This document shows, in pieces, positions 1-34,383 of a stretch of 34,383 nucleotides of DNA. The stretch spans positions 1 to 34,383 of the forward strand of contig JAJISE010000019.1 in the NCBI GenBank assembly GCA_022848865.1. The letters run 5' to 3'. The notes under the pieces were generated by a model, which saw nothing but the letters and a program-made list of their open reading frames with translations, ran no database searches and had not been told where the DNA came from. Within the stretch, counting starts at the first letter, position 1; every line of letters begins with the position of its first letter. Source of the DNA: Candidatus Thermoplasmatota archaeon (lineage in GTDB: Archaea > Thermoplasmatota > Thermoplasmata > RBG-16-68-12 > JAGMCJ01). The position numbers and the translations under genes were made by a program.

Positions 1-259
1 TCATCTCGTTGTTGCGGGACTCGTTCCTGCGGTCACGGAGATTCGGCTCGGCCACCAGTGGAACTTCGTGGGCTATCCGTGCTTCACTCCCATGCCGGTG
101 CAGGATGCCTTGGCGGATGTTGATTACAAGATGGTCGACGGCTACGACGACACCCCGCCCTTCCATCTGACACACCTAACGGACACGGACATGATGATGG
201 CGGGCGAGGGCTACTGGGTGTGGGTGAACCTGCCGCAGACTTGGTTCGTGTACAACTAG
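1..259 (+). CDS. C-terminal end of a secreted/surface protein (partial)
   Basis: The reading frame is open from base 2 to a TAG at 257-259, so only the last 85 residues of a larger protein are present. The visible part has the pattern HQWNFVGYP, then a GYDD stretch, then a GEGYWVWV block. This resembles the small beta-rich module (W-N-x-V-G-Y-P ... G-x-G-Y-W) found at the C-terminus of many large secreted archaeal proteins, where it probably helps surface attachment or folding. There is no C-terminal membrane helix or sorting motif. A GTG at 68 is in frame but is not a credible start, because the conserved module begins before it. It converges on the FtsZ-like gene with a 15-nt gap. Function of the whole protein cannot be told from this piece. 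Confidence 0.6.
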   Translation, partial: HLVVAGLVPAVTEIRLGHQWNFVGYPCFTPMPVQDALADVDYKMVDGYDDTPPFHLTHLTDTDMMMAGEGYWVWVNLPQTWFVYN

Positions 260-274
260 CGGAGCGGGAGCCAA

Positions 275-1192
275 CTAAAACCCCAGAAGCACCGAGACGC
301 GTATCTTCTCCCCGATGTCCTCCTCCACGCTCCCCCACGTGATGTTCGCGTTGGGAGCCCTGAGAGTGACCTCATGCGCGATCTCATCCACGTCGTCCGG
401 ATCCATGTACTGACTGGAGAGGAACAGGATCGCCTCCTTGGCCCCGCTTAGATCGAAATCGAACCAGGGGGATGTGAACGCGTCCTCGACAGCGACGAAG
501 TTCCTGTGTTGGCCAGTCCCCTCCCCCATGCCTATTCTCATCTCGGCCACGCGCCTCAGAACGGACTTGAGATGGGGAATGTCCCCTCGCGTGAGCACGG
601 ACGCCAGGCTGGTGATGGGCTTGCCAATGAGTCTGCCCACGGCCTCGAATGCCCGCAGGAGGGGGATGTTCGGCGCGAGCTTGAGGAGCTCGTCGTTCGA
701 GAACGTTATCACCACATCCGAGCGGTTCTTGAGGACGCTGAGTCCTTCGTTGGCGACGCCGCGGCGCGCAATCCCCTCCACCGTGAAAGGGAGGCTGACG
801 AGCGATACAGCGAGCGCCTTACAGTGCTTCGCTACCGATGCAACTATGGGCGAAGTCCACGTGCCAGTGTAACCACCCAGGCCGCTGAGGATGAAGACGA
901 CGTCGGAGCCCTCGATCTCCCGCTCGATCGTCTTCTCCACATCCGTATAGAGTTCCCGCCGCCCCCTTTTCTCGGTCTCCGCTATTCCCTTCAGCCCCTC
1001 CCTGCTCACGAAGACCCTTCGCCCTATGCCAATCATCGAGGGATGCGGCTCGTCATTGACAGCGATGGGCTCGAACCCAGGCACGGGCGGGATCTCGTGG
1101 AGCATGTTGCAGCCAGCGCCCCCGCATCCAACGATGGACACGCGGACCCGCTCATGATCACCGGTCTCCCCGAACCTGCTAATCCCTGGCAC
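275..1192 (-). CDS. Divergent FtsZ/tubulin-family protein
   Basis: About 305 residues with the FtsZ order of parts: GTP-binding loop T1 (GCGGAGCN) near the N-terminus, a tubulin-signature-like GLGGYTGT in the middle, an FSNDELL segment, a KSVL...MRIGMGEGTG region, and an ending IRVSVLLGF like the last FtsZ strand. FtsZ polymerises with GTP into the division ring. This copy is degenerate: the G-box GGGTGTG is GGYTGTW, the T3 loop GLGAGG is not recognisable, and the T7 catalytic motif NxDxxD reads RGDIPH, so Asn and the last Asp are lost. It may bind GTP but probably hydrolyses it poorly. The GTG at 1192 is chosen as start because it lies about 28 nt from a TATA-like box at 1217-1224 and the upstream residues look non-coding; GTG at 1141 is an alternative. 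It may be a regulatory FtsZ paralogue; a SepF gene lies at 24976-25359. Confidence 0.8.
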   Translation of the reverse strand: MPGISRFGETGDHERVRVSIVGCGGAGCNMLHEIPPVPGFEPIAVNDEPHPSMIGIGRRVFVSREGLKGIAETEKRGRRELYTDVEKTIEREIEGSDVVFILSGLGGYTGTWTSPIVASVAKHCKALAVSLVSLPFTVEGIARRGVANEGLSVLKNRSDVVITFSNDELLKLAPNIPLLRAFEAVGRLIGKPITSLASVLTRGDIPHLKSVLRRVAEMRIGMGEGTGQHRNFVAVEDAFTSPWFDFDLSGAKEAILFLSSQYMDPDDVDEIAHEVTLRAPNANITWGSVEEDIGEKIRVSVLLGF

Positions 1193-1216
1193 GAGAAAGA
1201 AAAGCCGTTGAAGGAT

Positions 1217-1224
1217 GATAAAAG
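1217..1224 (-). promoter_or_regulatory. TATA-like box for the FtsZ-like gene
   Basis: CTTTTATC on the minus strand, centred about 28 nt before the GTG at 1192. This predicts a leaderless transcript and supports that start over the longer frame opening at 1345. Confidence 0.5.
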
Positions 1225-1351
1225 TTGCGGGAGCCGCCAAAGACATCGACGCTGCAGGACTGTCGGATGATTTCTCATATCGTTTCGACGAGGGTTCAAT
1301 TCCCACCGCGTCAAAACCAACAATTGAACTTTCATCCTCCCCCAATCAACC

Positions 1352-1360
1352 CTTAAATAA
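1352..1360 (+). promoter_or_regulatory. TATA box of the mre11-rad50-nurA-herA operon
   Basis: CTTAAATAA centred 29 nt before the ATG at 1385, the distance expected for a leaderless archaeal mRNA. It supports ATG 1385 over GTG 1373, which lies too close to the box. Confidence 0.65.
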
Positions 1361-1384
1361 CTTCCAGACGTTGTGGTGCTCGAG

Positions 1385-2578
1385 ATGGAGATTGTTGCTA
1401 CTGGTGATGTTCACGAAGGCATGAACTTCGGATACAATGTAGATCCAGAGACGGGAATCTCCGAGCGGGCGATGGACCTGCACAGGAACTTCGCGCGGGC
1501 CGCGAAGTACGCGATCGAGAAGGGAGCAGGCCTCTTCGCGGTCCTCGGGGACCTGTTCGACCGGACGCATGTGAGCCCTGCGTTCAGAGAGCTAGTAAGG
1601 GCGGACGTGATCGAGCCGCTGAGGGACGCCCGGATTCCCGTGTGGATCCTCGCGGGGAACCACGACCAGCCGCGAAGCATGGCGCGAGGGACCTCCATAG
1701 AGGATTTTCGAGGGTATCCCAGCGTCACAGTGTTCAGGAAGCCCGACGTCAGGATCCTTGAGCTCGGATCCGCTCGAGTTGGTTTCCTTGTTCTCCCCTA
1801 TCTGCATCCTGAGCAGATCGTTGAGTGGGTCAAGGAGAAGTTGAACGAGGACATACCGAAGGAACAGAGCTACGAGTTGTCCAGGAGGCTCTGGAAAGAG
1901 TGGATGAGGAAGAGAGCGGAGGAGATGGATGCGGACTACAAGATTCTCTTCGGTCACTATTACGTGGAAGGGGCGAGGATAAGTAGCACGACGTACGTCG
2001 AGATCCTGCCTGATGAGTTCTCCTTCACCCAGGATATGATTCCGCAGGCAGTCGATCTTGCGCTCTTCAGTCACATACACTTGCACCAGGTTATGGAGAA
2101 TACGCCTCCAATCGTCTACACGGGTGCCCCAGAGAGAATAGACTGGGGAGAACGTATGGATGCCAAGGGCTTTGTGTCCGTGAATCCCGAAGAGAGGACG
2201 TGGAGATTCATCGACCTTCCGGTCAGGGACATGGTTGACGTGGAAGTCGACGTCGCGGACAGCGACGACCCGACGAGGGACATCCTCAACAGCCTGCCAA
2301 CCGATGTCAGCGGGAAGATGCTGAGAATGAGAATCTCGGTTGGGGAGGGCACCCGGGAGAGAATCGATGAGAACACGATAGCGGATTTCCTGCGCCCAGC
2401 GTTCACGTACCAGATCAGATGGACCGAGGAGGGTGTGGAGAAAGTGAGCCTGTCCGAGTTCACGTTGGACCCATATAGGCTCTTCAAGGACTTCGTTGAC
2501 CTCAATTACTCTGACCACAAGAAACACGACCCCATTCTCGGAGAGGGGGATCAGATACTCAGGGAGGTGCTGTCCTGA
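1385..2578 (+). CDS. mre11: DNA double-strand break repair nuclease Mre11
   Basis: A 397-residue calcineurin-type phosphoesterase. With Rad50 it forms the complex that binds DNA ends and uses Mn2+-dependent exo/endonuclease activity to start resection. All metal-binding motifs are visible: GDVHEG (Asp8, His10), GDLFDR (about 54-59), AGNHD (about 90-94), FGHYYVEG (about 188) and FSHIHLH (about 228-234). The remaining C-terminal part is the capping and Rad50-binding region. The ATG at 1385 is preferred because the TATA box at 1352-1360 makes it leaderless; a GTG 12 nt earlier is in frame. It is the first gene of the four-gene end-resection operon. Its last codons hold a strong Shine-Dalgarno (GGAGGTG, 2563-2569), and its stop TGA overlaps the proposed rad50 start CTG. 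Confidence 0.96.
   Translation: MEIVATGDVHEGMNFGYNVDPETGISERAMDLHRNFARAAKYAIEKGAGLFAVLGDLFDRTHVSPAFRELVRADVIEPLRDARIPVWILAGNHDQPRSMARGTSIEDFRGYPSVTVFRKPDVRILELGSARVGFLVLPYLHPEQIVEWVKEKLNEDIPKEQSYELSRRLWKEWMRKRAEEMDADYKILFGHYYVEGARISSTTYVEILPDEFSFTQDMIPQAVDLALFSHIHLHQVMENTPPIVYTGAPERIDWGERMDAKGFVSVNPEERTWRFIDLPVRDMVDVEVDVADSDDPTRDILNSLPTDVSGKMLRMRISVGEGTRERIDENTIADFLRPAFTYQIRWTEEGVEKVSLSEFTLDPYRLFKDFVDLNYSDHKKHDPILGEGDQILREVLS
2563..2569 (+). promoter_or_regulatory. Shine-Dalgarno that sets the rad50 start
   Basis: GGAGGTG inside the end of mre11, a near-perfect anti-16S match. With a 5-nt spacer it points to CTG at 2575-2577, in the rad50 frame. No ATG, GTG or TTG occurs in that frame between 2575 and 2688. 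Confidence 0.6.
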
Positions 2579-5001
2579 GGACTCTGGAATACTTCGAGGT
2601 CGAGGAGGTCAAGGAAAAGGCCACCGAGCACGTTGAGAGCGTCGAGGAGACCCCGACATCCGATGGTTTCGTCCTAGAAGAGATCGAGATGAAGGACTTC
2701 ATGCGCTACGTGGGTGGAACCTCGAAGCTGAGGTTCCCGAAGAAGTTCACGGTCATCACCGGGAAGACTGGCTCGGGCAAGACGTCCATTCTTGACGCCG
2801 TGACTTTTTCCCTCTACAAGAGGACGTCGAGGACGGACATCTCGGGCATAGGGATAGCGGACGTGTGCAAACCCGGCGGCCATGTGAGGGTTCGCTTCGC
2901 GCAGGGGGGAGGCCTCTACGACGTCGAGAGAGGCTTCACGCGGAAGGGATCTCCATATCTCAATCTGCATAAGAACGGGTCTCAGATATCCGGGAGCATC
3001 CCGGAACTGGAGAACATAATCCGAGACACGGTCGGCTTGGACTATGACGGTTTCAGGAACTCCACGTTCGTAAGGCAGGAGGAGATGAAGGAGCTGGGTG
3101 CGGAGAGCGATTCCCAGCGTCTCCGGATATTCCAGAAGCTCTTCAGACTGGAGATCTTCGAAAAGGCTCAGGCGCAAGCGAAGACGAGTTACGATGAGAT
3201 CCACCACGATATCAAGATCGGTGAGCGGAACGTTGAGTTCCTGAGAGAGCGTCTCTCGAGAATCCCCGAAGTAGAGAAGGAGGCGGAGATTGTCGAGAAG
3301 GAGGCCAAAGGTCTCGGCAGGAAGCTCGTCGATGTGGAGAAAAGGCTTCTCGTGGACAAGGATAAGCTGAAAGACCTCGAGAGAGAGCACGAGGCGTTCA
3401 TCTCGGCGAAGACCTCCATTGAGGATAAGGAAAGGCGCGTCTCAAACATTCAACGAGAGATAGACAAGGTCAGGAAAGCGGATGGGAAGTCCACCGAGCT
3501 GAGGGAGGAGGTCAAGAGGCTCGAGGACGAGACGAGGGACCATGAGAAGCTCATTGAAGAGAGAACTCAACTGAAGGACATTGGTCACTTGGCAGCGGGT
3601 CTCGAGAAGGAGAGACAAGCGCACAGGAAATCTCTTGGAGATGCTACGAAGGAGTTCAGGCGAGAGAAATCGAAACTCAACGAGAGGCTGAATGTCTCCG
3701 AGGGAAGGATAGCCGCTCTCTCCACAACTGTGGACAAGGACGAGGCGTTCCGACTTCTGCGCACCGAAGGTGCACTTGAGGAGAGGATATCGAGGATAGA
3801 GAAGGAGATAACGTGGCTCACCGGACAAGAGGACATCATCAGCGAGATCCAGGGCGAGAGAGAGGATGCACTGCGGAACATGGAAGATGTGAACAGCAAG
3901 GTCCAGGAAATCAACGAGGACTCCTTTGTCCTCAGTGAAATTGAGAACCAGGTTGGCCAGATGAAGAGGGACCTCAAGTCCCTGGAAGAAAGACACCGGA
4001 AAAGAACAGAGGAAATGGAGACTGCCACGGAGAAGGTGGACAGAGAGCTTGAGAAGCTCAGCTTCGATGACGAGGCGAAGAGCCGATTGAAGATGCTGGA
4101 AAAGACTATCACTGAGATGGGCAGGAAAAAGACCAGACTGAAGGATGTCCGTCGGGAGCTCGACGAGGTCGGAGACATGGGAAAGCTCCTGGAGGACCTG
4201 AAGAAAAGGCTCGGACAGGGCGAGAAAGAAATCAAAGCGCTCAAGAAGAGGCTCAAGAGGCTCACCTCAGACGAGGAGAAGTACCAGAACACGAGGAGGG
4301 GCGTCGAGAGCCTCAAGAAGAGCAAGAGCGAGATCGAAAGGGAAGTGCGAGGCAAGGAAGTCCAGATAGAGAGCCTTCAGAGGAGACTGAGAGAGCTCGA
4401 AGAGGAGAAGAAGCAGATGGAAAAGAAGGTGAGGACGCTCGACGAGGGGCGCTCGAATCTGGAGACGTTCGCCATTCTGAAGGATCAGATCTTCCACAAG
4501 AAAGGCGTGGCCATGTACGCCATCAACCAGCTCTTGCCAGAGCTCGAAATCGAGACCTCGCAGAACCTCGTTGACCTCACGGACGGACGGTTCACGCGTG
4601 TCAGTCTTAAGACCCATGAGGCGAAGAGGGAGTACGGCGTGAGGATCGAAGTGGAGGGCGCCGATGGCAATTGGCACGATGTTGCAGAGTTCAGCGGAGG
4701 GGAGAGAACGCAGATAAACGCCGCTCTCAGGTTCGCGATAGCCAAACAGCTGGCCGGCCTTCCACAGGTCGGCCGCACCTACGGCAGGATGAAGACCCTT
4801 TTCATCGATGAGGGTGACCTCGGATCCCTTGACACGGAATCGAACAGGGACCTGTTCATTCACAAGCTCTTCAAAATGGGAGAGTTCTTCGACAGGGTCG
4901 TCCTGATCACGCATCTTGCGGAGGTGGCGGACAAGTTCCCCGGTAAGATCAGGGTGCACATGACACCGGAGCAGGAGTCGAGGATCGAGGTAGTATCGTA
5001 G
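2575..5001 (+). CDS. rad50: Rad50 ATPase lacking the CxxC zinc hook
   Basis: SMC/Rad50-type ATPase of about 808 residues if it starts at CTG 2575. Rad50 dimerises on DNA and drives Mre11 by ATP binding and hydrolysis. Visible: Walker A GKTGSGKTS (about 63-71), Q-loop FVRQEE (about 165), a Lys/Glu/Arg-rich coiled coil (about 195-650), signature FSGGERTQ (about 706), Walker B TLFIDEGD followed by the D-loop LD (about 742-753), and the H-loop His in LITHL (about 780). The first strand (FVLEEIEMKDF) begins before ATG 2689, so that ATG would cut the ATPase core; the strong SD at 2563-2569 supports the CTG. The 30-odd extra residues are acidic. The protein has one cysteine (Cys98, in the head), so the zinc hook that normally joins two coils is missing. 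nurA starts directly after the stop. Confidence 0.93.
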   Translation: MRTLEYFEVEEVKEKATEHVESVEETPTSDGFVLEEIEMKDFMRYVGGTSKLRFPKKFTVITGKTGSGKTSILDAVTFSLYKRTSRTDISGIGIADVCKPGGHVRVRFAQGGGLYDVERGFTRKGSPYLNLHKNGSQISGSIPELENIIRDTVGLDYDGFRNSTFVRQEEMKELGAESDSQRLRIFQKLFRLEIFEKAQAQAKTSYDEIHHDIKIGERNVEFLRERLSRIPEVEKEAEIVEKEAKGLGRKLVDVEKRLLVDKDKLKDLEREHEAFISAKTSIEDKERRVSNIQREIDKVRKADGKSTELREEVKRLEDETRDHEKLIEERTQLKDIGHLAAGLEKERQAHRKSLGDATKEFRREKSKLNERLNVSEGRIAALSTTVDKDEAFRLLRTEGALEERISRIEKEITWLTGQEDIISEIQGEREDALRNMEDVNSKVQEINEDSFVLSEIENQVGQMKRDLKSLEERHRKRTEEMETATEKVDRELEKLSFDDEAKSRLKMLEKTITEMGRKKTRLKDVRRELDEVGDMGKLLEDLKKRLGQGEKEIKALKKRLKRLTSDEEKYQNTRRGVESLKKSKSEIEREVRGKEVQIESLQRRLRELEEEKKQMEKKVRTLDEGRSNLETFAILKDQIFHKKGVAMYAINQLLPELEIETSQNLVDLTDGRFTRVSLKTHEAKREYGVRIEVEGADGNWHDVAEFSGGERTQINAALRFAIAKQLAGLPQVGRTYGRMKTLFIDEGDLGSLDTESNRDLFIHKLFKMGEFFDRVVLITHLAEVADKFPGKIRVHMTPEQESRIEVVS

Positions 5002-6006
5002 ATGTTATTGGAGGAACTGAGACACCGTATGAGAGAGGTCGCTCTCTATCGCAACAATGGACTGGACGTCATAGAGAGCTGTGAGTTCGTGAACTTCGAT
5101 CGTTCTCGGACAGTGAGAGAAATGGTCGCGGTCGACGGCTCCTACTCCTTCCTGCTGAACATATCGAGCATGTGGCTCGCAATCGTGAGGGTTGGTGGTC
5201 TTGGCTACACCTTCAGGGACGGCGGCTACAGGTTGGTGGACAGCGAGAAACTGGAGGCTCCCATCCTCGTCTCGACGGAAAGGCGCGTGGTCGAGAGGCA
5301 GAGCGACCTCCACGTGCAGCTCTTCGAGTCGACGAGGTTGTCAGGAGACCGTCCGCGGGCGATGATGAACGAGTTCAGGCACCACTTGGAGGGGGAGCTC
5401 ACTCTCCAGATGGCGCGGGAGAGGGAGGGTGCCATCATTGCCGTGGACGGCACGCTTGCGTCATTTCACAAGGAGTCCAATCATCTGCACGAGACCAAGA
5501 CAGAGTGCGAGAGAAGGGGGAACATACTCGTGGGCATCTCCAAGGACTCGAATTCTCACGCCTTCGGCGGGGTGAGGACAGACGAGGAGCTCCTGAACGG
5601 AAAGAACGGGATGGCCTTTGTGAGGGTGCCTACTGGATACGAGGAGAAGCACAGAGGGTTCCTTCACGGCGATGTCTACTTCGCCAGGCTCCACCCTGAT
5701 TCAGTGAAGTGGTTCCGCGTTGACGTTGGCACGTTCAAGGACGACCCGTCCTTCGTCTTCTCGAACCTCGCTCACTATGCGATGTCGGGACTGTGTCCAG
5801 GATATCCCTATCCGCTCCTTGAAGCCCACAGGTTCGCCGTGACGATCAGGCAGTTCAAGGACGTGTACGAGGAGGTTCTGCTCCACTTGGGTATCGAGGA
5901 GGGAATGCCAGTCGAAGAAGTCATTGGCGGACTGACGCACGTGGAGGGAGAGAGGCAGGGAGCTTTCCACGAGTATCTTGACCAAGCAAGCAGGGATTTG
6001 AGATGA
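5002..6006 (+). CDS. nurA: NurA 5'-3' nuclease
   Basis: A 334-residue NurA-domain protein. NurA is a Mn2+-dependent nuclease that docks on the HerA hexamer; together they resect 5' strands to leave 3' overhangs for RadA. Metal-binding Asp residues can be placed in MVAVDGSYS (about residue 46) and IIAVDGTLA (about residue 150), with a conserved acidic stretch HHLEGEL between them and a C-terminal His in LLEAHRFAV. The ATG directly follows the rad50 TAG (positions 4999-5001), and the stop overlaps the herA start as ATGA at 6003-6006, so translation is probably coupled. The gene order mre11-rad50-nurA-herA is common in Euryarchaeota. Confidence 0.93.
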   Translation: MLLEELRHRMREVALYRNNGLDVIESCEFVNFDRSRTVREMVAVDGSYSFLLNISSMWLAIVRVGGLGYTFRDGGYRLVDSEKLEAPILVSTERRVVERQSDLHVQLFESTRLSGDRPRAMMNEFRHHLEGELTLQMAREREGAIIAVDGTLASFHKESNHLHETKTECERRGNILVGISKDSNSHAFGGVRTDEELLNGKNGMAFVRVPTGYEEKHRGFLHGDVYFARLHPDSVKWFRVDVGTFKDDPSFVFSNLAHYAMSGLCPGYPYPLLEAHRFAVTIRQFKDVYEEVLLHLGIEEGMPVEEVIGGLTHVEGERQGAFHEYLDQASRDLR

Positions 6007-7544
6007 GCGAGAAAATCGGCGAGGTCATTTCTGCCTCGGTGCTCGGAGGTCTGGTGGCCAAGCTAAGCCTGGACAATCCGGAGGACCTCCGAATCGGGTA
6101 TCCGGTCGTCGTCGAGGGTCGGACGTACTACTTCTACTGCATGGTCCACGACATCGTGAACCAGTCCGTTGATATCGCGGAGAGGTTGGCGGGGTCGAGG
6201 ATGAGGGATTCCATTGTTCCACTGAGCGAGACACACGAGGGCTTCAGCGGGAGGATATTCTACTCCAAGGCGAACCTGAGGCCGATACAGCTCATACACA
6301 GAGGGACCCACAAGCTGTCGGAGCCTCAGACCATTCCTCCTTACTTCTCGGTCGCGAGGCATGCGAGCCTGAGGGATGTCGAGAAAATCTATCAGAGAAG
6401 CGACTTCTCCGCGCCCCTGGGCTCAATCCGCGGCGTGGAGAGATTCATGGTGCACATCGACTTCAGCAAGCTCACGGAGAAGCCTTTCGGGATCTTCGGG
6501 AGGACCGGGATGGGGAAGAGCGTCCTCAACAAGCTCGTGTGCATCGGCATTCTGTCAAGAGAAGTGGGCAGCGTCCTGATATTCGACATGCACGGCGAGT
6601 ACGGCGTATACTCGAGGACGGACAAGACGGAGGGGTTGAAGTACTACTTCCCAGAGAAAGTGAAGGTGTTCTCGCTGGACCCGAAGAACAAGGAGGCGGT
6701 GCCCTTCATCATCGATCCGGATGAGATAAGACCAGAGGACATCATTGTGGCGTTTCAGGATCTCAATCGCAACATGGTCGATGCGATCTACGAGATCAAC
6801 AGGTCTCGAAAGGAAGACATCGTCTCCGCGATCAGGCGTGCGGACCTCGAGGAGTGGGGGCACAGGGTCCACCCGAGCGTTCTGAGCGCCCTCAAGAGAA
6901 GAATGGGGAGAATGCGGAGGTTCTCATTTGTCAGACGCGGCGGAAAGGATGCCTTCAAGCAGCTCATCTCCCTCATCAGGGAGAGGAGGTCGGTCGTCCT
7001 GGATTTCGGCGAGTACGGAACGGACCAGATGGTGTACCTCTTTGTCGCCAATGTGCTCACGAGGAGGTTGTTCGACATGTACACGGAGAGGAACGAGGAG
7101 TTCCCACGCCTAGTTCTCTTTCTCGAGGAAGCGCACAAGTTCCTGGCTCCTAATATCGCATCCTACACGATCTTCAACAAGCTTGCCAGGGAGACCAGGA
7201 AGTTCAACCTCATACTAGCCCTTGTGGATCAGAGACCTGCGAAGATCGACGATGAGGTCAGAAGCCAGCTGGCCAACAGACTCATCCTGTCGCTGAAGGA
7301 GCCTTCGGATCTCGCCTCGGCCCTTGCGGGCGTCCCCGACAGGTCCGTGTGGGAGAGCATCGTTGCGACGATACCGGCAAGAACGGTTGCGATGGTGGGA
7401 GACGCCATACGCATCCCGACCGTAATCGACATCATGAACTACACCCCGGAGAATGTGAGAGAGAACATCCTCGATGGGGGCAACATGACGAGCGAAGACA
7501 TGGACACAATCGCCCAGAAGGTGGACAAGGTCTTCTCATTCTGA
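6003..7544 (+). CDS. herA: HerA bipolar DNA translocase/helicase
   Basis: A 513-residue FtsK/HerA-family hexameric ATPase that pumps DNA into NurA during end resection. The first about 130 residues form the HAS beta-barrel domain. Walker A is FGRTGMGKSV (about 165-174), Walker B VLFLEEAHKF (about 368-378), and the later segment with DQRPAKIDDEVRSQLANR carries the sensor and arginine-finger region typical of HerA. The start ATG overlaps the nurA stop (ATGA). The 3' end overlaps the convergent radical SAM gene by 9 nt. Full length and no missing motifs. Confidence 0.95.
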   Translation: MSEKIGEVISASVLGGLVAKLSLDNPEDLRIGYPVVVEGRTYYFYCMVHDIVNQSVDIAERLAGSRMRDSIVPLSETHEGFSGRIFYSKANLRPIQLIHRGTHKLSEPQTIPPYFSVARHASLRDVEKIYQRSDFSAPLGSIRGVERFMVHIDFSKLTEKPFGIFGRTGMGKSVLNKLVCIGILSREVGSVLIFDMHGEYGVYSRTDKTEGLKYYFPEKVKVFSLDPKNKEAVPFIIDPDEIRPEDIIVAFQDLNRNMVDAIYEINRSRKEDIVSAIRRADLEEWGHRVHPSVLSALKRRMGRMRRFSFVRRGGKDAFKQLISLIRERRSVVLDFGEYGTDQMVYLFVANVLTRRLFDMYTERNEEFPRLVLFLEEAHKFLAPNIASYTIFNKLARETRKFNLILALVDQRPAKIDDEVRSQLANRLILSLKEPSDLASALAGVPDRSVWESIVATIPARTVAMVGDAIRIPTVIDIMNYTPENVRENILDGGNMTSEDMDTIAQKVDKVFSF

Positions 7545-9188
7545 TTCGAACTTCAGGAACCGGGCGATCTCAGCGGCCACGGCCTCGTCGTCCATGGCCT
7601 CAAGGAGCTGAGAAGGGCTCCCGAGTGGTCTGGCTCTGACGATCCTTGCAGCCCTCTTCCTCCCAATCCCTGGCAGGGAAGCCAGTGCGTCCAGCGTCGC
7701 GTCGTTGACCGCCAACGGGAACTCCGTCCCCGTCACGCTCCGGAAGCCGTGAGAGAACACGCAGACGTCGACGAACCTGTTCACTTCGGTCTTGTAGGGG
7801 AACCCCACAAGGATTGGATACGATCCTATCTGGCGACCGAACGTGCTCCTTCCCTTCGACATCTCCAGGTACACCCTCCTGAGCACGGTCTCCTTCGGAA
7901 GGATCCTCGCCAGCATCGGTCTGTCGATGTCCTGACGGACCTCGGACTTGAAGCGCCTGAATTCCTTGTAATGCTTCCTGACCGCGAACCGCCCACGAAC
8001 GGGGAGGACCTGCCTGATGTTGATTCTCCGCAGCATTAGTCCCTCGTCCAGCAGATCCTTCAAGAACGCGAGATTCTTCGAGAAGGTCTCCTTTCTCTCG
8101 CCCTTCAATCCTGAGAGGAGGTTGATCCCTGGAAGGAGGTGCGGGAGCCCGGTGGGGCTTCTCCCCGACCCGACCTCGTTTATGAGCTTGACCGCGGCCT
8201 TCGCCTGCTCGGGGTCGGTGTTGAGATTGTTCGCGGCGATGACCTCCGGGTCCGCGCTTTCCACCCCGAATGCGAGAACGTTCCCACCAGTGCAGTACTT
8301 CACCAGATGTTGCGCGACCTTCTTCGATTCCTTCGGATGGGTCGCGATCACTGCTGGATCGGCATTGTCCGTATGCAGGACCTGGAGATCTGGTGCGGCT
8401 TTCCTTATGCCCTTGAGCAATCCTTCAATCACGCTCGGATCCGGAACGGGTGTCTCCGTTTCCCCCACGCCCTCTGCAAGATAGGAGAACACGCACGACT
8501 GTCCCCCGAGACGGAAGTTGCGCACGCCCGCAGTGTGCAGCGCTCTCACCTCTTCGACGATGTCCTCCGCCTCTCGGAACTGGGGCTTGCCGAAAAGGGG
8601 TTCGATGCAGAAGGAGCAGCCGCCAGAAAGGTAGCGGACGCACCCCCGCCAGCTGTCAAGTTCTGCGATTAACGGCTGAGGGAAATCGGGGTGGTTCTTG
8701 ACCACCTCAGAGCCGAGAATCGACCATTGCCTCCACTCTTCCATTCCTCGGTTCCTGTGTTTCACCCTCCCGCCAGAGAGGAGATCATTCACGAATGCGT
8801 CCAGGTCCTTCTTGGCGATGATGTCGAAGACGTTCTCAATCCTTCGGTCGTACACGCCGAAGCGCGCAAGCGGGCCGCCAAGGATGCGGGTTCCCTCGAA
8901 GGCCTCGCATATGCTGACGATCTCCCTGGAGGAAATGGGCATCCCGCGAAGGTACCTCCCCGGCACAACGGGCCCAGCGATCAGGACCAGGACGCCGCCT
9001 GAGAGTCGTCTTCCCTCCCGCAACTGTGCGATCGTGACGTATTCATACTCGCAACCGGAGGATAGGATGGCTCCCGCAACGTAGCGAGGATAGGGCGAGA
9101 TGTACGGCGGGACACCTAGGCATGATGGCTCATCCACATAGCCATCGAGAATCGTGACCTTCACGAGTTTCCATACGGTCAGAGCCAT
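7536..9188 (-). CDS. Radical SAM protein with C-terminal helix-hairpin-helix
   Basis: About 550 residues. An N-terminal region (VTILDGYVDEPSCLGVPPY) is followed by a radical SAM core with the cluster-binding cysteines spaced CVRYLSGGCSFC, that is C-x7-C-x2-C, not the common C-x3-C-x2-C. The C-terminus holds a helix-hairpin-helix, SLPGIGRKRAARIV, which usually contacts nucleic acid. This layout matches the archaeal family of radical SAM enzymes with a C-terminal HhH (COG1031-like), whose substrate is unknown to me; a tRNA or DNA substrate is a guess from the HhH. ATG 9188 is preferred, 7 nt after the predicted transcript start; GTG 9164, at the family's usual N-terminus, is an alternative. The longer frame to 9248 crosses the promoter. 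It shares a TATA region with the divergent gene at 9251. Confidence 0.85.
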   Translation of the reverse strand: MALTVWKLVKVTILDGYVDEPSCLGVPPYISPYPRYVAGAILSSGCEYEYVTIAQLREGRRLSGGVLVLIAGPVVPGRYLRGMPISSREIVSICEAFEGTRILGGPLARFGVYDRRIENVFDIIAKKDLDAFVNDLLSGGRVKHRNRGMEEWRQWSILGSEVVKNHPDFPQPLIAELDSWRGCVRYLSGGCSFCIEPLFGKPQFREAEDIVEEVRALHTAGVRNFRLGGQSCVFSYLAEGVGETETPVPDPSVIEGLLKGIRKAAPDLQVLHTDNADPAVIATHPKESKKVAQHLVKYCTGGNVLAFGVESADPEVIAANNLNTDPEQAKAAVKLINEVGSGRSPTGLPHLLPGINLLSGLKGERKETFSKNLAFLKDLLDEGLMLRRINIRQVLPVRGRFAVRKHYKEFRRFKSEVRQDIDRPMLARILPKETVLRRVYLEMSKGRSTFGRQIGSYPILVGFPYKTEVNRFVDVCVFSHGFRSVTGTEFPLAVNDATLDALASLPGIGRKRAARIVRARPLGSPSQLLEAMDDEAVAAEIARFLKFESE

Positions 9189-9216
9189 ATAATCCTGCTT
9201 GACGCGTCGAGGCAAA

Positions 9217-9226
9217 AGAATATAAC
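9217..9226. promoter_or_regulatory. Single TATA element serving two divergent genes
   Basis: AGAATATAAC. Read forward it lies 29 nt before ATG 9251; read in reverse (GTTATATT) it lies about 34 nt before ATG 9188. No second TATA is visible in the 62-nt gap, so one element may serve both directions. Confidence 0.5.
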
Positions 9227-9250
9227 AAGGGGCGGTTCTTCTTCCCATTA

Positions 9251-9820
9251 ATGGTCGTGGCCATTGGCGGGCTTCCTGATACGGCGGTCCTCATCATCAG
9301 TGTGATTCTCATCCTTGTCGGTGTCGGCATGGCATTTGCGGGAAGAATCGTCTGGGGGACGCTGATGTCCCTCATCGGTGCCCTCATCGGCGGAACCATC
9401 GGCTACGCAATCGGCTTCGTTCTTGGCGGTTGGATCGTGGCGATGGTCCTCTCGCTCATCCTTGCGATCGTCGGCAGCATGCTCCTTGGCGCCATGGTCA
9501 AGTTAGGCCTGGCATTTCTCACAGGGCTTCTCGCGGGAGGTGTGTTCTTCCTCGCCTTGGGAGCGGCCCCATTGGACAGCAAACTCGTCGTGGCCTTCAT
9601 CGTGCTCGTGATCGTCTTCGCGATCTCGTACTACTTCATCGAGGAGATGATTGGTGTGATCACCGCGCTGATCGGCGGAATCCTGATCGGAATCGGTCTT
9701 TGGCTCCTCACCGGGGATGCGAACTTCGGTCTCTTGATGGGCGGGCTTGCCTTCGTTGGCGGAGCGTTGGTTCAGACGTACGCAATCCGGAAGCACGACA
9801 GATATGGACATCGCCGCTAG
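9251..9820 (+). CDS. Multi-pass membrane protein of unknown function
   Basis: 189 residues, almost entirely hydrophobic, with six or seven predicted membrane helices rich in Gly, Ala, Ile and Leu and many small-residue patches (GALIGGTIGYAIG, GGILIGIG). The only polar segment is the C-terminal tail YAIRKHDRYGHRR, which by the positive-inside rule should be cytoplasmic. The pattern is similar to DUF4203/TMEM198-type membrane proteins, but I cannot assign a family firmly. Start ATG is 29 nt from the TATA box at 9217-9226. It stands alone, with separate promoters on both sides. Confidence 0.75.
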   Translation: MVVAIGGLPDTAVLIISVILILVGVGMAFAGRIVWGTLMSLIGALIGGTIGYAIGFVLGGWIVAMVLSLILAIVGSMLLGAMVKLGLAFLTGLLAGGVFFLALGAAPLDSKLVVAFIVLVIVFAISYYFIEEMIGVITALIGGILIGIGLWLLTGDANFGLLMGGLAFVGGALVQTYAIRKHDRYGHRR

Positions 9821-9858
9821 GGACGCGGAGGCAGTTTGACCTCCCCCTCTGGCCAATC

Positions 9859-9870
9859 TTTTTATATTCT
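9859..9870 (+). promoter_or_regulatory. TATA box of the DUF72 gene
   Basis: TTTTTATATTCT, centred about 26 nt before ATG 9890, predicting a leaderless transcript and rejecting the in-frame upstream ATG at 9836. Confidence 0.6.
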
Positions 9871-9889
9871 CCGATTCGTGCTGACCACC

Positions 9890-10783
9890 ATGATCAGGAT
9901 AGGGACCTGCGGCTGGTCCTACAAGGATTGGATAGGTGCGTTCTATCCTGAGTCCATGAGGGATAAGAGAGGGGGATGGCTCGAATATTACGGAAGGTAC
10001 TTCCCGACCGTCGAGATCGACAGCACGTACTACTCGGTCCCAGGGGAGAGAACGATTCAAGCGTGGATCGCCAAGGGGAAAAGGATGGAGGACTTCGATT
10101 TCTCCCTGAAGATGCACAAGGATGTCACCCACATGAGGATCCTGAAGGACGGGGAGCGCGCCGCGAGCGCCGCCAAAGAGTTCGAGGATGCTGTCGTGAG
10201 GCCCCTCGCGGAGGAGCGTCTCCTCGCCTCCGTGCTCGTCCAATTGTCTCCGAGGTTCAAGGTCGAAGGGGACGAGGGAAGCCTGAGACGCCTCGAGATA
10301 GTCTTGGACGCCCTGAACACGGACAGATACGACTACGTCGTTGAGTTCAGACACAAGTCCTGGCTGGACTCCTCCGGGTACGACTACCTCCCCGGTGTCA
10401 GGGACCTCCTGTCCTCGAAGAACGTGGCGGTCTGCAGCCTGGACAGTCCGTATTTCCCGCGCACCGACACGTCAACGGCCGACCATGCCTACATACGTTT
10501 CCATGGAAAGAACTACGATATCTGGTGGAAGGGAGAGAAGCAGATCAAGGACCACAGGATCAACAGGTACGACTACCTCTACAAGGAGGAGGAGCTGGAG
10601 AAGTGGGTTCCTACGATCAAGGAGTTCGACTCCAAGGCAGAGAAGACGAGGATATACTTCAACAACCACGGAAAGGCCAAGGCCGCGAAGAACGCCTTCT
10701 ACCTGATGGACAGTCTGGGAATCCCACACCAGGAGAAGGAAATCAGGATAAAGGAGCAATTCACGCTCCAGAGCTTCGGCTAG
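9890..10783 (+). CDS. DUF72 (YecE-like) TIM-barrel protein
   Basis: 297 residues opening with IRIGTCGWSYKDWIGAFYP, the hallmark N-terminus of the DUF72/YecE family, followed by the conserved EIDSTYY (about residues 42-48), FSLKMHKDVTH, VVEFRHKSW (about 150) and a C-terminal YFNNHGKAKAAKNA block. The fold is a TIM barrel. The family is widespread in bacteria and archaea, but its reaction is not established; it is sometimes linked to nucleic-acid or metal metabolism. The ATG at 9890 matches both the family N-terminus and the TATA spacing. It is a single-gene unit. Confidence 0.9.
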   Translation: MIRIGTCGWSYKDWIGAFYPESMRDKRGGWLEYYGRYFPTVEIDSTYYSVPGERTIQAWIAKGKRMEDFDFSLKMHKDVTHMRILKDGERAASAAKEFEDAVVRPLAEERLLASVLVQLSPRFKVEGDEGSLRRLEIVLDALNTDRYDYVVEFRHKSWLDSSGYDYLPGVRDLLSSKNVAVCSLDSPYFPRTDTSTADHAYIRFHGKNYDIWWKGEKQIKDHRINRYDYLYKEEELEKWVPTIKEFDSKAEKTRIYFNNHGKAKAAKNAFYLMDSLGIPHQEKEIRIKEQFTLQSFG

Positions 10784-10790
10784 CCCACAG

Positions 10791-10798
10791 TTAATATC
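10791..10798 (+). promoter_or_regulatory. TATA box of the ABC ATPase gene
   Basis: TTAATATC centred about 34 nt before ATG 10829, giving a short leader of about 7 nt. Confidence 0.45.
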
Positions 10799-10828
10799 AC
10801 CCAAGTCGTTTTCAGGTAGGCGATTGGA

Positions 10829-11518
10829 ATGACGACCGAGAAGCCGATTGTCCGGATCGAGCACCTCCACAAGGACTATCCCTACGGAGAGACGCTGACG
10901 CGTGCGCTCAACGATGTGTCCTTTGAGATTGAGGCGGGAGAGTTCGTTGTCATTCTAGGTCAGAGCGGATCTGGGAAGACGACGCTATTGAACATGATAT
11001 CCGCCCTTGACATTCCAACGAAGGGCAAGGTCATCGTTGGGGGAAGAGAGGTGTCGAGCCTTCCGGATAGGGAGAGAACGAAGTTCAGGGCATATGAAGT
11101 CGGTCTTGTCTTCCAGTTCTTCAACCTCTTCCCGGCCCTCACAGCGAGGGAGAATGTGGAGATAGGCCTGGCGACATCCATTCGCGATTCCGAAGAGGTC
11201 GGTAGACGTGCAGCGAGATACTTGACGATGGTCGGCCTCAAGGATCACATGGACAAGTACCCGTCGCAGCTGAGCGGCGGGGAACAGCAGAGAGTTGCAG
11301 TAGCCCGCGCACTCGCGAAGGAACCGAAGATACTGCTCGCCGATGAGCCGACAGGCAATCTCGATGCCGAGACCGGAGAGATGGTTTGGAACCTTCTTCT
11401 GGACCTGAACAGGAAGACTGGAACAACGATTATCTCGGTGACTCATCTGGAGTCCGCGTCCGAGATCGCTGATCGTTCGATCTACCTCAGGTCTGGACAA
11501 ATCCAGAAGATTCTATAG
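10829..11518 (+). CDS. ABC transporter ATPase, LolD/MacB type
   Basis: 229 residues with every nucleotide-binding motif: Walker [10 protein letters not shown] (about 44-52), Q-loop FQFFNLFP, signature [15 protein letters not shown] (about 146), Walker B ILLADEPT with D-loop GNLD, and the switch His in SVTHLESA. The sequence around the Q-loop and signature is that of the LolD/MacB (FtsE-like) group, whose members power permeases that extrude or extract lipids, lipoproteins or peptides. No permease gene is next to it: the neighbours are DUF72 and the PolB2 cassette, so its partner must be elsewhere. It probably acts on the inner face of the membrane. Confidence 0.9.
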
Positions 11519-11635
11519 GCGTGCTTGAACATTGCGGCGAGCTCGGATAGATGAGGACAAGATCGACATTCCAGACGTGATTTTCGAGAGCGATTCGGTT
11601 GACCGCCACTTTCACTCCCCTCCCCTCTGATTTGC

Positions 11636-11675
11636 GTTATATGCTCACATGCCAGTTTTTCACCATAGGGGGAGG
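11636..11675 (+). promoter_or_regulatory. TATA box and Shine-Dalgarno of the PolB2 cassette
   Basis: A TATA-like GTTATATGC at 11636-11644 predicts transcription from about 11667. The SD GGGGGAGG (11668-11675) follows at once, 2 nt before ATG 11678. The 159-nt gap upstream of this gene holds no other feature I can support. Confidence 0.5.
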
Positions 11676-11677
11676 AT

Positions 11678-12427
11678 ATGCGAGCGATTACGAAGAGTCT
11701 TGTTCTGGATGCCCAGAGAATCGAGAGATATGTCTCGTCCGCCCTGAAACCGCTGGACGAGTTCATTGGTACCTTTAAATCGTCGAGTGTCAACTTCATA
11801 GACAGCGCTTCGAAGTTCCTCTTCGACTTCGCCTCGTTGCTCTGCGTTCAGGAAATAATGAGACACGACCTTCCAGTCGTGTTTCTGGATGGTGGCAACT
11901 CCATCGACCCTTTCGTCCTTGCCAATCTGGCCAAGCGGTTCGGTGTGGACAGAGAACATGTGCTGAGCCGGGTCCATATTTCCCGTCCCTTCACCGCATA
12001 CCAGATGTCCACGCTGATAGGAGAGAGGCTGGAGGATCGCATACAGGAGAGCGGGGCAGGCATGCTGGTGGTCTCCTGCTTCCCAGCGCCCTATCTGGAC
12101 GAGGATTTGTGGTGGCCAGAGGCACTCGAACTCGTTCGGCACGGCTTCTCCACGGTGAAAGAACTGACGGAGAGGTGGAACACCATCACTCTCATCACCA
12201 ACTACAAGCTGAGCAACATGTACCGCAGGAGCGCCCTGAGAAGATTGCTCTACACCGAGCCGGACAAGGTAGTGAGGTTCGAGAACGGTGTTCGGTGCCT
12301 TAGGGTCGTGTTGCCGAGGGAGGAGAGATGGATGAACTACGTCCCGGTGGCTCATAACCAGACCACTCTGGCGGAGTACGTGGAGAACAGGATCTACATG
12401 ACCGCGGAAGAGCCGTTAGTGAGGTAA
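11678..12427 (+). CDS. RecA/RadA-superfamily protein with lost ATPase motifs (PolB2 cassette)
   Basis: 249 residues. The layout is RecA/KaiC-like: a first helix region, a strand-helix where Walker A should be, VVFLDGGNSIDP, HVLSRVHISRPFTAYQM (as in the RadA segment after Walker A), a MLVVSCF strand and ITLITNY (like the VVVTNQV strand). The Walker A position reads roughly IDSASKFL, keeping a Lys but losing the glycines, and the Walker B Asp is replaced in MLVVSCF. It is therefore probably a non-catalytic paralogue that binds RadA or the polymerase. It is the first of three tightly spaced genes ending in PolB2. By analogy with bacterial ImuA, a RecA-like partner of an error-prone polymerase, a scaffolding role in translesion synthesis is inferred. 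Confidence 0.65.
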   Translation: MRAITKSLVLDAQRIERYVSSALKPLDEFIGTFKSSSVNFIDSASKFLFDFASLLCVQEIMRHDLPVVFLDGGNSIDPFVLANLAKRFGVDREHVLSRVHISRPFTAYQMSTLIGERLEDRIQESGAGMLVVSCFPAPYLDEDLWWPEALELVRHGFSTVKELTERWNTITLITNYKLSNMYRRSALRRLLYTEPDKVVRFENGVRCLRVVLPREERWMNYVPVAHNQTTLAEYVENRIYMTAEEPLVR

Positions 12428-12431
12428 TCGG

Positions 12432-12686
12432 ATGGGAAGAACGGTTCCCACATTCAGACTGCTTCTCGAATCCACCATATCTGGGTGGGGGCAGTACAAG
12501 AGGGCCCTGAGACCAAAGGACAAGCAGGTGTTCGATAGACTCGTGAACAAGGCGCGGGCGCATTCGTCCGCTTGCTCATATGCGAACCGCATCGATCCCA
12601 TGGAGAGCATCTTCATGTCCATAATACTCGAGCTGCAGAAGGAGATAGATACGCTCAAAGAGAGGGTTCGGAGCACAGAGAAATGA
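12432..12686 (+). CDS. Small helical protein of the PolB2 cassette
   Basis: 84 residues starting MGRTVPTFR, then two amphipathic helices (LLLESTISGWGQYKRALR, KDKQVFDRLVNKARAHS), an IDPMESIFMS segment, and a charged C-terminal helix LELQKEIDTLKERV able to form a coiled coil. Small archaeal proteins beginning MGRTxPTFR are known to me from other euryarchaea, but without a function. The ATG lies 4 nt after the stop of the RecA-like gene, with GAGGT in that gene's last codons as SD. Its stop overlaps the polB2 start as ATGA (12683-12686), so the three genes are almost surely co-translated. It is probably an adaptor between the RecA-like protein and the polymerase. Confidence 0.75.
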   Translation: MGRTVPTFRLLLESTISGWGQYKRALRPKDKQVFDRLVNKARAHSSACSYANRIDPMESIFMSIILELQKEIDTLKERVRSTEK

Positions 12687-14872
12687 GAGGTTGGCTGTTC
12701 GATGTCTACCCAGACTACGACAGGAATCGCATGGTTTGCTGGTTGAAGACGGAGAGTGGTGTAGACAAGATAGTCGATGCGGATTACTTTCCCAATTTCT
12801 ACGTGCACGGCGAGAGGAGACGGCTCAAAGAAATCGAGGACTGGCTCAGCTCCGTTCCCGTAAGAGATGTCTCATTCGAAAGAAGGAAGCTGAGGCTTGG
12901 AAGCCAGGAGCTCTTCGATGTCCTGAGCGTCACGCCTGCGACTTACTCGGACCTCAGATATCTCGCAGGAGAAATCGATTCCCGCGGTCGCTACAGGGAT
13001 TTCACCCTCTACAATGTGGACATCCGACTGAGCCAGCGGTACACTATGGAGAAGGGGGTCTTCCCCATGGCCTTCATTGAGATTGTGCGCGATTTCATTC
13101 TTCTCGACGAGCAATGGGCGATTCACTACGACATCCCTCGGCTCAGTCGGGTGGAGATGGGGGTCAAGGTGCACGGTCGCTCAAAGATCAAGAGATTCAG
13201 CGACTCCATCCATAGCATCAAACTGGGCGATAGGATCGTGAGAGGGCGCGACGAGCGGGAGATGCTTCTGGAGCTTGCTCAGAGAATGGGCATGGTCGAT
13301 CCGGACGTCGTGCTCACTAGGAACGGCGATTCGTTCCTCTTTCCCTATCTCCACGGGCGGGCCGCTGAGAACGATATTCTCGAGGAGTTCCAGCTCGGAC
13401 GGGAGGCGAGCCTTGTCAGCCCGCGAAGAGAGGGCAAGTCGTACTTCAGCTACGGTCGCATTCTCTACAGACCGCCGAAGTACACATTGAGGGGGAGAAT
13501 ACACATAGACACGGGGGGCTCCTTCCTGCACATGGAGAGCGGGCTCTACGGTCTCATAGATCTCGCGAGAATCTCCAACATCCCTCCGCAGGAGATCGCC
13601 AAACTGTCCCCCGGAACCGCGGTATCCGCCATGCAGGTCAATCAGGCCATGAGAGACGGACATCCAGTCATGTGGAAAAAGAACCTGCCCGAGGAGTTCA
13701 AGACCGCCAAGGAACTGCTTGTATGCGATAAGGGCGGCTTCATCTTCGAGCCCAAGGTAGGCCTTCACGAGAATGTCCTGGAGATAGACTTCACGTCGCT
13801 GTACCCCAGCATAATGGTCCGATTCAACATATCGCCTGAAACGGTTCTGTGCGAGTGTTGTCCAGACTCAAATCACAGAGTTCCAGAAATAGGGTACCAT
13901 GTTTGTGAGAAGAAGATCGGGCTGATTCCCCGCGTTCTGTCCCCCGTGATAAGGAGGCGGATGGTCTTCAAGAGACTGGCCAAGGAGAAAAGAGAAGAGA
14001 GAGCGAAAGAGAAATCAGACATTCTGAAATGGCTTCTCGTCTGCTCGTTCGGCTATACGGGCTACCGCAACGCGAGATACGGGAAGATAGAGTGCCACGA
14101 GTCCATAACCGCCTACGGTCGTGAGATCCTCCTCAAATCCGCTGAGATTGCCGACCAGCACGGCTTCGAGGTGCTTCATGGCATAGTCGACTCCCTCTGG
14201 CTGAGGGGCGAGGGCGATGAGCAGAAGCTCATAGAACACATATCTGGACACATAGGAATCCCTGTTGAGCGGGAGGGAGTGTACAAGTGGATTGTGTTCC
14301 TGCCCTGCAAGACGTTCGACGTCGGGGCCATGAACCGCTACTACGGGATGTTCGAGGACGGCAAGATGAAAATCCGCGGGATAGAGGCCAGAAGGCACGA
14401 CACGTGTGAGCTGGTAAGGAGGGCGCAGATGGAGATGCTGGATGTATTTGCCAAGGCAGAGAGTGTCAAGGAGTTCAAGGAGAACGTCCCGGAAGCCCTG
14501 GAGGTCCTGAGGAAATGGGTCAAGCGGGTACGGAAGGAGGACGTAGACCTTGAGGACCTCATCCTCACCCTGAGGATCTCGAAGAGCTTGAAGGAGTACA
14601 GCGTCTTCAACAATCAGGTCGCCGCGCTCACCCAGCTGAAAGAGGAGGACGTGGAGGTCCACCCCGGTGAGGTGATTCGATTCGTCCTTTTGGACAGCGA
14701 GAGCAAAATCGCGGATGAGAGACTGAGAGTCGCTGACTTGCTGGAAGGGGGGGAGACGTACGACAAGGAGAAGTACATCGAGCTTCTCTGCCGAATGGGC
14801 GAGACGCTCCTTCAGCCCCTTGACTACAATCGGAAAAGAATCGCCAGGCTCATGACCGAGGACCAGGCATAA
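12683..14872 (+). CDS. polB2: PolB2-type B-family DNA polymerase
   Basis: 729 residues. The palm is intact at motif A (DFTSLYPSI, Asp369) and keeps the second Asp of motif C: the usual DTDS is IVDS (Asp503). Motif B reads KWLLVCSFG, so the usual Asn-Ser is Val-Cys. A cysteine/histidine insert after motif A (CECC...H...C, then GLIP) may bind zinc. The N-terminal part has LYNVDIRLSQRY, but the 3'-5' exonuclease residues are mostly gone: the ExoI acidic pair is absent and ExoII reads NGDSFLFPYL, with Leu for Asp; YGLID keeps the ExoIII Tyr and Asp. This matches PolB2, a non-proofreading group linked in Sulfolobales (Dpo2) to damage-induced mutagenesis. Start is the ATG in the ATGA overlap at 12683; an upstream frame from 12572 only shadows the small gene. 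Template bypass is inferred. Confidence 0.88.
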   Translation: MRGWLFDVYPDYDRNRMVCWLKTESGVDKIVDADYFPNFYVHGERRRLKEIEDWLSSVPVRDVSFERRKLRLGSQELFDVLSVTPATYSDLRYLAGEIDSRGRYRDFTLYNVDIRLSQRYTMEKGVFPMAFIEIVRDFILLDEQWAIHYDIPRLSRVEMGVKVHGRSKIKRFSDSIHSIKLGDRIVRGRDEREMLLELAQRMGMVDPDVVLTRNGDSFLFPYLHGRAAENDILEEFQLGREASLVSPRREGKSYFSYGRILYRPPKYTLRGRIHIDTGGSFLHMESGLYGLIDLARISNIPPQEIAKLSPGTAVSAMQVNQAMRDGHPVMWKKNLPEEFKTAKELLVCDKGGFIFEPKVGLHENVLEIDFTSLYPSIMVRFNISPETVLCECCPDSNHRVPEIGYHVCEKKIGLIPRVLSPVIRRRMVFKRLAKEKREERAKEKSDILKWLLVCSFGYTGYRNARYGKIECHESITAYGREILLKSAEIADQHGFEVLHGIVDSLWLRGEGDEQKLIEHISGHIGIPVEREGVYKWIVFLPCKTFDVGAMNRYYGMFEDGKMKIRGIEARRHDTCELVRRAQMEMLDVFAKAESVKEFKENVPEALEVLRKWVKRVRKEDVDLEDLILTLRISKSLKEYSVFNNQVAALTQLKEEDVEVHPGEVIRFVLLDSESKIADERLRVADLLEGGETYDKEKYIELLCRMGETLLQPLDYNRKRIARLMTEDQA

Positions 14873-14928
14873 TTTGATAAGCTGGCGGAAAGATGAGCGA
14901 GAAGGGCTGATTCGCCTTGCGCGAGAAG

Positions 14929-15237
14929 ATGGACGAAGTGGAGATCGTAGAACTGCTCAACATACTCCGGAAAAGAGGTTACTGGATAGTAGAGTCGACA
15001 GACGAGGTCGTCGCCACCAGGCCAATATCCAAGACGAGGTACCCCAGGTTCCACCTCAGGATATTCAGAGAGAACGAGAGAGGCCCGCGGATACTGGATA
15101 TCCACATAGATTGGGAGAGGCCCAGGCACTCACAGTTCTGGGGCAAATGCAGCACAGCAGAAGGGAACACCATCAAGAAGGAGATGGAACTCCTGGGAGA
15201 GGAGTTTCGCTCGCTCGGAGCGCTCTCTCAGCAGTGA
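14929..15237 (+). CDS. Small protein of unknown function downstream of polB2
   Basis: 102 residues from ATG 14929; a TTG at 14917 is also in frame. The sequence is mixed alpha/beta: a helix (VEIVELLNILRKRG), then strands (YWIVESTDEVVATRP; FHLRIFRENE; RILDIHIDWE), then HSQFWGKCST and a final helix (NTIKKEMELLGEEF). The HIDWERPRH segment is rich in possible metal or nucleic-acid contacts, but I recognise no family. It lies 56 nt downstream of polB2 on the same strand. A weak AT-rich element (ATAATTTGATAA at about 14870-14881) could be its own promoter, so it may or may not be a fourth member of the cassette. Confidence 0.6.
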   Translation: MDEVEIVELLNILRKRGYWIVESTDEVVATRPISKTRYPRFHLRIFRENERGPRILDIHIDWERPRHSQFWGKCSTAEGNTIKKEMELLGEEFRSLGALSQQ

Positions 15238-15262
15238 TGCCCGATTGTCTTGGACGGCCCGC

Positions 15263-15484
15263 TCATTCATGATACGCTTTTTCCTCGACACCCTCTTCGG
15301 ACTGGGTCAGAACCGAGACTCGCTGCTCCGCGCCTCTCAGCTTCTCATCGCAGAGCCGGAAGAGTCGGATCCCCTCCTCGAACTTCTCCATTGCTTCGTC
15401 CAATGAGAGCTTCCCCTTGGAAAGCGTGTCCACGATATTCTCCAACCGTTCCAGAGCGTCCTCAAAGGCTATTTCTTCGGTCGT
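15263..15484 (-). CDS. xseB: Exonuclease VII small subunit XseB (non-standard start)
   Basis: About 73 residues with the XseB helical hairpin: FEDALERLENIVDTL, KGKLSLDEAMEKFEEGIRLFRLCDEKLRGAEQRV. XseB wraps the XseA coiled coil in the complex that cuts single-stranded DNA from both ends. The frame has no ATG, GTG or TTG before the conserved FEDALERLE block. A TTG at 15445 lies inside that block and would remove it. The SD GGAGGTG (15489-15495, inside xseA) has ACG (15484-15482) at a 5-nt spacer, and AUA at 15472 is another option. The start is thus uncertain, but it must lie upstream of 15445. The gene overlaps the xseA end by 16 nt if the ACG is used. Confidence 0.75.
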   Translation of the reverse strand, partial: TTEEIAFEDALERLENIVDTLSKGKLSLDEAMEKFEEGIRLFRLCDEKLRGAEQRVSVLTQSEEGVEEKAYHE

Positions 15485-16704
15485 CTTTCCACCTCCTTCA
15501 GATTCCTTACGACACAGTAAATCTCACCATCCCTGACCATAACGAGAACGTCGTCCCCCAAGGTCACGGATTCGATCGTCTCAATCACGTCCTTGTCCGG
15601 CAGCTTCATCGCGATGGAATACCCCCTGTCCAGTGTTGCCAGTGGGTCAGCGGTCCCGAGAATGCCGCCCAGCTTCCTCAGGCCTTCTCTCTGAAGGCTC
15701 AGGAATGACTCCAGAGCCCGGTTCATCTGCAGGAAGCGGTCATCGAGCCTCTGGGAGTGTGCCCTTATCTGGTCGAGGACCACATCTGATGAGAGGCTCG
15801 ACTCCAGCCTCCTGATGTCCCTCCTTCTGGACTCGAGCATGTTCCTGAGACCCCATACCAGGCTTTCCCTGTCCGTATCAAGAGACGTGTGCAGTTCTAT
15901 GATGTCAGGAGCCACGAGCTCTGCGGCTGCACTTGGTGTGGCTGCTCTCCTGTCTGCCACGAAGTCAGCAATCGTGAAGTCCGTCTCGTGTCCCACTGCG
16001 GAGACCACGGGGATGTGGGAATCGAAGATGGCGCGCGCTACAGATTCGTCGTTGAAGCACGCGAGTTCCTCGAAGGCTCCACCGCCCCTGCCGACTATCA
16101 TGACGTCGATGCCGTCGTACCTGTTTAGAGCCTCAATTGCAGAGACGATAAACCCTGGGGCATCAGCTCCCTGAACGAGCGTTGGCGCCAGGATGATGCC
16201 TGCCAGCGGGAATCTCCTGCCGAGGACTTTCACGATGTCGCGGAATGCCGCTCCTTTCTCGGATGTGACAACGCCTATCTTGACGGGGAACTCAGGGAGT
16301 AGTTTCTTGTGTTCCTCAGCGAAAAGGCCCTCCGTTTCCAGGAGTTTCTTGAGTCTGAGGAACTTCTGATACAGTTCGCCGACACCCTCGAGTTTGACTT
16401 CCCTCACAATCAGCTGATATGATCCGGATGGTCGGTAGACGTCTATGTCTCCGAACGCAACGATTTTCTGACCGTCCTCTATGTCAAGACCAAGACGCTC
16501 CGCGTCGCCTCTGAACAGAACGCACTTCAGGGAGGAATCCTCATCTTTCATGGTGAAGTAGCAATGGCCCTGCGCCGACTTCCCGTAGTTGCTCAGCTCC
16601 CCTCTGACAGCGACGCCGATGAGAGAGGGTTCATCTCTCAACAGATTGCGGATAGTGTCCGTGACCTCGGTCACCGAGAATATCCTCTGAGCCTCTTCGG
16701 GCAT
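15469..16704 (-). CDS. xseA: Exonuclease VII large subunit XseA
   Basis: 411 residues. An N-terminal OB fold (about 1-100: FSVTEVTDTIRNLL, GELSNYGKSAQGHCYFTMKD, CVLFRG) binds single-stranded DNA. The nuclease core follows with KIGVVTSEKGAAFRDI, PTLVQGADAP, VGRGGGAFEELACFNDE, VSAVGHETDFTIADFVADRRAATPSAAAEL, then a coiled coil that takes XseB, and a C-terminal strand region. Exonuclease VII is mainly bacterial; its presence here with XseB suggests an old transfer, though nothing in the local sequence looks foreign. It is slightly shorter than the usual 450 residues. ATG 16704 has an SD (GAGGAGGG) 3 nt upstream and a TATA-like ACTTAAACC at 16749-16757, which overlaps the stop of the HARP gene. 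Confidence 0.93.
   Translation of the reverse strand: MPEEAQRIFSVTEVTDTIRNLLRDEPSLIGVAVRGELSNYGKSAQGHCYFTMKDEDSSLKCVLFRGDAERLGLDIEDGQKIVAFGDIDVYRPSGSYQLIVREVKLEGVGELYQKFLRLKKLLETEGLFAEEHKKLLPEFPVKIGVVTSEKGAAFRDIVKVLGRRFPLAGIILAPTLVQGADAPGFIVSAIEALNRYDGIDVMIVGRGGGAFEELACFNDESVARAIFDSHIPVVSAVGHETDFTIADFVADRRAATPSAAAELVAPDIIELHTSLDTDRESLVWGLRNMLESRRRDIRRLESSLSSDVVLDQIRAHSQRLDDRFLQMNRALESFLSLQREGLRKLGGILGTADPLATLDRGYSIAMKLPDKDVIETIESVTLGDDVLVMVRDGEIYCVVRNLKEVERRPKK
15489..15495 (-). promoter_or_regulatory. Shine-Dalgarno for xseB inside xseA
   Basis: GGAGGTG on the minus strand near the end of xseA. It is the only strong ribosome site for xseB and sits at the same distance from an ACG codon as the mre11-internal SD does from the rad50 CTG. 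Confidence 0.5.
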
Positions 16705-16751
16705 ACTCCCTCCTCACGTTTCCGACTTCAGCAAAGATAAGAGAGGTTGGT

Positions 16752-17249
16752 TTAAGTATGTTTCCTAATATCGTCTGGGTCTGCCAGATTTCCTTCGAGT
16801 GACACCTCACAATCCACGAATTCCAACCTGTAGAGTATCTGTTCGAGCGTCTTCTCCCGATCTCTTATGGGCACCGCCCACGTCTTCAGAACGGCATCGA
16901 ACCGCTTCTCGGGAAGTGCTTTCATCGTTCTAACAATCTGCTCATCGTACTCAAAGGAGATCTGGTATTCAGCAGAGTTGCTCCTTATGTGAACGACTGG
17001 CAACTTCTTCTCGATGTCGACCTTGTTTATCAGCAGTTCCTCAATGCTCGGGTCAATCCTCAGCAAACAGTTCGCCGCTTCGAATTCCTTCACGACATAC
17101 TTGTAGTGATGGAGCGGAGCAAGCCACTCCTTCGTTTCCGAGTCAAACCTTCTCTTCTCTAGACTTTTCGCGACCTTCACCAGATCCCTGTCGTAGTCGA
17201 ACTCGATGGAAACCTCGTCCCCCTTCCTCGTGATCAGAACCTGCTTCAC
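16752..17249 (-). CDS. Stand-alone protein with two HARP-like domains
   Basis: 165 residues made of two similar halves. The first has IEFDYDRDLVKVAKSL, KRRFDSETKEWLAPL; the second ISFEYDEQIVRTMKAL, KRFDAVLKTWAVPI. Each fits the HARP pattern (beta strand, Y/hydrophobic-rich helix, RxFD-x3-K-x-W-x-x-P). In SMARCAL1/HARP-type proteins this module binds branched DNA and drives strand annealing and fork reversal; in bacteria it also precedes SNF2-like helicases. Here no helicase is attached, so the protein may act as a DNA-binding partner of a separate motor. Start is GTG 17249, with SD AGGGGTGA 4 nt upstream and a TATA-like box at 17281-17291. The neighbouring xseAB genes fit a role in DNA repair, which remains an inference. 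Confidence 0.65.
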   Translation of the reverse strand: MKQVLITRKGDEVSIEFDYDRDLVKVAKSLEKRRFDSETKEWLAPLHHYKYVVKEFEAANCLLRIDPSIEELLINKVDIEKKLPVVHIRSNSAEYQISFEYDEQIVRTMKALPEKRFDAVLKTWAVPIRDREKTLEQILYRLEFVDCEVSLEGNLADPDDIRKHT

Positions 17250-17280
17250 GTTTCACCCCTATGAAGGAGTTGCTCTCCGC

Positions 17281-17291
17281 CTACTTAAAGC
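17281..17291 (-). promoter_or_regulatory. TATA box of the HARP-domain gene
   Basis: CTTTAAGTAG on the minus strand, centred 37 nt before GTG 17249. It predicts a 10-nt leader carrying the SD AGGGGTGA. Confidence 0.45.
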
Positions 17292-17320
17292 TCCAGAAGG
17301 GAGGGGTTGATGAAAGTGTT

Positions 17321-19399
17321 TCAGATGAGTGCTTTCCTGCAGGACGGGCATCTTTTCCTGCCCTTGACGCACGCAGAATGATATACGGAGCCGCAACTCG
17401 AGCACTCGACCGAGAATGTGCCTAGGTTTATCTCCGCACCACACATCCCGCACTCATTGGACGGCGGCAGGACATCTGACCTTTCCGGCCCCGTCTCCAT
17501 ACCCTTTGGTCTCACCAGGAGTGATGTCAGTACCACGGACGCAACGATGGCTATCGCCAGAATCAGAATGACGAGAGCTAAGTCGAGTTGCCCAAGGCCA
17601 ACGGCTCCAACGTCCACGACCACGTCGTATGACATGTCTAGAGGACTTCTGGGAACCACGAACGAGACTCCTCCGACCCTCCCCTCATACGAGGCGTTTA
17701 TCTCCACCGTGTCCCCGGCCTGCATCCATCTGGGGAAGACTATCTCAAAGGTGTATCCACTCCCGTTCGTCGTTCCCTCAAGTGTCTCAGACGTGTCGAC
17801 GTTCCTCATGATGATGGTTGCGTCCACTAGGTTTCCGCCCTTCTCGTCCCTCACCCTTCCGTGAACAGCGATAATCCCCTCAACGCAGAGAGCGTCCTCA
17901 TACAAGACGGGATCCCTGGACATCTCGTCCGACATGATTGTTGTGTAGTTCCTGAGATAGCCAGTATCATTGAAGAGGTAGAAGTAGTAGTTGTAATAAC
18001 CAGGGACCAACGGACTGTAGACGATTGTCTTGGGCTCCCCCAATGTCACGTCAACGCGGCCTTCCTTCACGAATTCGTCCGACCTGTAGATCTCGTATTC
18101 CACATAGCCATCGATTTCGCTCGTGAGCGTGACAGCCATCGTATCGTTGAGGAAATCCCCATTCAAGTCCAGGTTGCTTCCAACGATGTCGAGGATCGAT
18201 ACGTTCTTCCCGGAGGTCGAGTAGTAGTCCAGATACTCGTCCCAAAGCGTGTCAACGCTGAATGCGAGGTCGTTGTACGACGTCAGCACCTGTGACGTGG
18301 GATATGACAGGGATATCCCATGGGCGTCGATGAGCCTGACCCCCTTGGCGTCCTGCTCATTGTCCCAGTGTCTCTCGTACGCGACCGCAAAGAGGACGTG
18401 GGATTTCACCACCTCGGCCTTTCGCTCGATCCTGACGCTGTCGACGTGGTTGATGAGCTCGTCCGCCAGGTCAAAAAGGTCCCTTTCGTCCACCTCATAC
18501 TTCTCTGTGGCGTCCCAAGCTGACCTTATCTCTTCACCGAAGTATGGAATGAAATGGTACATATCCCAGACGAGGTCGTCCAGCGATTCGGCCAGGCTGT
18601 CAATCCTGGTCGCATTGATGCTGGAAAGAATAGCGGAATATGAGCTCATCCCCTCGTACTCCTCGATGAATGAGTCCACGACCTCTCTTGAAAGCTCCAA
18701 GGGTGTCATGGATGGATCTGCAACGAGGGGGCCGAGGAAGCCGTCGTACGCCCACCCGCGGGCGTCCTCGTCCTTTTCCGAGCCGACGATGAAGTCAACA
18801 TAGTCCCTGATCTCATACATTATCTCCAGCGTGGTTCTGCACGTATCGAACCCCACGATGTCGAGCCTTCTCCCACCGTTGTCCGCAACAATCTGCTGGA
18901 GAGCTGCCCCAAGTTCTGGCGTTGTCAAGTAGTTGGAGGAGTTCGACTCGTCCTTGACCAGACCCTGCCAGCTTAGTCCATGGTCCCATAGGACGAGGAA
19001 GTAGTGGTCCGCTGGAAAGCCGCCCATCGCCCAGTCCACGAAGTCCACGAGCGTGTTGGGGTCGTCCATGGCGGCCTCCCCGATGTCCTCTATCTGGTAG
19101 CTAGGGAGAGGTTCGTCGCCCTCCTGAACCAGAAACCTCTTCGTTGTGGTCCAATCCGGGTTGGTTGTCGCCTCTTCAATCTTCCTGTCGTACTGAACGA
19201 CGATCTTCACGTCCTCGGTCGAGCCGACCTGAGCCATCTCCGCGAAGTCGAGAAGGCTCATGTCCTCCAGATTGTTGTCAGCGGCCATGTAGACCATTAT
19301 CGTCCATTTCGTACCCTGGGCTCTGCCTTCCTGGGTCAGTGAGAGACCTGCAAGTAGGAAAGTGAGAATGAGAAAGAAAGCCAGAACCCTTTTCATCAT
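17321..19399 (-). CDS. Clostripain-family (C11) protease, membrane anchored, with cytoplasmic C4HC3 zinc finger
   Basis: About 692 residues. A signal peptide (KRVLAFFLILTFLLAGL) leads into a C11 peptidase domain opening WTIMVYMAADNNLE. The catalytic dyad is visible as His140 in LWDHG and Cys187 in GFDTCR. A beta-rich region with several Asn glycosylation sites follows, then one helix (LVILILAIAIVASVVLTSLL) and a tail in which Cys and His are spaced CxxC, CxxC, HxxC, CxxC, like a RING-CH/PHD finger. By topology the protease is outside and the finger inside. C11 enzymes cut after Arg or Lys. The ATG at 19399 fits the TATA box at 19421-19429; 19396 and 19408 are alternatives, and the longer frame to 19582 only shadows pyrE. 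The mix of domains is unusual. Confidence 0.85.
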   Translation of the reverse strand: MMKRVLAFFLILTFLLAGLSLTQEGRAQGTKWTIMVYMAADNNLEDMSLLDFAEMAQVGSTEDVKIVVQYDRKIEEATTNPDWTTTKRFLVQEGDEPLPSYQIEDIGEAAMDDPNTLVDFVDWAMGGFPADHYFLVLWDHGLSWQGLVKDESNSSNYLTTPELGAALQQIVADNGGRRLDIVGFDTCRTTLEIMYEIRDYVDFIVGSEKDEDARGWAYDGFLGPLVADPSMTPLELSREVVDSFIEEYEGMSSYSAILSSINATRIDSLAESLDDLVWDMYHFIPYFGEEIRSAWDATEKYEVDERDLFDLADELINHVDSVRIERKAEVVKSHVLFAVAYERHWDNEQDAKGVRLIDAHGISLSYPTSQVLTSYNDLAFSVDTLWDEYLDYYSTSGKNVSILDIVGSNLDLNGDFLNDTMAVTLTSEIDGYVEYEIYRSDEFVKEGRVDVTLGEPKTIVYSPLVPGYYNYYFYLFNDTGYLRNYTTIMSDEMSRDPVLYEDALCVEGIIAVHGRVRDEKGGNLVDATIIMRNVDTSETLEGTTNGSGYTFEIVFPRWMQAGDTVEINASYEGRVGGVSFVVPRSPLDMSYDVVVDVGAVGLGQLDLALVILILAIAIVASVVLTSLLVRPKGMETGPERSDVLPPSNECGMCGAEINLGTFSVECSSCGSVYHSACVKGRKRCPSCRKALI

Positions 19400-19420
19400 T
19401 GAAATCATTTTCAGTCCAGT

Positions 19421-19429
19421 ATTTAAAAC
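19421..19429 (-). promoter_or_regulatory. TATA box of the C11 protease gene
   Basis: GTTTTAAAT on the minus strand, centred about 26 nt before ATG 19399, just after the pyrE stop. The gene therefore has its own leaderless promoter. Confidence 0.55.
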
Positions 19430-19442
19430 AATCGCGGTTGTT

Positions 19443-20081
19443 CTAGCCGAGCAAATCCGTCGACCTGACCAGGGGTATGAGTTCGACTCCGATTTCCCCC
19501 AGGTTCTCCTGGCCGCCCTCCTCTCTGTCAACGACCACAACTGCTTTCTCCACGGTGGCCCCTTCCGCCCTGAGCTCCACAATCGCCTTTCTCAGGCTGT
19601 TGCCTGTCGTGGTCACGTCCTCGACGAACAGGACATTGTCCCCTTTGACCAGTTCTCCCTCGAATATCTTTCCGGTGCCGTGCTCTTTCCTCTTCTTTCT
19701 CACGATGATGAACGGTCTATCGATCTTCATGGCTACCGCCACAGCGATTGGCACGGCCCCGAGCTCGACGCCTGCGATCCTGTCCGCGCCTACCGCGTGC
19801 GGGGCGATCTTCTCCGCGATCTTCTCCAGGACCCTGGTTTCCGTAATCGCCTTCTTTATGTCGATGTAGTAATCACTCTCCTCGCCAGAAGCGAGGGTGA
19901 ACTTGCCGAATTGCAGAGCTTTGGTGTTCTTCAGATCGTTCACCAAGTCCCTCACGTCGGGCTTGGAACACTTCACACAGACACCTGCGATGGCTATGAT
20001 GCAGTCGCCGCACACCGATCTGTGACAGCTGATGCATTCATTCCTTGCCTCCCTGATACCGCAAACCTCACACAAAGCCAT
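19443..20081 (-). CDS. pyrE: Orotate phosphoribosyltransferase with N-terminal zinc finger
   Basis: 212 residues. The first about 40 carry eight cysteines spaced as CxxC, CxxC, CxxC, CxxC (CEVCG, CISCH, CGDC, CVKC), enough for two zinc ions in a B-box-like arrangement. The rest is PyrE: FTLASGEESDYYIDIKK, GVELGAVPIAVAVA, and the PRPP-binding loop VLFVEDVTTTGNSL. PyrE joins orotate and PRPP to make OMP in UMP synthesis. The zinc module is an addition to the usual roughly 170-210-residue enzyme; its role is unknown and may be in assembly or regulation. ATG 20081 is chosen because GGTGA sits 5 nt upstream; a GTG at 20093 overlaps the carS stop. It follows carS by 5 nt on the same strand, so the two are probably cotranscribed. 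Confidence 0.92.
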   Translation of the reverse strand: MALCEVCGIREARNECISCHRSVCGDCIIAIAGVCVKCSKPDVRDLVNDLKNTKALQFGKFTLASGEESDYYIDIKKAITETRVLEKIAEKIAPHAVGADRIAGVELGAVPIAVAVAMKIDRPFIIVRKKRKEHGTGKIFEGELVKGDNVLFVEDVTTTGNSLRKAIVELRAEGATVEKAVVVVDREEGGQENLGEIGVELIPLVRSTDLLG

Positions 20082-20086
20082 TATAC

Positions 20087-20650
20087 TCACCACGGGACGT
20101 CTTTCTTACCGAGTCTGTACCCTAGGACGTTGACAGCTCGATGCATCGGAGGGGTAATGAGGACTATGAATATCAAACCTATGATGGCACCGTCAAGGAC
20201 GTAAGTCCTCAAGAACCACCCCGTCTCGAGAATGAGTAGGAGAATCGTCGCTCCGATGAGGAAATCATACTGATCCAGACCTGGTGTCTTGGCTCCTCTC
20301 TCGATTCCCGCCCTGCGCTTTATGAAGCTTCCAAGGATGTCGCCCAGAAGGGCTCCACAGGAAAGGAGGAATATCAGAAGAGCCGCTTGGAGCGGGGAGC
20401 CGAAGGAGAACTGTCCGATTCCCGCAGCCCATGCGGAAGTGTGCTGTATCCCTCCGATGAGCATGCCGGAGAATGTCCCGCCTGCAAATCCCCTCCATGT
20501 TTTCCCGTCACCGAGGAGCCTCCTCCCATCCTTCAACCTCAGGCCGGAATCCATGGGCTTGCCCCCACCGAACAGCACGGCGGAAGGATTGGCGACGTAA
20601 GCGGGAATCAAGAACCAAAATGCTTGAGCGAGGATCAGAGGGATGTCCAT
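20087..20650 (-). CDS. carS: CDP-archaeol synthase
   Basis: 187 residues with about five membrane helices. CarS transfers CTP to the unsaturated archaetidic acid (2,3-di-O-geranylgeranylglycerol phosphate) to give CDP-archaeol, the branch point of archaeal phospholipid synthesis. Typical features: PAYVANPSAVLFGGGKPMD at the start, the loop DGRRLLGDGKTWRGFAGG, GALLGDILGSFIKRRAG and LDQYDFLIG. ATG 20650 is chosen for its TATA spacing; the frame extends upstream to 20833 but those residues are not family-like. It is followed by pyrE, and divergent from the KaiC-like gene at 20785. Glycerol-1-phosphate dehydrogenase, for the same pathway, lies at 33730. Confidence 0.95.
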   Translation of the reverse strand: MDIPLILAQAFWFLIPAYVANPSAVLFGGGKPMDSGLRLKDGRRLLGDGKTWRGFAGGTFSGMLIGGIQHTSAWAAGIGQFSFGSPLQAALLIFLLSCGALLGDILGSFIKRRAGIERGAKTPGLDQYDFLIGATILLLILETGWFLRTYVLDGAIIGLIFIVLITPPMHRAVNVLGYRLGKKDVPW

Positions 20651-20670
20651 CAAGATGGTAATATCATCGG

Positions 20671-20681
20671 GGCATAAAACC
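20671..20681 (-). promoter_or_regulatory. TATA box of carS-pyrE
   Basis: GGTTTTATGC on the minus strand, about 26 nt before ATG 20650, predicting a leaderless transcript. Confidence 0.55.
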
Positions 20682-20751
20682 GTAATGAGTGCCCCCAGGA
20701 CCTCCCTTTCTGAGTGCGGCTGGTTCGCAGAGTTGATAACCACTACAACAC

Positions 20752-20762
20752 GGTTAAATATC
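20752..20762 (+). promoter_or_regulatory. TATA box of the first KaiC-like gene
   Basis: GGTTAAATATC, centred 28 nt before ATG 20785, predicting a leaderless transcript. Confidence 0.65.
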
Positions 20763-20784
20763 TCTGGACGAAGATTACTGAGAG

Positions 20785-21492
20785 ATGAGTGTAGAGAGGA
20801 TCGCAACATATATCGATGGATTCGACAAGGCACTTGGAGGCGGCGTGCCGAAGGGGCACGTAGTGCTCGTGTGTGGTACGCCAGGGACGATGAAAACCTC
20901 TCTCACGTTCAGCATCCTCTACAACAACGTGAAGAACAACGGATCGAAGGGTCTCTTCATAGCCCTAGAGGAGGGACATGATTCCCTGAAGGGCGCTATG
21001 GAGGACTTGGGAATGAAGAACATCGACGAGCTGGAGCTGTACGTACTAGATGTGGCCAAGATCCGAATGGAGCACAAAGAGGAGGAGCTGACAAAGAACT
21101 GGATCGAGATACTGACCAAGTACATCGAGCAGAGGGTCAGAGAAAGCAACTTCGACATGGTTGCCATCGATTCTCTCGCTGCCCTGTACTCTCTGGCACA
21201 GCTGACCAACCCCAGAAGGGACCTTTTCCACTTCTTCGGATTCCTTCGCGGGCTCGGAGCGACAACGTTCCTCATCTCTGAGATACCGATGGGCTCGGAC
21301 AGGCTTGTCGCATATCAAGAAGACTTTCTGTCAGACGGCATCCTATACCTCAGACAGTATGAGGTCGGGGAGACCGACGTGCAACTGAGGATAAGATGCG
21401 TCAAGATGAGGAGGACGGACCATGAGCGGGGCTACTTCACGCTAATGAAGTCCGACGAGCATTTCATGGTGACCAGCGCCATCACGGAGTAG
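20785..21492 (+). CDS. KaiC-like/RadA-superfamily ATPase, single domain
   Basis: 235 residues of one RecA-fold domain. The opening IDGFDKALGGGVPKGHVVLVCG is typical of KaiC. Walker A is GTPGTMKTS, with Met where Gly usually precedes the Lys. A KaiC-like Glu pair follows in FIALEEGHDSL, and Walker B is MVAIDSLAALYSL. RRDLFHFFGFLRGLG and FLISEIPMG follow. Archaeal proteins of this kind act as signalling or scaffold ATPases rather than clock parts, but the role here is unknown. A paralogue with the same DLFHFF block and GxMKT loop sits at 24201. Its last 51 nt overlap the convergent XPD helicase gene. Confidence 0.85.
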   Translation: MSVERIATYIDGFDKALGGGVPKGHVVLVCGTPGTMKTSLTFSILYNNVKNNGSKGLFIALEEGHDSLKGAMEDLGMKNIDELELYVLDVAKIRMEHKEEELTKNWIEILTKYIEQRVRESNFDMVAIDSLAALYSLAQLTNPRRDLFHFFGFLRGLGATTFLISEIPMGSDRLVAYQEDFLSDGILYLRQYEVGETDVQLRIRCVKMRRTDHERGYFTLMKSDEHFMVTSAITE

Positions 21493-23358
21493 TTCTCTCT
21501 CCGCGAAGAACCTCTTTGTTTCTTCTACCGGATCATCGGTCCGATCGAGGTTCTCGATCTTCCTCTGGAATGACTTCGCCCTCTTGTCCAGTATCACTGC
21601 GACCCCAATGTCGCTCTCTTTCCTGATCAACCTTCCTATGCACTGGAGGATCCTCCTCGTTGCGGGGGCCTTCATGGCATAGTCCCAGCCCTTGTCGAAT
21701 TTGATATCGAAGTATCTGAGCAACGACCTCTGCTTGGCGGTGGGTTTCGGATACGGAATGCCGACCAACACGGCCATCTCCAGCTCCTTGTCCGGGAAGT
21801 CCAGACCTTCGCTGATCCTCCCGCCCATCACCGCGAACAATACGCCGGAGCCTGTCTTGAAGCCGTCCACGGTCTCCATCAGCTCGTCATGCGTTGAGTC
21901 TCTTCTCTCGACGAACAGGGGTCTTGAGATCGCCTCTCCTATGTCAAGGAACTCCTCCAGCCTGTCGTGACTGGGGAAGAAGACGACGATGTTTCGCGGG
22001 ATGCTTTGCACGAGGTTCAGGATATGGCTCTTCAGTCGAGGGATGAGCTCTTCGCTCGAGCGGAGTTCCTCGTACCTCGTCGTCACATCCTCGACGTACA
22101 GGACACGTCTGTTCTCCGAGGGGAACGGACTGGGGAACGTTGCCAAGGTCGTCGATTCAGGCAGACCCAGAGTCTCCTTGTACTGGACAAGTGGTTCCAG
22201 TGTCCCCGACATGTGCACCGACGCTTGGCATTCGGCCACCATCTCTCCGATATGCGATGGGTCGAGGCAGTACCCCTCAATCCCGATGGAGTCGCCGGCA
22301 TTGGCGAGCTTGACGTAGGACGATGCGTCCATGGACGTCCAGAAACTGAGAAAGGCACCGAGGGAGAAGATGAATGATCTGGGGAGCTTGCCGTCCTCTT
22401 CCCTCTTCCGCCTTATGACTTCACCATAGCTCATCAGATTGTGAAACAGGGCTTCCAGCTGTATCGATGTCAGAGTGAGTTTGTGCATGAGATCCTCTTC
22501 GAGCTGATTCGGGGGGAGCATGCCGTCGTCTTCCTCCACGTAATCCGCCACCAAGTGGAGGATCGTATCGTACAACACGTCGCAGAACCCTTTTACTGTT
22601 CTTGTCCCGAGCACCTTGACGTCCCCGAACTTCTCTGCCTCCCTCATGGCCAGTCTCAGGGAGTGGAGCGTCAGGCGGGCGGATCGCATATCCCTCGCGT
22701 ATTCCGGCAGGTTGTGGGCCTCGTCGACGATCAACACCAGATCCCTCGTGTCGACTCCCATCCACTCGAGAAAGGCCGATCTGATACCGTAGTCGAAGAA
22801 GTAGACGTATGGGCAGGTGACCAAGTGAGCGGAGGGAATGAGGAGTTTGGACGTTTCGTAGGGACATATGCCCAGTCCTGTGCATTTGCCAAAGAACTGC
22901 TCCATTGTCGGGATCTCCCTCTTGGCCCAATCCTCTATCCCCTTCAGGTCCGCGTTCAGCAGATTGGAGTAGTGCTTGCACCCGCCCCTTTCTCCCCTCA
23001 CAGTCATGGTCTTCTTGTGGCTGCAGTATCTCATCAGCTCCTCGGGGCTACCCTCCCTCAGACGTGGATTGCTCCTGACCGCGAGGCAGGTCGAGTGCCT
23101 TCCCTGGAACCCCATGCCAAAAACGCCGCCGATGCGACGCATCTCGACGATGACCTGCCTCTGCTGGGAGTTCGTCCTTACGAGGTACAGGACCTTCTTG
23201 CCCTCCGATACGGCGAGCTTCAGCGCCGGATACAGCGCGCATACGGTCTTCCCCGACCCCGTCCCTGACTGCAGGACGATGTGGCCTCCTTGGAGGGTTC
23301 TTTCGATGGCCTGGACCATATCCTTCTGATGCTTGCGGTAGCTGTAAGGAAAATGCAT
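21442..23358 (-). CDS. XPD/Rad3-type DNA helicase with probable iron-sulphur domain
   Basis: 638 residues, superfamily 2. Motif I is SGTGSGKT (31-38), motif II is VDEAHNLPE, and motif VI lies in the QCIGRLIRKESD segment. Between motifs I and II are cysteines at 91, 112, 127, 159 and 165, the last within CPYE, spaced as expected for the [4Fe-4S] domain of XPD/FANCJ/DinG helicases. These move 5'-3' on single-stranded DNA in nucleotide excision repair and related pathways. Whether it is the archaeal XPD orthologue or a Rad3-like paralogue cannot be settled here. ATG 23358 is 28 nt from a TATA box. Its 3' end overlaps the KaiC-like gene by 51 nt, tail to tail. Confidence 0.92.
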   Translation of the reverse strand: MHFPYSYRKHQKDMVQAIERTLQGGHIVLQSGTGSGKTVCALYPALKLAVSEGKKVLYLVRTNSQQRQVIVEMRRIGGVFGMGFQGRHSTCLAVRSNPRLREGSPEELMRYCSHKKTMTVRGERGGCKHYSNLLNADLKGIEDWAKREIPTMEQFFGKCTGLGICPYETSKLLIPSAHLVTCPYVYFFDYGIRSAFLEWMGVDTRDLVLIVDEAHNLPEYARDMRSARLTLHSLRLAMREAEKFGDVKVLGTRTVKGFCDVLYDTILHLVADYVEEDDGMLPPNQLEEDLMHKLTLTSIQLEALFHNLMSYGEVIRRKREEDGKLPRSFIFSLGAFLSFWTSMDASSYVKLANAGDSIGIEGYCLDPSHIGEMVAECQASVHMSGTLEPLVQYKETLGLPESTTLATFPSPFPSENRRVLYVEDVTTRYEELRSSEELIPRLKSHILNLVQSIPRNIVVFFPSHDRLEEFLDIGEAISRPLFVERRDSTHDELMETVDGFKTGSGVLFAVMGGRISEGLDFPDKELEMAVLVGIPYPKPTAKQRSLLRYFDIKFDKGWDYAMKAPATRRILQCIGRLIRKESDIGVAVILDKRAKSFQRKIENLDRTDDPVEETKRFFAERELLRDGAGHHEMLVGLH

Positions 23359-23382
23359 CCAATTGAGTGCTGCTGAAGGATT

Positions 23383-23391
23383 CTATATATG
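23383..23391 (-). promoter_or_regulatory. TATA box of the XPD-type helicase gene
   Basis: CATATATAG on the minus strand, centred 28 nt before ATG 23358, predicting a leaderless transcript. The rest of the 224-nt gap up to 23582 holds a 5-bp hairpin (CCCCT/AGGGG near 23465-23483) and no gene I can support. Confidence 0.6.
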
Positions 23392-23582
23392 GATGTGAGG
23401 GAGGTCGGTGAAACTGGAGCGCTGAAACCATCTGCCGTGATATCGCGCTTCTACGTTCAACGATGCCCCTTGACACCGAGGGGTCGCTCAGGGAACTTAT
23501 GGAGATTGAATACCGCAACATCAACGCGGGCGGATAACCCAGAGGTTCCTCTTACCGTGAACCCTCGTCTCAGAACGCCCGC

Positions 23583-24005
23583 CTACTCGTTCTCCTTTCT
23601 CGTGCCCCAGATGTTCTCCGGAACGTCATCGTATATCGAGGGGGTGTCGTCCGGTAGTATCTCTCTCTCCTCGGCGGATCTCACCAGTTCGAGGATCTTC
23701 TCCTTCCGGAAGAGCCAGTAGTGTATCCTCCATTCCCTCCCATCGTAGAGCGTTGTCTCCTCTCTCTCCGTAGTCAGAAGACCGGAGTCCTCGAGCATAT
23801 AGAAGGCATCCCTGTCCTCAGGTTCCAGGATGTTGTCTATGATCCTTTCGCTATATCCGAAGAAGTTTATCACGCGGTGAGCGATGTCCCTGGCATCCTC
23901 GTCCTTCATTCCCTCCCTGTCGATGCTGTTCCTGATGGCCTTGGTGAGGGATTCCACCGTTAGAGTGCCAGCTACGCCTCTACCCAGCTTAGTGTGAATT
24001 GCCAA
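23583..24005 (-). CDS. DUF6015-like protein
   Basis: About 140 residues from TTG 24005; a GTG at 23957 (VESLTKAI) is also plausible. The core has VESLTKAIRNSIDREGM, then AHRVINFFGYSERIIDNILEPEDRDAFYMLEDSGLLTTEREETTLYDG, and REWRIHYWLFRK. This agrees with my memory of the archaeal DUF6015 family, a small helical protein with a final winged-helix-like strand pair (TTEREETTLYDGREWRIHYW). The ending suggests a DNA-binding or regulatory role, but none is established. TATA-like boxes for this strand lie at 24021-24029 and 24041-24049. It faces away from the second KaiC-like gene. Confidence 0.65.
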   Translation of the reverse strand: MAIHTKLGRGVAGTLTVESLTKAIRNSIDREGMKDEDARDIAHRVINFFGYSERIIDNILEPEDRDAFYMLEDSGLLTTEREETTLYDGREWRIHYWLFRKEKILELVRSAEEREILPDDTPSIYDDVPENIWGTRKENE

Positions 24006-24020
24006 TCCTATACCCCGCTT

Positions 24021-24049
24021 GTATATATTGGTGAACGAGTCTATATAAA
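24021..24049. promoter_or_regulatory. Two TATA boxes between the DUF6015-like and second KaiC-like genes
   Basis: GTATATATT at 24021-24029 and CTATATAAA at 24041-24049 in the 195-nt divergent gap. On the minus strand either could serve the gene ending at 23583. On the plus strand the second would start transcription near 24072, leaving a leader of about 130 nt before ATG 24201, which has its own SD. Which strand uses which box is not certain. Confidence 0.45.
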
Positions 24050-24190
24050 CATTTCGGGAGAAAGCCTGGTGGTGATTATCACTCTCCAGAAAAATGTGAG
24101 GGAGCCAGCACAGGAAAAGGATAAATCATCACAGATACATTACATAACCAGTCAAGGTCCACTCTGCCGCAGGGGACCGCCGCGCGAAAG

Positions 24191-24200
24191 GGAGAGGAGG
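24191..24200 (+). promoter_or_regulatory. Shine-Dalgarno of the second KaiC-like gene
   Basis: GGAGAGGAGG immediately before ATG 24201. It rules against the longer frame starting at 23994 and shows this transcript has a leader. Confidence 0.55.
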
Positions 24201-24992
24201 ATGCCTGGAAAGACTCTGAGAGACGAGGTCAAGGAGATACAGGCGCAGCTCGCCAAACTGCAGAAGAGACTTGAGTCTCTTGAAGGACTTGAGGAGAGGC
24301 CAACTGCAAGGATAAGAACGTACATAGACGGTTTTGATGATCTCATAGGGGGCGGCATCCCTCGAGGACACGTGTGTCTCCTTTCAGGCCCTTCCGGTGC
24401 AATGAAGACCTCCATCGCGCTCAACCTGCTGACGCGCAACAGCGAGAACGGCGCTAATGCGCTCTATATCTCACTTGAGGAGACGAAAGAGAGTCTGCAA
24501 GAGACCATGCGATCCATGGGTTTGAGCGAGGATTCGGACTTCATCGTTGACGTGGGAAGGCTGAGAACTGAGCACGAGGACATGGAGGAGACGGGGGACT
24601 GGATAGAGGTTCTCAAGGACTTCATCACCAAGAGGAAAAGGTATCGCAAAGTGGACCTCCTAGTCATAGACTCCCTAACGGGCCTTTACTCTTTGGCGGG
24701 GCTGGACGAGCCTCATAGAGATCTGTTCCACTTCTTCGCGTTTCTGCGGAACCTGGGAACCACGAGCTTGTTCATATTCGACCAGGGAGAGGAGGGAGTG
24801 TACCCCAATCGTGAGGATTCCATCGCCGACGGACTGTTTCACGTGGGCTTCCACTGCTTGCAGGGCGGCTCGGTCGGACTGAAGCTGAGATGCGCAAAGC
24901 TGAGGCATACAAAACATTCAATAGATTACCATGAACTAAGATTCGAAAACGGAAGATTCCTCGTGGGGCCTCTGTCTAGTAGCTCCCTCTGA
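24201..24992 (+). CDS. KaiC-like/RadA-superfamily ATPase with N-terminal coiled coil
   Basis: 263 residues. A coiled coil (about 5-33, LRDEVKEIQAQLAKLQKRLESLE) precedes one RecA-fold domain: IDGFDDLIGGGIPRGHVCLLSG, Walker A GPSGAMKTS (Met before Lys), ALYISLEETKESL with the Glu pair, Walker B LLVIDSLTGLYSL, and RDLFHFFAFLRNLG. It is a clear paralogue of the ATPase at 20785, from which it differs by the coiled coil and the region after Walker B (FDQGEEGVYP). The coil suggests oligomers or a partner. A strong SD (GGAGAGGAGG) ends at 24200. The last 17 nt overlap the convergent sepF gene. Function unknown. Confidence 0.85.
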   Translation: MPGKTLRDEVKEIQAQLAKLQKRLESLEGLEERPTARIRTYIDGFDDLIGGGIPRGHVCLLSGPSGAMKTSIALNLLTRNSENGANALYISLEETKESLQETMRSMGLSEDSDFIVDVGRLRTEHEDMEETGDWIEVLKDFITKRKRYRKVDLLVIDSLTGLYSLAGLDEPHRDLFHFFAFLRNLGTTSLFIFDQGEEGVYPNREDSIADGLFHVGFHCLQGGSVGLKLRCAKLRHTKHSIDYHELRFENGRFLVGPLSSSSL

Positions 24993-25359
24993 GCTTATGA
25001 CGGTCCACCTTGACTCCGCCCGGCGTCGCTATCAGGATGCCCTTGCCGATGCCTGCCACATCTCCACCGGTGTCACGGGCCACGGACTTCAGCTCGTTCG
25101 TTATTCTCTTGAGAGCCAGTTCATCGTTTGCTATCGAGTTATAGTCCACAATGAGTATGTTGCCGTTATAGACGTGGGCCGTGAGCTCATTGATGTCCTC
25201 ATACCTGTAGACCTCGGCCACCTTCACCATCGACTTAACGCCTGTACCGAGTGTCGTCGGAACGTCCTCGAAGGTCATATCACCCAGATCGATGTACTGG
25301 TCCGTCTCCTTGACTGCCCCTTCCTTGAATTTCTTAAACGGCTTTTTGATGAAGCTCAT
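24976..25359 (-). CDS. sepF: Cell division protein SepF
   Basis: 127 residues. The N-terminal MSFIKKPFKKFKEG is an amphipathic, membrane-binding helix; after a linker the SepF domain follows (VPTTLGTGVKSMVKVAEVYRYEDINELTAHVYNGNILIVDYNSIANDELALKRITNELKSVAR, then GKGILIATP). In archaea SepF anchors FtsZ to the membrane and is essential in several lineages. ATG 25359 has an SD (GAGGGATAGG) 0-3 nt upstream and a TATA at 25396-25405. The 3' end overlaps the second KaiC-like gene by 17 nt. An exact 8-bp direct repeat flanks its TATA box. The FtsZ-like gene at 275-1192 is a possible, but degenerate, partner; a canonical ftsZ is not in this window. Confidence 0.88.
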   Translation of the reverse strand: MSFIKKPFKKFKEGAVKETDQYIDLGDMTFEDVPTTLGTGVKSMVKVAEVYRYEDINELTAHVYNGNILIVDYNSIANDELALKRITNELKSVARDTGGDVAGIGKGILIATPGGVKVDRHKLRGSY

Positions 25360-25381
25360 CCTATCCCTCTGATGGGGCGGA

Positions 25382-25413
25382 TATCGTGAACCTTCGATAT
25401 AATAGTATCGTGA
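25382..25413 (-). promoter_or_regulatory. sepF promoter: TATA box flanked by an 8-bp direct repeat
   Basis: TATCGTGA occurs exactly at 25382-25389 and 25406-25413, starts 24 nt apart, with the TATA-like CTATTATATC (minus strand, 25396-25405) between them. The placement on both sides of the core promoter suggests an operator. Confidence 0.45.
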
Positions 25414-25491
25414 CTGGAGGGGGAGGAAATCTCCACTGGGTTTTCCCGGGAAGGGAGGACAAGACGTCGATTCGGATCTCGCGTGCTCTTG

Positions 25492-26433
25492 CTAGAATGT
25501 GTCCAGGGCCATCATGCAAAAGGCCCCGCCGAAGTCGTACAGCTCGGAGAGCTTCTTGTTGGAGAGCTCTCGCACGAGGGGCGCGACCATGACCCGCCCC
25601 CAGGTTGTGCGATTGAGCTTGTAGCCCCTTCTCTCGAACCTCCTCCGTGCTAGCCTCGAAGTCTGAAGATAGGTGAGAACATACTTCTCTGCCGCTCCGG
25701 CCTCCACCAACGCCATGATTCTGTCAAATGACCTTCCGTTAGAGCATACGATCTCTCTGACAGTGACATCGTCTTCACCAGGTGCTAAGACGACATAGCC
25801 CTCCGCCTTCTCATCCTGCACGAACATGATGTTCTCTCGGGTCAGCGGCGAAGTGACGATCTTCTTGTTCAAGAAAGCGCGTTCCCTGACAACAAAACCC
25901 AGAAGCCTCCGAGTCCCGTGCCGATAGAGCCTGTCGGTTCTCCTCCAGTCCTTCTTGCGATAAGGGCGCAAGACCGTGTCCTTCGGTTTCCTGGCGACTT
26001 TAACGAGCTTCTGGGCAGAGGAGAAGGAGATGGCGTCGAAGTAGCCGAGCTTGCGGTACATGCCATAGGCAACGAGGAATTCGGTAGTTAAGAGGAAACT
26101 GATGCGTATGCCATTGTCTCGAAGAATGTCGTGAGCGGCTTCCATGAGGGTAGTGGCAATTCCCTTACGGGCCTTCCCAGGAACGACCGTGACTCCGGCG
26201 ATGCCACCCACGGTTTCCTCGCCCTCGCTGGTTCGTGTCCGTATCTTTAGAGGAATGACCTGTCCGATCGTCCTCCCCCGTTCGATTGCATACACGCCAA
26301 CAATGTCCATCCAGCGCTCATCATGCTTCAGATACCTCTTGACGGCTGCCTCTGTAATGGGCCAGCCGAAGGCCTGGAGATTCATTGCCAATACTTCATC
26401 GTGATCGGTCTCATCGTAGGATGCAATCCTCAT
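25492..26433 (-). CDS. GNAT-family acetyltransferase, two-domain
   Basis: 313 residues. The N-terminal half is a GNAT domain with the acetyl-CoA loop VVPGKARKGIATTLME (about 85-100) and an AYGMYRKLGYFDA block. The C-terminal half has a second set of GNAT-like strands and helices ending near MMALDTF. The overall length and order resemble the Eis-like N-acetyltransferases, which acetylate amines, but the substrate cannot be told. ATG 26433 is 29 nt from TATA GAATAAATATCG (26456-26466). The 132-nt gap between it and sepF holds the sepF promoter and nothing else I can support; a 68-codon frame there is judged spurious. Confidence 0.85.
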   Translation of the reverse strand: MRIASYDETDHDEVLAMNLQAFGWPITEAAVKRYLKHDERWMDIVGVYAIERGRTIGQVIPLKIRTRTSEGEETVGGIAGVTVVPGKARKGIATTLMEAAHDILRDNGIRISFLLTTEFLVAYGMYRKLGYFDAISFSSAQKLVKVARKPKDTVLRPYRKKDWRRTDRLYRHGTRRLLGFVVRERAFLNKKIVTSPLTRENIMFVQDEKAEGYVVLAPGEDDVTVREIVCSNGRSFDRIMALVEAGAAEKYVLTYLQTSRLARRRFERRGYKLNRTTWGRVMVAPLVRELSNKKLSELYDFGGAFCMMALDTF

Positions 26434-26455
26434 GCGTGATGCACAACTTCGCTTC

Positions 26456-26466
26456 GATATTTATTC
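26456..26466 (-). promoter_or_regulatory. TATA box of the GNAT gene
   Basis: GAATAAATATC on the minus strand, centred 28 nt before ATG 26433, predicting a leaderless transcript. Confidence 0.6.
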
Positions 26467-26506
26467 ATATCCCACGGCCTCGAGAACTGGAGCTAAGAAT
26501 CAAAAC

Positions 26507-26516
26507 CCTTAAGAGA
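26507..26516 (+). promoter_or_regulatory. TATA box of the flavoprotein reductase gene
   Basis: CCTTAAGAGA centred 28 nt before ATG 26540, predicting a leaderless transcript. Confidence 0.5.
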
Positions 26517-26539
26517 GCCTATCTGCTTCTGGCAGAACC

Positions 26540-27478
26540 ATGTACGACACGATAATCGTCGGTGCCGGTCCAGCGGGACTCACCGCTGGGATTTTTGCCA
26601 CGTCAAGGAAACTGAGCACGTTGGTCCTGGATGCCAAGGTGGCGGGCGGACAGCTCAAGTTCCTCTACCCAACGAAGGTCATCCATGACTACCCATCCCA
26701 CCATCACATTGAGGCGAGGAAGCTCGCAGAGCTTCTGGTCGACCACGCGAGAGAAAGCGGGTGCGACATCCATGAGAACGAGGAAGTGAAGATCCTCAAG
26801 AGGACGGACGAGGGGCTGTCGATCACAACCGACAAGGGTGAGTACGAATCGAAAACGGTCATCCTGGCATTGGGCATGGGTCTTTTCGAGCCCAGGAAGC
26901 TAGGCGTTCCAGGAGAGGAGGAGTTCTACGAGAAGGGCGTCTACTACCGCATCAGAAGCGCGGAATTGTTCGCCGGCAAGCACGTCCTCTTCGTCGGCGG
27001 GGGAGACACCGCCCTCGAGATGGCTCTTAGCCTGGTAGATGTTGCGGACAAGGTTTACCTGGCGCATAGAAAGAATATGTTCAGGGCGATGGAGACAAAC
27101 GTTGAGGCCATCGAAAAATCCTCGATAGAGGTTCTCTTCAACACGGAGCTGAAGGAGATACGCGGTGACAACATCGTCACAGAGGTTGTGGTTTTCAACA
27201 ACCAGACGGAAGAGGACACAACGCTCCCACTGGAAGTCATTATCGTCAACATAGGGTTCTCTCCGAAGCTCGAGAATGTGCAGGATTGGGGCATAGACCT
27301 GGAGAAGAAGTCGATAGTGGTGACCACCGACATGAGGACCTCCATAGAGGGCGTCTTCGCCTGCGGGGACATCGTCGCCTATCCTGGCAAGGACAAGAGG
27401 ATCGTGACGGGCTGCGGAGAGGCCGCCACGGCAGCGACTTCCGCCTACAAGTACATCAAGAAACCGTACTGGGCCTAG
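26540..27478 (+). CDS. FAD/NAD(P)-dependent reductase, ferredoxin-NADP reductase type
   Basis: 312 residues of the thioredoxin-reductase-like flavoprotein fold. FAD-binding GAGPAG is at about 8-13; GGQLKFLYPTKVIHDYPS follows; the NAD(P)-binding GGGDTALE is at about 154 with HRKNMFRA next to it; the C-terminal ACGDIVAYPGKDKRIVTGCGEAA holds the second FAD motif. The CxxC redox pair of true thioredoxin reductase is absent: VYYRIRSAEL stands at the expected place. The GGQL-x-x-LYP pattern near residue 37 is that of type 2 ferredoxin-NAD(P)+ reductases (YumC-like), so electron transfer between NADPH and ferredoxin is likely. Its stop shares the bases CTAG (27475-27478) with the stop of the convergent PUA gene. 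Confidence 0.85.
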   Translation: MYDTIIVGAGPAGLTAGIFATSRKLSTLVLDAKVAGGQLKFLYPTKVIHDYPSHHHIEARKLAELLVDHARESGCDIHENEEVKILKRTDEGLSITTDKGEYESKTVILALGMGLFEPRKLGVPGEEEFYEKGVYYRIRSAELFAGKHVLFVGGGDTALEMALSLVDVADKVYLAHRKNMFRAMETNVEAIEKSSIEVLFNTELKEIRGDNIVTEVVVFNNQTEEDTTLPLEVIIVNIGFSPKLENVQDWGIDLEKKSIVVTTDMRTSIEGVFACGDIVAYPGKDKRIVTGCGEAATAATSAYKYIKKPYWA

Positions 27479-27960
27479 TCCTCGTCTATCTTCCAGATGG
27501 CGTCGCCTACGTGATGAAGGGACTCCAGCGCCTTTCCCTTGTTCCTGGACACCATCTCCTTCCCGCTCATCAGCGCAACTCCGACTGCGAGAGGTTGGAG
27601 GTTATTCTCGTCCCTCACCCAAGCGAGGTCGCCCTCTGAGATTGCTGGATCCGCATCTACCACGCCTGGGGCCATGACATCGGCCCCGTTGTACACGAAC
27701 TTGACGGCGCCCATATCCACTGTCACGAACCTGTTGGCGGGATTGTACTCGAGCAGCCCGCGCACAGAGAGGAAAGCCTGCCCTTCGATGATAATCCCAA
27801 GAACCTTTCCGCCGACGTACACGATGTCCATGTCCTTGAGACTCGCGACATCGATGCTATCGGAATCCGAGAAGACCGGACAGTCCATGGCCCGCTCGAG
27901 GTCCTCCACGATCCTCCGCACTTCCTTCTGGCGAAGCCTATGTCTCTTCCTCGGCCTCAC
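27475..27960 (-). CDS. PUA-domain RNA-binding protein
   Basis: About 161 residues. A basic N-terminus (VRPRKRHRLRQKEVRRIVEDLE) is followed by an alpha/beta domain (DIVYVGGKVLGIIIEGQAFLSVRGLLEYN) and a PUA domain (about 85-155: FVYNGADVMAPGVVDADPAISEGDLAWVRDE, LAVGVALMSGKEM). The layout matches the archaeal COG2016 group related to MCT-1/Tma20, which contacts the ribosome and initiator tRNA in eukaryotes. GTG 27960 is a reasonable start, overlapping the upstream gene by 23 nt; a TTG at 27993 is also in frame. Probably the last gene of the cluster starting at 31167. Confidence 0.85.
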   Translation of the reverse strand: MRPRKRHRLRQKEVRRIVEDLERAMDCPVFSDSDSIDVASLKDMDIVYVGGKVLGIIIEGQAFLSVRGLLEYNPANRFVTVDMGAVKFVYNGADVMAPGVVDADPAISEGDLAWVRDENNLQPLAVGVALMSGKEMVSRNKGKALESLHHVGDAIWKIDED

Positions 27961-30874
27961 CTTCGTGGTTTCTCCTCCTCCGGAATAGGACAAGAACTGC
28001 GATTGATGCGATGGGGATTATCATATCAGTGAACTCGGGAATGGGTTCGAACTTGATTTGCGTCGAGGAGTCGAACTCCCAGGCTATGTCGTTGAGATCG
28101 CATGAATAGATGGACGTGAGGTTTCCCTTGACGTCGGAATTCGTCGTTATGCCAGTCATGGCAGTCCAGGACGTTCCACCATCCATCGAATAGTTGCCAG
28201 TTATCTGATTGGACGAGTTGATCCACAGTGCATAGAGGTAGGATGAGCTGTTGTCGAGAGTGATCGTCGGTGATCTTCCCGAGTCCGTCGAATCGAGGGT
28301 CGTCGTTGACCAGCTTTCTGTGTAGTTCGCGTATTTCACATATCCGGAACTATCGATGTAGACCATGTGAATCTCCGACAACTCGACGACGGCCGAGGGG
28401 CCCTTGACTGAGGACGCGCCACTTGAGGTGTCTATACTGTCCACTCCTTGCCAGCCGCTGGAATCATGTTTTCTCCCCTCCAAGTAGCCATCGGCATACC
28501 AGAGCACGTACATGTCCGTGCTGGTCAGCGGAAGGACAATCGGATAGACGAATCCGTTTGACACATCAGAAGAACGCATGATTTGTGGGGTGCTCCAGCT
28601 GCTGATGTCTTCAGGGCTGTCTGAGTACGTAACGTTGACATTGAACCCGCTCGACGAGTTGTTAGTTGTCGCAGCAATCCAGACATGTCCCGACGAGTTG
28701 ACCGCTATATATGCGGCCTTGAATTCCCTATCCAGTCCTGAGACCTCCACTGTCACCGGCGAATCCCATGATATTGTCGTTCCGGACAAGGTCCCTTTTG
28801 CCACAGAGACATATTTCGATGGCGTTTCGTTGTCAGCAACTACGTAGACTGTCGAGTCGCTGGAGTTGAACCATACCGATGCGTACTGCACGTCCACTAT
28901 TGGGAAGTCGTCAGGTGGAACCCACGTCAATCCGTCCGCGCTGTACTCGTAGGAGATGTTGCCCAGTGTAGCGTTGTAATAGAAACTCCAATAGTATGAC
29001 CCATCATAGAACAGCTTTCTCTGGCTCGAGAAGGCCGTGTTCGAAAGTGAATCCGATGTCTCTTCCACGAGGATTATGCTCCTCGTTCCACTCCTCGTGG
29101 ACCAGTCCGTTGGCTCCCCTATCGAGTCCCTCTCCCCGCTCCAGTCCGTAGTGACGAAGAGAATGTTCGAATCGTTGAGCGGAACCAGGCTTGCCAGAGG
29201 CGCTGAGCACTCCAGTTGATGAGTGTTCTTCCTCACCAGAATCGTGGACCGATCGATGAACTTCTCACCGTCCCATTTACTTAGGAGACTCAGCTGCGGA
29301 TTGACCTTGCCGTACTTCCCTCTGATCTCGATCAGGTAATCGTAACGCACCCCACCGGAGTAGTAACCGAACCAGTCGGACGAGTTGCTGTCTATGTAGA
29401 TTCTGGTGACGTCCTGTCCTGTCGCTTCGCGGGGCACGAATACGACCCCGCTCGGTGGACCTTCCCCGCCCTCTGCTCTAGACTTGGTCTGGGGTGCCGC
29501 CGATCCTCCGAGAATGGTCCCCTGGGTCTTCAGATAGAAATACGCGAAGGCATCGTCCTTGTCCGCAGAGTATTCCGTGATGTCCACGTTCTTGTTCACC
29601 AAATCGTCATCGATTCCATCGAAGTTCCTGACAGTCCAGTCACCGAATAGCCCGTCTATCCTCTTCCCTGCCGGTTTGCTGCCGATGTAGGCTCTCGCTG
29701 GCTGCCCCTTGATTGTCACCGGGACCCTCTCACCGTCCATATCGTGAGCGTTCGCTTCTGTGAGCTCGAGTTCCCCGAGGTCCTCCAGTGTCGCCGCTGA
29801 CGTGTCCACGTGAATGTATTCGGTGTAGGTTCTCCCGGCTTCCATCACGAGCGGGAGGAAGCTGAAGGGCTGGATTGAGATGTTCCCGGTCGCTGTGATA
29901 CTCAACCCTTCGACGATGACGTCCCTGCCGAGGGCAAAGAAGTCCAGCCTGAGGAAAGCTTCGGTCCCGATTCCAAGCAACTCCCCGTCGCTGGACTGTG
30001 TGATGACCAGGGACGTGAGCCTGGGCCCGAACTTGACAGAAGTGAAGCACTCGCTTCCGTCGAAGTCAGTCGCGTAAATCAGAGCATCGAAGTCCTCGCC
30101 GATATCCATCGAAAAGATGCCGACCTCCATCTTGGACTCGCTGAGCCCGACAGAGGCGCTACCGGCGACCTCCCACGCCGACCAGTTGTATTCCGTCCCT
30201 CTGAAGACGGAGAACCGGGACTCGAAGACCTCCCTATCGCCTCCGAACACCTCGATCATGAAATCCGCCCCAATGTCACGCACCCGGTACCCGCTCGAGG
30301 CGCTCCTGTCCTCGTCTATGAACACGTAGAACCCATCGATGCCGTCAGGATCGTCAAGGATTTTAGCGGCGACTTCGACGTAGAAGTAGACATGGTTGCT
30401 ATCAAAGACCGTGGAGTACTTCCATATGTTCACATTGTCGTTGTACACGATCTGCGCGTCGCCGAATCTCGGGACCTTGTCCCAGTCCTCGAACCTTGAG
30501 TCGATCTTGATCGGTGGAACGTACTCCTCCGTTTCCAGAATCATCACAGCTGCGGGGAATATGAGAAGAAAGAACACGACCAGGCTAAGGCCGATCTTGA
30601 GATCCCTCTGGAATATCACGCCGAACCGATTCCTCTTCAGGGGGAGCTTCATGTGACCGTTGGTGTAGCCCACTCCGTTAACCAAACCCTTCCCGTTGAC
30701 CCTGCCCTTGGTGGCCGTGAGCGTGCCACCGTTCACAAGACCGTTCCCATCTACAAGGCCGTTCATTCCAGGCCTTGAAGAACCACCGTTCACGAAGCCC
30801 TTCCTGCCGTCCACACCCGACGATGCGTTCTCCTTCCTCGAAGAGGGGTGGGAGAGATAGGCCTTCTTGTTCAT
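27938..30874 (-). CDS. Large surface protein with Asn-Gly repeats, DOMON-like domains and PEF-like C-terminal sorting signal
   Basis: 978 residues. The first about 75 form a cytoplasmic stretch with short repeats G-x-V-N-G (GLVDGNGLVNGG, GRVNGKGLVNGVG, YTNG). A membrane helix follows (about 93-113, IGLSLVVFFLLIFPAAVMIL). Outside, two DOMON/CBM9-like modules start at IDSRFEDWDKVPRFG and IDGLFGDWTVRNFDG, then a Ser/Thr/Tyr-rich region with many Asn-x-Ser/Thr sites and a BNR-propeller feel (SYEYSADGLTWVPPD). The end, PEFTDMIIPIASIAVLVLFRRRRN, has the PEF motif, helix and basic cluster of archaeosortase targets. Both ends would thus be membrane linked. The start overlaps the small membrane protein gene (ATGA) and has an SD. 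Ligand unknown; carbohydrate or heme binding is possible. Confidence 0.75.
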   Translation of the reverse strand: MNKKAYLSHPSSRKENASSGVDGRKGFVNGGSSRPGMNGLVDGNGLVNGGTLTATKGRVNGKGLVNGVGYTNGHMKLPLKRNRFGVIFQRDLKIGLSLVVFFLLIFPAAVMILETEEYVPPIKIDSRFEDWDKVPRFGDAQIVYNDNVNIWKYSTVFDSNHVYFYVEVAAKILDDPDGIDGFYVFIDEDRSASSGYRVRDIGADFMIEVFGGDREVFESRFSVFRGTEYNWSAWEVAGSASVGLSESKMEVGIFSMDIGEDFDALIYATDFDGSECFTSVKFGPRLTSLVITQSSDGELLGIGTEAFLRLDFFALGRDVIVEGLSITATGNISIQPFSFLPLVMEAGRTYTEYIHVDTSAATLEDLGELELTEANAHDMDGERVPVTIKGQPARAYIGSKPAGKRIDGLFGDWTVRNFDGIDDDLVNKNVDITEYSADKDDAFAYFYLKTQGTILGGSAAPQTKSRAEGGEGPPSGVVFVPREATGQDVTRIYIDSNSSDWFGYYSGGVRYDYLIEIRGKYGKVNPQLSLLSKWDGEKFIDRSTILVRKNTHQLECSAPLASLVPLNDSNILFVTTDWSGERDSIGEPTDWSTRSGTRSIILVEETSDSLSNTAFSSQRKLFYDGSYYWSFYYNATLGNISYEYSADGLTWVPPDDFPIVDVQYASVWFNSSDSTVYVVADNETPSKYVSVAKGTLSGTTISWDSPVTVEVSGLDREFKAAYIAVNSSGHVWIAATTNNSSSGFNVNVTYSDSPEDISSWSTPQIMRSSDVSNGFVYPIVLPLTSTDMYVLWYADGYLEGRKHDSSGWQGVDSIDTSSGASSVKGPSAVVELSEIHMVYIDSSGYVKYANYTESWSTTTLDSTDSGRSPTITLDNSSSYLYALWINSSNQITGNYSMDGGTSWTAMTGITTNSDVKGNLTSIYSCDLNDIAWEFDSSTQIKFEPIPEFTDMIIPIASIAVLVLFRRRRNHEGEAEEET

Positions 30875-31167
30875 GGGAGGTCCTCCGGGCTTCGGTAGCC
30901 AGCGATAAGTCCCCCGCGCAGAGAGATGACGACGAGAGCAGTGCCGATGACAAGGACCGCGATGCCTGCCATCATGAACAGCGCGTTCAACCAGCCAAAT
31001 GCACCATAGGCTTCACCGATGATGGGGATATTGTACCTGTCGTGAGCAATGGAACCGAGAGAGAGGACTGGTCCCCCTACTACGATAAGCACAGCGCCGA
31101 GATAGAATAGGGCCCTGTCCCTAGCGAGCCGGGATCGGGAGATTTCCGAGACCTCGCTTGGTGTCAT
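30871..31167 (-). CDS. Small membrane protein (two helices)
   Basis: 98 residues: a short charged N-terminus (TPSEVSEISRSRLARDR), a first membrane helix (ALFYLGAVLIVVGGPVLSLGSI), a loop (AHDRYNIPIIGEAYGAFGW) and a second helix (LNALFMMAGIAVLVIGTALVVISL), with a short tail. No family recognised. ATG 31167 lies about 34 nt from TATA-like CTATTTATC at 31197-31205, giving a 7-nt leader; a TTG at 31185 would give six more residues. Its stop overlaps the start of the 978-residue surface protein (ATGA at 30871-30874), so the two are translationally coupled and may work together, for example in its export. Confidence 0.7.
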   Translation of the reverse strand: MTPSEVSEISRSRLARDRALFYLGAVLIVVGGPVLSLGSIAHDRYNIPIIGEAYGAFGWLNALFMMAGIAVLVIGTALVVISLRGGLIAGYRSPEDLP

Positions 31168-31196
31168 GGTGATGCATCCGTCCAATCATGGCTGGC

Positions 31197-31205
31197 GATA
31201 AATAG
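31197..31205 (-). promoter_or_regulatory. TATA box of the membrane/surface protein cluster
   Basis: CTATTTATC on the minus strand, about 34 nt before ATG 31167. It would drive the small membrane protein, the 978-residue surface protein and perhaps the PUA gene. Confidence 0.5.
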
Positions 31206-31225
31206 GTAACGCCTCAATTATCAGA

Positions 31226-33499
31226 TTACCCTGGGTCCGCGTGTCCCAATTCCCCCTTCTTACCCTCATTGGCTCCCACAGGGCTCGTGTCCAGCTTCAT
31301 CGCGCGCTCCATACACACATCGGCGTCCTTCTTTCGTCCGAGGGCGTCCAGAGCTTCTCCCTTACGAAGCCAGGCCTCGGCATAATCCTCATTGATCGCG
31401 AGGGCGGAATCGAAGTACTCGAGGGCCTTCCCATTATGACCCAACTTCGCCAGAAGCTCCCCTTTCTCGGTCCAGTAGACTTCGGAATCTCCGTTCAACC
31501 CTAAGGCTATGTCCAACGCCCGCACGGCCCCCTTGAAATCTCCGGTCACGCTGAGAAGGGAGGCCTTTCGATGCCACAATAGATCGTTCTTCGCTTCGAT
31601 GCGGAGGGCCCTGTCGAGGGCCTCAAGCGCGCCTGCCAGATCATCTTTCTTCTCAAGCACATAGGACTTGACCGAGATGTGCTTCGGGTCGAGGTTGATT
31701 GCATCGTTCGCAGCTCCAATCGCTTCATCGAAACGTCCCAGGTCGGCGAGGAGCCTGGCTTTCAGCAGCAGCATATCCTCAGAAGTCTCTTCCTCTACCA
31801 GGCGCCCGCACACGTCAAGGGCCTCCTCCTTCCGGCCAAGCACGTCGAGCGCCGTCGCCAGTGCACGGAGTATGTCCGAGGACTCGATGTCGTTGTCGAT
31901 TGCTCTCTCACAGGTGGAGACGACGTCGTTGAGATCTCCCAAATCGGTGAGAGCCTTCGCCTTCCACTCGTAAGCTTCCCTGTCCTCTCTTATTTCCAGG
32001 AGTGCGTCGAAGCACATGATCGCCTCCTCATAAACTCCAAGTCTATGAAGCAGCTTCCCCTTCTCCAGGAGCGCATGGCGCGTATGCTGTTCCGCTCCAA
32101 TCGCGAGATCCAAGCAGCGAAGGGCTTCGGAGAAGCAGAAATCCGCCTCATCGTAGTTGCCCATCTTGGCCATTACCCCTCCCCTGAGGGCCCATGCCTC
32201 ATCGAAGGCTGGATTGAGGATGAGCGAGTTGTTGAGCGCGTCCCTTGCCTCCTCCAGGCGGTTCATGTCGAGTAGGACCTCCGCCTTTGCGAGCCACGCG
32301 TGGTCGTAGTTCGGGTTCAGCTCCAGGGACTGGTCGATCAGCTCGAGGCCTTCCTCCAGCTTGCCCATCTTGGCCATAGAGTACCCCTTCGCATAGAGCG
32401 CATAGTCGAAATCCGGCTTTATCTTGAGCGACTTGTCGTGGTACTCCATGCTCTCGCCAAACCTCTTCATCTTGTTCAGCGCGTTCCCGATGTTGTTCCA
32501 TGCGATCTCATAGTCCGAGTTGACCCGAATCGCTTCGAAGAAGTAAGGAATGGACTCCTCATACTTGCCCAGATTGTAGTAGGCGTTCCCGATGTTGTTC
32601 CAGAGAACCTCATCGTCCTTGTCCATCTCGAGGGCCCTCTCGTAGCATTCGATGGCCTTCTCCAGTTCGTCCATCCCGTGATAGGTGTAGCCCTTGTTGT
32701 ACCAGGCGTGTTTGTAACCCGGTCTAATCTCAAGCGCCTCGTCATAGCATTTCAGCGCCTCGTCGAAGATCCCCAGCATGAAGAACGTGAACCCCTTGTT
32801 GTTCCAGGCCTCGGCGTTCGCGGGGTCCAACTCCAGCGCCTTGTCATAGCAGTCTATCGCCTCTTCGAACCTTTCGAGAGCGTAAAGGACGTTGCCCATC
32901 CCGTTCCAGGCATCGGCGAAGTCGGGGTCGATCTCGACCGTAATCTCGTAGGCCTCCTTGGCCTTCTCGAACCGCCCGACGTCCTCGAGGAGCGAGGCCT
33001 TGCGGAACCAAGCCGCCTTGTCACTAGGATCCTCCTTCACCATCTGGTTGTAGACGTCCACGGCCCGTCTGACCTTTCCTGCCTGGGCGAGGGCCAACGC
33101 CTTGTCATATCTTGCCAGCTTGTAGTTGGGGTCGATGCTGATGGCCTTGTCGTAGCACTTGACCGCCTCGTCATAGGCACTCAGATACGAGTGCGCATTG
33201 CCCATGTTATACCATGCAATCTCGTACTCCGGGCTGAGGGCCACCGCCCGCTCGTAGCACTCAAGCGCCGCCCTGTGCTCACCCAAAGAATCCAGTGCCA
33301 CGCCTTTGTTGTTAAAGACGACTTCGTCATCAAAACCGAGCTCGACCGCCTTGTCATAGCGGGACACCGCATCTCGGTAGTTCCTCTCATCACACAGGAT
33401 GTTGCCCCGAAGAAACTCCTCCTCCGCTCTGCGCCTGTCTGTGGCCTTCTTCCCTGTGACGACCAGAAGGTTGAACGCCGAAGCCGTGGGCAGCCGCAT
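31226..33499 (-). CDS. Giant TPR-repeat protein
   Basis: 757 residues made almost wholly of about 20 tandem 34-residue tetratricopeptide repeats with the usual pattern W/L-x2-L/I/M-G-x2-Y/L-x8-A/G-x3-F/Y-A/L-x-A/P (for example AWNNKGFTFFMLGIFDEALKCYDEALEIRP). TPR solenoids are protein-protein docking scaffolds. No other domain, signal peptide or membrane helix is visible, so it is cytoplasmic; its partners are unknown. ATG 33499 is preferred because TATA CTTTTAAAT (33524-33532) lies 29 nt upstream; the in-frame ATG at 33523 falls inside or next to the box. The repeats are diverged and there is no sign of recent internal duplication. Confidence 0.88.
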   Translation of the reverse strand: MRLPTASAFNLLVVTGKKATDRRRAEEEFLRGNILCDERNYRDAVSRYDKAVELGFDDEVVFNNKGVALDSLGEHRAALECYERAVALSPEYEIAWYNMGNAHSYLSAYDEAVKCYDKAISIDPNYKLARYDKALALAQAGKVRRAVDVYNQMVKEDPSDKAAWFRKASLLEDVGRFEKAKEAYEITVEIDPDFADAWNGMGNVLYALERFEEAIDCYDKALELDPANAEAWNNKGFTFFMLGIFDEALKCYDEALEIRPGYKHAWYNKGYTYHGMDELEKAIECYERALEMDKDDEVLWNNIGNAYYNLGKYEESIPYFFEAIRVNSDYEIAWNNIGNALNKMKRFGESMEYHDKSLKIKPDFDYALYAKGYSMAKMGKLEEGLELIDQSLELNPNYDHAWLAKAEVLLDMNRLEEARDALNNSLILNPAFDEAWALRGGVMAKMGNYDEADFCFSEALRCLDLAIGAEQHTRHALLEKGKLLHRLGVYEEAIMCFDALLEIREDREAYEWKAKALTDLGDLNDVVSTCERAIDNDIESSDILRALATALDVLGRKEEALDVCGRLVEEETSEDMLLLKARLLADLGRFDEAIGAANDAINLDPKHISVKSYVLEKKDDLAGALEALDRALRIEAKNDLLWHRKASLLSVTGDFKGAVRALDIALGLNGDSEVYWTEKGELLAKLGHNGKALEYFDSALAINEDYAEAWLRKGEALDALGRKKDADVCMERAMKLDTSPVGANEGKKGELGHADPG

Positions 33500-33523
33500 C
33501 ACTAGAGTCAAGAGAGAGTCCAT

Positions 33524-33532
33524 CTTTTAAAT
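33524..33532 (-). promoter_or_regulatory. TATA box of the TPR gene
   Basis: ATTTAAAAG on the minus strand, centred 29 nt before ATG 33499; used here to choose that ATG over 33523. Confidence 0.6.
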
Positions 33533-33672
33533 GTTGTCTCGAGATTCTGGAGCGGGATACTGGAAATCGGGCGCCAATCGAGAGCGGTTGACTGCGATCA
33601 TGGACCTTTCGGCCTTTGCGCCCAACAAGCGCTCCCTTTGCATATCTGGCTACCCGAAGTCAAGTTGGTCAT

Positions 33673-33722
33673 TATTAAATACTCGGAGAATCATCTGCAC
33701 ATTCCCAGAGCCTCCAAGGAGA
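33673..33722 (+). promoter_or_regulatory. TATA box and Shine-Dalgarno of the glycerol-1-phosphate dehydrogenase gene
   Basis: TTAAATAC near 33673-33682 predicts transcription from about 33705, and AAGGAGAG (33716-33722) lies 7-8 nt before the TTG at 33730. Confidence 0.55.
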
Positions 33723-33729
33723 GAACCAC

Positions 33730-34383
33730 TTGTCGGCGCATCACACGAACAACGTAGAGGATTTCACGAAATCCAAGGCCATGGAGTTGCCCAGGAAGGT
33801 TGTCATCGGACACAGTGCAATCCTCGAGGTTGGGAGCGTGTCCGCTGAGTTGAACATAGGAAGCAAAGCCTTGATTGTCTGCGACCCAACCACCAAGGGG
33901 ATCGCCGGAGACGAAGTCGCTGAGATACTCCGTGGAGAGAATTTCTCTGCTGAGCACTACGTCATCGAGGATGCCTCCATGGAAATCGTCGACTCGGCGG
34001 CGGACCGCTTGACCGACGGTGGCTTCGACTTCGTGCTCGGTGTAGGCGGGGGCAGGCCCATCGATGTAGCGAAGTGCTCCTCGAACAAGGTCGACTTGCC
34101 CTTCCTGAGCGTTCCCACCGCAGCCTCCCACGACGGCATCGTTTCATCAAGAGGATCGATCAATAGTGATGGCGGGAAGAGATCTGTAGCGGCCCGCACG
34201 CCCCTGGCGGTGATAATGGACACTGCGATTTTGGCAGAGTCCCCCTACAAGCTCCTGGCGGCCGGCTGCGGGGACATCATATCTAACTCCACGGCGGTGA
34301 AGGACTGGATACTGGCAAGGAAGCTCAAGAATGAGTACTTCAGCAGTTACGCGGCCTCCCTGTCCAGGATGACCGCCAGTCTG
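33730..34383 (+). CDS. egsA: Glycerol-1-phosphate dehydrogenase (partial, runs off the window)
   Basis: 218 codons are visible with no stop. Glycerol-1-phosphate dehydrogenase reduces dihydroxyacetone phosphate with NAD(P)H to sn-glycerol 1-phosphate, the backbone of archaeal lipids. Visible: FTKSKAMELPRKVVIGHSAI (typical EgsA N-terminus), LGVGGGRPIDVAKCSS (nucleotide-binding), FLSVPTAASHDGIVS, and CGDIISNSTAVKDWILARK with metal-binding Asp and His positions. TTG 33730 is the start: it has an SD (AAGGAGAG) 7-8 nt upstream, keeps the family N-terminus and fits a TATA at about 33673-33682. ATG 33781 would drop the conserved KSK element. With carS at 20087 it gives two enzymes of ether-lipid synthesis in one window. 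Confidence 0.92.
   Translation, partial: MSAHHTNNVEDFTKSKAMELPRKVVIGHSAILEVGSVSAELNIGSKALIVCDPTTKGIAGDEVAEILRGENFSAEHYVIEDASMEIVDSAADRLTDGGFDFVLGVGGGRPIDVAKCSSNKVDLPFLSVPTAASHDGIVSSRGSINSDGGKRSVAARTPLAVIMDTAILAESPYKLLAAGCGDIISNSTAVKDWILARKLKNEYFSSYAASLSRMTASL

Follow-up and report, generated by a model that had tools for sequence, protein, structure and literature searches.

Gene content and distribution of the cassette

The window analysed here, a stretch of 34,383 nucleotides from a Candidatus Thermoplasmatota archaeon, contains three closely packed genes on its plus strand. The first (11678-12427, 249 aa) encodes iRadA, an inactivated RadA/Rad51 homologue with the PIP-like C-terminal motif QTTLAEY, the second (12432-12686, 84 aa) a protein of the PPB2 (arCOG07300) type, and the third (12683-14872, 729 aa with the ATG at 12683 as start) a polymerase of the Dpo2 type, PolB2, with IVD in motif C and the iRadA/PPB2-binding motif FKTAKELLVCDK. 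The ORF coordinates agree with the spacing given in the original prediction, with a gap of 4 nt between iRadA and PPB2 and 4 nt (ATGA) shared by PPB2 and PolB2. That prediction had called the locus an archaeal mutasome-like cassette, and correctly: since the defining protein traits are all present (lost Walker motifs, MGRT, FKTA..DK, IVD), the three genes are, judging by their sequences, a PolB2 mutasome (iRadA-PPB2-PolB2) and thus another instance of a system already known. The additional claim of a little-described system does not hold, as Makarova et al. 2014 (PMC4104785) had reported the operon, and a PolB2-iRadA-PPB2(3) complex was modelled by Timinskas et al. 2025 (PMC11791011), who named it "mutasome" by analogy to Pol V. 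Compared with the published system, the window proteins differ in nothing essential; gene order, the three families, the MGRT arm, FxxA-D[KR], the inactive ATPase site and the PIP motif of iRadA are the same, as is the DUF72 neighbour (9890-10783, DUF72 E=4.9e-57), which PMC11791011 lists. The ORF at 14917-15237 was considered as a fourth subunit and rejected; it is conserved in the order, but in one relative genes on the opposite strand part it from PolB2, which places it outside the operon there.

iRadA is a member of the Rad51 family (Pfam Rad51 E=4.8e-05; RadA chains of the PDB E=1.7e-05). AlphaFold predictions for these proteins PolB2 and iRadA, based on alignments of six rows, had low confidence (pLDDT values of 52 and 36); the Foldseek matches of the iRadA model, which has modest confidence and is usable only in its core, were RadA/Rad51 ATPase domains (best E=9.4e-07). 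In an alignment with the host RadA, Walker A changes from GEFGSGKTQ to DSASKFLFD and Walker B from LLVVDS to MLVVSC, bearing out the predicted RecA-fold protein that has lost both motifs, and the protein has neither the N-terminal HhH domain nor the polymerisation linker. Nearly all full-length iRadAs end in QxxLx[ED][FY], of which the tail of the window protein is a copy by sequence match. Because this motif resembles the tails of the host FEN1, which ends in QKSLDQWF, and of PolB3, which has KLTLKDF, a contact with the sliding clamp (PCNA) through the C-terminus of iRadA is likely.

For the 84-residue protein, profile searches gave no family hit. The ORF that had been predicted as the small helical member of the cassette is confirmed, and its N-terminus, MGRTVPTFR, identifies it as PPB2 by the MGRT arm with Arg3 and Arg9: in an alignment of 31 diverse PPB2 sequences, M1-G2-R3 is nearly invariant and R9 invariant. 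An MGRT-type motif at the start of PPB2 is defined in PMC11791011.

PolB2 is a family B polymerase (DNA_pol_B E=3.4e-32), for which no viral homologues were found. Its motif C reads HGIVDS, compared to YGDTDS in the host PolB3, so that the first aspartate is lost (DxD to IVD). Catalytic residues of the exonuclease site, read by eye, are lost as well (VDIR compared to FDIE in PolB3), in agreement with the predicted lack of proofreading. Nearly all PolB2s have FKTA followed by D[KR]GG, which the host PolB3 does not; the window copy, recognized in the sequence, is FKTAKELLVCDKGG. FKTA resembles the linker of the host RadA, which reads FETGEALLEKRK, and this likeness fits the docking of PolB2 on iRadA in the manner of RadA on RadA, as proposed in PMC11791011.

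The co-occurrence expected across archaeal genomes is found in the one class surveyed. Among 300 genomes of Thermoplasmata, PolB2 was matched in 202 (some distant matches may be other PolBs), PPB2 in 197 and both in 194, that is, in 194 of the 205 genomes having either. iRadA, PPB2 and PolB2 are contiguous and in the same order in 38 of 60 fetched genomes, the remainder having inserts or splits; hence the genes are not separated in most genomes, and the two counts together exclude a chance association. The five genomes of the host genus gave no match for a Y-family polymerase, which is also missing from at least 61 genomes with PPB2 and a completeness of at least 90%. In the host genus and in such genomes, the PolB2 mutasome may be the sole translesion polymerase system.

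A putative promoter box and the genes behind it

The operon is preceded by a putative repair-regulon promoter box (11608..11641, plus strand), consisting of ACTTTCACTCCCCTCCCCTC at 11608-11627 and a TATA-like GTTATA at 11636-11641. It starts 70 nt before iRadA, spans 28 nt from its first A to the TATA, and follows the form ANTTTCR-N5-CYCY-N12-TTWA; upstream of iRadA, relatives have A[CTG]TTTC[GA][CG]-N4-CYCYCCCC, a spacer of about 8 nt and a TATA box. Where cassettes are split, the detached parts usually each have their own box (PPB2 at eight loci, PolB2 at nine), and in one genome with PolB2 and iRadA-PPB2 on different contigs a box stands before each. Boxes are degenerate or absent in several PolB2-bearing families. 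As an identity for the element we considered the origin recognition box (ORB), which we rejected by eye, given that the order of G-string and GAAA is reversed relative to the ORB sequence.

To locate further copies, we ran over the window a matrix whose training set consisted exclusively of PolB2-cassette promoters of genera other than that of the host, with one site per promoter, chosen by our own scoring, from related genomes. Four sites scored at least 19, namely +11608 (28.9), -17317 (28.7), -23415 (21.9) and +1328 (19.4), and all four lie 45-70 nt before repair operons. Of 1000 column-permuted matrices run on the window, none gave four sites and 2 gave two or more; of 300 Markov windows, 7 gave one site.

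The second copy (17286..17317, minus strand), which is conserved in four congeneric genomes, lies upstream of HARP-XseA-XseB, all on the same strand. The first gene behind it encodes a stand-alone HARP-domain protein (16752..17249, Pfam HARP E=7.4e-13), followed by the large (XseA, 15469..16704, Pfam E=6.7e-87) and small (XseB, 15263..15445, Pfam E=4.7e-15) subunits of exonuclease VII; XseA is also behind a box in two further genomes. The third copy, AGTTTCACCGACCTCCCTCACATCCATATATA (23376..23415, minus strand, scores 21.9 and 22.3), stands upstream of an XPD/Rad3-type repair helicase on the same strand (21442..23358; TIGR00604 rad3 E=5.7e-78, above cutoff; Pfam HBB/DEAD_2), and the fourth, ACTTTCATCCTCCCCCAATCAACCCTTAAATAA (1328..1367, plus strand), upstream of a Mre11-Rad50-NurA-HerA operon on the plus strand (1373..7544, with Mre11 at 1373-2578, Rad50 at 2689-5001, NurA at 5002-6006 and HerA at 6003-7544). 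A degenerate box, AGTTTGACCTCCCCC..TTTTTATA (9833..9866, plus strand), precedes the DUF72 gene; its score of 11.1 is within the random range and its position alone is suggestive. The original prediction made no mention of a promoter element linking the cassette to three other repair operons of the window.

The scan of the host genome covered 1.19 Mb (59%) and gave 9 sites with a score of at least 19, compared to a mean of 1.6 (maximum 4) for permuted matrices. Four of them are those of the window and the rest lie before RPA, MCM and a micropeptide, with two that are chance-like. The MCM site, behind a small zinc-ribbon-like ORF, scored 20.7; a site at a VOC protein reached 18.3. The best host site (32.3) precedes the micropeptide, MDENHYSWEDVYRSYGCSTDYEDD, a conserved chain of 24 residues with the core HYSWEDVY, of which we know no counterpart. 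A codon-only search for HYSWED yielded 13 related loci, and in 11 of these the box lies 80-90 nt ahead of the core; since this search made no use of the box, these loci are independent support for the element. The micropeptide is a candidate for a damage-induced effector.

In the class, a first, stricter pattern gave counts at roughly chance level, since even the site in the window did not fit it. The strict pattern then used matched 42 sites in 28 genomes, compared to 3 for the reversed pattern, and, by hand-summed counts, 217 compared to 63 in 300 genomes, 41 compared to 1 in the order of the host and 17 compared to 0 in its genus. Genes found just behind the box in the class are Mre11, RPA, PriL, MCM, Orc1/Cdc6, RadA, RFC, an XPD-type helicase, Hef, Hjc and XseA, and further box-led genes are a photolyase operon, a VOC protein and a repair radical-SAM protein (TIGR03916, just under cutoff). 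A number of sites have no recognizable gene downstream, as expected from the control counts. Neither of the two Orc1/Cdc6 genes of the host, the second of which is a divergent paralogue (C9:39938), was found to have a box upstream; in one relative, an Orc1/Cdc6 gene is preceded by a box.

Since the box is common to the mutasome and to other replication and repair operons, a class-wide repair regulon marked by this element is strongly supported by the sequence data. As far as we found, neither the box nor the set of genes behind it has been described in Thermoplasmata, and the excerpts of PMC4104785 and PMC11791011 available to us mention neither a promoter box nor a regulon; it is the promoter part of the system that is new.

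A proposed damage-switched regulon and alternative readings

To our knowledge, Sulfolobales are the only archaea whose global damage regulons have been worked out in detail. Their damage box, the hexamer ANTTTC, occupies -44 to -39 and abuts the BRE on its upstream side (PMC5817253); it is bound by Orc1-2 (PMC9738581), and the Orc1-2 network induced in S. islandicus includes the dpo2 operon (21-26 fold) and herA-mre11-rad50-nurA (PMC10470591). The literature we found that names ANTTTC in archaea concerns Sulfolobales. In comparison with this DNA-damage response element (DDRE), the box described here has the same hexamer, with the second base free, before the TATA of repair promoters, and both operons named above are box-led in the window. 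The differences are the distance to the TATA (28 nt, counted from the first A, about 15 nt more than for the Sulfolobales hexamer), an added C-rich half, the phylum, and the membership, which here also comprises RPA, MCM, PriL, XPD, ExoVII and Hjc; the Sulfolobus genes ups, ced and tfb3 did not turn up among the box-led genes that could be identified.

We consider it probable that the cassette is a PolB2 mutasome within a box-marked repair regulon of Thermoplasmata, most likely one that is switched on by DNA damage. Gene content, motifs, co-occurrence and the box with its gene set are observed in the genomes surveyed here, whereas catalytic role and induction are taken from the published Sulfolobus work.

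A stronger form of this explanation is that the box is a true orthologue of the DDRE, that an AAA+ winged-helix regulator akin to Orc1-2 recognizes it and that the system is ancestral to both lineages. This agrees with the shared hexamer and its free second base, with the recurrence of the same two operons in both networks, with the divergent Orc1/Cdc6 paralogue of the host and with the box before Orc1/Cdc6 in a relative. Six bases are nevertheless a weak signature, and because of the longer TATA spacing and the added C-rich half, identity of the two systems is only a hypothesis, which we regard as possible but on balance somewhat doubtful.

Alternatively, the box might be a promoter element of replication or the cell cycle, for example S-phase or growth-linked, with the repair genes riding along. 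MCM, PriL, RFC, RPA and Orc1 are indeed among the box-led genes, but dedicated repair genes dominate (the PolB2 cassette, Mre11, Hjc, XPD, Hef, ExoVII and the photolyase operon) and the PolB2 and mre11 operons are damage-induced in Sulfolobus (PMC10470591), so that we find this alternative unlikely. It is more improbable still that PolB2 is a catalytically dead scaffold in a cassette that regulates replication without lesion bypass. The motif C without its first aspartate and the missing exonuclease residues would suit such a role, as would an early prediction in PMC4104785, yet S. islandicus Dpo2, with a similar loss in motif C, is described in PMC7390963 and PMC11791011 as an active TLS polymerase and the sole source of targeted mutagenesis. 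Finally, a general core-promoter feature linked to repair genes by chance, which the usually fixed distance to the TATA would resemble, is hardly credible with reversed-pattern controls far lower and only 9 sites of at least 19 in 1.19 Mb, of which four belong to the window and another two or three precede replication genes or a conserved ORF.

Proposed mechanism and significance

In the damage-switched regulon that we favour, DNA damage would act through a regulator at the box, possibly an Orc1/Cdc6 paralogue, and raise the transcription of repair operons. The mutasome operon would be transcribed from a promoter box that it has in common with Mre11-Rad50-NurA-HerA, HARP-ExoVII, XPD, RPA, MCM, PriL and other replication and repair genes. 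We infer that its products form a complex, in which PolB2 would bind iRadA by its FKTA, an FxxA peptide of the RadA type, in the way that neighbouring RadA protomers are joined. A PPB2 trimer would place an MGRT arm between PolB2 and iRadA and steady PolB2 on DNA, while iRadA would carry the complex to PCNA by its PIP-like motif. PolB2 would then act as an error-prone B-family translesion extender, which elongates mispaired or lesion-bearing ends and does no proofreading.

This arrangement resembles the bacterial mutasomes under LexA, Pol V (UmuD'2C-RecA) and ImuA-ImuB-DnaE2, in combining a RecA-family accessory protein, a small adaptor and an error-prone polymerase under a common repair-regulon box. 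It differs from them in that the polymerase is of family B rather than Y or C, that the accessory RecA homologue is ATPase-dead, and that no LexA box was seen. The original prediction had drawn the parallel to ImuA-ImuB-DnaE2 with parts unrelated in family. This is right for PolB2 and PPB2 as compared with DnaE2 and ImuB, and the cassette does not belong to that system, having a polymerase of family B and an 84-residue protein without family hit. It is wrong for iRadA, since ImuA also belongs to the RecA/Rad51 superfamily.

We tentatively suggest that Thermoplasmata may have an SOS-like damage regulon (the mutasome, Mre11-Rad50-NurA-HerA, ExoVII, XPD, RPA, RadA, replication genes and the micropeptide) of common ancestry with the Orc1-2/DDRE system. 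With a box legible in the sequence itself and a list of recognizable repair genes, the generality of an SOS-like response among archaea becomes testable; Thermoplasma, Cuniculiplasma, Aciduliprofundum and Methanomassiliicoccus are available for this as cultured Thermoplasmata. If the common ancestry is true, the archaeal counterpart of SOS would be older than the split of the phyla of Thermoplasmata and Sulfolobales.

Inteins in PolB2 and variants of PPB2

In homology searches among relatives, PolB2 inteins were visible as split matches. They interrupt the polymerase at motif B, around residue 455, in the fetched locus L008 and in many relatives, e.g. L056-L063.

By eye, a VapB-like antitoxin domain is fused to the C-terminus of PPB2, the small protein encoded between iRadA and PolB2, in two genomes (L059 and L062) and a VapBC-like pair adjoins the mutasome operon in L006 (4134-4788). 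The PPB2 start codon is apparently TTG, CTG or ACG, exactly at the position of the N-terminal MGRT arm, in L006, L080, L081 and L086, and in this set a Shine-Dalgarno-like GGAGGTG often precedes these non-ATG starts.

Genes near PolB2 in the window

A 106-aa protein encoded near PolB2 (window 14917-15237) had no matches in a family search; it is kept close to the polymerase gene across the order, but does not reliably belong to the PolB2 operon. On the minus strand, a stand-alone HARP-domain protein (16752-17249), with two copies of the SMARCAL1-type annealing domain, is encoded by the first gene of an operon that also contains both exonuclease VII subunits.

Genes behind the promoter box

In the host genome, a box-like site (G000:C5:30631; L276:10631) lies ahead of an ORF for a cysteine-rich, zinc-ribbon-like protein of 46 aa, followed by MCM, which is likewise found downstream of the box in other genera. 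A VOC/glyoxalase-fold protein (bleomycin-resistance-like) recurs downstream of the box in six genomes (L220, L156, L244, L246, L247, L295:2013).

A micropeptide of 24-28 residues with an HYSWEDVY core is conserved across the loci L320-L332, including the host (L325, G000:C11:16920, minus strand) and a longer version in the genome G200, and is preceded by the promoter box in 11 of the 13 loci.
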